Assembly: GCA_020443325.1 (NCBI GenBank) | Contig: JAGRIK010000308.1 | Coordinates: 1-60,887, forward strand | From: Halioglobus sp. | GTDB taxonomy: Bacteria > Pseudomonadota > Gammaproteobacteria > Pseudomonadales > Halieaceae | Length of the DNA: 60,887 bases | Reading direction: 5' to 3' | Shown: positions 1 to 60,887 of the stretch, in pieces | Numbering within the stretch: position 1 is the first letter of the stretch | Layout: every line of letters starts with the position of its first letter | Notes under the pieces: model-generated | What the model saw: only the letters and a program-made list of their open reading frames with translations | The model's database searches: none | Told to the model about the DNA's origin: nothing | Translations under genes and position numbers: made by a program

Positions 1-942
1 GGCGATGTGGGGCTTTTCCTGGGCATGCCGGGCAGCGGCCTCGGCAATGCCGCTATCAGCGCTGTGGGCACTGCTGAACAAAAACAAAAATTCGGTGGCA
101 GCTACGCCGCCATGTGTATTACCGAACCGGGCACCGGCTCCGACTCCGCCAACATCAGCACCACCGCGGTACTGGACGGCGATGAATGGGTACTCAACGG
201 CGAGAAGATATTTGTCACCGACGGCGAGCGCAGCGACACCCTGGTGGTGTGGGCCACGCTGGACAAATCGCTGGGCAAGGCGGCGATCAAGTCATTTATC
301 GTGGAGAAAGGCACGCCGGGGTGCGAGGTGACGCGGCTGGAACACAAGCTTGGCATCCGCGCCTCGGACACGGCATCCATCAGCTTCAACGACTGTCGTA
401 TTCCAAAGGACAACCTGCTGGGCAGCGCAGAAGTCGCCACGGACGAAGAGGGTCGCAAGAAAGCCTTCGGCGGTGTGATGCAGACCTTTGACAATACCCG
501 CCCACCCGTGGCGGCGATGGCGATCGGTGTGTCGCGCGCGGCACTGGATATGTCGCGCGAACTGCTGGCGGCGGAGGGCGTGGAGCTCCAGTTCGACAAA
601 AAACCCTGCAATCTCAGCGCCATCGAAGCTGAACTGTGCCGCATGGAAGCGGAGTGGAATGCCGCCCGGTTACTGGTATTGAAAGCCGCCTGGATGGCGG
701 ACAACAGGACGCCGAACTCCATGGAAGCGTCCATGTGCAAGGCCAAGGCCGGGCGGGTCGGCAACGATATCACCCTGCGCTGCGTGGCACTGTGCCAGAG
801 CCTGGGCTACAGCGAAAACTCGCTGCTCGAGAAGTTTGCCCGCGACTCCAAGATCCTCGATATCTTCGAGGGTACACAGCAGATACAACAGTTGATCGTA
901 GCGCGCAGAGTGCTGGAAAAATCCTCTGCGGACCTGAAGTAG
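1..942 (+). CDS. Acyl-CoA dehydrogenase, 5' end outside window
   Basis: The reading frame is open from base 1, so the N-terminal domain is cut off by the window edge and about 313 residues remain. It is an FAD-dependent acyl-CoA dehydrogenase that would introduce the alpha,beta double bond in an acyl-CoA thioester. Visible signatures are CITEPGTGSD (the flavin/substrate loop), VLNGEKIFVTDG in the middle beta domain and, near the C-terminus, DIFEGTQQIQ, whose Glu matches the catalytic base of the medium-chain (MCAD) class. An in-frame GTG at base 7 is internal to the conserved fold and is not a real start. The MFS gene begins 9 bases after the stop, so the two are probably co-transcribed. Chain-length specificity cannot be read from the sequence. 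Confidence 0.93.
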   Translation, partial: GDVGLFLGMPGSGLGNAAISAVGTAEQKQKFGGSYAAMCITEPGTGSDSANISTTAVLDGDEWVLNGEKIFVTDGERSDTLVVWATLDKSLGKAAIKSFIVEKGTPGCEVTRLEHKLGIRASDTASISFNDCRIPKDNLLGSAEVATDEEGRKKAFGGVMQTFDNTRPPVAAMAIGVSRAALDMSRELLAAEGVELQFDKKPCNLSAIEAELCRMEAEWNAARLLVLKAAWMADNRTPNSMEASMCKAKAGRVGNDITLRCVALCQSLGYSENSLLEKFARDSKILDIFEGTQQIQQLIVARRVLEKSSADLK

Positions 943-951
943 CACGATGTC

Positions 952-2151
952 GTGAGTACAGCTTCACCGGGGCAACTGACGCGGCAGCAATTGACGGTGC
1001 TTATCCTGGCCCTGATGGGCACCGGGATAGGCCAGTCGCTGGTATTCGCAATCCTCGCCCCGCTTGGCAGGGAGGTGAACCTGCGCGAGTTGCAGATCAC
1101 TTCCATTATCGCGGTGTCAGCACTGATTTTCGGTGTTGCGGCACCTTACTGGGGCCGCTTCAGCGATCGCATTGGCCGCAAACCCGTCATCATCACCGGA
1201 CTGGTGGGATACACAGTGGGGACCGTGCTCTTCGCCAGTGTGTTTTACGGCGGCCTGACCGGGCTGCTGAGCGGCGCTGCGCTCTACGGTGTCTTACTGA
1301 TAACGCGCTGCAGCCAGTCGATAGTGATGTCGGCCACCGGCCCGGCGAGCATGGCCTACGCGGCGGATCACACCAGTCGCGACCAACGCACCAAAACCAT
1401 GGCAAAGCTGGGTACCGCCAGCAGCATGGGTACCATACTGGGGCCGGCAGTGAGCGGCGCGCTGGCCACTTTCGGGCTGCTGGCGCCGCTGTATTTTGCG
1501 GGCGGGCTGGCCGCTGTGGCCGCAGTGGTGGTATGGCGGAAACTTCCGACCACTCCGTCCACGCAACTCACCAGTCGCAGGACCACCGTGAAACTGCGCT
1601 ACAAGGACAGCCGCATTGCACTGTTGCTGGCCACGGCGGTGGGCATTTTCATCGGGTTTTCCGCGATACAGCAAACGCTGGGGTTCCAATTGCAGGACAA
1701 GCTGCAGCTGAGCGGTATCGAAACGGCGCAGATGACCGGCGCCGCACTGATGGTCTCTGCCATTTTTACGTTTGTGATTCAGGTGACTGTTATGCAGCGA
1801 GTCCGACTGCAGCCTACGCAGTTAATCCGCATTGGCCTGGTTTCGCTGCTGGTGGGAGGCATAGTGGTGTCGAGCTTTGAGACGTTTACGGTGCTGGCGA
1901 TCGGCATGGCCTTTCTCGGCACGGGGCTCGCGCTGTGTATGCCCTCGATATCCTCAGGGGCCTCACTGGCCGTGACGCCGGAGGAACAGGGTGGCGCCGC
2001 GGGGCTGGTGAGTTCCTGCCCGGCGATCGGGTTTGTCGTGGGGCCTGTTTGCGCAGGCGGGCTATACCAGATTCACAGCCCGCTGGCGCCGCTGTTCAGT
2101 GTGGCCGTCTTCCTCGCCGTGCTGGTTATCTTTGTGATCAAGGACCGCTGA
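952..2151 (+). CDS. MFS transporter
   Basis: A 399-residue major facilitator superfamily protein with about 12 hydrophobic segments. The cytoplasmic loop between helices 2 and 3 reads GRFSDRIGRKPV, the classic MFS motif A, and the length is typical of the drug/metabolite exporter or uptake families. The start is taken as GTG at 952, because the ATG at 947 runs straight into a stop. No good Shine-Dalgarno is visible, which suggests translational coupling to the dehydrogenase 9 bases upstream. Its 3' end overlaps the convergent thioesterase gene by 14 bases. Linkage to an acyl-CoA dehydrogenase suggests transport of a carboxylic acid or hydrophobic compound, but the substrate is unknown. Confidence 0.88.
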   Translation: MSTASPGQLTRQQLTVLILALMGTGIGQSLVFAILAPLGREVNLRELQITSIIAVSALIFGVAAPYWGRFSDRIGRKPVIITGLVGYTVGTVLFASVFYGGLTGLLSGAALYGVLLITRCSQSIVMSATGPASMAYAADHTSRDQRTKTMAKLGTASSMGTILGPAVSGALATFGLLAPLYFAGGLAAVAAVVVWRKLPTTPSTQLTSRRTTVKLRYKDSRIALLLATAVGIFIGFSAIQQTLGFQLQDKLQLSGIETAQMTGAALMVSAIFTFVIQVTVMQRVRLQPTQLIRIGLVSLLVGGIVVSSFETFTVLAIGMAFLGTGLALCMPSISSGASLAVTPEEQGGAAGLVSSCPAIGFVVGPVCAGGLYQIHSPLAPLFSVAVFLAVLVIFVIKDR

Positions 2152-2575
2152 GACGTTCCAATGCCGCGCGCAGGTTCTGCGGGATGGGCACAGAGCGGTT
2201 TTCGGCGCGCTCAACGAACACGTGCACGAAATGCCCATGTGCCGCGGCCTCCTGCTCACCGGCCTTGAAGATCGCGATCCCGTATTGCACTGAGCTGTTG
2301 CCGAGACGATCGACCCTGACACCGGCTTCCACCGCTTCGGGGTAGGTGATCGGCGCGTGATACTCGCAGCCGGAGTTCACCACGTAGCCGACGATACTAC
2401 CATCGCTGATGTCCAGGCCACCCTCCTCGATCAGGTAGCGGTTGGCCGCGGTATCAAAGTAGGAGTAATAGACAACGTTATTCACATGGCCATAGATATC
2501 GTTGTCCGACCACCGCGTTGTAATGGGATAGAAGACCTTGTACTCCGCGCGAGTGGGACGCGTTGGCTTGCTCAT
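2138..2575 (-). CDS. Acyl-CoA thioesterase, YbgC/4HBT type
   Basis: A 145-residue single hotdog-fold protein of the 4-hydroxybenzoyl-CoA thioesterase family, hydrolysing acyl-CoA to free acid and CoA. The family signature RWSDNDIYGHVNNVVYYSYF occupies residues 21-40, with the acidic residue preceding GHVNN as the expected catalytic Asp. It is the last gene of the minus-strand group quinone oxidoreductase, alcohol dehydrogenase, thioesterase: its start codon overlaps the stop of the dehydrogenase by 4 bases (ATGA type), indicating translational coupling. It may release CoA from stalled intermediates of the neighbouring beta-oxidation genes. This role is inferred from context. Confidence 0.85.
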   Translation of the reverse strand: MSKPTRPTRAEYKVFYPITTRWSDNDIYGHVNNVVYYSYFDTAANRYLIEEGGLDISDGSIVGYVVNSGCEYHAPITYPEAVEAGVRVDRLGNSSVQYGIAIFKAGEQEAAAHGHFVHVFVERAENRSVPIPQNLRAALERLSGP

Positions 2576-3738
2576 GCCGCAGCCCCGTAAGCCGCCTGGT
2601 AAATCGCCAGCGCGTCCTCGTAGGCGACATCGCGCGGGTTGTTCACCAGCAGCCGCTGCTGCAACATCGCGTCACTGGCCAGCAGTTCCAGGTCGCTCTC
2701 CTTCACATTTGCTTCCCTGAGCGTTGCCGGCAGCGCGACATCGTCAATCAGCTGGCGCAAGGCCGCGACCAGCGCCGCGGTTTTCGCCTCGGCACTGCCC
2801 GCAACCGGAGCACCCGTTACCACTTCTGCCAGTTCGGCGTACAGCGTGTGCGCCGCAGGCGCATTGAACTCCAGTACAGACGGCAGGACCAGCGAGTTAC
2901 TCAGGCCGTGCGGAATATGGTAGTGGCCGCCCAGCGGGTAGGCCAGCGCGTGTACGGCGGCCACGGGTGCGTTCGCAAACGCCTGGCCCGCGAGACAGGC
3001 ACCCAGCAACATGTTTTCACGCGCCTGCTGGTTCGAGCCGTCGAGCACGGCGGTGCGAATATTGCGCGACAACAGCTGCAACGCGTGGATGGCGAGGTTG
3101 TCAGACAGGGGGTTTTTCTTGTGCCGGGAGGTGTACGCTTCGATGGCGTGCACCATCGCATCGACACCCGTCATCGCGGTAATAGCCGGCGGCAACCCCA
3201 GGGTCAGCGCGGCGTCCAGCACCGCGACATCCGGCAGCAGCACCGGAGAGGAAACGCCCGCCTTGGTGGTCTCACCCGTGGTGATCACCGCGACGGGGGT
3301 GACCTCTGATCCGGTACCGGCCGTGGTGGGCACCAGGATCAACGGCAACCTGCCGCCACTGACCTGGCCGACGCCATAAATATCGGGCAGCGCCTGGTTG
3401 CCACCCAACAAAACGGCGACGACCTTCGCGACATCCATAGAACTGCCACCACCGACTGCAATGACTCCATCGACGTTATTGCTGCGCGCGAGGTCCGTCG
3501 CCGCGTGTACGGTCGCCTCCGGTGGATCCTCGCGCACCTGGTCAAAAACACACGGTGCGAGACCCGCCTGCTCCATCGCTGCCAACACGGGCTGCACCAG
3601 GCCGATCGATACCAGGCCCGGGTCAGTCACCAGAAGTGGCCGCTGGACACCCAGGTGCTGGCACTGCGTCGCAATATCCAGCGCACTGCCAGGGCCGCAG
3701 ACGATGCGCGCCACCGTATTGAACTCGAAATTCTGCAT
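2572..3738 (-). CDS. Iron-containing alcohol dehydrogenase
   Basis: A 388-residue group III (iron-dependent) alcohol dehydrogenase. GGGSSMD at about residues 96-102 is the NAD(P)-phosphate binding turn. The metal-binding region is seen as GVDAMVHAIEAY followed by AAVHALAYPLGGHYHIPHG, which supplies the conserved His ligands. It should interconvert an alcohol and an aldehyde or ketone with NAD(P)H. It lies 29 bases downstream of the quinone oxidoreductase start-side gene and overlaps the thioesterase by 4 bases. The exact alcohol substrate is not deducible; in this catabolic setting oxidation of a lipid-derived alcohol is likely. Confidence 0.9.
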   Translation of the reverse strand: MQNFEFNTVARIVCGPGSALDIATQCQHLGVQRPLLVTDPGLVSIGLVQPVLAAMEQAGLAPCVFDQVREDPPEATVHAATDLARSNNVDGVIAVGGGSSMDVAKVVAVLLGGNQALPDIYGVGQVSGGRLPLILVPTTAGTGSEVTPVAVITTGETTKAGVSSPVLLPDVAVLDAALTLGLPPAITAMTGVDAMVHAIEAYTSRHKKNPLSDNLAIHALQLLSRNIRTAVLDGSNQQARENMLLGACLAGQAFANAPVAAVHALAYPLGGHYHIPHGLSNSLVLPSVLEFNAPAAHTLYAELAEVVTGAPVAGSAEAKTAALVAALRQLIDDVALPATLREANVKESDLELLASDAMLQQRLLVNNPRDVAYEDALAIYQAAYGAAA

Positions 3739-3767
3739 GTCAGTCCTCCAGCAGGGAGATTGTGGCG

Positions 3768-4745
3768 CTACATAGTAAGAATGACCTTGCCGCGCGCGCG
3801 CCGTTCCATCATACAGTTAAAGGCCTCTTCATACTGCTCGAGCGGGAAACTGTCGGTTACCACCGGGCTGATCTTGCCGCTGTTGAACAATTCCCACAAC
3901 GCCTCGATGTTCTTGAGGTTGACCTCGGGCTCCTCGCCGACAAAGCGACCCCAGAAGACTCCCACCACTGAACAGCCCTTGAGCAGTGTCAGGTTGAGCG
4001 GAATCTTGGGGATAGGACCGCTGGCGAAGCCGATTACCAGGTAACGCCCATTCCAGGCCATGCCGCGAATCGCAGGTTCTGCGTAATCTCCGCCGACCGG
4101 GTCGTAAACCACATCCACGCCTTTGCCGCCCGTCAGCGTCTTGATCGCGTCCTTGAGGTCTTCCTTGCTGTAGTTGATCACCTCGTCGGCGCCGAGTTTT
4201 TTGCACAGCTCAAGCTTCTCATCGGTGCTGGCGGCGGCAATCACCCTCGCACCCATGTGTTTACCCAGTTCGATCGCGCTGGTACCCACGCCGCCCGCAG
4301 CGCCCAGCACCAGCAGGGTTTCCCCGGCCTGCAGATTCGCGCGCTGCTTGAGCGCGTAATAGGACGTAAAGTACGTGATGCTGACACCGGCGGCCTGCTC
4401 GAAACTAAGCCCGTCCGGCATCGGAAACGCACCGAACTCATTGACCGCAATCTTCTGGCAGAACGCGCCCGAGCCACCGGCAGAAAGCACCTTGTCACCG
4501 ACCTTGAAACGGCTGACCTTGGCCCCTACGGCCGCCACCACGCCCGCGCACTCGCCGCCGGGAATAAACGGCATCTCCGGCTGCATCTGGTATTTGCCCT
4601 GTATCATCAATACATCGGGAAAATTGAGCCCCGCTGCCTTCACATCAATCAGCACATCGTGCTCGCCCACCTCGGGCTCCGGCCAGTCTGTGGCCAGTTC
4701 CAGTTTCTCGGGTAAACCGTGTTCCCTGCATACCACTGCTTTCAT
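3768..4745 (-). CDS. NADPH:quinone oxidoreductase family (zinc-free MDR)
   Basis: A 325-residue medium-chain dehydrogenase/reductase resembling the quinone oxidoreductase/enoyl reductase branch. The Rossmann fingerprint GAAGGVG is at residues 148-154 and the N-terminal GroES-like domain has the GGECAGVV turn at 63-70. The structural zinc cysteine cluster of classical alcohol dehydrogenases is absent. Family members reduce quinones or alpha,beta-unsaturated carbonyls with NADPH. It begins after the strong terminator that follows the thiolase, so it may head a separate three-gene unit with the alcohol dehydrogenase and thioesterase, or be fed by read-through. I could not identify a convincing promoter in the 78-base gap. 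Confidence 0.88.
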   Translation of the reverse strand: MKAVVCREHGLPEKLELATDWPEPEVGEHDVLIDVKAAGLNFPDVLMIQGKYQMQPEMPFIPGGECAGVVAAVGAKVSRFKVGDKVLSAGGSGAFCQKIAVNEFGAFPMPDGLSFEQAAGVSITYFTSYYALKQRANLQAGETLLVLGAAGGVGTSAIELGKHMGARVIAAASTDEKLELCKKLGADEVINYSKEDLKDAIKTLTGGKGVDVVYDPVGGDYAEPAIRGMAWNGRYLVIGFASGPIPKIPLNLTLLKGCSVVGVFWGRFVGEEPEVNLKNIEALWELFNSGKISPVVTDSFPLEQYEEAFNCMMERRARGKVILTM

Positions 4746-4776
4746 TGTATTTCCTCGACGAAAAATAAATCCCTAT

Positions 4777-4808
4777 CCAAAACAAGAACGGCGCCCGCAG
4801 GCGCCGTT
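4777..4808 (-). terminator. Rho-independent terminator after thiolase
   Basis: A perfect 9-bp GC-rich stem (AACGGCGCC, 4787-4795, paired with GGCGCCGTT, 4800-4808) with loop CGCA. On the minus strand it is followed by a T-rich tract (TTGTTTTGG). It lies 16 bases beyond the thiolase stop and separates the hydratase-dehydrogenase-thiolase unit from the quinone oxidoreductase gene. Confidence 0.85.
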
Positions 4809-4823
4809 ATTTCCAGCCCGGTA

Positions 4824-6002
4824 TCAGGCAACCTCAAACAAACCGGCTGCACCCATACCGCCGCCCACGCACATGGTGACGACCACGTACTTGACGCCGC
4901 GCCGCTTGCCCTCAAGCAGCGCGTGGCCGATCATGCGTGAACCACTCATGCCATAGGGGTGGCCGATGGAAATAGCACCGCCATTGACGTTGAGCCTGTC
5001 GTTGTCGATGCCCAGCTGATCGCGACAGTAAATTACCTGTACCGCAAACGCCTCGTTCAATTCCCACAAGCCGATATCATCCACCTTCAGGCCGTGTTGC
5101 TTGAGCAGCTTGGGCACAGCGAAGACCGGGCCGATCCCCATTTCATCCGGAGCGCATCCGGCGACAGCCATCCCGCGGTAAATACCGAGCACTGGCAGCC
5201 CTTCCTTCTCCGCAGTTTTCGCATCCATCACCAGTTGCGCGGAAGAACCATCGGACAACTGGGAGGCGTTTCCGGCGGTAATCGTGCCGCCCTCTATCAC
5301 TGTCTTGAGGCCCTGCAGCCCCTCGAGAGTAGTGGCGCGCAACCCCTCATCCGCGGATACGGTGGCTTCGGCCAGTGAGGCATCACCGGTTGCCTTGTCC
5401 CAGACAGTGCGCTCGCAGGTGACCGCAACCAGCTCGTCGGCATACTTGCCGGCCTCATAGGCGGCGGCGGTGCGCTGCTGCGACTGCAGGCCGTACTCGT
5501 CCATTGCTTCACGGGAAATTTTATAGCGGTCGGCCACGATTTCCGCAGTCTGCAACATGGGCACAAACATATTGGGCTCTATCGCCAGCAATTCCTCGTC
5601 CACCATGCGATGCAGGTTCATATGCTCGTTCTGCACCAGCGTGATGCACTCCAGGCCGCCACCGACCACGCAATCCATGCCGTCGTACATGACCTGTTTC
5701 GCTGCCGTCGCCACCGCCATCAGGCCAGAGGAACACTGGCGATCCATCGTCATACCCGACGTGGTATTCGGCAGGCCTGCGCGCAGCGCGATCTGACGCG
5801 CAATATTGGAGCCGGTTGCCCCCTGCTCCAGCGCACAGCCCATGATAACGTCCTCGACACGAGCCGGGTCGATGCCCGCGCGCTTAACGACTTCCGCCAC
5901 TGAGGCCGCGCCCAGGGTAGCGCCACCGAGATTGTTGAAACCACCACGGAAGGCCTTGGCGATCGGTGTACGTGCGGTCGATACAATTACTGCTTCTCTC
6001 AT
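4824..6002 (-). CDS. Acetyl-CoA C-acyltransferase (thiolase)
   Basis: A 392-residue thiolase II family enzyme that cleaves 3-ketoacyl-CoA with CoA, or condenses acyl-CoAs. The nucleophilic Cys is at residue 90 in MDRQCSSG. The second active-site block [14 protein letters not shown] carries the catalytic His. The C-terminal block [12 protein letters not shown] holds the proton-shuttling Cys. Length and motif spacing are normal for degradative thiolases. It sits 52 bases after the SDR gene and ends at a strong terminator, closing a three-gene set that covers hydration, dehydrogenation and thiolysis of one beta-oxidation turn. Confidence 0.93.
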
Positions 6003-6054
6003 GTCATTCCTCTCCAGTTGTGGGGGCGTCGCGAGGACACCACGGCGTCACTCT

Positions 6055-6972
6055 CTATTTGTTCAGGCCCAGGCCTGCCATCGCCTTGCCCGTGAACTTC
6101 ACGGTCTGCTCAAATCCGGCCTGGGGCTGTACTTCGCCCTCGGGGGACGTAATGGCATCCCAGTTAGCAGCGATGCCCTCAGGCGTCTGGTCCTCTGGCG
6201 CCAGCCAGACACCGTCCGTTTCTATAATCTTCGCGACAGAATAGGCCCCGGCCCCCGCACAGATAATGGTTTTTGTGGGTGCTTCTTCACTCACCAGATA
6301 AAGGACGGCGGGTGTAACCGTTTCCGGCGTCAACAGCGCGAACGCTTCCTCGGGAATCAGGCCCTCGGTCATACGGGTACCGGCCGTGGGTGCCAGCGCA
6401 TTGATGTTGATGTTGTACTTTGCGCCTTCCTGGGCCAGCGTATTCATCATCCCGATAACGCCCATCTTGGCGCTGCCGTAATTGGTTTGCCCGAAGTTGC
6501 CGTACAGGCCGGATGAGGACGTTGTCACCACGATACGGCCATAGGCCTGCTCGCGCATGATTTCCCAGCAGGCCTTGGTGCAATTCACGCTGCCCATCAG
6601 GTGGACATCCAGCACCAGCCTGAAATCTTCCAGCGTACCCTTGGTGAAGCTCTTGTCGCGCAGGATTCCAGCATTGTTGACCAGAATATCCACACGGCCC
6701 CATTTGTCCATGGCCTGCTTGACCATGGCCTCGACCTCATCGTAATTGGCGACATTGGCACCATTGGCAATCGCTTCACCACCGAGCGCCTCGATCTCTG
6801 CCACGACTGCCTTGGCAGCCTCGGAGGAACCACCGGAGCCGTCAACACCGCCGCCCAGATCATTGATAACAACCTTGGCGCCGCGTTTGGCCAGTTCAAT
6901 GGCGTGGCTGCGGCCAAGCCCCTGACCTGCGCCGGTGACAATGGCTACTTTCCCGTCGTATCGAATAGACAT
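6055..6972 (-). CDS. SDR 3-hydroxyacyl-CoA dehydrogenase, MFE-2/17beta-HSD4-like
   Basis: A 305-residue short-chain dehydrogenase. TGAGQGLG (13-20) is the NAD-binding turn, NNAG is at 99-102, and the Ser152/153, Tyr165, Lys169 triad lies in the TSSSGLYGNFGQTNYGSAK stretch. The extended C-terminal part (after about 240, with GVWLAPEDQTPEG) resembles the dehydrogenase domain of peroxisomal multifunctional enzyme 2, which acts on (3R)-hydroxyacyl-CoA. The MaoC-type hydratase immediately upstream (41-base gap) and the thiolase downstream fit this reading. A generic FabG-like reductase role is the alternative. Confidence 0.85.
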   Translation of the reverse strand: MSIRYDGKVAIVTGAGQGLGRSHAIELAKRGAKVVINDLGGGVDGSGGSSEAAKAVVAEIEALGGEAIANGANVANYDEVEAMVKQAMDKWGRVDILVNNAGILRDKSFTKGTLEDFRLVLDVHLMGSVNCTKACWEIMREQAYGRIVVTTSSSGLYGNFGQTNYGSAKMGVIGMMNTLAQEGAKYNININALAPTAGTRMTEGLIPEEAFALLTPETVTPAVLYLVSEEAPTKTIICAGAGAYSVAKIIETDGVWLAPEDQTPEGIAANWDAITSPEGEVQPQAGFEQTVKFTGKAMAGLGLNK

Positions 6973-7013
6973 TACTGAAATCCCCTAACTTGAAAAATTA
7001 ATCTTCCGCCCGA

Positions 7014-7478
7014 TCAGCCGCAGATAACCATGGTTAACCACTCGGCGATCAGCGCCGGCTTTTCCTCACCTTCAATCTCTACAGAGACGGTCTGCTTCAC
7101 CAGGAAGCGATTTTCGTCCTTGCGCGTGATGTCTGTAATTTCCGAATTGGCCCGAACACGCTTGCCCGAACTTACCGGCTGCAGGAAGCGCACCTTGTCG
7201 AACCCGTAGTTTAGTCCCATCACGATGTTCTCAGGAACGACACCACTGCCCTCTACCAGCTTGGCCAGCAGTGAGAGTGTCAGAAAGCCATGGGCGATGG
7301 TGCCGCCAAAGGGTGTGTTCTTCGCCGCTTCAACATCCACGTGGATGAACTGGTGATCTTCCGTGCAATCGGCAAACTGGTTGATTCTATCCTGCGTGAC
7401 CTCAATCCAGGGGCCCGGCTCGAATTTGGTGCCGATGGCATCCAGCATTTCTTCCTTGGGTACGATTTTTACTGCCAT
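7014..7478 (-). CDS. MaoC-like (R)-specific enoyl-CoA hydratase
   Basis: A 154-residue MaoC/NodN hotdog-fold hydratase. The hydratase-2 motif runs from residue 34 to about 65, with catalytic Asp41 and His46 (DHQFIHVD) followed by GGTIAHGFLTLSL. I take the start as the ATG at 7478, because GAGGAG lies at good spacing upstream; a longer open frame reaches back to 7514 but lacks a comparable ribosome site. It is the first gene of the operon, about 155 bases downstream of the promoter at 7643-7671. It would hydrate trans-2-enoyl-CoA to the 3R alcohol, the substrate of the SDR downstream. Confidence 0.9.
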   Translation of the reverse strand: MAVKIVPKEEMLDAIGTKFEPGPWIEVTQDRINQFADCTEDHQFIHVDVEAAKNTPFGGTIAHGFLTLSLLAKLVEGSGVVPENIVMGLNYGFDKVRFLQPVSSGKRVRANSEITDITRKDENRFLVKQTVSVEIEGEEKPALIAEWLTMVICG

Positions 7479-7642
7479 GAATTGCTCCTCATCAGTTGCG
7501 GTAACAGAAACCATCTAGTGTAGTCGAGCGGCGCAATTTCACACGCTGCAATCCCATTCTGCGCACGGCGCCGTCCTTCGTGTGGGCATCGCTCTGACAG
7601 GGGAAACGGGAGGTGAAACAACCTGCTCAAAAAAGGAATTTG

Positions 7643-7671
7643 AACATACAGTATGTATTTAGGGCCTTCAA
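7643..7671 (-). promoter_or_regulatory. Sigma70-type promoter with palindromic operator (site 1)
   Basis: Read on the minus strand there is TTGAAG (-35), a 17-base spacer and TATGTT (-10). The -10 and the end of the spacer lie inside the near-perfect palindrome ACATAC-A-GTATGT (7644-7656). An almost identical arrangement occurs at 15980-16008 upstream of the acyl-CoA dehydrogenase operon, including the flanking TTTGA and TTCAAGTAT. A repressor, by size and symmetry possibly TetR-like, bound here would block RNA polymerase. Repressor identity is inference; none is encoded next to it. Confidence 0.7.
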
Positions 7672-7715
7672 GTATTTTTTGGGCGGCGGCTCAGTGTGAA
7701 ATCTGCCGAATGTGG

Positions 7716-7833
7716 GTGCCTGAGAGAAAGTGCTATGGGCGGGACCGTGTGGTGACAGGACGTCACCACCCGAGCCTGCACATGGATGTGCGCTTTTTGG
7801 CGTGTCCCGCCCATAGCGCTTTCTCTCAGGCAC
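7716..7833. repeat. Long palindromic element E1
   Basis: Two 30-base arms (7716-7745 and 7804-7833) pair at 29 of 30 positions, the one exception being a G-T pair. The 58-base centre contains two smaller hairpins: GTGGTGAC/GTCACCAC, and GCACAT-GG-ATGTGC at about 7778-7791. Outside the arms, about 25 further bases on each side still match at roughly 17 positions in inverted orientation, suggesting an older and longer inverted duplication. The inner ends of the arms (GGGAC/GTCCC) and the CATGGATG hairpin recur in element E2 near 40.4 kb, while the arm sequences themselves do not. Confidence 0.8.
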
Positions 7834-7884
7834 TCATACTCGGCGTATTTCCGACTTAACGAAGACAATATTGCCGTGCGCGGC

Positions 7885-10317
7885 TCAGAAGTTGTACTGC
7901 AGTTTGACGCCGTAAATCCGCGGATCTGTCAGTGTGGTTTGCGCATTCTGGGTCACGGTACTGGGCCGGCCCAGCATGATGATTTCGCGATCGTCGGTGA
8001 TGTTCTTGATAAACGCGGTGACTTCCCACTCCTGCTCGGGCGTAGCCGCAGTCAGGCGTGCATCCCAGCGATCCCAGCTGTCGACTTTATCGTACAGCGG
8101 GTTATTGAAGGGCGTCATCCACTGCTCGCCCTGATAGGAATAACTGCCTGTAATAGACCAGTCGAGATCGAACAACTCCCAGAAATAGGTGGCATTCAGG
8201 GACACCTTGTTCTCCGGTGTCAGTGCAAACTCGTTGCCGCTGAGGTCCTGCTCATCGGTGCACAGGGGTGACTGGGTATCCCCCTGCGCATAGGGCCCAA
8301 GGGTGCAGGCATTGGCGTCCTTGCTGGAGAAATCCTTGAACTCGGTATTGTTATAGGAATAGGTCGCACTGAGCATTACCTCGGGGATCGGCAGTGCCCA
8401 CACCTCCATTTCGAGGCCCATCGCACGGGCATCATCGGCGTTCTCAAACGTGTTGAGGGCGATGCCGTTTTCGACGTCCTGCTTGATGACCTGCAGGTCC
8501 GTGTAATCGTAGTAGTAAGCAGACGCGGCCAGGTTCAGGCGGTTCTGCAGCATTGAGCCCTTGTAGCCCACCTCGTAGGAAATGATTTCCTCCGGTTTAA
8601 CCACATCGACCAGCGGGCTCGCCGTGGGCTTCTGGAAGTTAAACCCACCGGAGCGATACCCGGTGGCGACAAACGCGTACAAAAACTGTTCCGGCGTAAC
8701 GAAGTGATCTATTCCCAGGCGCCATGTCCACTTATCCCAGGTGTCGTCCTGTTTTCTGTAGACGGTGGGGTCACTGGGATCGCCGACAAACTGCACGAAC
8801 GTATTGTCGCTGCCCTTTTTCTCGTCGTAGGAATAGCGCAGGCCGACCGTGAGCACCGTCTCGGGTGTCCAGTCCCAGGAGAGCTGGCTATAGGACGCAT
8901 ACGACCGGGTGTCGACATGTGCATCGCCACGGTAGAGGTAGTTGTCGTCACTCACGACGTTATTGACGAAGTTGGCACCAAAAAAGGCGTACATCTCCAT
9001 CAGCTCATCGTTCCACTCGCGGAAACTGACCACCTGCTCCTCATCGCTGTGGTAGTAGTACAGTCCGGCCAACAGCGAGTAATCGCTATCCCACTCGGAC
9101 GTGTATTGCAGTTCGTGCGAATCGAAGGTGGCCTCCTGGTTGACCGCGTAGACCATTTCCGCAGGCGTTACGTCATAACCCGGGGAATCGGGGAAATTCG
9201 AGATAGGAATACCGAAGAACAGGAGTTTGCTCCAGTCGACCCCGGAATCCTCGGCTGCGGAGGCATCCGCATCGGTTTCGCTATCAAACCAGTAGCGCGA
9301 AAAACCCCCTGTGTACTTCAGGGCGTAGGTATCGGCACTGTATTCGCTGTTGATGAACGTCGCCCAGCGCCGAATCTTTAGGCTGGGATCATAATCCTGT
9401 TTGACCTTGTCCTCGTTGTCTACCGCGGGATTCTCGATCGCCAGGCCCTGGCGCATATTCACAAAGTTCTGCGCGGGAAACATACCGGGCAAGCTGATTG
9501 GCGCACCCGTTGTATCGTCCTGCACCACCTGGTTCAGTTCCCGCGAAAAGGGTTCGAGAATATAGCCGTTTGTGGGGCGGTAGTCCTGGTCCGTGCCCAG
9601 CACCTTGATCACGGTGTTCCAGCGGTCGGTCGTCTGGTGTTCAAGGCTGAACGTGCCGTAGGGCGTCTCCTGCTCCTGGTAGTCCTTGCCGTTGTAAATA
9701 TTCTCCTGGTAGCCCTCGTGGCTGATATAGGAGGCGCCCACCAGTACCTTCAGTTTGTCTGTGACCGGGCCGCTGGCCAGTGCCTGGATCAACCGGCCAT
9801 CGTAGTTGGTGAGTTGCCCCGTGGCGGTACCGCCCCACTCCTCGTTGGGACGCTTGCTGATAAAACTGATCGCTCCGCCCACCGAGTTGCGCCCGTACAG
9901 GATGCCCTGCGGCCCCCGCAAAATCTCAATGCGCTCGATATCCATGAACTCGGAGAGACCAAACACGTCGTTCTCGGAGTTGTACACACCATCCCAGTAG
10001 ATGCCGATTCCGGGCTCTGAGCCCACTGCCAGGTTCGGTCGCCCGACCCCGCGGATACTGACCCGGAATGTGGTTATCGACAGGGACGGCGTATGTGCGA
10101 CAAGGTCCTGGGCATCGGTAATACCCAGTTGGTTCAGGGTGGCGGCGTCAAATGCACTGATGGATGCGGCGCTATCCATCAGCGATGCCTCCCGCTTGTT
10201 CGCGGTGACAATGATTTCCTCCAGCCCGTTGACCTGCGCCAGGGCCTGGGGTGTCGCCGACACCAGGGACAATGCAATCAAACGCGGGAGGTAGCGACCA
10301 CTGGATACGGATATCAT
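7885..10317 (-). CDS. TonB-dependent outer-membrane receptor
   Basis: An 810-residue TonB-dependent receptor. A signal peptide covers about residues 1-28 (ending ALAQ), followed by a TonB box-like EEIIVTANK, the plug domain (RIEILRGPQGILYGRNSVGGAI) and a 22-strand-type barrel ending in the aromatic terminal residue of QLQYNF-like form (LQYNF). Such receptors import large or scarce ligands across the outer membrane using proton motive force through TonB-ExbBD. It stands just after the end of the four-gene ligase/dehydrogenase operon (139-base gap), so its ligand may be the lipid or terpenoid degraded by these enzymes. There is no siderophore-specific sign. Ligand unknown. Confidence 0.93.
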   Translation of the reverse strand: MISVSSGRYLPRLIALSLVSATPQALAQVNGLEEIIVTANKREASLMDSAASISAFDAATLNQLGITDAQDLVAHTPSLSITTFRVSIRGVGRPNLAVGSEPGIGIYWDGVYNSENDVFGLSEFMDIERIEILRGPQGILYGRNSVGGAISFISKRPNEEWGGTATGQLTNYDGRLIQALASGPVTDKLKVLVGASYISHEGYQENIYNGKDYQEQETPYGTFSLEHQTTDRWNTVIKVLGTDQDYRPTNGYILEPFSRELNQVVQDDTTGAPISLPGMFPAQNFVNMRQGLAIENPAVDNEDKVKQDYDPSLKIRRWATFINSEYSADTYALKYTGGFSRYWFDSETDADASAAEDSGVDWSKLLFFGIPISNFPDSPGYDVTPAEMVYAVNQEATFDSHELQYTSEWDSDYSLLAGLYYYHSDEEQVVSFREWNDELMEMYAFFGANFVNNVVSDDNYLYRGDAHVDTRSYASYSQLSWDWTPETVLTVGLRYSYDEKKGSDNTFVQFVGDPSDPTVYRKQDDTWDKWTWRLGIDHFVTPEQFLYAFVATGYRSGGFNFQKPTASPLVDVVKPEEIISYEVGYKGSMLQNRLNLAASAYYYDYTDLQVIKQDVENGIALNTFENADDARAMGLEMEVWALPIPEVMLSATYSYNNTEFKDFSSKDANACTLGPYAQGDTQSPLCTDEQDLSGNEFALTPENKVSLNATYFWELFDLDWSITGSYSYQGEQWMTPFNNPLYDKVDSWDRWDARLTAATPEQEWEVTAFIKNITDDREIIMLGRPSTVTQNAQTTLTDPRIYGVKLQYNF

Positions 10318-10455
10318 CAGCCTGCACTCTTATTATGTCGTTATAGACCAGAGGCTACCGCAGATGTGCGCAATTAAATAGAGCCCTGCAAAAATAGATT
10401 TCGGGAGGACAGGGCGAACAGCAAAGACCGTCCGCCCGGCGTGGAGCGACGGTAC

Positions 10456-11709
10456 TCAGCCGTCCCTGAAGGTGGCGCGCACACCCTCCTGCGGCACGTA
10501 CTTTTTCAGCTCGTTGCGACCTACCACCATACGGTGCACTGCGTCGGGTCCATCCGCCAGCCGCAAGGTGCGCTGCGCCATGTACATGTTCGCCAGCGGC
10601 GTGTCCTGGGACACACCCAGCGCGCCGAACATTTGTATAGCCTCATCGACAATGCGGATGGAGACATTCGGCACAGCGGTCTTGATCATGGATATCCAGA
10701 TCCGCGCTTCCTTTGCGTCCACGTTGTCCATCATCCACGCAGTTTTCAGCGTCAGCAGTCGCGCCTGTTCTATATCCATACGGGCGTTGGCGATGATGTC
10801 GATATTGCCGCCAAGGCGCGCCAGTGGTTTGCCGAAGGCGGTACGCGACACCGCGCGCTCGCACAATAACTCCAGCGCCTTCTCGGCCGCGCCAATCGCC
10901 CGCATACAGTGGTGAATACGGCCCGGCCCGAGGCGACCCTGGGAGATTTCGAAACCGCGGCCCGCGCCCAGCAGGATATTCTCCTTCGGTACGCGCACAT
11001 TGGTGAATTTCTGGTGCATGTGGCCATGGGGCGCATCGTCCATGGAGAACACATTCATCGGCCGGATATTCTCAAACCCCGGCGCGTCCATCGGCACCAG
11101 TATCTGCGACTGCTGTAAGTGCTTGGCCGCTTCTGGATCGGTCTTTACCATCACGATCATGATTTTGCAGCGCGGATCACCCGCGCCGGAGACGTAGTGC
11201 TTCTCGCCGTTGATCACCCACTCGTCGCCCTCAAGCACTGCCGCCGTGCAGATATTGGTCGCGTCAGACGATGCCACCTGCGGTTCGGTCATTGCGAACG
11301 CCGAGCGGATCTCGCCGTTCAGCAATGGCTCAAGCCACTGCTTCTTCTGTTCTTCGGTTCCGTACTTGTGCAGGACCTCCATATTGCCAGTATCGGGCGC
11401 GGCACAATTAAATACCTCGGCGGCCATATGCGACTTACCCATTTCCTCGGCGAGATAGGCGTATTCCACCGTATTCAGGCCGGAGCCCGATTCACCGGTG
11501 AGGAAGAAATTCCACAGGCCCCGTGATTTCGCCTTGGCTTTGAGGCCCTCGCGAATGTCTGTCTGGCGGTCGGTAAACGTCCAGCGATCGCCCACGGCTA
11601 TATCGGTGTAATACTCGTGCTCCACCGGCTGAATTTCCGCTTCAATAAACTGTTTTACCTCTGCCAACAGCGGTGCCACATTGGTGCTGATTCCTAAATC
11701 CATTGTCAC
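10456..11709 (-). CDS. Acyl-CoA dehydrogenase, ACAD10/11-like
   Basis: A 417-residue acyl-CoA dehydrogenase. Signatures are AFAMTEPQVASSDATN, EWVINGEKHYVSGAGDPRCK and the C-terminal LRLADGPDAVH. This last block and the length match the ACAD10/ACAD11-like bacterial group, which differs from MCAD at the usual Glu loop; here an Asp is present. It is the fourth gene of the minus-strand operon that begins at 15852, 57 bases after the ligase. Its substrate is unknown; members of this group act on long or modified (for example hydroxylated) acyl chains. Confidence 0.9.
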   Translation of the reverse strand: MTMDLGISTNVAPLLAEVKQFIEAEIQPVEHEYYTDIAVGDRWTFTDRQTDIREGLKAKAKSRGLWNFFLTGESGSGLNTVEYAYLAEEMGKSHMAAEVFNCAAPDTGNMEVLHKYGTEEQKKQWLEPLLNGEIRSAFAMTEPQVASSDATNICTAAVLEGDEWVINGEKHYVSGAGDPRCKIMIVMVKTDPEAAKHLQQSQILVPMDAPGFENIRPMNVFSMDDAPHGHMHQKFTNVRVPKENILLGAGRGFEISQGRLGPGRIHHCMRAIGAAEKALELLCERAVSRTAFGKPLARLGGNIDIIANARMDIEQARLLTLKTAWMMDNVDAKEARIWISMIKTAVPNVSIRIVDEAIQMFGALGVSQDTPLANMYMAQRTLRLADGPDAVHRMVVGRNELKKYVPQEGVRATFRDG

Positions 11710-11766
11710 TCTCCTGGTCCGTTAATGTATTGGTTGCCTGTAAGTTCTGTGGGGCCGCTCACCGGA

Positions 11767-13473
11767 TTACTGGCGTGCAGCGAGTTCGTTCGCGTAGTCG
11801 GCCTTGATCTGGCGCTTGAAGATTTTGCCCGAGGCGATACGCGGCAGTTGCTCGGTACGAAACCAGATGTGCGCCGGTATCTTGAATGACGCCAGATGTG
11901 CAGACAGATAGGTGCGCAACTCCTCCGCCGTCATCGTGACGCCGTCGCGCAGCACCACGGCAGCGCCCACGATCTCGCCGAGCCGCTCGTCCGGCAGACC
12001 GAAGACCGCGACCTCATGGATGCCCGGATGCGCATAAATCGCCGCTTCCACTTCCAGGCAACTGATGTTTTCACCGCCGCGAATAATGATTTCCTTGATC
12101 CGGTCGACAATATAGACAAAGCCGTCCTCGTCCAGGTAGGCCACGTCACCCGTGTGAAACCAGCCGTCGACAAACGCCTCGGCGGTGGCCTCGGGCTTGT
12201 TCCAGTAGCCGAGAATATTGGCGGGCGACTTGATACACAGCTCGCCGCGTTCGCCTGCCGGCAGTGTGCGGCCGTCCTCGCCTATCACGCGAAATTCGGT
12301 CACAGCGGGTACCACCCGGCCCGAACTGTCGGGCCGCGCGACGTAGAAAGCACCGGCATTCACTGAACCCAATGCGTTGGTTTCGGTCAGCCCGTAGCCG
12401 ATACCCGGCGCGGAGTTTTTGAACGTGCCGCTGATTTTCTTCACCTGCTCGGGCGGGCGGGCCGCGCCGCCGGCCATGATCTCTGTCAGGGATGAGATAT
12501 CCCTGTCGGTGTTTTCCGCTGCGGCCTGTAACTCGGCCGACATCGTAGGCACGCCGTTGAACCAGGTGATGCGCTCTTTCTCGATCAAGCGCAGGGCTTC
12601 CTGCGCATCCCATTTGTGCATGATCACCATCTTGCGCCCCACTACCAGCGACAACAGGAACGCCGAGTGGCTGGCAGTACAGTGAAAGAGCGGTATCGTC
12701 ACCAGAGCCGAAGGGGGCAGACCCGCGTCCCGGACTTGCTGGGTCGCCGCGACCTTGGTGGCAACCCCCAGGCACATCCAGCTGTAAAGGGCCGACAATA
12801 CCCCCCGGTGCGATGACAGTGCGCCCTTGGGATGCCCGGTGGAGCCTGAGGTATACATGATGGTGGCATGGTCATCCAGGGCCACATCGACCGCCGGCAT
12901 CGAGGCGCCGGTGTACGCCTGCAGCAACTCAGAAAACGGGGTGTGTGCCACCGGCAAACCGATGCAATCGTCAATAGAGATCAGCTGTAAACTGTGTTTT
13001 TCGACAATAGGCACCAGCCGCTCCACCCGCGTGCGATCCGCCACGACAACGGTCGCGCCGCTGTCGGCAAAGCCGTAGTCCAACTCCTCGGTCGTCCACC
13101 AGGCATTCATCGGGACCGCCACGGCGCCAACGGAGGTCACTGCAATAAATGCCATCAGCCACTGCGGGTTGTTCCGACTGAGGATGGCCACCCGATCACC
13201 CTTGCCAATGCCGTAACGCTGCACCAATGCAGCGCCGAATTCACAGCTGTGCTGGTAGCCCTGGGCGAAGGTGTAGCGCTCATCCAGATAGACCGCGAAG
13301 TCCTTGTCGGCGTGCTGCTGCATAACCAGGAAATACTGCCCCAGGCTGGCGGGCAAGCCGGCAAAGTTGCGGTACTCCACACCGTTCAAATCAACCGTGT
13401 TGAGCTCAAAGGGTTGCCCTGGCGCAGTGAGGCCGGCAACCACTTCGTCAAACTTTTTAATGTCCGGGTTCAT
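11767..13473 (-). CDS. AMP-dependent acyl-CoA synthetase/ligase
   Basis: A 568-residue class I adenylate-forming enzyme that activates a carboxylic acid with ATP and CoA. The P-loop-like YTSGSTGHPKG is at 207-217, GYGLTETNA follows in the adenylate-binding region, GWFHTGDVAYLDEDGF and DRIKEIIIRGGENIS mark the hinge between domains, and PRIASGKIFKRQ near the C-terminus carries the catalytic Lys at about 550. Third gene of the operon, 29 bases after the preceding dehydrogenase. It probably loads the operon's substrate onto CoA. The acid is not identifiable from sequence; a fatty, branched or steroid-side-chain acid is plausible. Confidence 0.93.
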   Translation of the reverse strand: MNPDIKKFDEVVAGLTAPGQPFELNTVDLNGVEYRNFAGLPASLGQYFLVMQQHADKDFAVYLDERYTFAQGYQHSCEFGAALVQRYGIGKGDRVAILSRNNPQWLMAFIAVTSVGAVAVPMNAWWTTEELDYGFADSGATVVVADRTRVERLVPIVEKHSLQLISIDDCIGLPVAHTPFSELLQAYTGASMPAVDVALDDHATIMYTSGSTGHPKGALSSHRGVLSALYSWMCLGVATKVAATQQVRDAGLPPSALVTIPLFHCTASHSAFLLSLVVGRKMVIMHKWDAQEALRLIEKERITWFNGVPTMSAELQAAAENTDRDISSLTEIMAGGAARPPEQVKKISGTFKNSAPGIGYGLTETNALGSVNAGAFYVARPDSSGRVVPAVTEFRVIGEDGRTLPAGERGELCIKSPANILGYWNKPEATAEAFVDGWFHTGDVAYLDEDGFVYIVDRIKEIIIRGGENISCLEVEAAIYAHPGIHEVAVFGLPDERLGEIVGAAVVLRDGVTMTAEELRTYLSAHLASFKIPAHIWFRTEQLPRIASGKIFKRQIKADYANELAARQ

Positions 13474-13502
13474 TATTTTTTTTGGTCCCTATCTGTGGTC
13501 TC

Positions 13503-14642
13503 TCAGAAGCCGTTAAGACGGGCAAAGCGATCGAGGTGATAGTTGTAATCGCCAAAAATATGTTGGACCACGCGAGCGCGCTTGATAAAGAAGCCAATCT
13601 CGTGCTCGTCCGTCATCCCGATGCCACCGTGCATCTGGATGGCCTCACTGGTCACGCGCTGCGCCACTTCACACAACTTGGCCTTGGCGGCGCTGGCCTG
13701 CAATGCGAGGTCCGCCTCGCCGTCATCGATGGCATGCAGGGCCTGCAACACGATGGAACGCGCCAGTTCCAGTTCGGCAAACATCTCTGCAGCGCGATGC
13801 TGTAACCCCTGGAAGGAACCAATCACACGACCAAACTGCTTGCGCTCCTTCAGGTAGGCATTGGTGCGCTCAAACGCCTCCGTCGATAGCCCGAGCAATT
13901 CTGCAGCGAAACCGATACTGGCAACATCCAGCGCGCGACTGAGCCCGTCCCACGCGGCACCGGCCTCTCCCAACAGGTTTCCGGCAGGCACCCGGACGCC
14001 GTCAAGGACAAGTGCGCCCGCGCTGCGCGAATCCACCATACTGCGCGGTGCTATCGCCAGGCCGGTGGCGTCTGCATCCACCAGAAACGCGCTCAAACCC
14101 TGCTCGTCGCCAGGCTCGCCAGCCGTGCGCGCGATCACGACAAAAGTATCCGCCGCACTGGCATCCAGTACCAGCAGTTTCTCCCCGTTGAGCACATAGT
14201 CATCGCCCTGCGCCTGTGCACGCAGCGAACTTTGCAGCGGTGCGTGGTGTGCGCCCTCCTGCAGGGCCAGGCTCACCAATTTATCACCCGCCGCAATCGC
14301 CGCCAGCAACTGCTCCTTCTGCTGCGCGCTGCCGAGTTCGCCAATCACCGAGGCAGCTACCAGCACGGTGGATTGCAGCGGGCTCGCACTCAGATTGCGG
14401 CCGGCCTGTTCCAGCACCAGGCCGAGCCCGGTGTAACCGTAACCCAGGCCGCCAAATGCCTCCGGGATAGCGATACCCGCCCAACCCATCTCGACCATCT
14501 CGCGCCACACCTCATCGCTGAAGCCGCGCTCGCTGCCACTATCGCGCAGCGCCCGCAACTGGGCGACGCCCGCCTTTTCCGCCAGAAACCCAGCGGCGGA
14601 CTCTTTGAGCATCACCTGCTCTTCATTCAATACCAATGCCAT
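13503..14642 (-). CDS. Acyl-CoA dehydrogenase subunit (FadE29-like)
   Basis: A 379-residue acyl-CoA dehydrogenase family protein. The C-terminal part reads EAIQMHGGIGMTDEHEIGFFIKRARVVQHIFGD and lacks the IYEGT-type loop with the catalytic Glu. Adjacent to another dehydrogenase (28-base gap) that carries a different C-terminus, it matches the pattern of actinobacterial heterotetramers such as FadE28-FadE29 and FadE26-FadE27, in which the partners share FAD and active sites. That assembly is inferred from synteny and motif content. Second gene of the operon. Confidence 0.88.
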   Translation of the reverse strand: MALVLNEEQVMLKESAAGFLAEKAGVAQLRALRDSGSERGFSDEVWREMVEMGWAGIAIPEAFGGLGYGYTGLGLVLEQAGRNLSASPLQSTVLVAASVIGELGSAQQKEQLLAAIAAGDKLVSLALQEGAHHAPLQSSLRAQAQGDDYVLNGEKLLVLDASAADTFVVIARTAGEPGDEQGLSAFLVDADATGLAIAPRSMVDSRSAGALVLDGVRVPAGNLLGEAGAAWDGLSRALDVASIGFAAELLGLSTEAFERTNAYLKERKQFGRVIGSFQGLQHRAAEMFAELELARSIVLQALHAIDDGEADLALQASAAKAKLCEVAQRVTSEAIQMHGGIGMTDEHEIGFFIKRARVVQHIFGDYNYHLDRFARLNGF

Positions 14643-14670
14643 GATTCGTTATCCTTTGTCTCTATATGCG

Positions 14671-15852
14671 CTACGCGTCTGGGAGCCCAAGCACCCGCTT
14701 GGCGATAATATTCAATTGCACCTCGGATGTGCCGCCTTCGATAGAGTTGCCCTTGGAGCGCAGCCAGTCACGGCTGAGCGCACCGCCGTTATACTCCTCG
14801 CCGTCCCACCCCAGCGCCTGCTCACCGCACACCGCCAGGTTGAGCTCATTGCGACGCTTGTTCAGCTCCGTACCGTAGTATTTGAATATGGAAGAGGCGG
14901 CACCCAGGCCCTGTCCCGCTTTGGCCTCGTCACCCACCCGCTTCATGGTCGCGCCAAATACCATCGTATCCAGCTGGTACTGCGCGATGTTCTGGCGCAG
15001 CACGGAATTCGCCAGGCGTCCGGTGGCGTCTGCACCGATAGTTTCCAGCGCCACCTGCCCGACGGACTTCTTCGGTGCCGCACCGAACCCCGAGATCATC
15101 TCGCGTTCATGTGTCAGGAGGTATTTGGCGATGGTCCAACCGTTGCCCGCCTCACCGACCAGGTTCTTCTTGTCCGCTATCGCGTTGTCGAAAAAGGTTT
15201 CACAGAAAGGTGAGTTGCCACTGATGAGTTTGATCGGGCGCACCGTAACGCCGGGCTGGTCCATATCAAACAGCACGAAGCTGATGCCCTCATGCTTGCT
15301 ACCGGAGTTATCTGTGCGCACGAGGCAAAAAATCCAGTCGGCTTTATCCGCGTAGGAGGTCCAGATTTTCTGGCCGTTGATCACGTAGTGGTCGCCCTTG
15401 TCTTCTGCCTTGGTGGCCAGGCTCGCGAGATCGGAACCGGCATTGGGTTCGGAGTAACCCTGGCACCAGCGGATTTCGCCGCGCGCAATTTTCGGCAGGT
15501 GCTCCAGCTTTTGCTCCTCGCTCCCGAAGTGCAGCAGCGCCGGCCCCAGCATTGATATCCCGAAACTGTCCAGCGCACGCCTGGCGCCTATCCGGGCCAT
15601 TTCCTGGGAGAGTATCTTCACCTCCTCAGAATTGAGACCGCCGCCGCCATAGGCTTTTGGCCAGTGCGGAACGGTCCAGCCGCGCTCCGCCATCCGGTCG
15701 CACCAGAGTTTTTGATCCGGGTGGTCGATCTCGGGATTGCGGCCACCGTTATAGAAATCGTCGAAACCCCTGACAGGTACACGCATGGATTCGGGGCAAT
15801 TTTTCTCCAGCCAGGCTCGCGTGTCCTGGCGGAACTGTTCAAGGTCGCTCAC
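14671..15852 (-). CDS. Acyl-CoA dehydrogenase subunit (FadE28-like)
   Basis: A 393-residue acyl-CoA dehydrogenase, first gene of the operon. It has GYSEPNAGSDLAS in the flavin/substrate loop, NGQKIWTSYADKADW in the beta domain and IEGGTSEVQLNIIAKRVLGLP at the C-terminus, the usual end of the FadE26/28 type. The start codon is GTG with an AAGGGG ribosome site 9-10 bases upstream. The leader from the predicted promoter at 15980-16008 is about 120 bases. It probably forms a mixed oligomer with the dehydrogenase encoded next, acting on the CoA ester made by the operon's ligase. Confidence 0.9.
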   Translation of the reverse strand: MSDLEQFRQDTRAWLEKNCPESMRVPVRGFDDFYNGGRNPEIDHPDQKLWCDRMAERGWTVPHWPKAYGGGGLNSEEVKILSQEMARIGARRALDSFGISMLGPALLHFGSEEQKLEHLPKIARGEIRWCQGYSEPNAGSDLASLATKAEDKGDHYVINGQKIWTSYADKADWIFCLVRTDNSGSKHEGISFVLFDMDQPGVTVRPIKLISGNSPFCETFFDNAIADKKNLVGEAGNGWTIAKYLLTHEREMISGFGAAPKKSVGQVALETIGADATGRLANSVLRQNIAQYQLDTMVFGATMKRVGDEAKAGQGLGAASSIFKYYGTELNKRRNELNLAVCGEQALGWDGEEYNGGALSRDWLRSKGNSIEGGTSEVQLNIIAKRVLGLPDA

Positions 15853-15979
15853 GGGGTTACCCCTTATATCAGTTGAATGGCTGTCGAGCGGTCATGGAAC
15901 CGCCGGAAGAATACCGCTTCAGTATAGACACCGCAGGCGAACCCGCTTTTGCAGGCCCGCCGCCGGTAAACCGGATTTG

Positions 15980-16008
15980 AACATACAGTATGTTTTAATT
16001 ACGTTCAA
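15980..16008 (-). promoter_or_regulatory. Sigma70-type promoter with palindromic operator (site 2)
   Basis: On the minus strand: TTGAAC (-35, 16003-16008), a 17-base spacer and TATGTT (-10, 15980-15985). The palindrome AACATAC-A-GTATGTT covers the -10. It matches the site at 7643-7671 over almost all of the core and in the TTCAAGTAT that covers the -35, whereas the spacer differs. It drives the ligase/dehydrogenase operon beginning at 15852. Confidence 0.75.
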
Positions 16009-16048
16009 GTATCTCCAGCGCGTGGACTGCCCGCACCATCCTCCGGCC

Positions 16049-16078
16049 AAAAAAAAGGGGCTGCCAACGGCAACCCCC
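16049..16078 (-). terminator. Rho-independent terminator after TonB receptor gene
   Basis: On the minus strand GGGGTTGCC-GTT-GGCAGCCCC is followed by eight T residues. It lies 34 bases past the stop of the interrupted TonB receptor gene and insulates the promoter at 15980-16008 from it. Confidence 0.88.
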
Positions 16079-16112
16079 TTTATCAAACCCCGGCCTGTGC
16101 GGTGTTACACGC

Positions 16113-18407
16113 CTAGAACTCGAAGATGACCTCGCCACCCCACATGGCTGGCGCCAGGTAGGTGGTGGCCGTCGCGCCAATCAGGTAATTGGCCGTGTCC
16201 TCGTCGGTAATGTTTTTACCCCACACCGCGAACTGCCAGTTGTGGCCACCCATTTCCACGTCAGCCAGGCTGACCCGCGCATTGAGCAGGCCGTAGCTTT
16301 CCACCTCAACTTTGCCAAACTCCGTGTTAGCCAACGCAAACTGGTCGTCCTGCCAGGAGTAATCCAGGTGGAAACGGACCTCGCCGATGCTTACCGGCAG
16401 GTCGTAGTCGGCGGTAATGGCGTAGGCATTTTTGGGCGCCCATACCAGTTCCGTCGTATCGGTGTGGTCAGTGCCGTCGGGGAAATCGACATTGCTGAAA
16501 TCGTAGTCGAGGTACGAGTAACTCAGCCCGACCAGGAACTGATCGGTGACCGCTGCCTGCAGGTCAATCTCCACGCCGTAGATATCGGCATCGCCCGAGT
16601 TGAAGGATTCCACCAGCTGCGGATTGTCCACCGGATCGGGCAGGTAGTCGAGGATGATATCGCTGACACGCATATAGTAGGCGGCACCATTGAGGCGAAC
16701 GCGCTGATCCATGAATTCCGATTTCCAGCCCAGTTCGCCGGATGTCAGGTCTTCACTGTCGAACGGTTTGTTGAAATCCACGCCGTTGCGGCTTGAACCG
16801 CCGGAACGAAACCCGGTGGACACCTTGGCGTAGGTCGAAAACTCGTCGGTCCAGCTGTAGTCCGCGATGGCGGTGTAATCAAACCTGTCCTTGCTGGAGT
16901 CGGTGCGCCCGGGGGCGTAGGAATTCGCATACCAGCCATCGTTGGTGCGACCGGCCTCGCGCTGGTCATCGGTGTAACGCAGCCCGAGGGTCAGGTCCAG
17001 CTTGTCCTGCAGGATATTCGGCGTGTAGGTCGCCTGGCCGTAGCCAGCCCAGGATTCGACATCGGTACTGACCTTGTATTCACCCAGGTAGTTGGGGAAG
17101 GTCGCGTTGGCGAAATCGGTACAGATAGGCCCCGGCCGGGTGCCATCGGAACAGGGCATCCCGGTGATAAAATCAAATGCGTAGACACCCAGTTGGTCGA
17201 CACTGGCGCGATCCAGGTACTGGCGCTCCTTCTGGTCTCCGTTTTCATTGAAATAGTAAAGCCCGCCCACGTACTCCAGGCGCTCCGCACTGCCCAGCAG
17301 TTACAACTCCTGCGACCACTGGTCCTGCTGCGTCTTGGTATACACTTCCAGGGTACCGGCGCCGCCGAAAGAATTGGCAAAGTTCTGCGAAATCTCGTCG
17401 TCGAAATCCCGGTAGCCGGTAATGGACTTCAGCGTCAGGTCATCGCTGAGTTCGTAACTGACAGTGAGGTTATGCCCGTTCACTTCCGTCGTGGAGTCCG
17501 GCAGATAGAAGGCTGTCTGCGCGCCACCGAGGGGTGAGCGTGTGTGCTTCAACCGATCCTGGAAACTGTTGGTGATAGGCACGCCGGCAAGCGTGGTACC
17601 GCCGGTGGGACCGCTGTACTGGAAATAGGGCGGTGAGGACGTCACATCCGAGTAATCATAGCTGTAATCCACCAGCAGCTTCTCAACACCGTCGAAACGC
17701 AGCGCGGCGCGGTAGCCTTCCGTCTCCTTCTTGTAATAATCGGTGTAATCATAGCCGGGCACCTCATTGGCTCCCTCATTCTGCACCCAGCCGTCACGAT
17801 CGGAGAAGGCCGCTGTCAACTTGGCCTTGAACCCCGACGCATCGGGCAGGTTCAAGTGGCTCACCGAACGCCAGCTGTCGTAATTCCCCGCACTCAGGGT
17901 CTGCTTGAAGCCAAACTCCCCGGTGGGTTTCGCATTGATGAAATTGATGGCGCCGGCCATGGTGTTTCGACCGTACAGGGTACCCTGCGGGCCGCGCAGG
18001 ATCTCCACGCGCTCCAGCTCAGACAGGTCGGATAACAAACCGGTTGAGCGCGCCGCGTAAACCCCATCGTAATACAGGCCAACGGTGGGATCCTTGGTAA
18101 TCACGATAGAATCCGCGTTGCCTATACCGCGAATGAAAAGCGCGAGGTTGTTCGTGGCATTGGGATAGGCAGGCATCTGCAGGTACGGCGATGCCGCGCC
18201 GACATCCTTGGCATCAATCAGCCCCATCGATTCGATGGCCTCACTGTTGTATGCGCTTATCGCAATCGGCGTGTCCTGCAGCGATTCCGCGCGTTTCTGT
18301 GCCGTGACTACGACTTCTTCCAGTTGTGCCAGTGCACTGTTCGCTGCCAGGCCTGATGCCAGCATTACAGCGAGGGGAAGGGATTTGCGGGTGATGTTAT
18401 AAGACAT
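16113..18407 (-). pseudogene. TonB-dependent receptor interrupted by one in-frame TAA
   Basis: The two open frames 17301-18407 and 16113-17270 are in the same frame and separated only by a TAA at 17301-17303. Joined, they give one receptor of about 764 residues. It has a signal peptide to about residue 26 (NSALAQ), a TonB box-like EEVVVTAQKR, a plug (RVEILRGPQGTLYGRNTMAGAI), a barrel and a C-terminal aromatic residue (VIFEF). The break falls in the common motif QWSQEL-x-LLGSAERLEY, where CAA or CAG (Gln) would be expected, so a single C-to-T change explains it. Both halves keep good coding character and a terminator follows, so the lesion is recent, a sequencing error, or read through. As read, the product would end inside the barrel and be non-functional. 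Confidence 0.85.
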
Positions 18408-18610
18408 GGGTTTACTCCATTTATTATAGACAACCGACCAGGGCGGGAAGCCCCAGAGAAATCGACCGTGCGTTAACTATATGAAATTTCCACACTAAGT
18501 GAATGTGTAATATTTAACGAATATCCGGCTTTTCAGGAGGGCGACTATCTGCGAGCGGAGGCGGCACCTCCCCGGCGCTCGCAGCACAGGCAGGAAAACG
18601 GCAGCGAGGA

Positions 18611-19552
18611 CTAGGGGTTCTGCAGAAACTCGGGAACAGGCTCAAGCGGCACAATCGATTCCGGGTCGACATGAATGATGATCTCTGCTGCAGGGTAGGC
18701 CTGCTGCAGTTCGCGCTCCACCTCATCTGAAATCCTGTGGGCGTGCAACAGGCTGAGGTTGTCAGCGACCTCGATATGCAACTGCAGAAACGTCGCGATA
18801 CCCGACCGCCGCGAACGCAAGTCGTGCAGGCCGCGCACCTCCGCGTGGGACATCGCGATACGCTTGATTGCCTCGCGCTCTTCCTCCGGCAACTCCCGGT
18901 CCATGAGATCGTCCAGCGACTGCCGCACAATTTCCCAGCTGCTGTAGAGGATGTATATCGCTATTCCGATCGCGAACAGGGCGTCAAATCCATGCCAGCC
19001 TTCTATCGCGAGTACCAGCGCCAGGATAACAGAGCCGTTGACCATGAAGTCTGTTCGATAATGCAGCGCATCAGCCTTGATTGCGGTGGAATTGGTTTTG
19101 CGAACCACATGGCGTTGAAAGGTGATCAGCGCCAGCGTCAACACGATAGAAAAACCCATCACGACCAGCCCGGGCCCATAGGATTCGAGCGGTACAGGAC
19201 TCATCAGGCGGCGCCCTGACTCCAGCAGCAGGAAGCCTGCGGACCCGGCGATAAACGCCGACTGGCCGAGCCCCGCCAATGCTTCCGCTTTCCCGTGCCC
19301 GAACCGGTGCTCCCTGTCTGCAGGCATCACCGCTTGTCGCACCGCAAACAGGTTAATGAGCGAGGCGAGTGAATCGAGGGTCGAATCGATCAGGGTGGCA
19401 AGTATCGAGACTGAATCAGTGATCGCCCAGGCGACTGTCTTCGCCAGCACCAGGATGATAGCAACAGTGATAGACGCATATGTCGCCAGACGCATCAGGC
19501 GAGCGGATTCTTCCGGCGAGACCGCCGCAGCTTCGGGGGAGGTTTTGGTCAT
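18611..19552 (-). CDS. Cation diffusion facilitator (FieF-like metal efflux)
   Basis: A 313-residue CDF transporter exporting divalent cations such as Fe, Zn, Co or Cd in exchange for protons. Six hydrophobic segments occupy about residues 20-215. The transport-site residues appear as DSTLDS in helix 2 and HYRTDF in helix 5, HRFGHGKAEAL marks the helix 2-3 loop, and a C-terminal cytoplasmic domain follows. I use the ATG at 19552 rather than the upstream TTG, because the extra 13 residues are unlike the family. Metal specificity is not certain from sequence. Stands alone on the minus strand. Confidence 0.9.
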   Translation of the reverse strand: MTKTSPEAAAVSPEESARLMRLATYASITVAIILVLAKTVAWAITDSVSILATLIDSTLDSLASLINLFAVRQAVMPADREHRFGHGKAEALAGLGQSAFIAGSAGFLLLESGRRLMSPVPLESYGPGLVVMGFSIVLTLALITFQRHVVRKTNSTAIKADALHYRTDFMVNGSVILALVLAIEGWHGFDALFAIGIAIYILYSSWEIVRQSLDDLMDRELPEEEREAIKRIAMSHAEVRGLHDLRSRRSGIATFLQLHIEVADNLSLLHAHRISDEVERELQQAYPAAEIIIHVDPESIVPLEPVPEFLQNP

Positions 19553-19682
19553 GTGGGGTTCAGGGCAGCGAATATAACCCCAGTCTAGCAAACTTATACA
19601 GCGCTGGAACCCCGCCGGGGCGGGGCTCGTTCGCGTCCTGCAGGCAACACCGTTGCAGCGCCTGCAGCGGTGCTAGCGCCTG

Positions 19683-20063
19683 CTAGTCCTCAGAGGGACG
19701 ACGCTCGCCGCTTTTACCTGACCTCACCATGCGCACCGTTCGCTGGCAGGTATCGAGCCACTGCTGGACAGTTTCTGTCTTCAGGGCACGCACATAGCCG
19801 CGCTCAGTGCGGCAGGCGATGCTGGTTTTGTTGGGCGTCCAGTCACCTTCCTTGGGACGCGGTTTGCGCGAACTGTAATACCAAAGCCCGCGCATATCCT
19901 GCATCACGTACCTTGCCTCGGCGGGCAGAAATACCTTTTGGCCGCCGATTACTGCGAAAACTTCTGGTCCCTCGGCCGGAACCGTGTCCAACACTGCCGT
20001 CGGAGTTATAGTCAACATCGCGCATACCCCACTGATCACAATTCTGATTATGTTTGTGCCCAC
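19683..20063 (-). CDS. Small secreted protein of unknown function
   Basis: A 126-residue protein with a hydrophobic N-terminus (about residues 4-24, rich in Ile, Val and Ala) that looks like a signal peptide. The mature part has a GGQKVFLPAEARYVMQDMRGLWYYSSRKPR stretch and two Cys (in SIACRT and LDTCQR) that could form a disulphide in the periplasm. The C-terminal tail is basic. I do not recognise the family. No operon partner: it is separated by 130 bases from the metal transporter and by about 300 bases from the Chp operon end. Confidence 0.6.
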   Translation of the reverse strand: MGTNIIRIVISGVCAMLTITPTAVLDTVPAEGPEVFAVIGGQKVFLPAEARYVMQDMRGLWYYSSRKPRPKEGDWTPNKTSIACRTERGYVRALKTETVQQWLDTCQRTVRMVRSGKSGERRPSED

Positions 20064-20201
20064 CGGAGGGGATTGGTCGGTGTCAACACACCGTGGACTC
20101 CCCTGCGGATCACCGCGTACTTCGCAGTGACAGGAAAGTTATAATTCCGGGGGGGCGTGGCGGCAACAGACAGATAGCCATATTTTTAGTCAATTGCAAT
20201 T

Positions 20202-20229
20202 AAAGGCCATATATTGGCCTTTTTTTTAT
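20202..20229 (+). terminator. Terminator-like hairpin in plus orientation
   Basis: A perfect 8-bp stem AAAGGCCA/TGGCCTTT with loop TATAT, followed on the plus strand by a run of T residues then ATT. All surrounding genes are on the minus strand, where the trailing sequence is only TTTAATT. It may act bidirectionally to end the Chp operon (which stops at 20361). It is in the 297-base gap 20064-20360, where I see no gene. Confidence 0.6.
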
Positions 20230-20360
20230 TATGAATTCCGGTTTATCCGCTATTTTTTGATTTTAGTGCCATTTTTTAACGGATGTTTGCACCAAAAGAA
20301 GGGGGCAGCAGGCTTGTCGGGGCCTGCTCCGGGGCGCATGGAGGCTTGGTATCCGGCGAC

Positions 20361-20762
20361 TCAACTGGTCACCAATTTGATATGGGACCGGGGCTTCGGA
20401 GTGGGCGTTAGCGGCTTGAGTGTGCCCAGGTCACCGCTCGCCACGGGCAGATCTTTCGCTTCCTCAACCGAACTCATCAACATAAACAACGCCAGGGTGG
20501 CGCGGCTTTCCTCAGAGACCAGTTGGGACGCAAACGCCGCAAGACCGCCTTCCGTGATCTCTCCCAGCACCAGGGCATTGGTCAGGTAATCGCGAATGAT
20601 CTGGCGATTCACCTGGTCTTTCAGATAGCGCTGAAAGCCTGTGGTCCCCATAATCCGGGTAAGCGCCTCGACATCCGCGCACGCGGCGCCGGGCGACTCA
20701 TCACCAAAGGCCGAATCAATCCAGTTCACTATCTCATCTAAATGCAACGCTTCGTTCTCCAT
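20361..20762 (-). CDS. Hypothetical protein, last gene of Pil-Chp operon
   Basis: A 133-residue soluble, mostly helical and acidic protein that I do not recognise. It has no signal peptide or membrane segment and ends in a basic Pro/Lys-rich tail. It begins only 6 bases after the CheW-like ChpC gene, so it is almost certainly translated from the Pil-Chp message. A role in the chemosensory array or in pilus control is inferred from position only. Confidence 0.65.
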   Translation of the reverse strand: MENEALHLDEIVNWIDSAFGDESPGAACADVEALTRIMGTTGFQRYLKDQVNRQIIRDYLTNALVLGEITEGGLAAFASQLVSEESRATLALFMLMSSVEEAKDLPVASGDLGTLKPLTPTPKPRSHIKLVTS

Positions 20763-20768
20763 AGCAAG

Positions 20769-21215
20769 TCAGGCAACCATCTGGCTGACGGTAACTTTTT
20801 TCTGAAAGCTGTCCAGGTCCGGTACCTGGCACAGCACACCATTGAACATGAAGGCCGCTGAGGCGTACTCCTGCACGCCCTCAGTCACCTCCTCGATCTC
20901 CTCAGGCACCAGTGCGGCAACCTTTAACCCCTGGCCGCGAACAGCCACGCCCCAGTATTCACAGCCCTCGCCCTTGAGCCCGAGAAAAACAGCCACAAGG
21001 CCAGCATCGCGACTCGGCTGCTGCCACTGCGAACCATCATCCCGACCAAGGTCCAACAGTGGCACGGTGCGCTCCCGCCAGATCAGTTCGTCAGGCGGCT
21101 GCAGCGCGTCCGTGTGCAGCGTCACGATCTCTGCAAGGCAGTTTTGCGGCACAGCCCAGGTCTGTGTACTGGAGCATGGAATGAGCACACACCACAGCTT
21201 TGTGTCGTCCTGCAT
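20769..21215 (-). CDS. chpC: CheW-like adaptor, ChpC type
   Basis: A 148-residue CheW-domain protein. It shows the domain's beta-strand pattern: LWCVLIPC at the start, WAVPQNCLAEIV, the WRERTVPLLDL turn characteristic of the CheW fold, and WGVAVRGQGLKVAALVPEEI. It is placed directly after the ChpA-type kinase (9-base gap, good GGGGG ribosome site). In Pseudomonas aeruginosa the corresponding ChpC couples receptors to ChpA. Sequence divergence from canonical CheW is high, so the symbol rests partly on position. Confidence 0.75.
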   Translation of the reverse strand: MQDDTKLWCVLIPCSSTQTWAVPQNCLAEIVTLHTDALQPPDELIWRERTVPLLDLGRDDGSQWQQPSRDAGLVAVFLGLKGEGCEYWGVAVRGQGLKVAALVPEEIEEVTEGVQEYASAAFMFNGVLCQVPDLDSFQKKVTVSQMVA

Positions 21216-21224
21216 CGTTACCCC

Positions 21225-24200
21225 CTATGAGAGTTGTAAGTCATGCCCGGTCAATTCGTTGATCCGACGAATCAGTTCCGGGAAATTGAAAGGCTTGCCC
21301 ATATAGCCGTTACAGCCTGCCTCGCCGGCGAGTGCGCGATGTTTCGCGCCTGTTCGGGAGGTGACCATAATCACGGGCAGGTGGCCGTAGCGCCTCGACT
21401 TGCGAATCTCACGCAGTGTTTGGATACCGTCCTTCACGGGCATCTCCACATCGAGCAGCACGACATCCGGCAGTCGGTGGGCCGCATTGAGCAAATCTAT
21501 CGCCACCAGCCCATTTTCTGCCGTGATGGTTTCGACGCCAACGGTGTCCAACTGGCTGGTGGCAACCATGCGCTGCGTCCTGGAGTCGTCGACCACCAGC
21601 GCCAGCAGTGTTGTGGGCTCCGATGGGGTCACCGCGACAGGCGCAATGCCATCCGCACCCGCGGTGCTCACCAGCAGGTTCAGGTCCAGCGCAATAATCG
21701 CCTCGCCTTCGGCGGTTGTGGCCGCACCGGCAACGCCCGGGACGGTTGAGAACTGCGAACCCAGCGATCGCACCACTAGTTCCAGCGCCTCTTCCAGGCT
21801 GTCGATGGCAATGGCCATATGCCGATCCTCCGTCCCAGCGACAATAACCGGAACCGATTTCCCCCAGATGCTGCGATCAGGCAGCGCAACTCCCTGGCAC
21901 AGCGTTGCCAGATAGGTCGCTTCACACTCGATGTCCGCGACCGACAGCGCTGTACGCTCCTGCACCGCAGCGAAAAAATCATCGACCGGGACCTGCTCTA
22001 CCGCGATCAAGCCATTAAGGGGTATCGCATAGGATTCTCCCGCCGAGCGGACCAGCAGAGCACCGTTAACCGATACATTGCTGGGGATACGGATCTCAAA
22101 TGCTGTCCCGAGGCCAACCGCCGATTGAATCTGGACATCGCCGCCGATCTGCTGCAGTTCGGTCAGCACGATATCCATACCCACCCCGCGCCCGGAGATT
22201 TCACTCAATGTGTTGGCCGTGGAGAACCCCTTGTGAAAGATCAGCCTGATCGCCTCATCATCGCTGAGTGCATCGACGTCGACATCCAGGCCTTTCTCGT
22301 AAGCGGACTCGCGGATTGCATCGGGATCTATGCCCCTGCCATCGTCCGCCAGGCGAACCACATAGTCGCCTCCCGATTTGCGCACATCGATGGTAATACG
22401 CCCACTGGTAGGCTTGCCCATCGCCATCCGCTCATCGGGTGACTCGATGCCATGGTCGAGCGCATTGCGCACCATGTGTTCGAGTATCACCTGCAAACGG
22501 GCGTAGTGGTCCCGATCGAGCGCACCGGTTTCGTTCAGGGTTTTAAAGGAAACAATCTTGCCCAGGTCGGTGCTGACAGTGCGCACAATACGCCGCAGCC
22601 CCGGCATAAGCCGCGACACGGGCACAACCCTGGCACCCTGTATCGAGGAGGAGATACTGGAGATCACCGTGGACTGCTGCTTCAGGAGTGTCTCGATCTG
22701 CATATTCTGGCGACTCACCACATCCACCAGGTCGGCGAGGTCCTCGACGCCCTCGCGCAGGATGCTGGCCGCCTCCTGCAGTTCTGAATACTGGTCCATC
22801 TCGAGGGCGTCCATATGCGATGACGAACTGCCGGGACGGGCATTGACGTCGAGCAGGGCGCGATCGGCAATTTTTCGGATATGTGTGCGCACAGACGACA
22901 ATCGTGCCTGCAGTTCTGCCGAAGAGCGCTTGCTGCGCGAGGTATTCTGCGACGCGCGCACCCCCAGTTGCTGGGCCTGGCTAGTCAGGTTTAATAAGTG
23001 ATCCAGCTTCTCGGACGTAATTCGCACCGACTGCTGCGCCGCCAGTACCTTGGCGCCTTCATCCGCCAACTGCTGGTCGCGTCTTTTCTCGAGCGCTGAA
23101 AACCCGGTTGACCTGATCTCGGTGCTGGTTATTGTCGTCTCAACCTGCCGGGGAGCGACGCCGTCGCACTCCAGATGCTCCACCGCTCCGACCTCGGATT
23201 GCGGCGCGGCCTTGACCAGCGGAGCAGGAAATTCACTCGCCACATCAGCCCGCTTCTCCACGACAAACTCAACGCCGCGCACGATGGCGTCCAGCCAGGC
23301 ATTTACGATACGAAAATAGGTCTGCTCCTCTCCGCCACGTGGTCGCGGCATTTTCTCCAGCAGTGTTTCAAAATTGTGCACCAGGGTTCCGAGCCGCTGT
23401 AAGCCTACACCCTTGGCGATCCCCTTCAGCGTGTGCAGTGTACGCGAGACACTCGCGAACAGGGTTTCATTGGCGACATTTCGCTCCCACTCGCCCACCT
23501 CGTTCTCGAGCCGCTCTACCTCGACTGTGCCCTCCTCGATAAAGGCGTCCAGGAAATCGGTGAAGATTTCCGCATTACTCTGCGTGGAATAATTGAATGT
23601 GATGTAATCAGGAACAAAGCCGTCCAGGCACGTTCCATCGAAAGCCGCAAGATCGGCCTCTTCCCCGGTATCGGGACGCGACAGGACCTCGGCATCAGCG
23701 GATGGCTCGGGTGCCTGCTCCGGACGTGCCTCCTCCTCTTCAACCTGCTCGAGCGCCGACCCGGCACCTGCATCGGCTGCCTCAACCGTTCCGAAGGCTT
23801 CGAAACCCACGCCACAAATTTCGTCGGGGCCGTCTTGGAACTGGGACAGGCCGGCAAATACCGCATCGATATCGGCTGCCGCAAAGCTGTCCTCGCCGGG
23901 CATCAGCGCGGAGAAATCGTCCGTAAACTCATCGCCGAAAATATTCTCACCAAAGCCCTCGTCCGGGGCGTCTGCAACGTGCACCACGCCCTGGATTGCA
24001 GCGGACTCCATTGTCTCCGGCAGCGGCTCTTGCGGCAGCGCCGAAGCAGCATCAGGAGATGCCGGCAGCTCGTCCCCAATCGCACCCAGTGCGCGAAAAT
24101 CCTCGTGGTAATCAATTTGAATCTCGCTGAAGGGATCGACAGAAACAACACCCTCCTCGCTGTGAACTACCAGGTCTTCCGGGTCAGAGTGCCCTTCAGG

Positions 24201-24926
24201 CAAGTGATTCCCGGCGAGTAAATAGCTATCGAACTCCTCGTCATCCATCGACTGCGGAATCGTCTCGACATATTCGCTGACACTGGGGTAATCGGGAACG
24301 TCTGCAATAGCGCTGTTCTCCGGGGCAGACTGCTCAACTGGCGCGGGCTCGGGGGCCACGTACTGATCCACCGGCGGCGCAGCATTGCTGGCGGGCGCTA
24401 CCACCCTCGACTCGGAGCGCACCACACTGGACGGTGCAGGCTTGACGCGCTTTATCGACACAAATTTCTCGCCGATATCATCATCACCCGACAGACCGAG
24501 AATATCCGTCCCCTCCTCCACCCGGGCACCGAATCTGGCGTCTGCGCGTTCGCGTCCGCTGGAAAAATCAATTGCCATAAACGCATCGCGCACCATGCGC
24601 GTGGACCCGGCCGCCGGCCCTGCATCCCTGCGGTTGTAGATATCCGGGCCAGTCCCGGCTGAAGAAACGACAATTTCCTCCTCTACATAACTGGCCAGAT
24701 CATCGCTGTTCGCATTGCCGCGAACCAATGGTCGTCCGGCGACTTCGGCTTCAAATGCGGACAGCCCTGTATCAAGATATTCATCACCGGCAACCGTGAA
24801 CAGCTTCTCCTCAGGCTCGGAGAGATCCATATCCAGCAGCCAGCGAAGGCTTTTTTCCTGATCACTTTCCTCTGGTTCAGCGCCCACGTTGAGGCTCGCT
24901 TCGCCCATTTTCTTATCAGTATGCAC
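21225..24926 (-). CDS. chpA: ChpA-type hybrid histidine kinase, catalytic half
   Basis: A 1233-residue protein forming the C-terminal part of a ChpA/CheA-like kinase. Order: about 430 residues of acidic, low-complexity sequence; an Hpt domain with the phospho-accepting His at about 499 (RTLHTLKGIAKG); a dimerisation region; a CheA-type ATPase with N box EHMVRNALDHGIE (about 819), DDGRGID and GRGVGMD; a CheW-like domain; and a C-terminal receiver with Asp at about 1156 (LLDVEMP) and GKPF Lys. It autophosphorylates and signals to the PilG/PilH-type regulator controlling type IV pili. It starts with GTG after a GGGAGA site, 40 bases from the Hpt-only gene upstream. In Pseudomonas both are one protein. 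Confidence 0.9.
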   Translation of the reverse strand: MHTDKKMGEASLNVGAEPEESDQEKSLRWLLDMDLSEPEEKLFTVAGDEYLDTGLSAFEAEVAGRPLVRGNANSDDLASYVEEEIVVSSAGTGPDIYNRRDAGPAAGSTRMVRDAFMAIDFSSGRERADARFGARVEEGTDILGLSGDDDIGEKFVSIKRVKPAPSSVVRSESRVVAPASNAAPPVDQYVAPEPAPVEQSAPENSAIADVPDYPSVSEYVETIPQSMDDEEFDSYLLAGNHLPEGHSDPEDLVVHSEEGVVSVDPFSEIQIDYHEDFRALGAIGDELPASPDAASALPQEPLPETMESAAIQGVVHVADAPDEGFGENIFGDEFTDDFSALMPGEDSFAAADIDAVFAGLSQFQDGPDEICGVGFEAFGTVEAADAGAGSALEQVEEEEARPEQAPEPSADAEVLSRPDTGEEADLAAFDGTCLDGFVPDYITFNYSTQSNAEIFTDFLDAFIEEGTVEVERLENEVGEWERNVANETLFASVSRTLHTLKGIAKGVGLQRLGTLVHNFETLLEKMPRPRGGEEQTYFRIVNAWLDAIVRGVEFVVEKRADVASEFPAPLVKAAPQSEVGAVEHLECDGVAPRQVETTITSTEIRSTGFSALEKRRDQQLADEGAKVLAAQQSVRITSEKLDHLLNLTSQAQQLGVRASQNTSRSKRSSAELQARLSSVRTHIRKIADRALLDVNARPGSSSSHMDALEMDQYSELQEAASILREGVEDLADLVDVVSRQNMQIETLLKQQSTVISSISSSIQGARVVPVSRLMPGLRRIVRTVSTDLGKIVSFKTLNETGALDRDHYARLQVILEHMVRNALDHGIESPDERMAMGKPTSGRITIDVRKSGGDYVVRLADDGRGIDPDAIRESAYEKGLDVDVDALSDDEAIRLIFHKGFSTANTLSEISGRGVGMDIVLTELQQIGGDVQIQSAVGLGTAFEIRIPSNVSVNGALLVRSAGESYAIPLNGLIAVEQVPVDDFFAAVQERTALSVADIECEATYLATLCQGVALPDRSIWGKSVPVIVAGTEDRHMAIAIDSLEEALELVVRSLGSQFSTVPGVAGAATTAEGEAIIALDLNLLVSTAGADGIAPVAVTPSEPTTLLALVVDDSRTQRMVATSQLDTVGVETITAENGLVAIDLLNAAHRLPDVVLLDVEMPVKDGIQTLREIRKSRRYGHLPVIMVTSRTGAKHRALAGEAGCNGYMGKPFNFPELIRRINELTGHDLQLS

Positions 24927-24966
24927 GATAATTCTCCCTATCCGGTCGACCTTCAGTACGGCTGGA

Positions 24967-27405
24967 TTAATGCGTCAGATTGGTTGCGGCCGCGAGATTT
25001 TCTGCCAGTCCACCCGTTGCGCGGATCACACTGTTGACCCCGGGCTGATCCTCCGGTTTAACCGTGCCACCAGATGCCGCCAGCAGGAAGCAGGCATTGG
25101 TCAACTGGCGGATACGATCGACATCCGGCCCGGTATCGCTCGTGTAGGAGCGAACCAGGTCGGGCAGGGCGTCGACAACTTCGTGCACCAGGGTCTGCAC
25201 GTTTGCGCCCGGCGCCAACTCTCCGTCCAGCGAGCGGTCCAGCATGTCCTGGGCGGCCCAGCCCAACTCTCCGAGGATATTGGCACCGACAGCGCGACCA
25301 TTGCCCTTGAACGTATGGAAGTATCTGCGGATGTCTCGCAGCACTTCCTTATTGTTGGGGTCCTGTAGCCAGTCCATCGTCAGGCTGGCCAGTTCGGCAA
25401 CCATCTCCTCGGACTCCTCGATAAAGACATCGCGAAATTCCACCGGGATTTCGACGTCCTGCACCAGCATGTCATCGTGTACTTCAGGGGCATTTTCCGA
25501 AGTCACGATCTCCGCAATCTTGCGCCCGGGTGACAAACCGGCGATCCACCTGTCCAGTTCAGCCGCGCGCTGCTCTGCGAGCGCCAGGATGTGCGAGGTA
25601 TCGTCCAACGGATCGAGTATCGAGCGCTGCAGGTGCATTTCAATCTGTGCAAAAGCATCGGCGAAACAGCGGAATGCATCATCTTCATGCACGCTGCCTG
25701 CATCGCTGGCGGCGGTGAGCCACTTGTGACACTGCACAATCACCGCACCCTCGCGCCCCATACCGGCAAACTGCAGGGCTCCGGCAATCTCATCGAGCAG
25801 TTGCAGGGAATCGCCAATGGCCTTGCGGTCTGGAATTGACTCCAACCTGGCCAGGAAATCCAACGACAATCCGTAGAGGAGATCGAGATCCGGATCGTTA
25901 TTATCCGCATCCCGGATGGCCTGCCGCAGCTCCTCATGCCCTGTGTCAATCTTGTTCAGGTGGCGCTGCAGAGCGGTCGTCAGGCGCAACACACTTGCGC
26001 GGTCGAGCGGCTTTTTGTCCAGCGCGCTTTTCAGCGCCTTGCGCCGCAGTATCTGGTGCAGATAGTTTTCTACCAGACCCATCTGGCGGAATGTCGCGGT
26101 TGCGACGCTTTCCCGCAGCTCGAAGTCTTTCCCACTGTAGGAACTGTTCAGGCCGTGCTGGAGCTTGTGCTCGATATCCGATTTGACATCGGTAATGCCC
26201 AGCGTAATCGAGCGCACGGTATCGGCCACATAGTGCAGATCCTCCACGCCCCTGCCGGCGAAGAACGGCCTTAGCAACTGCAGCACTCGCCTGAGGGAAT
26301 CTGCATGGTGCAATTGTCCGGCGGCTACCAGGCGCTGCTCTGCCGCATCAATCGCGAGCAGCACGCTGGCGTCCTGGTCTTCCAGTTTTCCTCTTGCGAC
26401 CGCCAGCAAGTCGTGTGTGGAAAGGTATTCCACCGCGACATTGAGGTGCTGCAATGCGCCTTTGAGCGTGATGACGATGGCGTCACTGTGCACCAGGCCC
26501 TGGCTGGCATCGCGGATTGTGCTGTCGCTGATACCGAACGCCTCCCGAATGGCTGTGATGTGCACAGGCTTCGAGCGACAGGACGCTATGTAGTACAGCA
26601 TTTGTTGCAGGTAGCTTTCATAGTCAATGGATTCATCGACCATGCTGCCGTTCTCTCGCGCGAACTTGATGGCAAAGGCCCCGGACTTGAAGATTTGCGC
26701 GATACACTCATCAGGCACGATCAACCCGCCGGCAATACCCTCGCAGAGGCCGATCATCGTGAACCAGAAGCGCTCCTGCTCGGTACCCGCCAGCAACATC
26801 TGCATCTTCCTGGCAATGCGCGCCACCGTTTTCATACTCTCGGTGACGTTGCGCTTGCGCAGAGCCTGCTTCGCCATCTCCAGGTACAGGGCCAACATGA
26901 CATTGGCCCGGCTCTTGATTTCCTCATCGTCGGCTACGAACCCATAGGGGGTGATCCCTGCATCCGCGGCAATCTCCATATAGAAGAAAAAGGCCGCCGG
27001 ACGCGGGCGCTCACCCACCCAGCGTCGCAGGTCATTAACAAACTTCTCCAGGCCGCGACCCGTGTCCACACGCTGGCCCTGGGTATGCTCCAGATAGGCG
27101 GGAATAATCTTGAGTGCCTGCATCAGGCCGCCCATCGCGAGCTTGCGACGCTCCCCGAGCACCTTGTCCTTGTAGAGGAAGTTCAGGCTGCGCTCCATTT
27201 CCAGCGTCAGCATTTCAGCTTTGCGCATACCCAGTGCCCTGAGCGTGGACGTTATCTGGTGCACCGACCACATGCAGCGCAGCAGGGCCTGCTTCTGTGC
27301 GGGATCCTGGCCATATTCCACCAGTGCTGCCTCGGCGGCATCGGCCTGTTCATTGATCAGCCCGATCACCCATTTGAGGGACACGATGTCCGGTTTCATC
27401 TTCAC
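24967..27405 (-). CDS. ChpA N-terminal half, Hpt-domain protein
   Basis: About 812 residues. The N-terminus resembles the degenerate first Hpt of ChpA (MWSVHQITSTLRALGMRKAEM), a long helical middle follows, and a clear Hpt with the phospho-accepting His at about 696 (RRYFHTFKGNGRAVG) lies near the C-terminus. It has no kinase domain, so it would be phosphorylated by the catalytic half downstream. The start is taken as GTG at 27405, 8 bases after GGAGG at the end of the CheR gene; ATG at 27399 is the alternative. The separate ribosome site of the next gene argues that the split is genuine rather than a frameshift. Confidence 0.85.
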   Translation of the reverse strand: MKMKPDIVSLKWVIGLINEQADAAEAALVEYGQDPAQKQALLRCMWSVHQITSTLRALGMRKAEMLTLEMERSLNFLYKDKVLGERRKLAMGGLMQALKIIPAYLEHTQGQRVDTGRGLEKFVNDLRRWVGERPRPAAFFFYMEIAADAGITPYGFVADDEEIKSRANVMLALYLEMAKQALRKRNVTESMKTVARIARKMQMLLAGTEQERFWFTMIGLCEGIAGGLIVPDECIAQIFKSGAFAIKFARENGSMVDESIDYESYLQQMLYYIASCRSKPVHITAIREAFGISDSTIRDASQGLVHSDAIVITLKGALQHLNVAVEYLSTHDLLAVARGKLEDQDASVLLAIDAAEQRLVAAGQLHHADSLRRVLQLLRPFFAGRGVEDLHYVADTVRSITLGITDVKSDIEHKLQHGLNSSYSGKDFELRESVATATFRQMGLVENYLHQILRRKALKSALDKKPLDRASVLRLTTALQRHLNKIDTGHEELRQAIRDADNNDPDLDLLYGLSLDFLARLESIPDRKAIGDSLQLLDEIAGALQFAGMGREGAVIVQCHKWLTAASDAGSVHEDDAFRCFADAFAQIEMHLQRSILDPLDDTSHILALAEQRAAELDRWIAGLSPGRKIAEIVTSENAPEVHDDMLVQDVEIPVEFRDVFIEESEEMVAELASLTMDWLQDPNNKEVLRDIRRYFHTFKGNGRAVGANILGELGWAAQDMLDRSLDGELAPGANVQTLVHEVVDALPDLVRSYTSDTGPDVDRIRQLTNACFLLAASGGTVKPEDQPGVNSVIRATGGLAENLAAATNLTH

Positions 27406-27409
27406 TCGC

Positions 27410-28264
27410 TCAACCTCCAGTTTTCGTGTAAGCGCATACGCCCGGCCACTGCAGCCGACGCACGTTTTGACCCAGCCAGGACACATCCTCGCCGGCACCG
27501 AGGATCAGCATACCGCCGACTCGCAGCCGTTTTACCAACTGGTCAATGATCCAGCGCTGCCATTCCCGCTCGAAATAGATCAGCGTGTTTTGACAGAAAA
27601 TAATATTGAAATCCGCAAAGGGCGCACTGTCGACATGCAGCAGGTTACTGTGAAAAAAGTGCGTCCTGGCACTGATCGCTTCAGCGACTATGCGCTCTTC
27701 GCTTTGCCCGTAACCCATAAAACGCTCGCGATATTCGGCCGGAATAAACCGCACCGCATCTTCCGGGTAGAGCGCGCGCTGCGCCTGGTGAATCGCGTTG
27801 AAACTGATATCAGTGCCAATGCCGTGCCACTGCAGCCAGGGCTTGCTTCGGGACACGGCGCTCTCCACGACCATCGCCATCGAGTACAGCTCCTGGCCGT
27901 ACGAGCACCCGGCACTCCAGAATGACAGCTCGCTCGGCGCCGGACCGGCACCCAGCAATTCATCCACGTAGTGCGCCAGGCACTTGTAGGCATCAGGTTG
28001 CCGGAAGAATCGCGTCTCCTTCACCGTGAGCAAATCCATCAGCGCCAGCCACTCCGCGCGCGCGCTGATGCTGTCGTCAAAGATCGACAGATAGCTATCC
28101 ACATCGCGCAAGCCCAGACTCGTCATTCGGTTCTGGATAGTCCCGGCGATGACATTCTCCGTGCTGTCGATCCTGATACCCGCGTGTGTGTGCAGTTTTT
28201 GCATCAGCAGATCGAGATCGCTGCGGCGCAGCTCTGGTACGCGCCTGGCGGTGGCCATGTTCAC
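27410..28264 (-). CDS. pilK: CheR-type methyltransferase, PilK-like
   Basis: A 284-residue chemotaxis receptor methyltransferase. The N-terminal all-helical CheR_N domain is followed by the SAM-binding Rossmann domain: FWSAGCSYGQELYSMA (motif I), GIGTDISFNAIHQAQRA, and FNIIFCQNTLIYFEREWQ, the usual CheR CRNVLIYF-like block (here CQNTLIYF). It methylates glutamates on the MCP encoded just upstream. Its start overlaps the end of the MCP gene by 4 bases, and its stop is 4 bases from the next start, so translation is tightly coupled. Confidence 0.88.
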   Translation of the reverse strand: MNMATARRVPELRRSDLDLLMQKLHTHAGIRIDSTENVIAGTIQNRMTSLGLRDVDSYLSIFDDSISARAEWLALMDLLTVKETRFFRQPDAYKCLAHYVDELLGAGPAPSELSFWSAGCSYGQELYSMAMVVESAVSRSKPWLQWHGIGTDISFNAIHQAQRALYPEDAVRFIPAEYRERFMGYGQSEERIVAEAISARTHFFHSNLLHVDSAPFADFNIIFCQNTLIYFEREWQRWIIDQLVKRLRVGGMLILGAGEDVSWLGQNVRRLQWPGVCAYTKTGG

Positions 28265-29580
28265 ACAGAGACCCGCGCTACTTTACCCTGCTCCAGGGCG
28301 GTCATCTCTTCCTCGCGATACACCTTCTTCGCACCCTGTATCTTTTTCAGGTCTTCGATGGCCGCCAGCGTTCGCTCGGATTCGGTGATCTCCTCGATCC
28401 GGAACTGGCTGAGACTCTCGGCCACCTCGCGCATGGAGGCTGTCAGGCTGCTCACACCAACCAGGGTGGACTCGCTGTACTCACTGATATCCAGGTTGCG
28501 CTCACGAATGGCATCCATGGAGCTGTTCATATGGCGTGCCGTGGTGGCCGATTGGCCAGCCGCGTCATCTACCGAAGTGATGATCTTGGTGATCGCAGAG
28601 GAACCTGCATTGATCTCTTCCAGCGAGCTGTCCAGGCGGTCGATGTACTCCAGAATTGTCACCACGGTACCCACCGTATTTTCCATACTGGACAGGTTAT
28701 CGGCCGACAAATTCTGCAACATCCGCACCTGGGAAATGATCTTGCGTCCCTCTTCCTCCGCCTCGCGCATCAGGTCGCCGATCGCCTCAGCAATCCCGAG
28801 GAAGGGGCGGCCGTGCTCTCCGGCCTTCTCCGCCTCGATGCGGGTGTTGATCGCGACGACCGAGATTTTCGTATTGAGGGCCTGTATATACTCCGCCGCT
28901 GCGGTTACCGACTGGATAAGTTCGCCCTGTCGCTTAGCGGACTTCGAGGTCTCCTGCACCGATTCACGCACGTCTGCCGAGGCCTTGGACATATCCTTGG
29001 TCAACTCGTAGCCCTGCGCCACACGCTGCCGGTTGCGCTCAGAGGTACGGGCCGCTTCGGCGGTCGACCGCTTGATCTCCTCGCTGGTGCGCACCATTTC
29101 AGTCGCTGCAGTCGTTGACTCCACGACGGAGCGAGTCAGTTCACGGCCTTTTTCAACCTGGCCCTCGGCGATGCCGCCTATTTTGGTGATGCCCTCAGTC
29201 GATACCTTGAACGGTGTTTTTATGTTGCGAATGAGCTCGCGCTGTCGCTGGGTAGAGGCGTTGATTTCCCTCGCAATATCACGAGTGACCGAGTTGTCCT
29301 CGGGCACCCGCACCGTCAGGTCACCCTCGGCGATCTTGACCAAAGCCCGGTTAATTTCAGCCACACCTTGCTCGGTGTATTCCACCCGGCGCCGCTGTCC
29401 CCGGTATGCCAGCAGCGCTACCGCCAGCACGCCCGGCGCACCGATAAGCACCGTGAGCGTACCCGCATCCAACTGCGTCTTGGTCAGCGCGTAGACTATC
29501 CCGGCGAGACATCCCAGGGCACCCAGCGCCATACCCGCCAACCACACATTGGGAACGCCAAAATTCAATGCCTTATTCAT
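28261..29580 (-). CDS. Methyl-accepting chemotaxis protein, PilJ-like, no sensor domain
   Basis: A 439-residue MCP whose start (ATG at 29580, GGGG ribosome site) overlaps the CheW gene by 8 bases. Two membrane helices lie at about 12-32 and 41-59 with only about 8 residues between them, so there is essentially no periplasmic ligand domain. A HAMP-like linker follows (around 70-130), then a long coiled-coil signalling domain with the tip near VVAINTRIEAEKAGEHGRPF. PilJ of Pseudomonas is about 680 residues with a large periplasmic part. Here input must come from the membrane, the pilus or cytoplasmic partners. Upstream frame extension to 29781 is spurious. Confidence 0.87.
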   Translation of the reverse strand: MNKALNFGVPNVWLAGMALGALGCLAGIVYALTKTQLDAGTLTVLIGAPGVLAVALLAYRGQRRRVEYTEQGVAEINRALVKIAEGDLTVRVPEDNSVTRDIAREINASTQRQRELIRNIKTPFKVSTEGITKIGGIAEGQVEKGRELTRSVVESTTAATEMVRTSEEIKRSTAEAARTSERNRQRVAQGYELTKDMSKASADVRESVQETSKSAKRQGELIQSVTAAAEYIQALNTKISVVAINTRIEAEKAGEHGRPFLGIAEAIGDLMREAEEEGRKIISQVRMLQNLSADNLSSMENTVGTVVTILEYIDRLDSSLEEINAGSSAITKIITSVDDAAGQSATTARHMNSSMDAIRERNLDISEYSESTLVGVSSLTASMREVAESLSQFRIEEITESERTLAAIEDLKKIQGAKKVYREEEMTALEQGKVARVSV

Positions 29581-30139
29581 TACTTTTCCCCTTTTTTGAA
29601 GAAATTTTTCCTGCGGCTGCATTGGACAATTCGTCATCTGCCACCAATTTATCGATATCAAGAACCGCCCGGAATTCACCCTTGTACATAAATCCCCCAA
29701 GTGTGTACCCGGCGAAATCGGGATCAACCTCGTGCTCCATGATCCGCTGCTCGATCGGAAAACGCAGATCCCGCTGGACATGGCTCAGGGTGAGTCCGAA
29801 ATACATACCCGGTCGGCGTATTACCATGCAGTAATCCCGCGCCCGGCCAATGTAGGGCCGTTTGCGAAACAGGACGTCCCCACTAAAAATCGGCAGCAAC
29901 CCACCCTTGTAGGCGGCCACACCCAGCACCCAGGGTTTGGTGCCGGGTATTGTCGTCACCGTCGGTGTTTCAATCAGTTCGTCCATTTCCCCGGCACCGA
30001 TCAGCAGCGGCACACCGGCAATGCCCAGGGAACTCCCGACCCAGGTCACGGGCGGGGGAGCGACGGCAGGCGCCGGCACATTGTCATACGCGTGCAGTCG
30101 CTCCAGCAGTTCCAGGGACTGAAATGCAGAGATGCCCAT
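29573..30139 (-). CDS. pilI: CheW-like adaptor, PilI type
   Basis: A 188-residue CheW-domain protein. The recognisable core is GVPLLIGAGEMDELIETP, GTKPWVLGVAAYKGGLLPIFSG and a C-terminal YTLGGFMYKGEFRAVLDIDKL block, with the conserved NxRG-like turn replaced by the AAYKGG form typical of PilI. It links the PilJ-like receptor to the ChpA kinase. Second gene of the operon, 47 bases after the response regulator; its end overlaps the MCP start by 8 bases. The N-terminal 30 residues are rich in Pro and Ala. Confidence 0.82.
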   Translation of the reverse strand: MGISAFQSLELLERLHAYDNVPAPAVAPPPVTWVGSSLGIAGVPLLIGAGEMDELIETPTVTTIPGTKPWVLGVAAYKGGLLPIFSGDVLFRKRPYIGRARDYCMVIRRPGMYFGLTLSHVQRDLRFPIEQRIMEHEVDPDFAGYTLGGFMYKGEFRAVLDIDKLVADDELSNAAAGKISSKKGKSNE

Positions 30140-30186
30140 TAGCGCACTGCCCGGTAAATTCGCATCACTTCTCCGCCTCCGGGGTA

Positions 30187-30597
30187 CTAGGCTGCCGCCT
30201 GCCTGTTCGTGTGGTTGTAAATCAGTTCACGCAATACAGATTCCGGTGGAATCTTGGTGACATGTGCCGTGGCCCCGCGCGCCTGGCCCTTCGCGATGTC
30301 GAAAATACCGTCAGAGGACGACAGCATCACCACGGGCGTATGCCGTGTTTCCTCGGCATTGCGAATCAGGGTGCAGGTCTGGTAGCCGTCCAATTCCGGC
30401 ATGGTGATATCCAGGAAGATCAGGTCGGGCTTGAAGCGGCGCAACATACCCAGGGCCTTGTACCCGTCCTCGGCGCATTCCACTTCGCAGCCCATACCGC
30501 GCAGCGTGTGGGACATCATCATGCGAATCGTTTTCGCATCATCGATCACAGCGATTTTTACGCCGCGGATATCAAATTGTTCTGTCTGGTTGCTCAT
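30187..30597 (-). CDS. Response regulator, PilG/PilH type
   Basis: A 136-residue single receiver domain, first gene of the Pil-Chp operon. The acidic pocket is VIDD (17-20), the phosphorylated Asp is residue 63 (FLDITMP), and the conserved Lys is 115 (HVTKIP rather than the usual TKPF). No output domain, as in PilG and PilH, which regulate extension and retraction of type IV pili. Only one receiver gene precedes the CheW gene here (Pseudomonas has pilG and pilH), so I do not assign the symbol. The ATG at 30597 follows GAGGG at good spacing. Confidence 0.87.
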   Translation of the reverse strand: MSNQTEQFDIRGVKIAVIDDAKTIRMMMSHTLRGMGCEVECAEDGYKALGMLRRFKPDLIFLDITMPELDGYQTCTLIRNAEETRHTPVVMLSSSDGIFDIAKGQARGATAHVTKIPPESVLRELIYNHTNRQAAA

Positions 30598-30954
30598 GAT
30601 TTCCCTCATATCCTGGTCAGTTATTCCGTTGGGTTATGCATCGATAGTATTTCCATACCTGCGAAAACCGGCAAGCGAAAACTGGAGATTTCTCCAGAAA
30701 TCAGGACTTTTGTGAGGGGCGACAAAGAAAATTGGCGAGACTGGAAGATATGCTATTGATATTAATAGGCTTATTGACCAGACAATGCTCGTCTGGGCGA
30801 TTGATATTCTGTGAAGCAGTTCCGTTTACGCTGGGCCAGTTGAGCACTGGCTCGCGCTCAGGGTTGGAAATGAAGTCAATCTGAAAGAACGAACACAGCA
30901 ACCCGCTGTATTCGAGCCTCTGGTGAGAATCCCTGGAACGGACTCAACCGTAAA
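30598..30954. other. Intergenic region upstream of Pil-Chp operon
   Basis: 357 bases without a convincing gene. It should hold the Pil-Chp promoter, but I could not choose a clear -35/-10 pair. A small perfect hairpin CCAGAC/GTCTGG lies at about 30778-30796, without a T run. Base composition becomes more A+T rich here, continuing into the radical SAM gene. Confidence 0.5.
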
Positions 30955-32850
30955 TCAGTAGAACCGAATAGATGAAGCCAGTTCCCATTGACCGCTATGC
31001 GCATGATCAGCCATAAAATGATCGGGTTTGATACTTCCACCTGCATCGGGCTCTACCACGAGTTTCCCCTCAGGCCATTGTGACAGCTTCTTAAGCGACC
31101 CCTCCAACGCACTTACGGAGGGCTCTGTCAAAATCTGGCGTACGTAGGCGTCAATATCATGCTCCAGCGATACTTCGTACGGATACTCCCTACCCTCGCG
31201 AGGCATTACAGCCTGTTGAGCCGTCGTAAGAGTACGTACTTCCCTGGGGTCAGGTTTTACATTAAATTCACGCTCGCAAAAAAAGAACATTTCGTCGTAG
31301 AGCGCCTCCGGGGCATGGAAAAGGAAATCCGCATTCTCTCCCCAATGTAAAACGGCCCAGTCTTTATGCTGAGCGCCGTTCAATACTTCGTTATAGATTC
31401 GCTCAGATAGCGGAAGATCAGGATCAGATGCGAGCATACAGTCCAACCAGGTCCGCAAGAATTTAATTGCGGGAACGCCATGCTCAATCTGCAAAAAATA
31501 CAGGACATACTTAAGCACGCCAAACTTAACGTAAAACTGGTATGTGGTGTATAGCTTCTTCATATAATCCATATCGGCGGCTGAAAAGCTAGCAGTCGAA
31601 TGAATCATGTTGTCGTCACTGGTTACAATGTTATGTTCTTTTAAATATCCAGCTTCCGCCATCGGGGCATTTGGCATCATTGACGTAAAATTAGCGTGAG
31701 CCAAGACTTTCCAATCGAAGCAAAACTGAAGATCCACGGCGAAGCTATCGATTGTTTGCCCTGGCAGTCCGATCATCAGGTCCGAAGCCATAGGAATCTT
31801 CTCAGCGTTGAAGTACGTCATCATTTTTTCGTAAGCTTCTGTTTTTATATTGTCGCGGGCTATAGCTTTTAGCACATCTGGTGCAGTGGTTTGCAGCGCT
31901 ATGATACCCGTTGGCAAAAGTCCTCCTTCATGCAGTATTTTTATAACCGACATCAAACGACGACCACCGTTCTTTGCGAAATTACTTGTGATTCTTACGG
32001 GATAACCGGTTCTAGCCCTGATTTCAACGAGTGCCGTTGCAATCTCAATATCCTGTTCCAGCATCCCAAAATTTGCATCTGCTATGAATATCTCTTCAGC
32101 TCCCTTCGACGCGATGTACTCAATTTCCGCAATTACCCTCTCTGAGGTAAATTTGCTCACCTTTGATAGCGTCGCCGAACCCCAATCGCAGTATGTGCAT
32201 CCATATGGACACCCCCTGTTTGTCTCCAAAACAGAGCGGAAGTTGCCTTCAAACCAAGGCTCAAATTCACCCGTCAAATAGGGGGAAGGAATTTCACTTA
32301 TATCCCGAATTCTCTCCCGCTCCGGTGTTCTGATGTACTCACTCCCATCAAAATATACAATTCCTGTAACCTCGCGTAATTTGGAGAAATCTCGCTTCTT
32401 GCCCGGAGGGCCTGAAAATGCAGCAAGAATCTCAGCCAACGCAGCCTCTCCTTCTCCAAGCACAGCCACATCAATAAAAGGGTTTTCCCGTAGAAATTTT
32501 TCAGTATCACCTTTGTATTTTGGCACATGAGGTCCCCCAAAAATCACGAGAGAGCCTCGCGAAATTTCTTTGATATGTGCCGCGACTTTGACGTTTAAGT
32601 TGTGATTCCACACATAGGAGGAAAACAGACAAACGGGGTTTGAGGTTTGAACGACTTTTTTATAAACCGCTTTTAGCGGATGATCAGGATAGCCAGCGAG
32701 CTGCAACGGCTTGATTTCATACTCAGCAGACAACCGGCCATTCTGATAACTTCTCACATAGGCCGCCAACATACCCATCGCCAGGTACGGCAAGTAACCG
32801 ACGTGCCTGGCCAGGACCAACGGCAATACAACTACCTTTCTTAAAGCCAT
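30955..32850 (-). CDS. B12-binding-type radical SAM protein (short paralogue)
   Basis: A 631-residue protein with an N-terminal cobalamin-binding-like Rossmann domain (LVIFGGPHVPKYKG, VAVLGEGEAAL) and a radical SAM domain whose cluster motif CPYGCTYCDWG begins at about residue 213. The C-terminal domain resembles that of the two paralogues at 43.4 and 46.3 kb, but it lacks their N-terminal repeat pair. Start is ATG at 32850 with an AAGG ribosome site. It stands alone between two gaps of over 350 bases, and its DNA is visibly richer in A+T than its neighbours (43% GC in one 60-base line counted at 31561), which suggests acquisition. The reaction is unknown; members of this superfamily often methylate unactivated carbons. 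Confidence 0.85.
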   Translation of the reverse strand: MALRKVVVLPLVLARHVGYLPYLAMGMLAAYVRSYQNGRLSAEYEIKPLQLAGYPDHPLKAVYKKVVQTSNPVCLFSSYVWNHNLNVKVAAHIKEISRGSLVIFGGPHVPKYKGDTEKFLRENPFIDVAVLGEGEAALAEILAAFSGPPGKKRDFSKLREVTGIVYFDGSEYIRTPERERIRDISEIPSPYLTGEFEPWFEGNFRSVLETNRGCPYGCTYCDWGSATLSKVSKFTSERVIAEIEYIASKGAEEIFIADANFGMLEQDIEIATALVEIRARTGYPVRITSNFAKNGGRRLMSVIKILHEGGLLPTGIIALQTTAPDVLKAIARDNIKTEAYEKMMTYFNAEKIPMASDLMIGLPGQTIDSFAVDLQFCFDWKVLAHANFTSMMPNAPMAEAGYLKEHNIVTSDDNMIHSTASFSAADMDYMKKLYTTYQFYVKFGVLKYVLYFLQIEHGVPAIKFLRTWLDCMLASDPDLPLSERIYNEVLNGAQHKDWAVLHWGENADFLFHAPEALYDEMFFFCEREFNVKPDPREVRTLTTAQQAVMPREGREYPYEVSLEHDIDAYVRQILTEPSVSALEGSLKKLSQWPEGKLVVEPDAGGSIKPDHFMADHAHSGQWELASSIRFY

Positions 32851-33214
32851 ATTTACCTTTATTATTTGATGTCTATTCTGCACAGTCGGCAGCAAGACGA
32901 TTCTAGTAACAAATCCAGTTCATCTCTAATCTAGCAACAATCCAACTAATCGCAACTCGCGAAATCCGTCATACCATTGCAATAATCACCAACTTAGTGC
33001 GCATGTTTAACGGCGAATCCTTCTGATTCGCTAACCCTATCATGCATGAACAGCATCGTGATAACTCTCGTTTGGTAATCTGCGCGTCGCTATCAGCAAG
33101 AAATACCTCCCAATAAATTGGTCTGCCGAAGAGGCAGCGGGATCACCGCTTCTTTGCACCAGGCCGGTACCAATGGCGGCCTCCGGCAGCGCGAGGTCGA
33201 CATGCACCGGCTCG
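32851..33214. other. Intergenic region, A+T rich, small hairpin
   Basis: 364 bases with no supported gene. It contains the AAGG ribosome site of the radical SAM gene and a 7-bp hairpin GCGAATC/GATTCGC at about 33011-33029, without a T tract, possibly ending the message of the XRE-like gene. A minus-strand open frame at 33040-33282 overlaps the 3' end of that gene in another frame and looks non-coding. Confidence 0.5.
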
Positions 33215-33826
33215 CTATGCACCTGGAAACATATAGCTCTTGAACGGCTCCAGGTGGCCGGCCTGGAAGTCGCGCAGCTCATAGATGTTGAATTTGTGCA
33301 TCAGGGTCAGGCAGCGCTGGAAGACCTGATCGGCCTCGTAGGCGGAAGGCGGTATCCCGTACTCATCGGTGATCTGGGCGAAAATAGTTGATGCGATTTC
33401 ACGACGCGTCTGGTCCTCGCGGTACAGGGTCTGGTTGACCGGCGAGGAGACTATCGGGGAGCCGTAAATGAGAAACGCCTCCCAGCGGCGTGCATCCTGC
33501 CCCTTGTCCAGCTGCGCAACCAGGAATTTCACCATATTGTGCAGGTCGATTCGCGGTGGCAAAACGTCTTTTTGCAACCACTTGCGGACATCCGATTCAC
33601 GCCACTCGCGGTTTATTCCCATCACACTGATCACGCGTCCCTCGGTCTGCGGTGGCGCCGCACCCGTCAGGTCCCACAACATATTCAGGCGCGCAGAAAA
33701 GCCCAGGCTCACAGGCAGGTCCTTCTCCATACCCTGCTCAAACGCGCGCGCGTAATCCTCCACTGTCTTTGCGCTGCGCCCGGTCGCTCCCGATGATCTG
33801 CCCTGTGCTGTGTTTTTCCCCGCCAT
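33215..33826 (-). CDS. XRE-like helix-turn-helix protein
   Basis: A 203-residue soluble protein. The central part, LNMLWDLTGAAPPQTEGRV followed by MGINREWRESDVRKWLQKDVLPPRIDLHNMVKFLV, fits the pattern of an XRE/Cro-type DNA-binding domain: short helices, a GxxxSxxxVxxWLxxxxxP recognition segment and a closing helix. The C-terminal half is a helical domain of unknown type. ATG at 33826 follows AGGGGG. It begins 14 bases after the upstream regulator gene, so the two form an operon and may act together. Target genes unknown. Confidence 0.65.
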   Translation of the reverse strand: MAGKNTAQGRSSGATGRSAKTVEDYARAFEQGMEKDLPVSLGFSARLNMLWDLTGAAPPQTEGRVISVMGINREWRESDVRKWLQKDVLPPRIDLHNMVKFLVAQLDKGQDARRWEAFLIYGSPIVSSPVNQTLYREDQTRREIASTIFAQITDEYGIPPSAYEADQVFQRCLTLMHKFNIYELRDFQAGHLEPFKSYMFPGA

Positions 33827-33840
33827 CCTCAATCCCCCTG

Positions 33841-35997
33841 TCAGGTATTCCCGGCTTCGCGGCAGCGTTTCAGATAGGTTGGCGTCGATACGCCCATGAT
33901 GCGGGCGCGAGCCGCAGAACCCAGGGCACCGCCCTGCTGATTCACGTGTGCCATCAAATTGTCTGCCATAAGCGTCAGCGGCGACTCGTCGGATTGCGGT
34001 GACTCCCTCACCCACTCCCGCAGTAATCGGCGCGGCTTCTGCCACAGCGCACTGCCGTTTCGATCATTCTCACGCGATGCGATTTTCGGCTGCCAGCGGC
34101 TGATATTCCGGGGCTTGGTATGGAGGAATTCGGCCGTTCGCCGCAGGTCGCCCCGATACCTGTCCAGCGCTGCGAGCACCAGCTCATCTTCAAGCCAGGT
34201 ACCCAGTGGCTTGATCACTTTCAGTTCCAGCAAGCTGTGCACCGCCTCACCCAGCACCACATGCAACGCCTCCTGCACCGACGGAACATAATTCTCATCC
34301 TCGCTCTCCCGGGTTGCCACCACCGCCAGAAACGGTTTGGGCTCAGGCAGGTAGGGCGCGCCATCGGGTTTGATCCCGGTAAACAAGCCGAGGTCAACCG
34401 GTGTCAGCCAGTCCTTATCGGTCTTTTCCAGCGCGTCGTGAATACACTGGCGCATTTCGCTGATGTTACCGGGCCAGTCGTACAGCAGCATCGCCTGCTC
34501 CGCATCCGGCGTAAAGCCCTTCATGTCGCGGTCGCGGGTCACGCCCTCCTGCCCGAGGATCTTGTGTGCCCAGCGCAGTACCGCCTGTTTACGATCCTTG
34601 ATGGGTGGCACATTGATCGGATAGCCGGCAAAAGCGCTGGCGAGGGGCGCAACCAACTGGCCGCGCCGGATCAGGACCTCCAGTTTCTCAGGGAACAGCG
34701 CAATCAGTTTGAGTCGGGGTAAATAGCGTGGGGGGCTGACATCTGCCAGTGTACGGGAGCTGATCTGTTTGGCCAGTTTGAGCTGCACCTCAGCGTGCAT
34801 CAGGTGTGGTGACTTGAACACCAGCGTTTTTCCCTCACCCTGCGCCAACTCGCGTGCAATACGCTTGTGCGCCACCTGGCGACTGCGAAACTCCCGACAG
34901 TCGATGGCCACAAGCATGTCGCTGGCGCCGTCCGATTCCTCGTGAATAATTCGAGCGATATACATTTTTCCCGTACCTGCGGGGCCGATAATCGCCACTG
35001 GGATATCCAGCTGTGCCAGGAAAATGGCCTGGTCTACAGCGCCTTCCATGTTGTCGACCACATAACCTTCGATATCCTTTTCAATCGGCGCTACCGGGGG
35101 CAGGACTTTTCTGGCCGGAGACCTGGCCTCGTCATCGCCTCCCTCTTCCCCGGTTCCGGAAGCGTGCACGTTGGATGACTCGCTGAATATCCCCGCGTGG
35201 TTGACCACTGTGCCGATAATCCGTTTGTGGTCGTCTTCCGTTGCCGCGCGCACCGGTTCCCGTGCTCCAGCAGACTGGGCGTACAACATCGCGTTGTTCG
35301 CCGCTAACAGGGTCGCCAGTGCGCTGGTGCCGGGAGCCCTGTGTGCCAGGCCGACGCAGATCCGGGCATCCGCTGTTGCGGTGCCCGGTGCGGTATGCTG
35401 GCGGTGGACATGGGACAGGATCGCGCGGCAGATATCGCGTGCGCCCTCTATATCGACATCGCGCAGGGTGACAAGAATTGAGCTGGCCATCGGTGGGCCC
35501 ACCGCGTCACCGCTACGCACTATTTCGAGCAGGCTGCCCCTGATATCGGCCATCAGGCTCGCTGTTTCGCGTGCGCCCCAACTGGCATCGTAGCGCAGCT
35601 GATCGACACCCAGCAACGCCAGCGTATCAGAGGGGGCCAGATCATCCGGCACACACGTATGGCTTTCATCGTGAAGCGGCCACAGCAACAGGTTGGCGAC
35701 TGCACCCTGGGGACTCTGCGGGCCGGGCAGACACAAGCCACCTACGGCGACTTCCGGCAGCTGTACCCGGTCCAGAATCAGTGGCGGCAGCATCACGCGC
35801 CGACCCGCTTGCAGCGCGTGCTCGAGAACACTGGCGGACTCGGCGGCGCAGGGAATCACATTGCGCCAGGCTGCGCTCACCAATGTCGCAGCGGACACCC
35901 CGAGCAGATTGGCGGCTGCCTCATTACAATCCAGGATTTCACCGCTATCGGCGTGAATCGAGACACAGGCCTCCTCCAATCCGCCGAGCACTGTCAT
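33841..35997 (-). CDS. PAS/degenerate-GGDEF/degenerate-AAA+ regulator with HTH
   Basis: A 718-residue mosaic. Residues about 10-110 look like a PAS domain (GEILDCNEAAANLLGVS). About 125-245 follow the GGDEF fold pattern (IRGSLLEIVRSGDAV, then a final LLAANNAMLYAQSAG), but the catalytic GGDEF is replaced by GPPMA-like sequence. About 310-520 is an AAA+ domain like sigma54 activators with a Walker A GPAGTGK (337-343), but Walker B lacks the acidic pair and there is no GAFTGA loop. Then comes a Fis-type helix-turn-helix (LVLAALDRYRGDLRRTAEFL) and another C-terminal helical segment. It probably binds DNA without driving sigma54 polymerase. Function unknown. Confidence 0.75.
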   Translation of the reverse strand: MTVLGGLEEACVSIHADSGEILDCNEAAANLLGVSAATLVSAAWRNVIPCAAESASVLEHALQAGRRVMLPPLILDRVQLPEVAVGGLCLPGPQSPQGAVANLLLWPLHDESHTCVPDDLAPSDTLALLGVDQLRYDASWGARETASLMADIRGSLLEIVRSGDAVGPPMASSILVTLRDVDIEGARDICRAILSHVHRQHTAPGTATADARICVGLAHRAPGTSALATLLAANNAMLYAQSAGAREPVRAATEDDHKRIIGTVVNHAGIFSESSNVHASGTGEEGGDDEARSPARKVLPPVAPIEKDIEGYVVDNMEGAVDQAIFLAQLDIPVAIIGPAGTGKMYIARIIHEESDGASDMLVAIDCREFRSRQVAHKRIARELAQGEGKTLVFKSPHLMHAEVQLKLAKQISSRTLADVSPPRYLPRLKLIALFPEKLEVLIRRGQLVAPLASAFAGYPINVPPIKDRKQAVLRWAHKILGQEGVTRDRDMKGFTPDAEQAMLLYDWPGNISEMRQCIHDALEKTDKDWLTPVDLGLFTGIKPDGAPYLPEPKPFLAVVATRESEDENYVPSVQEALHVVLGEAVHSLLELKVIKPLGTWLEDELVLAALDRYRGDLRRTAEFLHTKPRNISRWQPKIASRENDRNGSALWQKPRRLLREWVRESPQSDESPLTLMADNLMAHVNQQGGALGSAARARIMGVSTPTYLKRCREAGNT

Positions 35998-36033
35998 CGG
36001 CAGAAGTGGCTCACCGAATCGTGACGCACGACG

Positions 36034-37014
36034 TTATTCCGACGGCTGCGCCGACGGATCCACCTCGGCGAACTGGCGCATGACGTAATCCACACGGTGC
36101 TCGGTACGAAAGCGCCGGTTCACGGTCATATTTTCAATATGGCGCAGACGGGGCAACAATCCGCGGCCATTGGTGATCTGGATTGCCAGGCCGGGCCGGG
36201 CATTCAGTTCCAGCAACTGCGGGCCGGCAAACTTGTCCAACACGATATCGGTGCCGATATAGCCAAGGCCGGTCATTTCGAAACACTGGGAGGACAGCAT
36301 CAGGATATCCCGCCAGCCGGCTATCTGTATGTCGCTCAGGGGGCGCCCGGTATCCGGGTGCAACTTGATGGGACGGCCGAACTGGGCCGCGTTCAGGCAG
36401 CGCCCTGAATCCAGCGCCAGGCCCACCCCAACGGCGCCCTGGTGCAGGTTGGCCTTGCCGTCTGAGGCGGCCGTCGCCAGGCGCAGCATGGCCATTACGG
36501 GGTATCCGCGAAACACGATAATGCGGATATCGGGCACGCCTTCATAGGAATACCCATCAAAACAGTCGTCGAAGGCAATCAGGTCTTCAATGATGGCCAC
36601 GTCGGCCGTACCGCCCAGGGAATAAAGCCCTGCGAGAATATTACTCATATGGCGGCGAATATCGGCGATATCCATCAGCGCGCCGGAACTGCGAATGAAC
36701 AGGTCTCCCTTGCGACCAGTGATAACGAGTATGCCCTTCCCGCCGGAGCCCTTCGCCGGCTTCAGCGCAAAACTCTCCAGATCCGCCAGCTCGCGTTCGA
36801 TGTGGCTGATCTCGTGTTGCTCGCGCACAACGAATTTCAGTGCCGGTGTGGGCACGTCATACTCCTGCGCCAACAACTTGGTTTTCAGCTTGTTGTCGAC
36901 CAGGGGAAAGAGCTTGCGTTCGTTATAGCGATTGATGAAATCCACGTTGCGGCAATTCATGCCCAACATGCCAAATTCCTTCAGGCGCCTGGTTGAGACC
37001 CATGCGTGTGTCAT
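36034..37014 (-). CDS. Alpha-L-glutamate ligase-like ATP-grasp protein (RimK-related)
   Basis: A 326-residue ATP-grasp enzyme of the rimK-related family (TIGR02291-like). Signs are FALKPAKGSGGKGILVI, the glycine-rich ATP-binding turn, and the C-terminal GTDIVLDKFAGPQLLELNARPGLAIQ, which carries the metal-binding Glu and Asn. It should form an amide bond between a carboxylate and an amine, for example adding Glu to a protein or peptide. Its start overlaps the preceding 7TM gene by 4 bases. The same order of zinc protease, transglutaminase-like membrane protein and ATP-grasp ligase recurs in many gammaproteobacteria, implying a joint role. Confidence 0.88.
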   Translation of the reverse strand: MTHAWVSTRRLKEFGMLGMNCRNVDFINRYNERKLFPLVDNKLKTKLLAQEYDVPTPALKFVVREQHEISHIERELADLESFALKPAKGSGGKGILVITGRKGDLFIRSSGALMDIADIRRHMSNILAGLYSLGGTADVAIIEDLIAFDDCFDGYSYEGVPDIRIIVFRGYPVMAMLRLATAASDGKANLHQGAVGVGLALDSGRCLNAAQFGRPIKLHPDTGRPLSDIQIAGWRDILMLSSQCFEMTGLGYIGTDIVLDKFAGPQLLELNARPGLAIQITNGRGLLPRLRHIENMTVNRRFRTEHRVDYVMRQFAEVDPSAQPSE

Positions 37015-38531
37015 CCGAGATCATCCATTGAGCGAAAGCGCCGCAATTCCGACAGTTTGTACCCGGTGTACTGTCCCATGGCCAGGATGGACGCCAACAA
37101 CACCAGATTAAGCTCCGGGAAATTGAAGGTGAGGTGAACAAATATCGGCGTCTGCATCAGCAGATAAGCGATAACCGCCACTAACAGGCTGCCTCCGCCC
37201 TGCCGCAAAACCTCGCTCGGGCCGTCTTCCTCCCATAAAATCGACATCCGCTCGATGGTCCACGCAATGATGATCATGGGGAAAAATGTAATGGTCATTC
37301 CTGTACTGTAGCCCAGCTGGTAGCCGATGATGCTGAACGCGGAGATCATGAAGACAACCAGTACGATCAGCGTCGCGATACGCGAGACCAGCAGCAAGTT
37401 CAGCCGCGACAGGTAGCTGCGCAGCCCCAGGCCGGCAGCCACCACCAGCACAAAACTGATCAGGCCGGTCACCAGCGAGGTCTGCAAAAATGCCAGCGCA
37501 ATCAACACAGGCATAAATGTGCCCGATGTCTTCAAGCCGATGATGACCCGCATAAAGACCACGACCGCCGCGCCCAGTGGCAACAGCAACAGCAGCTTGA
37601 ACATACTCTGTTCTTCGATTGGCAGATGCTGCACACCCAGGCGGGTAAACGCACTCTCGCTGTTTTTCACCTGCGCCAATTGCAGGGCGGGCACCGTCTG
37701 GCGGATCATGGAAAAATGCACGCGGGACTTCTTGCCCCCGGTGATATCCAGTACCGAAACCCCACCGCGATGCCAAAGCAACAGGTTGGGCGGGACACCG
37801 AATTCCCCGGACACCGGATTAACCAGCAACCACTTCTCCCCGGTATAGATTTCAACCATCGGCGTCAGCGTCTGCCGGCGCCTGGCGTCCTCGAGATACA
37901 GTCCCATCACTGAGCGCGTCGCAATATCGGCGCGGTTCAGCAACAGCATCAGCAGGTCTGCCTGGTTGGTGGAGTTTGAACTCAGCAGGGCAGTATTCTG
38001 GGAGTCGGGAGTGTTCAGCAATTTGACCAGTTCGCGCGTCAGGCTTTGAGGAGAACTGGATTTTTCGCTTGCGAGATCCAGCACCTCCTTCGCCGCCAGT
38101 TCCTGTGCGTCATCCCAGTAGTCCAGGTGCTCCTCGCCAATGCCGGGATCATCTGCGGCACTGTTACTGTCGCTGCCGGTTTCGACCAACTGGGCCTTGT
38201 AGTAGAGCGACTGCCCACCCTGCGCATCTCGCTTGGTCCACTCCGCACGCCGGTTGCCGTCCAGCGCAAGAATCGCAAAGCCGTAGCCGGGCGAGGCTGC
38301 CTGCTCCTCGTAGACCTCAAAGCCCGGCGTTTGTGCATCGGGCAAGCTGAGGTTGACGGTGACGGGGCCGCCATCGGCCTCGAAATCGACCCTGGCTTCA
38401 ACCAGCCAGACTGACTGCTCCTGCCCTGGCAGGAAGGGGATACCCGTCGCGAAGTGACGCAGCACCGCGATCACAATCCCGCTCAGGGCCATGGCTATCA
38501 GGATCCCAAAAAATGTCCGCTTCTGGTTCAC
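37011..38531 (-). CDS. Inactive transglutaminase-like protein fused to 7 TM helices
   Basis: A 506-residue membrane protein. A first helix (about 8-28) anchors an extracytoplasmic domain up to about 300, in which the family's transglutaminase-like fold lacks the Cys-His-Asp triad (no Cys is apparent in the segment around NSTNQADLLMLLLNRADIATRSVMGLYL). Seven hydrophobic helices follow from about residue 310 to the end. This matches the described inactive transglutaminase/7TM family. It is coupled by 4-base overlaps to both neighbours and may present a substrate to the RimK-like ligase. Confidence 0.85.
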   Translation of the reverse strand: MNQKRTFFGILIAMALSGIVIAVLRHFATGIPFLPGQEQSVWLVEARVDFEADGGPVTVNLSLPDAQTPGFEVYEEQAASPGYGFAILALDGNRRAEWTKRDAQGGQSLYYKAQLVETGSDSNSAADDPGIGEEHLDYWDDAQELAAKEVLDLASEKSSSPQSLTRELVKLLNTPDSQNTALLSSNSTNQADLLMLLLNRADIATRSVMGLYLEDARRRQTLTPMVEIYTGEKWLLVNPVSGEFGVPPNLLLWHRGGVSVLDITGGKKSRVHFSMIRQTVPALQLAQVKNSESAFTRLGVQHLPIEEQSMFKLLLLLPLGAAVVVFMRVIIGLKTSGTFMPVLIALAFLQTSLVTGLISFVLVVAAGLGLRSYLSRLNLLLVSRIATLIVLVVFMISAFSIIGYQLGYSTGMTITFFPMIIIAWTIERMSILWEEDGPSEVLRQGGGSLLVAVIAYLLMQTPIFVHLTFNFPELNLVLLASILAMGQYTGYKLSELRRFRSMDDLG

Positions 38532-39295
38532 TTGGATTCTCCACTACGATCCGATGTTTGCTCCGGAATGACGTAGGGCGCGACATTTTTCTTGCTCACA
38601 TCCACCACCATCACATCTCTCAGGATACTGCGGCCGATCGTAAGCTGATAACTCGTGTGCGTGCGGCTGCTCAGGCTGAACTCTGCCGTTTGCTCGTTCT
38701 GGCCGACGACGACAGCCAACTTAACCACCGGACGCCGTATGGCTTCACCACCGCCAGAGCTTTGAACACCAAGGGTACGCACCAGCCTCCGCTCCAGGGT
38801 TTCAGACTCTCCGGTTTCAGGACTCTTGATACTGAAGCGGACCCAGGGCTTGCCATCGCGCTCAAACTGCTCGATCTCGTGGGCATCGATAGAAGCGGTT
38901 GCGACACCGGTGTCGACTCTGGCGGTCAGCGCCAGCCCCATGTCGGGAAACCACACTTTCTCCAACCCACCGACAACCGTCTTATTGGATACTTCAGAGA
39001 CTGGTGGGCAGGCCTTCACCTTGGGGCAATCCTGTACCGTCGGTGCCTTGAGCACCTTGCCAAGGCTCGCGCTCAAGGCGACCAGGTTTTGCTCCTGCTC
39101 CTCCAGTTGTTGTTGCTGGGCTTGCAGAAGCGCTTTCGCTGACGCCTGGTTCGCGAGCGATTGATCGAGTTGCGAGACGACCTTGTCAAGGCGTGTATCC
39201 TGCTTCTGTTCCTGTTGCGGCTGGGCGACACATCCACCCAACAGAGAGAGCAGTCCAATTACCATAATAAATACAGGTATATTTCGAATTATCAT
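38528..39295 (-). CDS. RimB/AALP-like zinc protease domain lipoprotein
   Basis: A 255-residue lipoprotein: signal peptide with lipobox LLGGC (Cys at 22), a Gln-rich coiled-coil stretch (about 25-80), then the retropepsin-fold domain of the ATP-dependent zinc protease family (PF05618-like) from about 95 to 240. The domain has DTGVATASIDAHEI, the aspartic-protease-like DTG turn, and RDGKPWVRFSI. The family is linked to RimK-type ligases, removing or trimming added residues. First gene of the three-gene cassette. The name of the family suggests ATP dependence, which the sequence does not show. Confidence 0.85.
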   Translation of the reverse strand: MIIRNIPVFIMVIGLLSLLGGCVAQPQQEQKQDTRLDKVVSQLDQSLANQASAKALLQAQQQQLEEQEQNLVALSASLGKVLKAPTVQDCPKVKACPPVSEVSNKTVVGGLEKVWFPDMGLALTARVDTGVATASIDAHEIEQFERDGKPWVRFSIKSPETGESETLERRLVRTLGVQSSGGGEAIRRPVVKLAVVVGQNEQTAEFSLSSRTHTSYQLTIGRSILRDVMVVDVSKKNVAPYVIPEQTSDRSGESK

Positions 39296-39510
39296 AAGAA
39301 TCCAAAGTTAACAGCACTATAATTATTCAGAGGTGCCACTCTAACGAGCGCGACCCATAAAGTAAATTACCGGAACAGGGTGCCCCAGCGGCACAATCGA
39401 CGGCACAATACGCCTGATTGTCAGGGTACGCTGCTATCGATATTGATAAATAATCCACAATTCGCCGCTGAACAGACTTCCGGCGCTCCCAGGGTCTTCC
39501 AAAGGCGTCC

Positions 39511-40191
39511 TTATGGATTGGCGCGCGTTTGAATCTTTTGCAACAACCGCACAAAGGCCTCCGCCTCCTGGGCGCCTGGCACCAGGTACTGCTGCTGGAA
39601 ATAGAATGTCGGTACCGCATGAACCTCGCGCTCCAACCAGTAGGCCTGCTCGTCACGGACGGCCTGTGCGTAGCGCCCATCGGCAAGCACCGCACTCGCC
39701 TGCGCACCGTCCAACCCGGCCCTGGTTGCCACATCGGCCAGCAGACCGGGGTCATTCACATCCTCGCGGCGACTGAAAAATGCCTCGAACAGCGCCAGCT
39801 TCAGCGCTGTCTGCCTGCCCTCTACAGCCGCCCAATGCAGCAATTGATGCGCGCGAAATGTGTTAACCATGCGCATCCCATCAAAGTAATCGAAGGTGAA
39901 CCCCAACGATTCACCCAGTGCTGACAAGCGCGCCCTGGCTCCCTGGCTTTGCGCGGGAGTGGTGCCGTATTTTTGTGCCAGGTGTTCCCGCAAGTCCTGT
40001 CCCTCCATAGGCATCTGCGGATTCAGCTCAAAGGGATGCCAGCGTATCGCCACATCAAACTGCCCGGGCATGGTTGCCAGCGCCTTCATCAGCTGCTTGT
40101 AACCGATAATGCACCAGGGGCACACCACATCGGACACGATATCTACCTGCAAAGGCAATACGGACGGTTCTGCGCTGTGGGCTTGTGGCAT
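39511..40191 (-). CDS. DsbA family oxidoreductase, FrnE-like
   Basis: A 226-residue thioredoxin-fold protein with redox motif CPWC at residues 24-27 and the cis-Pro region AVPTFYF. There is no signal peptide, so it is probably cytoplasmic, as in the FrnE/DsbA-like isomerase group of about 215-235 residues. It would catalyse disulphide exchange or glutathione-dependent reduction. The helical insertion (residues 60-165) has the WHPFELNPQMP and LREHLAQKYG blocks seen in FrnE homologues. It sits alone, 504 bases from the next gene. Confidence 0.87.
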   Translation of the reverse strand: MPQAHSAEPSVLPLQVDIVSDVVCPWCIIGYKQLMKALATMPGQFDVAIRWHPFELNPQMPMEGQDLREHLAQKYGTTPAQSQGARARLSALGESLGFTFDYFDGMRMVNTFRAHQLLHWAAVEGRQTALKLALFEAFFSRREDVNDPGLLADVATRAGLDGAQASAVLADGRYAQAVRDEQAYWLEREVHAVPTFYFQQQYLVPGAQEAEAFVRLLQKIQTRANP

Positions 40192-40268
40192 GGTTTCTCC
40201 GACATCCGGGCTGAGTACATCATCATAGGGCTAAATATCGCATCAGGCGAGATGCTTCGGGTGGGAGT

Positions 40269-40319
40269 GACACTGTGCGGGGGAGATCTCGGGCCATGCG
40301 GGCCTCCCGCGGCAGTGTC
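40269..40319. repeat. Imperfect hairpin beside element E2
   Basis: Arms GACACTG (40269-40275) and CAGTGTC (40313-40319) pair perfectly. Inside them GCGGGGGAG and CCTCCCGC pair with a bulge, around a loop that contains GGGCCATGCGGGCC. Purpose unknown. Confidence 0.5.
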
Positions 40320-40392
40320 GGGCTACAGGAAGATGCATTGGTGGGACCGAGGACGACAGGCACTTACAGATGCTCGTAGACGGTGGAAAGGA

Positions 40393-40500
40393 GGGAAATT
40401 GAAAGGTATAGGGTTGGGACTGTGCGAGGCATGGATGCCGAGCTCAAGCCCCCATGGAGGGGTTTACGGCGGGTCCCAACCCTATACCTTTCAATTTCCC
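40393..40500. repeat. Long perfect palindromic element E2
   Basis: Two arms of 28 bases (40393-40420 and 40473-40500) are perfect reverse complements, enclosing 52 bases. The centre has GGCAT-GG-ATGCC and CCCC-CATGG-AGGGG hairpins, then a TTTACGGCG segment. As in E1, the arms end in GGGAC/GTCCC at the centre, the centre has CATGGATG and a T-rich GGCG ending, and the outer arm sequence is unique to this site. It lies between the divergent DsbA-like gene and the 90-residue gene. Confidence 0.8.
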
Positions 40501-40695
40501 GGCGGCCAGGATGGATTCGTTAGCGCCAGGGTGTATTCCCCAGTTTCTGCACTTTTCTCCAGTTTTTGGTTTGCTTTTCCCCAAGCCACTGTTAAAAACT
40601 ACCTAGATCGGTTTTGGCTGCCCTCCGCTGCTATACTAAGAGCAACGCTGCTACACACTGGTCTATGTTCTATTATCAGTTACGTGGAGATAGTG

Positions 40696-40968
40696 ATGAT
40701 TAGTTTACTGGAGCACAGCGCCCAGGGCGCCACCATCCATTTGGACCAACGCGAATTGTTATTGGTGATGGCCCTGATTCAGGAGGGCCGGGAGTCCTTC
40801 GGGTGCAACACCGATACCGGTGAAGCACTGGATCAATTCTTTTGTTCAACCAATATCCAGGTCGAGGAGGCGCGCCGCAATAAGCTGAAAAAAGCCATGA
40901 TGCGCCAGAAAATCAGCGTGGTACCCAACGCAGAAAACCGAGCACATAAGGGCGCATCCCACGCCTAG
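40696..40968 (+). CDS. Small hypothetical protein (90 aa)
   Basis: A 90-residue, probably cytoplasmic protein starting at ATG 40696, 4 bases after GGAGATA. The sequence is half helical (LDQRELLLVMALIQEGRESFG) and ends in a basic stretch (RRNKLKKAMMRQ). I do not recognise it. It has no operon partner on the left; the DUF3014-like gene lies 251 bases downstream on the same strand. Confidence 0.6.
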   Translation: MISLLEHSAQGATIHLDQRELLLVMALIQEGRESFGCNTDTGEALDQFFCSTNIQVEEARRNKLKKAMMRQKISVVPNAENRAHKGASHA

Positions 40969-41219
40969 CCCCCCGCAGATCTAGCAGTGTTACACGGCTT
41001 TGCCCCAAGTCGTGCTCTGTATCACACACCGCAACTTGCCTCACGCTTTCACGCTTGTCATCATCCTGTGATGTATCGGGTGCCTACTTCTCTGCCCTGA
41101 GAATTAAATCCCGGCACTACTGGCTGGCGAACTCTGCAAAGAGTATTCTGTCCAAACTATCGACTGGCGCCGCCTTGCGTTATCGCTATAGAGAGATTCA
41201 CCGTGAAGGAGAACTGCAA

Positions 41220-42107
41220 ATGAGAGCAGAACCTGAAGAAATTTTGAGCCACCATCCCAAGCGCAGCAAACTCCCCATTGTGGAATTGTTGCTTGCGCTG
41301 GCTGTCATCGTCGGGCTGGTGATCTTCTGGTTCTGGACCGACGAGAAAAAACCCGAAGAGACCGTTGCCCAGTTACCGCAGGCCGTGGTGCCGGCAAAAG
41401 CGCCCAGTCTACCGCCCACGCCGGATATTCCGGTGCGCGAAGAAGTCACTGCAGCAAGTGATACCGAAGTCATCGACGTCGATGTTGAGACGGCGGTTCA
41501 AGACGACGCTGAGGAAAAAACCCCACTCACCGCCGCTGAAGGCGAAAGGATCCTGCAGCAACAATTTGCGGCGGCCGGGGCGGATGCGAATCTCACCAAA
41601 CTGGTCAGTGGCGATCAGCCATTGGATTTAAGCGCGGCGCTGGTAGACGGCCTTGGCCGCGGCGTTATCCTGCGCAAGATGGTACCCCTCGAACGGCCAA
41701 AGCAGGCGTTTAGCGTGGACCGGGACGGCGATTCGATGTACATGAGCCCTGCCAGCTACAACCGCTATGACGGCTACACCGATGCCATCACAGCACTCAA
41801 CGTCAGTGTGCTGGTGGAAACGTTTCACACGCTGCGCCCACTGTACCAGCAAGCCTATGATCATCTCGGACTCGATCCAGAGGATTTTGACAACGCAATT
41901 ATCCGCACGCTGGATATGGTACTCGCAACCCCGGAAATCTCGGAACCGATTGCACTGAAGCCGAAATCAGTCGTCTATGTGTATGAGGATCCAGCGCTGG
42001 AGAGTTTGCCCGCCCTGCAAAAGCAACTGCTGCGAGCGGGCCCGGACAACCTTCGCCGTATCAAGCAACAGGCGCGGGTGCTGCGTGAGGGATTGCTCGC
42101 GCAGTGA
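41220..42107 (+). CDS. DUF3014-like membrane-anchored protein
   Basis: A 295-residue protein with one N-terminal helix (about 20-40, PIVELLLALAVIVGLVIFWFW) followed by a Pro/Glu-rich linker and a C-terminal domain. The C-terminal features (GLGRGVILRKMVPLERPKQAFSV, YNRYDGYTDAITALNVSVLVETFHTLRPLYQQAYDHLG) match the DUF3014 family as I know it. Start is ATG 41220 after a GGAG site; an open frame reaches back to 41055 but lacks a site. Function unknown. It converges with the oxidoreductase gene at 42124. Confidence 0.72.
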   Translation: MRAEPEEILSHHPKRSKLPIVELLLALAVIVGLVIFWFWTDEKKPEETVAQLPQAVVPAKAPSLPPTPDIPVREEVTAASDTEVIDVDVETAVQDDAEEKTPLTAAEGERILQQQFAAAGADANLTKLVSGDQPLDLSAALVDGLGRGVILRKMVPLERPKQAFSVDRDGDSMYMSPASYNRYDGYTDAITALNVSVLVETFHTLRPLYQQAYDHLGLDPEDFDNAIIRTLDMVLATPEISEPIALKPKSVVYVYEDPALESLPALQKQLLRAGPDNLRRIKQQARVLREGLLAQ

Positions 42108-42123
42108 GCCCCACTGCATTCGG

Positions 42124-43416
42124 CTACAATAGATCCCGCAGGCGATAGTAGAGCATCCCGAGCGCCACCATCTGGCTGCCAAATTTTTGCCCGAACGGTA
42201 TCTTTCGATGTGGAATACGCGCGAATACGTCCATTTTCCCTGAATTTCCCGCAACGGCATCCGCCAGCACTTCACCGAAGGCATGGCTCAAACTCACACC
42301 GTGGCCACTGTAGCCCAGCGCATAGAAAACGTTGGCGCCTATACGACCCAGCAGAGGCACCCTGTTTACCACAATGCCGATGTTGCCTCCCCAGGCATAC
42401 TCTATCCGTTTGTCTGCCAGGTTCGGGTAGATCTTGCGCAGGCGCGGCAACATGGTCCGCTCAATGTTGCGGGGCTCGCGACCTGAGTAATTGCAGCGCC
42501 CCCCGAACAATAATCGGTTGTCGGTCGAAAACCGAAAGTAATCGGGGACTTCATTCATGTCGCAAACAGCGAGAGCAAGTGGATTGATTTGCGCCACTTC
42601 CCGCGAATCCAGCGGCTCCGTGGCTACAATGTAACTGCCGGCGGGAAACACCTTACCTCCCAGAACGGCGGGCTCAAGGTGCTGATATCCATTCCCGGCG
42701 AGCACCACGGTATCAGCACGCACACTGCCCTGCGAGGTCCGCACCAGAACCTGGGGGCCGTGCTCAATCCCAGTGACCTCACTGCCTTCATAGATAGAGA
42801 CACCGAGATCGACAGCGGCCCGCGCCTCACCAAGGCACAGGTTGAGGGGATGCAGATGACCATTGCGCATATTGACCAGGCCGCCAAGGTATTTGTCTGT
42901 CCCCAGCAATTCGGGCAATTCGCCTGCGGGCACGAGGCGCACCTGACTTTCCATACTCCGCAAGCAGAGCGCTTCATGCATACGCTTTAGCTGTTCTGCC
43001 TGCCACGGCCTGAGCGCCACATCAATCGCACCGTACTTCAGGTCGCAATCGATACCGTACTCTCGCACACGCTGCGCGATGATGTCGTGGCCGCGGTAGC
43101 CGAGTTCAAACAGCGTATCGGCGTGAGATCTACCCCAGTACTTCTCGAGCGCCGCCTCACCTGGAAGACCTCCGAGCATCTGCCCGCCACTGCGACCGGA
43201 CGCTCCCCAGCCCACCCTGTGATGCTCCAGCACGGTCACGTTATAGCCTCGCTCTGCCAGCGTCAGGGCAGTGGCGATACCTGTAAAGCCGGCGCCAACG
43301 ACACAAACATCGCTGCGCACCTCATTGGACAGAACCGGAAATTCTGCGGCCTCTCTACGAGTGGCCGCATAGTAGGATGAAGGGTGCGGTTCGGGGTTTA
43401 CGGCGGGCAAGCGCAA
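42124..43416 (-). CDS. FAD-dependent amine oxidoreductase, PuuB-like
   Basis: A 430-residue FAD oxidase of the DAO (DadA/PuuB/SoxA-like) superfamily. The dinucleotide site DVCVVGAGFTGIATALTLAERGYNVTVLE is at about 36-64, and WGASGRSGGQM (about 69-79) is the loop contacting flavin in gamma-glutamylputrescine oxidase homologues. It oxidises a primary or secondary amine, the best guess being gamma-glutamylputrescine. It lies 11 bases downstream of the radical SAM gene at 43428 on the same strand, so co-transcription is likely and a peptide amine substrate is an alternative. Confidence 0.82.
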   Translation of the reverse strand: MRLPAVNPEPHPSSYYAATRREAAEFPVLSNEVRSDVCVVGAGFTGIATALTLAERGYNVTVLEHHRVGWGASGRSGGQMLGGLPGEAALEKYWGRSHADTLFELGYRGHDIIAQRVREYGIDCDLKYGAIDVALRPWQAEQLKRMHEALCLRSMESQVRLVPAGELPELLGTDKYLGGLVNMRNGHLHPLNLCLGEARAAVDLGVSIYEGSEVTGIEHGPQVLVRTSQGSVRADTVVLAGNGYQHLEPAVLGGKVFPAGSYIVATEPLDSREVAQINPLALAVCDMNEVPDYFRFSTDNRLLFGGRCNYSGREPRNIERTMLPRLRKIYPNLADKRIEYAWGGNIGIVVNRVPLLGRIGANVFYALGYSGHGVSLSHAFGEVLADAVAGNSGKMDVFARIPHRKIPFGQKFGSQMVALGMLYYRLRDLL

Positions 43417-43427
43417 AGCACACCACG

Positions 43428-46055
43428 TTATGCAACGTGGATAATATTGTCTGCCAGGCCGGAGGCGTTATACACCATGTCTACCCTGGCCCGTGCGATC
43501 CCGGAATCCATGTCCCAGTTCGCTCCGCTGGAACTCATTCCAACATCGCAACCAAGCAGTTTGGTTACCAGGCCATCCACGTCATTGACCTCAAGGCGTC
43601 CTGGCCCAAAACTCGCAAGGGGTGGCACCATGGACTGCCAGTCTCTCCAGTGGCCATCACCTTTCACAGCCAGCACCTGGGCGTGCCAGGCCACGACATC
43701 GTGCGGCAGTTCAACCACATGCGGAAACACCCGTCCATGCGCGGGCAGGATCGCGTGCTGGGCGGCGAGGACGGCGTCCAGTGCGCTATCGTCAGGCACA
43801 CCACACTCAGCAATCATGAACCGGCGCAATTCCTCAAAAACGAAGGCCCAGCTGTAAGGCGGCGCCATAAGCCCGGTACCAAAATTCACCAGCGTATTCA
43901 GCAGCGGCCATACATGCTCCTTCCCACCGGGACCTGTTTTCGACAACAGCGACCGGTAAAACTGCATCTCCGTCATGTCGACCTGCTGGCGCACAAAGCG
44001 CGAGCACAATCGCATCACGCCGAAGGTGTCGAGAACCTGGTAAACATCCCTGAGCGCCATCATCACGGCCAGGTCATCCCTGGTATAGGTTCTGGTGGAA
44101 ACCAGAACCGGCATTTTTCCGGGCCCGAGTTCCGTACCGGTCTTGATCTGGTGCTCCTCCCGATAATCAGGGCTGTTCATCGGGCTGTTGACCAACAGGG
44201 TGGTGTGATTGATACGCGCCTGTATATCCCGGTCAATGCACTGCTGCAGGTCTTCGATAAAACTTTCAAGCGTCGCGCCCGGCAACCCCATCATCAATTC
44301 GACAGATAACTGGAGCTTGGAATTACGCATTTCATTCGCCAATGCGTCGTACTTCTCAACCTTGATGTTGGAGCGGTTGATGACATTGAGCGTGCTTTCG
44401 TCCATCGTCTGCAGCGACAATACGCCCTGCGCCAGAATGCCGGCATCGGCCAGTACCTTGATGATTTTCTGCAGGTACTTGGTGGAGTTTTTGGCATAAC
44501 TCCCACCGAAAGTCTCGGGAAAGCCCGTTTTGGTCTTCAGTTCGGCAACCCGCTCTGCGATAGCGACATCTCTTTCAAAAACACCAAAATTGGCGTCGCA
44601 CTGCGAAATCGAGGCGACTTTCATCTCGGAACACCACTCCAACTCGCCGAACACCCGATCCAGGTCAAACTTGCGAATCTTACTGGTGGTGGCGCTGCCC
44701 CAGTCGCAAAAGGTACAGCCGTAGGGGCAGCCGCGATTGGTTTCCAGCGTCGCATGCATACGCGGCACCCCGCGATACGCATCGAACAACCCCGTCAGGT
44801 AAGGCGAAGGGATAGTATCGAGATCCGCGATGCGCTCACGATCAGGGTTGCGAATAATCTCACCGCGATAGCGGTAGGTGATGCCCGGAACGTCCCGTAA
44901 TACAGAGAGATCAGGATTTTTCTGGCCTATGACGCTGCGCAGCTTATCCAGCGTGTCCGCAGCAGTGGCCTCACCTTCACCACGAATAATGATGTCGACA
45001 TGTGGGAATTTGGCAAAATAGTCTTCCGCATCCTGGACATACTTTGGCGTGTCCGGACCGCCGTGTATGGTGATGCTGTCCGGGCTCAGGCGCTTGACTG
45101 TCTCGGACACCGCGATGCTGTTCCCATGTGTCCACAGATAGTTTGAAAACAGGTAAATCGCAGGGTTGGCAGTGAAACCTGCCGTTCGCTCATCATCCCA
45201 TAACCAGTCGAGGCGAAAATCGTAGAACTCATCCAGGCAACCGCCGTTATAGGCCTTGCTGTAGGCCATAACCAGACCCAGTGCCGCAGGAATGGCATCC
45301 CCGAACGTTACGGGTATCACCTTCGTTCGATACACGCCCGTTTGTTGTCGACGCAGCGCTTCCTTTTCATCCAGAGCGACTGCCTGTCGGGCAATATTCG
45401 CTTTCAGGGTCTGCCGGTAACTCAGGGGCTGCTGCAGGGTGGCTGCGGGTTGCTCGGCAAGTGTCAGCAAGCCCGCAGCGTAAAGCTGTGACAGTATCTG
45501 GACAAGCCGGGGCTTTTCCAGAGCGCGGTGATTCAGCAGTTTACTCTGGCGCTCCAGTGCGTCACCAAGGGTAGTCGGCGCCGCAAACTCCCCGACAGCC
45601 AGCAGTTCCGCCGCGGTAAGCTCCAGTGACAAATGGCCGTCGTGATCCACCAACTGGAACGCGTCTCTGCCGATTCTGAGGGTCTGCGGAACTTTCAATG
45701 CAATCAAGCCCTTATCAAAATCAGGGGGATTGGACATCGCGAGCGTTCGGGGCGGGAGCACCCTGGTTGATGGGATGGCGTGCTCCCGACGTCGCAGGCG
45801 CGCACGCCGGGTGAGTGCCTTTATGAAGTTTTCGATACGTGTCCTGGGAGACCCCGTTTCACCGGCGACGACTTCAGCTACCTCCGCCTCATCCGTGTAG
45901 TTGCCGTGATGCAATGCCGAGAGTGTCGCCAGCTCGTGAAACTGGAGTTTGTATGGCGCAGCTCCATAAGGGGTAAACAGTTGCACACCCTCTGGCCCCA
46001 GCGTCACTATGCATTTAGTGGTTAACCTTAGCGGGTGGGCGGCGATTGTATCCAT
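43428..46055 (-). CDS. B12-binding-type radical SAM protein with PqqD-like N-terminus (copy 1)
   Basis: An 875-residue protein. Residues about 1-90 and 115-195 each follow the winged-helix pattern of PqqD/RiPP recognition elements (short beta strands, then a LxLLxxLx-type helix run). About 225-400 is a cobalamin-binding-like domain (GDAIPAALGLVMAYSKAYNG, SITIHGGPDTPKY, IIIRGEGEATA). The radical SAM cluster motif CPYGCTFCDWG is at about 441-451. The C-terminal domain ends in NIIHVA. The paralogue at 46292 has the same layout. Such enzymes usually modify a peptide or small molecule; the substrate and product are unknown. A TATGAT -10-like hexamer lies 71 bases upstream of the start. Confidence 0.85.
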   Translation of the reverse strand: MDTIAAHPLRLTTKCIVTLGPEGVQLFTPYGAAPYKLQFHELATLSALHHGNYTDEAEVAEVVAGETGSPRTRIENFIKALTRRARLRRREHAIPSTRVLPPRTLAMSNPPDFDKGLIALKVPQTLRIGRDAFQLVDHDGHLSLELTAAELLAVGEFAAPTTLGDALERQSKLLNHRALEKPRLVQILSQLYAAGLLTLAEQPAATLQQPLSYRQTLKANIARQAVALDEKEALRRQQTGVYRTKVIPVTFGDAIPAALGLVMAYSKAYNGGCLDEFYDFRLDWLWDDERTAGFTANPAIYLFSNYLWTHGNSIAVSETVKRLSPDSITIHGGPDTPKYVQDAEDYFAKFPHVDIIIRGEGEATAADTLDKLRSVIGQKNPDLSVLRDVPGITYRYRGEIIRNPDRERIADLDTIPSPYLTGLFDAYRGVPRMHATLETNRGCPYGCTFCDWGSATTSKIRKFDLDRVFGELEWCSEMKVASISQCDANFGVFERDVAIAERVAELKTKTGFPETFGGSYAKNSTKYLQKIIKVLADAGILAQGVLSLQTMDESTLNVINRSNIKVEKYDALANEMRNSKLQLSVELMMGLPGATLESFIEDLQQCIDRDIQARINHTTLLVNSPMNSPDYREEHQIKTGTELGPGKMPVLVSTRTYTRDDLAVMMALRDVYQVLDTFGVMRLCSRFVRQQVDMTEMQFYRSLLSKTGPGGKEHVWPLLNTLVNFGTGLMAPPYSWAFVFEELRRFMIAECGVPDDSALDAVLAAQHAILPAHGRVFPHVVELPHDVVAWHAQVLAVKGDGHWRDWQSMVPPLASFGPGRLEVNDVDGLVTKLLGCDVGMSSSGANWDMDSGIARARVDMVYNASGLADNIIHVA

Positions 46056-46291
46056 TGTGAGCTACTCGATTCCAAAATTTGTCGTTTAGTTATAGCGCGG
46101 ACTGTAAAACGGTATATCGTCGCCTATCATACGCTCCTATTCAATCAAGTTTGGAAATTTGTGCGGGCACCGACCCCCGATATATTCCACATGGATTGAA
46201 AGGATACAGAGAGCCGTCGCAGGTTACTGCGACGCAAGAGGTGGGAGGGCTGTGCAGGGCGGGTAAGTCAGGCCACGGGCGCGAAAAGGGC

Positions 46292-48919
46292 TCACGCCAC
46301 GTGGATAATATCGTCGTCCACAAGGGCCCCCGCATGGAATGCAACAGGCACCGTGGCGCGCGAAATACCGGAGTCCATCTCCCAGTTCGCACCACCGGAA
46401 GCAATCATTACGTCACAGCCAAGCAGGGTAGTCGCCGCGTTGTTCACGTCGTTCACCTCCAGGCTACCGGGCCCAAAACTGGCCAGGGGGGGCACTACCT
46501 TCTGCCAGTCTCGCCAGTGTCCCGCACCCTTGGTCGCCAACATCTGGGCATGCCAGGCCACCACATCGTGCGGCAGGTCGATCGCATACGGATATACCCG
46601 GCCGTGCGCGGGAAGCATTGCATGCTGGGCGGCGAGGATTGCATCGAGTGCGCTATCGTCCGGCACACCACACTCCTTGACCAGGAATTCGCGCAACTCT
46701 GCGAATACCAATGCCCAGCTGTAGGGCGGAGCCATCAGATCGTGCCCATAATTCACCAGTGTATTCAGCATGGGCCACACGTGCTGTCGGCCATCGGCAC
46801 CCGCTTTGCTGAGCAGTGTCTGGTAGAACGCCATTTCTGTCATGCCCACTTGCTGGCGAATAAACCGTGTGGTTAACCGCATCACGCCGAAGGTGTCGAG
46901 GAGCAGGTAAAGGCTCCGCAGTACCAGCATCATTTCCAGGTCGTCCCTGGTATACGTTTTGGTGGAGACCAGAATAGGCATTTTGCCCGGCCCCAGTTCC
47001 GTACCGGTCTTGATCTGGTGCTCCTCCCGGTAATCGGGGCTGTTCATGGGGCTATTGACCAACAGGGTGGTGTGATTGATGCGCGCCTGTATATCCCGGT
47101 CAATGCACTGCTGCAGGTCTTCGATAAAACTTTCAAGCGTTGCACCCGGCAGGCCCATCATCAATTCGACAGTCAACTGAAGATTGGAATTGCGCATTTC
47201 GTTCGCAAGCGCATCATACTTCTCGACCTTGATATTGGAGCGCTTGATAACGCTCAGCGTATCTGCATCCATGGTCTGCAGCGACAAAACGCCCTGCGCC
47301 AGGATGCCGGCATCAGCCAGGATTTTGATAATTTTCTGCAGGTACTTGGTGGAGTTCTTGGCGTAACTGCCGCCGAAGGTTTCCGGGAAACCGGTGGTGG
47401 TTTTCAGGTTGGCGACGCATTCTGCAATAGCGACGTCTCTTTCAAAAATACCAAAGTTGGCATCGGCCTGGGAAACCGACTGGACTTTCATCTCAGAACA
47501 CCACGCCAATTCGCCGAACACCCGGTCCAGGTCAAATTTACGAATCTTGCTCGTGGTGGCACTACCCCAGTCGCAGAAGGTACAGCCGTAGGGGCAGCCG
47601 CGATTGGTTTCGAGCGTCGCATGCATACGCGGCACGCCGCGATAAGCATCAAACAGCCCGGTCAGGTACGGTGAAGGGATCGTGTCGAGATCCATGATCC
47701 GTTCCCGATCCGGGTTCCGGATTATTTCTCCGCGATGGCGATAGGTAATACCCGGAACGCTCTGCAGGACGGAGAGATCGGGATCTTTCTGGCCGATAAC
47801 ACTGCGCAGTTTATCCAGCGTATCAGCAGCGCTGGCTTCCCCTTCACCGCGAATAATAATATCGACGTGAGGAAACTTGGCGAAGTAGTCCTCTGCGTCC
47901 TGGGCATATTTCGGCGTGTCCGGGCCGCCGTGTATGGTGATGCTGTCCGGGCTCAGGCGTTTTACAGTCTCGGACACCGCAATGCTGTTTCCATGCGTCC
48001 ACAAGTAGTTTGAGAACAGGTAAATTGCCGGTTTGGCAGTGAAACTTGCTGTGCGCTCATCATCCCACAGCCAGTCCAGGCGAAAATCGTAGAACTCTTC
48101 CAGACACCCGCCGTTATACGCCTTGCTGTAAGCGATAACCAAACCCAGCGCCGCGGGAATGGCATCTCCGAAGGCGACGGGTATCACCTTGGTTCGAGTG
48201 ACGCCTGTCTGCTGCTGACGCAGCGCTTCTTTTTCATCCTGCTCAGCGGCTTGCCTCGCGATGTTCGCTTTTAAACTCTGCCTGTATCCCTGGACCTTGG
48301 CCTTGTTAACGGTGGGCTCTGCAATGGACGCCAGGCCGGCCACACACAGGTGTGCCAGAATCTCCTTGAGCCTCGCGTCTTCCAGCGCATGGCCCTCGAG
48401 CAAGACCCGTTGATTCTGCAGCCCATCGGCAAGGCTGGTCGGTTTCACAAACTGCGCGACTGCAATCAACTCTGCCGCAGTGAGACCGAGCAGCAGATGA
48501 CCATCGTGATCCACCAGCTGAAATGTACCTTGCCCAACGCGCAGGGTTTGCGGGACTTTGAGGACGATTAAACCCTTATCAAGCTCGGGGGTATCGACGC
48601 CGGGAAGCGCTTTCGGTGGGTGCAACCTGGCGAGCGGGATGCCATGCTGCCGACGTCGCAGGCGTCCGCGATTCACCAGCGACTTGATGAATTTTTCAAT
48701 AACCGCTTTCGTTGCACCCGTTTTGCTGGCGACGGCGGCTGCCACGTCCGCGCCATCGGTGTAGCTGCCATTCTGCAATTCGAATAATGTGACTAACTCG
48801 TGAAACTGGAGCGGGACAACTGCCGCTGCATAAGGGGCATGCAGATGGACACCCTCTGACCCTAATTTCACTATGCATTTCGTCGTTAGCCTTAGTGGAT
48901 GGGCTTCGATTTTATCCAT
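46292..48919 (-). CDS. B12-binding-type radical SAM protein with PqqD-like N-terminus (copy 2)
   Basis: An 875-residue paralogue of the protein encoded at 43428-46055, in tandem and of equal length. The same order is seen: two PqqD-like winged-helix segments, a cobalamin-binding-like domain (SITIHGGPDTPKYAQD, IIIRGEGEASAA), the radical SAM motif CPYGCTFCDWG at about 441-451, and a common C-terminal domain. Long stretches of DNA are nearly identical between the copies, for example around 44160-44260 and 47020-47130. Its upstream region shares the GGGCGTATGATA-like element (48997-49002 on the minus strand). The duplication looks fairly recent; the N-terminal segments have diverged most. Confidence 0.85.
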   Translation of the reverse strand: MDKIEAHPLRLTTKCIVKLGSEGVHLHAPYAAAVVPLQFHELVTLFELQNGSYTDGADVAAAVASKTGATKAVIEKFIKSLVNRGRLRRRQHGIPLARLHPPKALPGVDTPELDKGLIVLKVPQTLRVGQGTFQLVDHDGHLLLGLTAAELIAVAQFVKPTSLADGLQNQRVLLEGHALEDARLKEILAHLCVAGLASIAEPTVNKAKVQGYRQSLKANIARQAAEQDEKEALRQQQTGVTRTKVIPVAFGDAIPAALGLVIAYSKAYNGGCLEEFYDFRLDWLWDDERTASFTAKPAIYLFSNYLWTHGNSIAVSETVKRLSPDSITIHGGPDTPKYAQDAEDYFAKFPHVDIIIRGEGEASAADTLDKLRSVIGQKDPDLSVLQSVPGITYRHRGEIIRNPDRERIMDLDTIPSPYLTGLFDAYRGVPRMHATLETNRGCPYGCTFCDWGSATTSKIRKFDLDRVFGELAWCSEMKVQSVSQADANFGIFERDVAIAECVANLKTTTGFPETFGGSYAKNSTKYLQKIIKILADAGILAQGVLSLQTMDADTLSVIKRSNIKVEKYDALANEMRNSNLQLTVELMMGLPGATLESFIEDLQQCIDRDIQARINHTTLLVNSPMNSPDYREEHQIKTGTELGPGKMPILVSTKTYTRDDLEMMLVLRSLYLLLDTFGVMRLTTRFIRQQVGMTEMAFYQTLLSKAGADGRQHVWPMLNTLVNYGHDLMAPPYSWALVFAELREFLVKECGVPDDSALDAILAAQHAMLPAHGRVYPYAIDLPHDVVAWHAQMLATKGAGHWRDWQKVVPPLASFGPGSLEVNDVNNAATTLLGCDVMIASGGANWEMDSGISRATVPVAFHAGALVDDDIIHVA

Positions 48920-49201
48920 TGTAAGTTACTCAAATCTAAAACGTATTTATTCCGGTAGGAACTACCGTCGTGTTATTGCCGCTCAATTCACCTTATATCA
49001 TACGCCCTCATTTGACTACGAGGAAAGAACCGTACGTAAATCCAGACTGTATTTTTCGACAACTTACGACTCAGTCCACAAAAACAGTCACTGGAGCGGG
49101 CCAATGCCGGTTCTCTGCCTGTCATGGACACAGGACGGGGGGCCGATGATAACATTGCCGCCTGTCACAGCCTCGCTGTGGCGTACTTACCAGGGAATCG
49201 A

Positions 49202-52200
49202 ATGATGGAAGAACCATGGTTATTGGGTATCGACCTGGGTGGCAGTGGAGCTCGCTGTGTACTGGTAAACCGCTCATCAGGGGCGTTTGTGACAGCATCC
49301 GGGCACTGGGAGTTTGCTGTAGCGCCCGGCACCTTTGGCACCGGTTACGATATTGACCTGGAACTCGTGTGGGACGTTGTCGGACAGGTTTGCCGCGACG
49401 TATTGCAGGCAGCCGAAATCGACCCTGCGTTCGTAACCGGCATTGCAGTCTCTGCAATGCGCTTCAGCACCGTGGTGCTCGACGCTGACGGCGAGAAACT
49501 CCTTGCGGTCGATAACCGGGATGCGCGAGCAGTAGGAGAGTATTTCGAGATCGCTGAAAAAATGGGTCCGGAACTGCTGCAGGAGACGGGCTCCTGGCCG
49601 CTGCCCCTGCACGCTTCGGCGCGCTTGCAGTGGCTCAGGAATCAACAGCCGGACGCTTTCAACCGGGTACATACTGTCTTCGGCCTGGGCGAATGGCTTA
49701 ACTACAGGCTCAGTGGTGTGCGCGCCATCGACGCTACGCAGGCCAGCGCCACCGGCCTGTTCCACCTCAGCAACAGGGAATGGTGCTGGCGTCTAATCGA
49801 TGAACTCGGCCTCCCGCGAGACATCTTCCCGCCATTGACAGACTCAGGCCGCGCGCTGGGAGCACTCAGCGATCGGGCCGCAGCGCATCTCGGACTACAG
49901 ACCGGTACGACGATCGCGATGGGCGGCGCCGATACGCAGTGCAGCCTGCTGGGCGGCGGTGTCATCGCGCCAGGCGACGTTGCGGTTGTCGCTGGCACCA
50001 CCGCACCAGTGCAGGTCGTACTGGCGCAACCGGCCTGGGATACCACGGGCAAGTCCCTGGGTACGTATCACATCGTACCGGATCGCTGGGTGCTGGAAAG
50101 CAATGGTGGCGGTATGGGCTATTCAATCAGCCTGATGGCCAGAATGCTGTTTCCCGATGCACCCGAACCGGAATTGCGACTCCTGGCAGAGGCTGCGCAA
50201 TCAGAGCCCGGCGCAGCGGGCATGCTCTCAACCATGGGTGCCGAGGTTATGGACATGCGCGCGCCGTCCATGCCAATGGGACACCTCACACTGAGCCACA
50301 TGGCCTGCGGTGGAGATGCCGAACCGCGTCGTCACCTGGCACGCGCGCTGGCAGAAGGCTGCGCCTGCGGCGTCCGCGCCAATCTCGAGCAGTTGGACAC
50401 ACTGCTCGCGCTCCACTCCCTACAAAGCAATACCGACTCCATCACGCTCTGCGGCGGCCTGTCACGCAGCGATGTGTTCGGCCAGTTACTGGCGAATATC
50501 ACTGATCGCGAGGTGTTGGTACCGCAATCCCACCAGGGCTCCGCGCTGGGCGCCGCCATTTGCGCAGGCGTGGCGAGTGGCGACTTTGCCAGCTTTGCCG
50601 GCGCCTGCGAGGTGCTTTGCCATCTGCGCCGTCGCTTTGCGGCGCAGCAGGAAAACGCTGTATTAAACGGGCAACTGTTTGCGACATGGTCACGGTTTCG
50701 CGAACAGGCCGAAACCTCCACTGTGCCCATCGCAGTCGGCCACCTGTTGCCGCGCGTGTTGAAAGAACCCGTAAACACAGATACCGCCGGTGCCGGGCCA
50801 GAAACCGGCCTGCAGGCGCTGGTATCCGCCGCATTTGATTCCGAGTCGCTGGCCAGATTGCGCGCTCATATGGCGGTGCAGTACGCGAGCTTTCGCGAGG
50901 TCAAACGCCTGCTCACCGGCCCGGACCTGGTGAAAGCCCTGCAAGGCGTACAGGTTTTTGTGACTGAGGTGGATGTGGTCGATATCAATGCGCTGCGCCA
51001 GTTGCCGGATTTACGCGTGATAGCTGCCTGCCGGGGTGATGCGGTCAATGTCGATGTGGAAGCCTGCACGGCCTTTGGTATTCCCGTGCTGTTTGCGCCG
51101 GGGCGCAACGCGGTCGCGGTGGCCGACCTCGCCGTTGCCTTCATGATCAACCTCGCTCGCAAGCTGCCCGCTGCATCACAATTCCTGCGCAATGAGGATT
51201 GCACGGCCGGCAATATGGGCAAGATGGGGCAGGCCTTCAGCCAATTGCAGGGTCGCGAGCTGTGGCGCAAAACCATCGGCCTGGTGGGGCTGGGCGCGGT
51301 CGGGCGCGCGGTTGCCAAACGCCTTGCCGGTTTCGATGTGGAGATTCTGGTGGCCGACCCATTCATCACACCCGAACAGGCGGCGCTGGCAGGGTGTCGC
51401 CTGACAGATCTTGACACCCTGTTACAACGCAGCGACGTCGTCAGCCTGCACGCCGCGGTCACACCTGAAACGACCGGAATGATAGGCGCGGCAGAGTTTG
51501 GCAAAATGAAACCCGGCGCATTTTTTATCAATACCGCGCGCGCCGCGCTGATCGACGAGCAAGCACTGGTCGATGCGCTGGAAAGCGGCCACCTCGGTGG
51601 CGCCGCGCTCGATACGTTCGCAGTAGAACCTCCCGGCTTCGATCACCCGCTGGTACAGCACCCTGCGGTTATCACCACACCCCACTCAGCGGGAAACACG
51701 GTTGAAGTTGCAGACCACCAGGGCGAAAGCGTGTCCACCGCATTGCTGCAGCTGTTGCGCGGCGAGACACCGAACAATGTACTCAACCCGCAAACCCTGG
51801 CGACTTTCAGCTGGCGGGGAGCCAAACCTCAGCCTGACGAGGCGGAGCTGGCCAGGCTCGGCAGCAGGAGCGGCCCGGCGGTTACCGACCTGCAGCGCAA
51901 TGCTACTGCTACGAGAGGCCCGGGCAACGGAGGTCAGGCACCGGCAAATCCCAGGCCGGTGGCTGCGCCAGCCGATGTAATTGCGAAGATGACCGCGATA
52001 CTGGAAAAATTCTGTGCCGGCATGGCGGCAGATCCGACACTCATCGCCTTCAGTGCTGACCAGGACGTCACCCTGCAATTCACTGCCCACGACCTGGGCC
52101 TGATGTTCTACCTGGGCCTGCGACAAGGCTGTGTCGCCAGTGCACTGGGGCCAGCGCCGGACACCGCAGACGTACAGCTACAGATGCGCGGCGAAATACT

Positions 52201-53053
52201 CGACGGCATGTTCAACGGCACGGTGGATGCCATGGAGTGTGCGATGAACGGTGAACTCTCCTTTATGGGTGACGCCGCCAAGGCCATGACGCTGCAACAT
52301 CTCCAGGGGGACATGGAACGTATCTATCGCGCGGCGAGAAATGCAGTGGGCGACCCGGGCAACCTGCGTGGCTTGCCACCGGCGGGTGAAGTCACAGCGG
52401 CAACGCAGGATGTCAGCGGCAATGATATTCGCGATGAACTGGTGGCGATCATGGAGGAGCTTTACGCGTCCGGCGTGATCACCGCGACCGGCGGCAATAT
52501 CAGTGTGCGCGTACCCGGTACCGGCAGCGACGTCTGGATTACGCCAAGCCGCCTGTTCAAAGGTGACTTGCGCCCGGAACTGATGGTGCGCATCAACCTG
52601 GACGGCGAGAGTCTCGTCGCCGGGGCCCGCTCACCCTCCAGTGAGTGGTGCATGCACACCCGTATACTGGAACGAAAAACTGAGGCCAATGCCGTGATCC
52701 ACGCGCACGCTCCCAATGCAACAATCCTGGCCAACTGTGGGATACCCTTTCTGCCCATATCGACGGAAGCAGCGTTCTTCGGCAATATCCCTCGGGTACC
52801 CTTCCTGATGCCGGGAACGCCGGAGCTGGCCGATGCGGTGGCCGATGCAATGGACAACGAGTGGGCCGCGCTGATGGTTAACCACGGTATTATCGTGGCC
52901 GGTCGCAACCTGCGCCGCGCGGCTGATATGGTGGAGATTATTGAGCGCTCCGCCGAGGTCATACTGGGTTGTTACGCCGTCGGCAAGGAACCCCCGGTGC
53001 TGCCGCCGGATGCTGTAGGCTACTTCCGCAAAATGGGCGATATCGTTGCCTGA
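49202..53053 (+). CDS. Sugar kinase/2-hydroxyacid dehydrogenase/SCP2/class II aldolase fusion
   Basis: A 1283-residue protein with four units. Residues about 5-495 are an FGGY carbohydrate kinase (GIDLGGSGARCVLV at the start, GGADTQCSLLGGGV at about 241, the closing GGLSRSDVFGQLLA region). About 555-885 are a D-2-hydroxyacid dehydrogenase (GLGAVGRA at about 695, NTARAALIDEQAL, VEPPGFDHPLV and TTPHSAGN with the catalytic Arg, Glu and His). About 928-1050 are an SCP2 sterol-carrier-like domain. About 1073-1265 are a class II aldolase (GGNISV, SSEW-Glu, HAHAP and NHG zinc ligands). It starts at ATG 49202. The series would oxidise, phosphorylate and cleave a polyol acid, as four separate proteins do in tetronate catabolism. 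Substrate unknown. Confidence 0.9.
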   Translation: MMEEPWLLGIDLGGSGARCVLVNRSSGAFVTASGHWEFAVAPGTFGTGYDIDLELVWDVVGQVCRDVLQAAEIDPAFVTGIAVSAMRFSTVVLDADGEKLLAVDNRDARAVGEYFEIAEKMGPELLQETGSWPLPLHASARLQWLRNQQPDAFNRVHTVFGLGEWLNYRLSGVRAIDATQASATGLFHLSNREWCWRLIDELGLPRDIFPPLTDSGRALGALSDRAAAHLGLQTGTTIAMGGADTQCSLLGGGVIAPGDVAVVAGTTAPVQVVLAQPAWDTTGKSLGTYHIVPDRWVLESNGGGMGYSISLMARMLFPDAPEPELRLLAEAAQSEPGAAGMLSTMGAEVMDMRAPSMPMGHLTLSHMACGGDAEPRRHLARALAEGCACGVRANLEQLDTLLALHSLQSNTDSITLCGGLSRSDVFGQLLANITDREVLVPQSHQGSALGAAICAGVASGDFASFAGACEVLCHLRRRFAAQQENAVLNGQLFATWSRFREQAETSTVPIAVGHLLPRVLKEPVNTDTAGAGPETGLQALVSAAFDSESLARLRAHMAVQYASFREVKRLLTGPDLVKALQGVQVFVTEVDVVDINALRQLPDLRVIAACRGDAVNVDVEACTAFGIPVLFAPGRNAVAVADLAVAFMINLARKLPAASQFLRNEDCTAGNMGKMGQAFSQLQGRELWRKTIGLVGLGAVGRAVAKRLAGFDVEILVADPFITPEQAALAGCRLTDLDTLLQRSDVVSLHAAVTPETTGMIGAAEFGKMKPGAFFINTARAALIDEQALVDALESGHLGGAALDTFAVEPPGFDHPLVQHPAVITTPHSAGNTVEVADHQGESVSTALLQLLRGETPNNVLNPQTLATFSWRGAKPQPDEAELARLGSRSGPAVTDLQRNATATRGPGNGGQAPANPRPVAAPADVIAKMTAILEKFCAGMAADPTLIAFSADQDVTLQFTAHDLGLMFYLGLRQGCVASALGPAPDTADVQLQMRGEILDGMFNGTVDAMECAMNGELSFMGDAAKAMTLQHLQGDMERIYRAARNAVGDPGNLRGLPPAGEVTAATQDVSGNDIRDELVAIMEELYASGVITATGGNISVRVPGTGSDVWITPSRLFKGDLRPELMVRINLDGESLVAGARSPSSEWCMHTRILERKTEANAVIHAHAPNATILANCGIPFLPISTEAAFFGNIPRVPFLMPGTPELADAVADAMDNEWAALMVNHGIIVAGRNLRRAADMVEIIERSAEVILGCYAVGKEPPVLPPDAVGYFRKMGDIVA

Positions 53054-53201
53054 CACCATGAAAGACGTTTTTCCTGGCGATGGGGACTCGGTGCTGACAA
53101 GGGAACAGGCAACACTGTAGAGCACGCGACAATGGCGCATCGCGGCGACAAAAACCCCGGCGTCGCTCGCGAGGAACGCCCAGGCGAATACGGCTACTCG
53201 C

Positions 53202-53360
53202 TCAGCTGGCCAATTCCGCGCTAACGTCTTTCCGCCATCCTGCATGTTTACGGGCCTGCAGGATAAGCTCACGCACTATCATCAGGAAAATGAGCAATGA
53301 CGGTAGCAGAAAAAACAACAACAGAAAGAACACTGCAAACTTTATCATTACAGATATCAT
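53202..53360 (-). CDS. Small membrane protein (52 aa)
   Basis: A 52-residue reading frame with a long hydrophobic stretch (about residues 4-29, very rich in Phe and Leu) and a basic tail ending in ELAS. The start ATG at 53360 follows AGAGG at about 8 bases. A single-pass inner-membrane microprotein is plausible. No homologue known to me, and it is not near a partner gene on its strand, so the call is tentative. Confidence 0.4.
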   Translation of the reverse strand: MISVMIKFAVFFLLLFFLLPSLLIFLMIVRELILQARKHAGWRKDVSAELAS

Positions 53361-53597
53361 ACGCTTGCCTCTTTCACCGATGAGGGTCTAAAAACTTGTC
53401 GGCCACAGCGGGTAAAGCTCTTTGCGTCCCGATACTGCCGCACTTGCCCTCTATTATGGTTTTTATGCTCCTCGCGCCTCATTAGCCGGCTCCCCTGTAC
53501 TGAGGCACCGGCTGATCGGCACTGGAGCTGTTTCGACTCCTAATCTGACATCCCTGTCGCCTCTGATGATATGCAAAACAAGCGCTCAACACACCTG

Positions 53598-53625
53598 TTG
53601 ACAAATGTTCATATTACCGTTTATC
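53598..53625 (+). promoter_or_regulatory. Candidate sigma70 promoter
   Basis: TTGACA (perfect -35 consensus, 53598-53603), a 16-base spacer and TTTATC (53620-53625) as -10. It is about 75 bases upstream of the GTG of the DUF523/DUF1722 gene. The -10 is weak. Confidence 0.4.
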
Positions 53626-53699
53626 GCTCTGGCATCCCGGCAGTGTTGTATAACGCTTAATGTTCGGGGGTATCATAGGCAAAATTGTAGGAGTCAGTT

Positions 53700-54671
53700 G
53701 TGACCGAAGGCGAACAAAAAACGCTAAAGAAACCCCTGTTGGGCATCGGCTCCTGCCTGGCAGGAAATGCCGTTCGCTATAACGGCGACACCAAGAAACC
53801 CAACGAGTATGTACGCAATATCTGCGAACATTTCGACACCCGCGCTTTCTGTCCGGAGATGGGCGTTGGCCTCGGCGTACCGCGACCACCCATTCGGCTG
53901 GTCGGGACCGAAGACACCGTGCGCATTGTCGACGTAAAGACACATACTCATGACTACACCGGACCCATCCAGGACTACGCGCTGCAGGTGCTGCAGCAGG
54001 CGCCGGAGTTGTGCGGGTATATACTGGTCAAGGGGAGCCCGAGCTGCGGCTATGGACGCGTCAAGCGCTACTCGGAGGATGGCCAGCATCTCGCCTCGGA
54101 CCAGAACGGGATCTTTGCCAATGCACTCGCGCAGGCAGATCCACTATTGCCGCTGGAGGACGATGGGCGCCTCAACGATCCCGGTCTCAGGGAGAGTTTT
54201 GTCACCCGCGCCTGCGCCTACCATGACTGGAAAGCCCTGATAAACGAGGGGCTTACCACCCATCGCCTGATCGCGTTTTACACCCGCTACAAGTACCTCG
54301 TGATGGCCCATCATGTACCAAGCTATAAATCGCTCGGACCGCTGGTGGCCAACGCCGACCGACTGCCGCTGCATGAACTGGCGACGCACTTCATCCATGC
54401 ACTGATGGCCGCGCTCACCCACCGCGCCACCCGCCGCAGCCACAGTAATGTATTGTTCCACCTCGCCGGCTACCTGAAGCGCACGATCACCACCGCACAG
54501 CGACAGCGCCTGGCGGCACTGATTGAGGACTACCGGATCGGACAGGTGCCGCTCGTAGTGCCTGTCACAATGCTCAAGCACCATTTCTCTGATAACCCCA
54601 ACGCCTATATCGACAGCCAGGTTTTTCTCGAGCCCTATCCCGACGAGTTGCGCGTGCGCAATCTGGTGTGA
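53700..54671 (+). CDS. DUF523 and DUF1722 fusion protein (YbgA-like)
   Basis: A 323-residue protein starting with GTG 53700 after TAGGAG. The N-terminal half is DUF523: GIGSCLAGNAVRYNG near residue 16, FCPEMGVGLGVPRPP and VKGSPSCGYG, with conserved Cys that are known or suspected to bind metal. The C-terminal half is the DUF1722/YbgA domain with YKYLVMAHHVPSYKSLGPLV and a Pro-rich ending. Fusions like this are common in gammaproteobacteria, often near photolyase genes, but no photolyase is visible here. Function remains unassigned in my knowledge. It overlaps the convergent epimerase gene by 37 bases. Confidence 0.85.
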   Translation: MTEGEQKTLKKPLLGIGSCLAGNAVRYNGDTKKPNEYVRNICEHFDTRAFCPEMGVGLGVPRPPIRLVGTEDTVRIVDVKTHTHDYTGPIQDYALQVLQQAPELCGYILVKGSPSCGYGRVKRYSEDGQHLASDQNGIFANALAQADPLLPLEDDGRLNDPGLRESFVTRACAYHDWKALINEGLTTHRLIAFYTRYKYLVMAHHVPSYKSLGPLVANADRLPLHELATHFIHALMAALTHRATRRSHSNVLFHLAGYLKRTITTAQRQRLAALIEDYRIGQVPLVVPVTMLKHHFSDNPNAYIDSQVFLEPYPDELRVRNLV

Positions 54672-55558
54672 TCAGCGTAACACGCAGCCAGGGCCGACTC
54701 TATATCGGGATAGGTAAACTCAAATCCCGCCGCTTGCAATCGCTGTGGCACAACGCGTTGCCCATTCAGCAGTAACTCATCGGCCATTTCACCTACCAGC
54801 GCGCGCATGACAGGCGCCGGCACACCAGCCCGCACAAAGGTGCTGTGGTGCGCCTGTAACGCCGCTGCAAAACCGCGACTCGTGACCGGTCCCGGGCTGG
54901 TGATATTGAATGGACCCTGCATGTCTCCCCGCTTGAGCAGGAAAATCAATGCACGAACAACATCCCGCCGATGCACCCAACTCAACCATTGGTGGCCGGA
55001 ACCCAGCCAACTGGCAACACCGAACCTGAAGGATTTGGCCATTTGGGCAAGTGCGCCACCGCCACTGTCCAGCACGACACCCAGTCGCAGAAGGCAAACG
55101 CGCACGCCCAGCGACTCTACCTGCAACGCCAGCCCCTCCCAGTCGCGGCATAAAGCCTGCGCGAAACCGGGTGCAGGTGGTGAGGATTCGATGAGGACAC
55201 CATCGCCATGATGACCGTAATAGCCAACGGCGCTGGCGCTCAGCAGAACCGGCGGGCGGCGTTCCATACGACTGAACAGGGCAAGCAACTCCCGCGTTAC
55301 GTCCAGGCGACTCGTGACTATCTCGCGCTTGTAGGCGGCACTCCAGCGACGTGCGGCCAGAGAGGCGCCCGCCAGATTGATTACCGCATCGAGTTTTACT
55401 CGCCCCGATATTTTGTCAAGCGATTGCACATAGCGGCACCGGGGCCTGTCGGTGTGACCCCGGCGGCTGAGTACAATAAGCTCATTGCCATCCTCCAGGA
55501 GCGACTGCGCCAGCGACGTACCGATAAAACCTGTGCCTCCGGTAAGTAGTATCTGCAT
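54635..55558 (-). CDS. TIGR01777 family NAD-dependent epimerase-like protein
   Basis: A 307-residue extended SDR. The nucleotide turn TGGTGFIG lies at about residues 6-13. The family blocks INLAGASL, SASAVGYYGHHGD (with the Tyr of the catalytic pair), RLGVVLDSGGGALAQM and WLSWVHRRDVVRAL are present, followed by a C-terminal DUF1731-like helix region (LLNGQRVVPQRLQAAGFEF). Close to E. coli YfcH. The start at ATG 55558 has AAGG at good spacing. Substrate unknown. Its 3' end overlaps the DUF523/DUF1722 gene by 37 bases. Confidence 0.9.
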   Translation of the reverse strand: MQILLTGGTGFIGTSLAQSLLEDGNELIVLSRRGHTDRPRCRYVQSLDKISGRVKLDAVINLAGASLAARRWSAAYKREIVTSRLDVTRELLALFSRMERRPPVLLSASAVGYYGHHGDGVLIESSPPAPGFAQALCRDWEGLALQVESLGVRVCLLRLGVVLDSGGGALAQMAKSFRFGVASWLGSGHQWLSWVHRRDVVRALIFLLKRGDMQGPFNITSPGPVTSRGFAAALQAHHSTFVRAGVPAPVMRALVGEMADELLLNGQRVVPQRLQAAGFEFTYPDIESALAACYADHTRLRTRNSSG

Positions 55559-55661
55559 AAACACCTTCTCTCAAATTGCATAAGGATGTACGCAATACAA
55601 TCGTAACGGATCACCCGCCACCGCTGCATCCATTCAGCGCCGCGACCCGTATACTTAACCC

Positions 55662-56537
55662 ATGGACACTCTGCAACAGGATATCGATACACTGGCGACC
55701 TTTATTGTCGACCACCCCCGCCTGGTGGTGCTGACAGGCGCCGGCATCAGCGCGCCATCTGGCATACCCACATACCGCGACCGACAGGGCTCGTGGCAGC
55801 ACCGCGCCCCGATCCAGGAGCAGGATTTTCTCGTTGACGAGCAGACACGACGCCGCTACTGGTCACGCTCCCGCTATGGCTGGCCGCTGATTCGCGACGC
55901 CAAGCCCAATCCAGCCCATCGCGCGCTGGCAGAATTGGAGTCACAGGGCCGCATCGAACTATTGATCACACAGAATGTGGATGGCCTGCACCAGCGGGCG
56001 GGGAGCCGCAATGTGCTCGACCTGCACGGTGCGGTAGACCGCGTCCGCTGCCTCACCTGTGGCGCGGTACACTGCAGGGAGAGTATTCAGGAGCAGTTGG
56101 ATCGCGACAATTCCTGGCCTGCCCATACAGGCCACAGCCCACGACCCGACGGCGACATGGAGATACCCGATGCGTTGCTGGACGAGTTTGTTCTCCCACA
56201 GTGCCCGCTCTGCGGTGGCGACCTGAAACCGGACGTGGTGTTTTTTGGCGGTACTGTATCGCGTGCCAGTGTGGCAACCTGCCACGACGCGTTGGGACGA
56301 GCGGATGCCCTGCTCGCTATAGGTACTTCGCTGATGGTGTTTTCGGGTTTTCGTTTCTGTCGCAGGGCACGTGAACTTGGCAAGCCGGTGGTACTCGTCA
56401 ATCCCGGCATCACACGTGCCGATGGGCTGGCACAGATCAAGCTCCCGTCACTGGCTGGCCCGCTGCTCGCCGGCACAATCGATCACCTAAAACCAGGCAT
56501 CATTCCCCGGCCATTCGCTCCCTGTAGTCCCAGCTGA
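55662..56537 (+). CDS. Sir2-family NAD-dependent protein deacylase
   Basis: A 291-residue sirtuin. GAGIS (26-30) with TYRD (37-40) binds NAD, TQNVDGLH (103-110) follows, and the catalytic base is His122 in LHGAV. A zinc site is formed by Cys130, Cys133, Cys181 and Cys184. The insert between the two Cys pairs (47 residues) is typical of SIRT4-like class II sirtuins. It removes acetyl, acyl or ADP-ribosyl groups from Lys using NAD. It overlaps the convergent PNPOx-like gene by 38 bases at its 3' end. Confidence 0.92.
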   Translation: MDTLQQDIDTLATFIVDHPRLVVLTGAGISAPSGIPTYRDRQGSWQHRAPIQEQDFLVDEQTRRRYWSRSRYGWPLIRDAKPNPAHRALAELESQGRIELLITQNVDGLHQRAGSRNVLDLHGAVDRVRCLTCGAVHCRESIQEQLDRDNSWPAHTGHSPRPDGDMEIPDALLDEFVLPQCPLCGGDLKPDVVFFGGTVSRASVATCHDALGRADALLAIGTSLMVFSGFRFCRRARELGKPVVLVNPGITRADGLAQIKLPSLAGPLLAGTIDHLKPGIIPRPFAPCSPS

Positions 56538-56949
56538 ACAAGCGCAGGGGTTCGATCGTAATCAACACCTCGTCCTCGGATCGCGACAACAACCACTTCC
56601 CCAATCTGGAGTCAGTACCACCCAGGTAGCGCTGTAGCATCTGTGACAGTATCGCTCCGTCCGCGTCAGCATCGAGTCGGGCAATACCCTGCCCGCGCAC
56701 CCCATAGTAGGGCGGCTCGTTGGGCGCGAGTTCAAATCCGACCCTCTCACACCGTTGCAGCATGTTCACCAACTGCGAGGAACGGTGTGAGACGCAACGC
56801 AGGCGCTCCCCCTCGTAGCCGTACCATACCGAAACAACACGCGGGAAGCCGTCCTCAGCCACACAGGCCAGTCGCAGTGGAAAAAGGCTGCTCGAAAAAA
56901 AATTGTCGACCTGTTCTTTGTTCCAGGGGCCTTTAAGAGTCACAGCCAT
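56500..56949 (-). CDS. Pyridoxamine 5'-phosphate oxidase-like FMN-binding protein
   Basis: A 149-residue split-barrel flavin-binding protein. The strands LRLACVAEDGFPRVVSVWYGYEGERLRCVSH and the helix SSQLVNMLQRCERVGFEL are the core of the PNPOx-like family; ITIEPLRLFSWDYRERM closes it. It may bind FMN, heme or F420, and the substrate is not known. It is not the PdxH enzyme, which is longer and has different binding residues. Convergent with the sirtuin gene. Confidence 0.8.
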   Translation of the reverse strand: MAVTLKGPWNKEQVDNFFSSSLFPLRLACVAEDGFPRVVSVWYGYEGERLRCVSHRSSQLVNMLQRCERVGFELAPNEPPYYGVRGQGIARLDADADGAILSQMLQRYLGGTDSRLGKWLLSRSEDEVLITIEPLRLFSWDYRERMAGE

Positions 56950-56982
56950 CAGTTCTTTTCTCCTGGGGAAAACAATCTACTT

Positions 56983-57804
56983 TTACGACTTATCGCACTG
57001 CAGCCCGGCCAGGTCATCGTATCTGTAGTGGATATCTACCGCCAGCCCCGACCCCGAGCCGTCGCTGATATTTGAAACGCCGCGAAAGCGTGACAGGCGC
57101 TGCTGCGCGGCGTCGTATCCCAACTCGATGTGATCCGCCACCATGCGGAACAACCAGTTGTCCAGTTCCAACCGAAAACACTGGTCCGTATCTGTGTCAT
57201 AGCTACAGGGGGCGCTTTTGATGCTCAACCCTACCAGAGCTTCGCGGGCTGCTACAGGAAATTGAAACTGCCTGGCCTCGCCGTTGACCAGGCTATCCCA
57301 GTGTCCTGTCACAAAGGCATCAAACCCGGCATCAACCACCAACGGATATTGCTCATCCGGCTTCAATGCCACGACCGCAGGCACGCTGTCGCCCTCGCTG
57401 GTTGTAATAATAACCTCATCACGCGCCCATTGAATGGCAATGGAGCTGTTAGGTACGACATTGTGCTGTACGAATGAGGGTGTCAACAGGCCTGTGTCGT
57501 AATTCAGGACCTTGTAGGCGATAAGCTGTTCTGCCGGATTGCGGTAGATAACCTCACGTGTCAACGCATCCGGGCTGACACAATGCGTTTCGCTGTACAG
57601 CAGTTCATTGCTCTTCTGATCAAACGCCTCGCCGATGGTCTGTCCAACAAGGGCTGCCGCCTGGGCATTGTGCACGGAAACGAGCGCGCACAATGCCAGC
57701 ACCACCGCAGGGCTGCGCGGAAGTGTCCCCGCCCAATCACTACAAGGCCGGACAACCCGCCTGAATTGAGTGCCAGAAGTAGTGCCATGATCAACAGTAT
57801 CCAT
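56983..57804 (-). CDS. Secreted hypothetical protein
   Basis: A 273-residue protein whose N-terminus has a positively charged part then a hydrophobic stretch at about 31-50 ending in AQA, so a signal peptide is likely (the real start may be an internal GTG nearer that segment). The mature part shows the fragment LLYSETHCVSPDALTREVIYRNP, and a Cys pair in CSYDTDTDQCFRL. No family recognised. No good ribosome site precedes the ATG. Neighbours give no clue. Confidence 0.55.
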   Translation of the reverse strand: MDTVDHGTTSGTQFRRVVRPCSDWAGTLPRSPAVVLALCALVSVHNAQAAALVGQTIGEAFDQKSNELLYSETHCVSPDALTREVIYRNPAEQLIAYKVLNYDTGLLTPSFVQHNVVPNSSIAIQWARDEVIITTSEGDSVPAVVALKPDEQYPLVVDAGFDAFVTGHWDSLVNGEARQFQFPVAAREALVGLSIKSAPCSYDTDTDQCFRLELDNWLFRMVADHIELGYDAAQQRLSRFRGVSNISDGSGSGLAVDIHYRYDDLAGLQCDKS

Positions 57805-57920
57805 GCCAACAGTTACGCTGGCAGGAGGTAATTGGATTCATTCGGCGTGTTATTCCGGCACCGAAATGATCGGAATATTCACAGCTCGCGTACTTACCCC
57901 AAACATCACGGAGAATGACA

Positions 57921-58457
57921 ATGATACGCATACTGATCACTGCAACACTGATTGCAGCCCTGGCGGCCTGCTCACAGGTAAAGGTCACCGATTACGCTGA
58001 TTCCCGGCCACTGTTGGATATAGAACAGTTCTTCAAGGGGAACCTCACCGCACACGGCGTCGTCAAAGATCGCGGCGGCAAGGTCATTCGCACGTTCAAC
58101 GCCACTATCGCCGCACACTGGACGGACGGCGTGGGCACGCTGGTGGAAGACTTTGAGTTTGATGATGGTGAAACCCAGCAACGAATCTGGACCCTAAAGC
58201 CGGATGGCCCCGGGCGATACACGGGCACGGCCGGTGATGTCATCGGTGAGGGCAAGCTGCAGCAGGCTGGCAACAGCCTTTTCTTGGACTATGTGCTGCG
58301 GCTGCCCTACCGCGGGAGCGAGGTTGATGTTCGGGTCGACGACAGGATGTATCTTGTGTCCCCTGACGTCCTGATCAATGAGTCAAGCATGAGTAAATTT
58401 GGCTTGCGCGTTGGCAACCTCGTCTTGGTGATCGTCAGGCAACAGCCAGTCACTTAA
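57921..58457 (+). CDS. DUF3833 family lipoprotein
   Basis: A 178-residue lipoprotein: signal peptide ending in LAACSQ (lipobox, Cys at about 17), then a lipocalin-like domain with the typical DUF3833 motif LDIEQFFKGNLTAHGVVKDR and RTFNATIAAHW. Start at ATG 57921, 7 bases after GGAG; the ATG 6 bases earlier is too close. It is probably anchored in the outer membrane. Function unknown. It overlaps the DUF2452-like gene's 3' end by 75 bases. Confidence 0.85.
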   Translation: MIRILITATLIAALAACSQVKVTDYADSRPLLDIEQFFKGNLTAHGVVKDRGGKVIRTFNATIAAHWTDGVGTLVEDFEFDDGETQQRIWTLKPDGPGRYTGTAGDVIGEGKLQQAGNSLFLDYVLRLPYRGSEVDVRVDDRMYLVSPDVLINESSMSKFGLRVGNLVLVIVRQQPVT

Positions 58458-59015
58458 CTGGTGCAGCAGCGCCTCAACCTCGTCAAACCGCCCTTCCGGC
58501 ATCGAGCGCTGCAACGATGTCGCCAGAGCGGTCGCGAGAAGCCTCTGGTAATACGGAAGACCGCTCACATAAAACGGTAACTCTTCGTGCATCGCCTCCT
58601 GCCCGGCCAGCGTATCGACAAAACCGCGCACGAACGCCTGAGCTTTCTCCAGCGCTACTGTATCTACCTCATCATTCGGGGACGTTTCTATTTCCCACGT
58701 CATATCGGGCCGGAGACGGCAACATCCCAGGAATGCGCCTGGGTCGCGCTGCCCCCACTCATGGGGCGCGATCAGGGACATCATCCAGTCATCGACTCTC
58801 GCGTAGAGGAAATACGATTTTCCGATAACCGGTTTGAAACGAAAACTGGAGGACAGTACAAGGGAGGATATACAGTAGTCGCGAAGGAGCACATCGGGCG
58901 TTTTGGCTACCGCTGTACCAGGTCGCAGTGCCGCCCAATCACGCAGCACAGGCACCATGCCTTTACCCTGGGGGTTGGGGTTTTTTCGCTGTTCAGCTCT
59001 GCCCGCTAAAGCCAT
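58383..59015 (-). CDS. DUF2452-like protein
   Basis: A 210-residue protein. The block YFLYARVDDWMMSLIAPHEWGQRDPGAFLGCCRL is very like the DUF2452 signature of the eukaryotic C1orf50-type proteins (PxEWG, FLGxxRL). The C-terminal half is alpha-helical. I use ATG 59015; the longer frame to 59165 is not family-like. Function unknown. Convergent with the lipoprotein gene (75-base overlap). Confidence 0.8.
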   Translation of the reverse strand: MALAGRAEQRKNPNPQGKGMVPVLRDWAALRPGTAVAKTPDVLLRDYCISSLVLSSSFRFKPVIGKSYFLYARVDDWMMSLIAPHEWGQRDPGAFLGCCRLRPDMTWEIETSPNDEVDTVALEKAQAFVRGFVDTLAGQEAMHEELPFYVSGLPYYQRLLATALATSLQRSMPEGRFDEVEALLHQLSDWLLPDDHQDEVANAQAKFTHA

Positions 59016-59100
59016 TGTGGAATCTGCTCCTCCTCTGATGGCGGCGTTTAAGACCATTTCCCCCACGGCGAACGCCCATTCGCCGCGTTCCCAGTGGGTG

Positions 59101-59634
59101 CTATTGCAGGACCCCCGCAATGGCCTGCTCCAGTTCGGGACTGTCCGGCGATATGTTACTGCCAAAGTGCATCACCACCCTGCCAGAGCGATCGAGCAGA
59201 TACTTGTTGAAATTCCAACTGGGTTCCTCGGTCTGCTCTGCCAGTTCGAGAAAAATTGGGTTAGCGTTCCCCCCGCGCACAGGAGTGGGCGCGATCATCG
59301 TGAACGTCACACCGTAATTGACATAACACACCTCAGCGGCCTTTTCCTCGTCCCTCGCCTCCTGCCGGAAATCATCGCTTGCAAAACCCACCACCTCCAG
59401 GCCCTGCTCGCGATACTTCTCATACAGTTTCTGCAGCCCCTTGAACTGCGGCGTGTAACCACAGTGGCTCGCGGTGTTGACGATCAGCAACGGCTTACCG
59501 CTGCGGACATCACAAAGATTTACCACTTCACTGGAATGCAGCTTGCGCAGGTCGTGATCCAGGAACTCGGGGCAGCTGCCGAGGGCTGCACTGGAAAACA
59601 GCACAGCACTCAGCGACGCGCTAACTCGAAACAT
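59101..59634 (-). CDS. Glutathione peroxidase family protein with signal peptide
   Basis: A 177-residue thiol peroxidase. A signal peptide (residues 1-20) sends it to the periplasm. The catalytic Cys is residue 58 in NTASHCGYTPQFKGL, and the conserved Trp appears in SWNFNKYL. It reduces hydroperoxides with thioredoxin-like or glutathione partners. Start is ATG 59634, preceded by GGAGG at 6 bases. It is 85 bases upstream of the DUF2452-like gene on the same strand. Confidence 0.9.
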   Translation of the reverse strand: MFRVSASLSAVLFSSAALGSCPEFLDHDLRKLHSSEVVNLCDVRSGKPLLIVNTASHCGYTPQFKGLQKLYEKYREQGLEVVGFASDDFRQEARDEEKAAEVCYVNYGVTFTMIAPTPVRGGNANPIFLELAEQTEEPSWNFNKYLLDRSGRVVMHFGSNISPDSPELEQAIAGVLQ

Positions 59635-59672
59635 TACCACCCTCCCTGCCCGAACCGTGTGTCCTCCCCATC

Positions 59673-59906
59673 CTAGCAGATCGTGGTGGAGGGCGAGCGC
59701 TTACCTTTCTGGGTGGTATCTATGTCCAGCAGATACCAGACATAACACCGAGAGAAAATACCATTGAGAATGAGCGCGAGCGACACGAATGTCACGAACC
59801 ACTCTATTACATTCATCGCAGGCTGCGAGAGTGCCCACATTGCGAAAACCACTCCCAGTAAAAACCTCACGACTCGTTCAAAATTGCCCAGATTGCGTTC
59901 TATCAT
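59673..59906 (-). CDS. DUF2892-like small membrane protein
   Basis: A 77-residue protein with IERNLGNFERVVRFLLGV at the start and two hydrophobic helices, typical of the DUF2892/YgaP transmembrane family. ATG 59906 follows AGGAGA. Function unknown; often near thiol-stress genes, which fits the peroxidase next to it. Confidence 0.78.
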   Translation of the reverse strand: MIERNLGNFERVVRFLLGVVFAMWALSQPAMNVIEWFVTFVSLALILNGIFSRCYVWYLLDIDTTQKGKRSPSTTIC

Positions 59907-60003
59907 CACCTTTCTCCTATAGTGCATTTGGCTGAATTGACACTGTATACGGAGCAGGTTCAGTTCTGGATCAACCCGCCTGCGTCCGCAGTCGGGAATT
60001 CAT

Positions 60004-60486
60004 TCATGCTGATCTTTTCCCTCGCGGCGCCAGAATGGCGAACGTCCAGCCACTGGGGGCGCACTGCATGAGAAATTTGGACAAACGGCGCAGCGCAGGC
60101 GTCAGTTCAGCAGAAGCGGGCATGGGCTTTCCCTTAGCGATGACAATGGCATGCGATGCTCGCCGCCGACCGCCAAGGTAATAACTCACAGCGGGCTTTT
60201 TCAACAAATTCTTCACCCAGAACGACCGCTGGCCGCGCGCGGTGCTAATGACGCGATAGCGCCCGAGTCGAATACTCCACAGGGGGATTCGGCGCCGCAT
60301 ACCACTTTTGAACCCCTCTGTTTCCAGCACGATCAGGCTGGCGGGTGTCAGGGTTGGCGAGCCGATCCCCATGCGTACTGCGGGTTCTACCACTGCATTG
60401 AGACTGCGAAAGACGGTTTGCTCAAATTTTGCAAAGGCACTGCCCGCGCCGCGCTGTGTGCCACCGGGTTTCGCAGGTTTGTTCAT
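60004..60486 (-). CDS. Nitroreductase-like (DDN/deazaflavin-type) protein
   Basis: A 160-residue protein of the split-barrel group of deazaflavin-dependent nitroreductase-like proteins. LIVLETEGFKSGMRRRIPLWSIRLGRYRVIST and SYYLGGRRRASHAIVI carry the TxGxxSGxxR-type flavin loop of DDN homologues. Start is ATG 60486 with a GGAG site. Whether the organism makes F420 cannot be read here; FMN is an alternative cofactor. Confidence 0.65.
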   Translation of the reverse strand: MNKPAKPGGTQRGAGSAFAKFEQTVFRSLNAVVEPAVRMGIGSPTLTPASLIVLETEGFKSGMRRRIPLWSIRLGRYRVISTARGQRSFWVKNLLKKPAVSYYLGGRRRASHAIVIAKGKPMPASAELTPALRRLSKFLMQCAPSGWTFAILAPRGKRSA

Positions 60487-60887
60487 GTTGATACTCCAAA
60501 GTTGTACGCTGCCCGAATTTGCAGGAAGCATTGGTCACCGGAGATTGCCGGTGAAAGGGATACTGGGCCAGCATACGCAGGCGGCAGCCAGATGGATCAA
60601 ATCAACGGCGTCAATGCGGATACTACATCGTACATTGATGAGCGCCGGTGGAGTCGATTTTCCGGGATTGGAAGCACCGATAGCCCGGGTTGTGCCTTGC
60701 AGCGTGCTGAAAAAGTCTCTAGCGAGTGCAAGGATTTGGGGAAAACTAACTGAGATGAAAACTGATGTTTTTCCCGCCTCCTGGGAAGTGGCTTTGTAGG
60801 GCGGTTGCGGATGGAAAATGTGTTTCTCAGTCGCTCCACGTGATTCGCTTGGTGAGAAACACATTTTCCATCCACAACCTCAGTGCA
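60487..60887. other. Terminal intergenic region with palindrome E3
   Basis: 401 bases with no supported gene. It has a GTGCTGAAAAAGTCTCT-like stretch at about 60702-60718, of a kind seen near transposon ends, but no transposase, and a long palindrome at 60803-60879 that reaches almost to the window end. Confidence 0.45.
60803..60879. repeat. Long palindromic element E3
   Basis: Arms of 27 bases (60803-60829 and 60853-60879) pair with one mismatch, around 23 bases. It resembles E1 and E2 in having long site-specific arms, but its centre lacks the CATGGATG core. Confidence 0.65.

Follow-up and report, generated by a model that had tools for sequence, protein, structure and literature searches.

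A single-chain fusion of an FGGY kinase, a 2-hydroxyacid dehydrogenase, an SCP2 module and a class II aldolase in Halioglobus, with a possible role on hydrophobic polyols

The window, a stretch of 60,887 nucleotides from Halioglobus sp. (GenBank assembly GCA_020443325.1, contig JAGRIK010000308.1), encodes one protein in which an FGGY carbohydrate kinase, a D-isomer-specific 2-hydroxyacid dehydrogenase, an SCP2-like module and a class II aldolase are joined. Our leading but tentative explanation, held at somewhat less than even confidence, is that three catalytic centres and one carrier act as a catabolic line whose target is the hydroxyl-rich portion of a hydrophobic molecule of steroid or terpenoid type. 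Phosphorylating, oxidising and carbon-bond-splitting enzymes in one chain are an unusual layout, the presence of SCP2 inside such a chain suggests sugar-type chemistry on a lipid, and no description of this fusion was found in the open-access literature searched. The features of the gene are as follows.

49192..49196, + strand: AGGGA, Shine-Dalgarno-like as read from the sequence, 5 nt before the ATG at 49202 and 8 nt before the ATG at 49205
49202..53053, + strand: full coding region of the fusion with its four domains (1283 aa and a stop codon)
49220..50575, + strand: FGGY carbohydrate kinase domain, residues 7-458 (Pfam, invariant residues)
50837..51787, + strand: D-isomer-specific 2-hydroxyacid dehydrogenase domain, residues 546-862 (Pfam, invariant residues)
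51812..51961, + strand: variable linker, residues 871-920 (dN/dS, pLDDT; much of it at low model confidence)
51962..52348, + strand: SCP2-like module, residues about 921-1049, Pfam match 957-1034 (Pfam, AlphaFold2, Foldseek)
52418..53050, + strand: class II aldolase domain, residues 1073-1283, Pfam match 1079-1254 (Pfam, residues, alignment to 6btd and FucA)

Translation of the frame gives no internal stop. The mechanical ORF start is at 49124, and homologues start at the equivalent of 49202 or 49205. An opposite-strand gene was considered and rejected, as the overlapping minus-strand ORFs reach at most 221 aa and the single minus frame read has many stops. A local scan for sigma-70 promoters near the gene found 0, with 1.9 expected. 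The preliminary description of this DNA had claimed one uninterrupted frame joining the four families, and that stands: Pfam places all four domains above their cut-offs in the window protein and in the 5 of 5 orthologues scanned, and in the domain scans and the alignment no domain is absent and the catalytic residues are not lost in most homologues.

Fourteen public loci were found, 11 with the whole fusion and 3 with the part that the contig allows, all of them free of stops. Of 18 genomes sampled from one Halioglobus-like genus, 15 have a match, and of 122 others from its family, 0; two lineages outside the family also match. These searches scored short patterns or the best candidates per genome, and weak relatives may escape them. 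An 879-residue frame in locus L045 was rejected as a second fusion, having dehydrogenase domains only. Across six pairs, dN/dS is 0.06-0.21 for SCP2, 0.06-0.12 for the aldolase, 0.06-0.19 for the dehydrogenase and 0.14-0.33 for the kinase, so every domain is under purifying selection; the linkers range over 0.10-0.49 in the same number of pairs, with one value not computable. That an assembly error or frameshift has joined separate genes, or that the fusion is decaying, is hardly credible, because homologues carry the same fusion: it is whole in 11 other records and in G115, the homologous loci lack stops, and the domains are under selection. No evidence in favour of such an artefact turned up.

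By sequence, each catalytic domain belongs to its family. For the kinase, FGGY_N scores 140.6 bits against a gathering score of 28.8 and FGGY_C 60.4 against 27, and residues D11, R87, D107, D244 and G265-T266-T267 do not vary in any row that covers them (16 rows, 3 of them partial, here and for the other domains). We take D11, D244 and the GTT at 265-267 to be the catalytic Asp and the ATP-binding motifs of FGGY kinases. The dehydrogenase scores 190.6 bits for 2-Hacid_dh_C (gathering score 25.1) and 44.9 for 2-Hacid_dh (24.6), with G696, G698, G701, D719, R780, E809 and H828 invariant, presumably the Rossmann GxGxxG and the Arg-Glu-His catalytic set. Aldolase_II scores 153.6 bits against 22.2, with N1099, S1116, S1146, S1147, E1148, H1167, H1169 and H1228 invariant; E1148 and the three His we take to be the metal site. 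Narrower memberships were tried and rejected by curated or model cut-offs: autoinducer-2 kinase (NF008187) at 239.8 bits against 528, phosphoglycerate dehydrogenase (TIGR01327) at 232.6 against 454, L-fuculose-phosphate aldolase (FucA) at 103.4 against 264, and 3-oxo-tetronate 4-phosphate decarboxylase (NF043034) at 89.6 against 250. The last of these, together with the absence of a DUF1537 domain from the Pfam scan of the protein, speaks against the tetronate degradation that had been suggested earlier.

The nearest relatives of these domains bring in the main alternative, which we consider a real if less probable one: a soluble trio of kinase, dehydrogenase and FucA- or DrdA-like aldolase for a sugar or deoxy-sugar has been fused, and SCP2 merely spaces or dimerises the protein. 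The closest solved kinase is the autoinducer-2 kinase LsrK (5ya0, E = 2.4 × 10−51), the substrates of the nearest kinase relatives are presumably small polyols or sugars, and the aldolase is nearest to 6btd/FucA, with 6btd/6btg its closest solved relative. Unfused genes of the three families do occur together elsewhere, as trios or pairs, as previously proposed. In Enterococcus raffinosus (L040) a dehydrogenase-kinase-aldolase set adjoins S-methyl-5-thioribose kinase, its isomerase and an iron alcohol dehydrogenase, in Klebsiella (L043) the unfused genes come with a sugar ABC transporter, and there is a further unfused set in Pseudosulfitobacter (L041); nor does the window show any evidently related gene adjoining the fusion on the side scanned, upstream, where the gene is radical SAM. 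Against this, residues that would face the substrate have changed. At position 88, next to R87, all 15 rows that extend that far carry an aromatic residue, whereas LsrK and the L040 kinase have Glu there and the haloarchaeal and Klebsiella kinases also differ from the fusion. The aldolase retains the metal-ligand His, catalytic Glu and phosphate-site Ser/Asn of 6btd/6btg and FucA but, apart from being fused, differs from them in an aldehyde-side segment [IV]S[TS][ED]AAFF, in which AAFF (1190-1193) is invariant within the fusion; neither AAFF nor the aromatic residue is seen in the unfused sequences aligned. No recurrent sugar transporter was found among the fusion's neighbours in the loci examined, the recurrent ones being of steroid or terpenoid type, and SCP2, tandem-duplicated in L019, is under constraint similar to that on the catalytic domains.

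A further reading, which we regard as improbable, is salvage of 5-deoxypentoses from radical SAM chemistry by a variant of the DHAP shunt. It draws on 6btd/6btg, which we take, by an inferred link, to be the DrdA of PMC6079011, and on two genes upstream of the fusion in the window.

43428-46055 and 46292-48919: two look-alike genes of radical SAM type; a scan of the second identified it as radical SAM

The radical SAM family (F7) is, however, present in only 3 of 13 loci clustered, MtnK and MtnA domains, by which a drd/mtn-type shunt would be recognised, are absent from the fusion and from the neighbours scanned, and SCP2 and the steroid-type neighbours would be left unexplained. The word FGGY is likewise absent from the partial texts of the DHAP-shunt papers PMC6079011 and PMC10986504.

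SCP2 is the weakest Pfam match of the fusion, at 30.1 bits against a gathering score of 21.3, and is also above the cut-off in 5 of 5 orthologues scanned, the lowest at 23.1 bits. In the AlphaFold2 model the SCP2 core has block pLDDT values of 87-97, and Foldseek matches it to the SCP-2-like domain of human MFE-2 (1ikt) with TM 0.75 by target length, and also to C-terminal parts of alkylsulfatases. By Pfam and predicted fold, the region is an SCP2 module. A 749-residue model has pTM 0.36 and yields no domain arrangement or channel. The alignments behind the models leave out L012, L017, L021, L019 and L053, and the 749-residue one L011 as well. In MFE-2 and bacterial alkylsulfatases, too, an SCP2 module is attached to catalytic domains, and the fold can serve a structural role as well. 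The earlier suggestion that SCP2 points to a lipid-linked or hydrophobic substrate gains support from the modelled fold and from the steroid/terpenoid-type neighbours in related genomes.

Those neighbours were counted by tblastn, which replaced a simple ORF caller that had misread some high-GC neighbours; the whole window was covered, and L012 and L017, whose contigs (about 3.6 kb) have no flanks, were left out of the survey. A KshA-like Rieske gene is divergent from and adjoining the fusion in 8 of 14 loci. Its protein matches KshA 4qdc with E = 2.9 × 10−46, and the NCBIfam model that it fits best, 4beta-methylsterol monooxygenase, gives 69.6 of 600 bits. Downstream of the fusion, 7 of 14 loci have a CoA ligase like steroid-24-oyl-CoA synthetase, the best model for 5 of 5 ligases scanned (608-629 bits, against 342-364 for the next family, and below the curated cut-off of 750); L013:14331-16016, a different ligase (32% identical, best model PRK12583), is outside those five. 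PtmU3/DitZ-like genes are near the fusion in 6 of 14 loci, with a weak 24% match in L022 besides; PtmU3 is described in PMC10127204 as a diiron monooxygenase hydroxylating diterpenoid-CoA, and a reading of it as a thioesterase was dropped in view of this. L010 additionally has a thiolase-family gene and a ChsH2-like gene, and in L022 the fusion runs in one direction with acyl-CoA dehydrogenase genes, a PtmU3-family gene and an SDR gene. As to a steroid-catabolic cluster, the picture is mixed: the oxygenase and ligase recur in about half the loci with scores below NCBIfam cut-offs, and the window's own genome, about 90% complete, has no close copy of the Rieske gene (best 42% identity) or of the ligase. 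None of the cluster genes lies beside the fusion in 5 of 14 loci, and since the window's genome also has no close copy of these two, the fusion can work without them. Within the genus, the association of fusion and cluster falls short of significance (9 of 15 versus 0 of 3; p 0.21).

The neighbours also admit a different, unlikely role in ring or side-chain breakdown within steroid or terpenoid catabolism, where the aldolase would open a polyhydroxylated ring or take off a chain that the adjacent oxygenases have produced, with the kinase activating a hydroxyl for elimination. Two oxygenase-type families and CoA genes adjoin the fusion, and in L022 an APH-like kinase gene adjoins the acyl-CoA dehydrogenase genes. 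We know of no FGGY kinase acting on acyl-CoA, and this weighs against such a role, as does the persistence of the fusion without the oxygenases; the kept phosphate-site residues of the aldolase point instead to a phosphorylated, sugar-like fragment. The kinase precedent in lipid catabolism is that of ACAD10/11 with 4-hydroxyacyl-CoA, according to PMC11342911.

Our preferred explanation remains the catabolic line on a hydrophobic polyol. The domain set and the steroid/terpene-breakdown neighbours in several relatives suggest an undescribed way of trimming the water-soluble part from a greasy molecule. SCP2 would bind the greasy portion of the substrate, the FGGY domain with ATP would place a phosphate on a terminal hydroxyl, the dehydrogenase with NAD(H) would adjust the oxidation level of the neighbouring carbon, and the metal-dependent aldolase would make a retro-aldol C-C break, leaving a hydrophobic aldehyde and a small phosphorylated fragment of the dihydroxyacetone-phosphate kind. 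The aldehyde could then be turned into an acid and a CoA-thioester and enter acyl-CoA dehydrogenase chemistry; several relatives have genes for such steps nearby. The middle step is a poor fit, because 2-hydroxyacid dehydrogenases normally take 2-oxo or 2-hydroxy acids. We infer the activity of all three centres, the substrate, the order and direction of the reactions, and lipid binding. The "compact catabolic line" of the preliminary description is a fair reading, given a true fusion with its catalytic residues and unfused sets clustered elsewhere.

One candidate substrate, to which we give a very slim chance, is the polyol tail that bacterial hopanoids such as bacteriohopanetetrol carry. This tail is ribose-derived, so a scheme can be drawn in which C35 would be phosphorylated, C34 oxidised and C33-C32 cleaved by retro-aldol reaction to dihydroxyacetone phosphate and a C32 hopanoid aldehyde, which might go on through bishomohopanoic acid to the steroid-type CoA ligase and the oxygenases. 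C32 hopanoic acids occur in sediments, and the scheme, if true, would be a biological route to them; the partial text of PMC8537080 has nothing on biological hopanoid breakdown.

Among known systems, the unfused sets of L040, L041 and L043 have the same enzyme families side by side, with neighbours unlike those of the fusion. The L040 set has all three enzymes, with motifs in common, but as separate genes, at 22-32% identity and with no SCP2 match by BLASTP. The SCP2 folds of MFE-2 and of SCP2-bearing alkylsulfatases, among the best matches of the module, are attached to catalytic domains unrelated to those here. The fusion protein and its split domains are a compact, testable system. Proteobacterial steroid side-chain catabolism (Sal/Shy) shares with the fusion loci the related CoA ligase and, in L010, the thiolase-family and ChsH2-like genes, although no close copy of that ligase is present in the genome of the window and the Sal pathway, in the partial text of PMC12329534, has no kinase or class II aldolase. 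If the preferred explanation is true, these marine bacteria would trim hydroxylated steroid- or terpenoid-type molecules by phosphorylation and retro-aldol cleavage, distinct from the thiolase-type steroid aldolases.

The preliminary description had claimed a four-domain fusion in one uninterrupted frame, and this holds: all four domains match Pfam models above their gathering scores in a single open frame.

49202-53053, +, fusion coding sequence, a single frame of 1283 residues with zero internal stops
49192-49196, +, AGGGA, ahead of the start at 49202/49205
Residues 7-458, FGGY_N/C
Residues 546-862, 2-Hacid_dh and its NAD domain
Residues 957-1034, SCP2, 30.1 bits vs a gathering score of 21.3
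Residues 1079-1254, Aldolase_II

The longest mechanical ORF starts at 49124; the starts of homologues map to 49202/49205. Pfam finds the same domain set in all 5 scanned orthologues. The orthologue at 8001-12293 of L019, a Pseudomonadales genome, has two tandem SCP2 modules in the 1431 codons read.

A pattern scan of 84,980 species genomes yields 14 relatives, all open throughout: 11 whole fusions and 3 truncated at contig ends (L012, L017 and L021, the last stopping within the dehydrogenase). At E up to 1e-60, 15 of 140 family genomes match, some partially at contig ends; these comprise 15/18 of the window's genus and 0/122 of the remainder. The order sample gives 3/293 (E up to 1e-70), one of which, G156, the genome of L019, belongs to another family. 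In the class (274 genomes) and phylum (299) samples, at E up to 1e-50, the fusion is confined to the window's own genome, the other matches (2 and 8) being single-domain relatives. Loci outside the genus are L019 and L022 (Spongiibacteraceae). A midpoint-rooted tree of 16 rows has two clades, one of 12 rows including the window and the other of L015, L017, L019 and L022.

The residue alignment has 16 rows, three of them partial, and invariance was judged in the rows reaching each position. Invariant residues are D11, R87, D107 and D244 in the kinase; G696, G698, G701, D719, R780, E809 and H828 in the dehydrogenase; and N1099, S1116, S1146, S1147, E1148, H1167, H1169 and H1228 in the aldolase. 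For several of these the role is presumed. In six pairs, with synonymous distance near saturation in some, dN/dS is 0.14-0.33 for the kinase, 0.06-0.19 for the dehydrogenase, 0.06-0.21 for SCP2, 0.06-0.12 for the aldolase and 0.10-0.49 for the linkers (one linker value not computable). By these ranges, SCP2 is about as constrained as the enzyme domains. The AlphaFold2 core of the SCP2 region has block pLDDT 87-97, and the model's structural matches are human MFE-2 (its SCP-2-like domain, 1ikt), further SCP2 carriers and C-terminal parts of alkylsulfatases. The 749-residue model has pTM 0.36, so it does not give the arrangement of dehydrogenase, SCP2 and aldolase. That SCP2 is merely structural, in what would be a soluble sugar trio, we consider somewhat unlikely.

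The neighborhood was compared in 14 loci: the window, G115 (a fusion-bearing genome of the family sample) and 12 of the 14 pattern-scan relatives. A KshA-like Rieske gene adjoins the fusion divergently in 8, a CoA ligase lies 3' of it in 7 (the L021 contig stops short of that position), PtmU3/DitZ-like genes occur in 6 with an additional weak match in L022, and a VOC protein occurs in 4, once partially. When 13 loci are clustered, only ligase, PtmU3-like and Rieske families recur with the fusion in at least 5. KshA (4qdc, E = 2.9e-46) is the closest match of the Rieske protein, which has a KshA_C domain; its top NCBIfam model, 4beta-methylsterol monooxygenase, scores 69.6 of 600 bits. Steroid-24-oyl-CoA synthetase is the top model for 5/5 scanned ligases, at 608-629 bits vs a cut-off of 750. 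PtmU3 is a diiron monooxygenase acting on diterpenoid-CoA (PMC10127204). The L022 locus has acyl-CoA dehydrogenases, an amidohydrolase-family protein (top match 4dzi, PtmU3 second), an SDR and the fusion, all running in the same direction. L010 has a thiolase-family gene for which no model reaches its cut-off, the highest-scoring being acetyl-CoA acetyltransferase and lipid-transfer protein. A second gene in L010 has ChsH2 domains, and its sole NCBIfam match is a weak one to BbsA. Sal, which is related to thiolases and has a DUF35 partner, acts as a steroid side-chain aldolase (PMC12329534).

We tentatively propose that SCP2 would hold a hydrophobic steroid- or terpenoid-type molecule, on whose polyol portion kinase, dehydrogenase and aldolase would act in turn, freeing a DHAP-type fragment along with a hydrophobic aldehyde. 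Chemistry on a ring or side chain, with elimination driven by the kinase by analogy with ACAD10/11 (PMC11342911), seems unlikely.

Other genes are seen near the fusion. A gene amid the acyl-CoA dehydrogenase genes of L022 1-5657 has a weak APH-family kinase match, recalling ACAD10/11. Immediately ahead of the fusion and co-directional, L014 3691-7859 has an alpha/beta-hydrolase gene (weak matches) and a TonB-dependent receptor, with heme-type models scoring highest, below cut-off. RPE65/lignostilbene-dioxygenase-family genes lie within a few kilobases in L013, L021 and L053.

The window itself has these surroundings.

2572-18407, -, acyl-CoA catabolic gene set, >30 kb upstream of the fusion
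43428-46055 and 46292-48919, -, two look-alike tandem genes of 875 residues each

The first set has three acyl-CoA dehydrogenases, a CoA ligase (34% identity), thiolase, SDR, iron and zinc alcohol dehydrogenases and TonB receptors, with plug and barrel domains at 16113-18407 split over two adjacent ORFs. Two of the dehydrogenases are 53% and 60% identical to the L018 pair adjoining the fusion; the set tells little about the fusion because of its distance. The scan of the 46292-48919 gene gives radical SAM and, weakly, B12-binding. Both L009 and L018 have relatives of the tandem genes (family F7) close to the fusion.

Against a link to the cluster, no Rieske, ligase, PtmU3-like or VOC gene adjoins the fusion in 5/14 loci (window, L009, L014, L015, L019), a search of the whole window finds none beside it, and the window's genome yields no close copy of the Rieske gene (at least 68% identity) or ligase (E up to 1e-140). 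Such copies co-occur in the same 9/140 family genomes, with the fusion in 9/9. Fisher's p for co-occurrence is 1.1e-10 family-wide, confounded by genus, and 0.21 within the genus, and we regard order conservation as the better evidence for the link.

None of the three catalytic domains scores high enough to be assigned a named function. The kinase is nearest autoinducer-2 kinase LsrK (E = 2.4e-51; 239.8 vs 528), the dehydrogenase scores 232.6 vs 454 on the phosphoglycerate dehydrogenase model, and the aldolase 103.4 vs 264 on that for L-fuculose-phosphate aldolase. The nearest aldolase structures, 6btd/6btg (titled fuculose phosphate aldolase), we take to be DrdA, solved with DHAP according to PMC6079011. 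5-Deoxypentose salvage by the fusion is improbable, and so is the boldest reading, stripping of a hopanoid polyol tail, for which no result of this analysis shows a hopanoid link. The residue after R87 is aromatic in the fusion, at a position occupied by Glu in LsrK and in the Enterococcus kinase; neither this aromatic residue nor the AAFF of the aldolase's aldehyde-side segment occurs in the unfused sequences aligned.

All four parts belong to known families. The open-access literature searched, a scope outside which most subscription journals fall, holds no description of the four-part fusion with SCP2. Among 72,556 plasmid records, 2970 match the query, none covering 80% in a single place, and BLASTP finds SCP2 in 0/11 plasmid or unfused genome loci (L040-L043, L045-L051). 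Kinase, dehydrogenase and aldolase genes do exist side by side elsewhere. Klebsiella and Pseudosulfitobacter have related gene sets; the Pseudosulfitobacter plasmid (L041 4894-17384) has consecutive CoA-transferase, dehydrogenase, aldolase, FGGY kinase, acetolactate-synthase-like and molybdopterin genes. In Enterococcus raffinosus, dehydrogenase, kinase and aldolase are adjacent separate genes, 31, 22 and 32% identical to the fusion, adjoining S-methyl-5-thioribose kinase, its isomerase and an iron alcohol dehydrogenase.

L040 (Enterococcus raffinosus plasmid), 3632-12664, dehydrogenase, FGGY kinase and aldolase with the S-methyl-5-thioribose genes, iron alcohol dehydrogenase and a transporter-like gene

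This set is possibly an extended DHAP-shunt operon.
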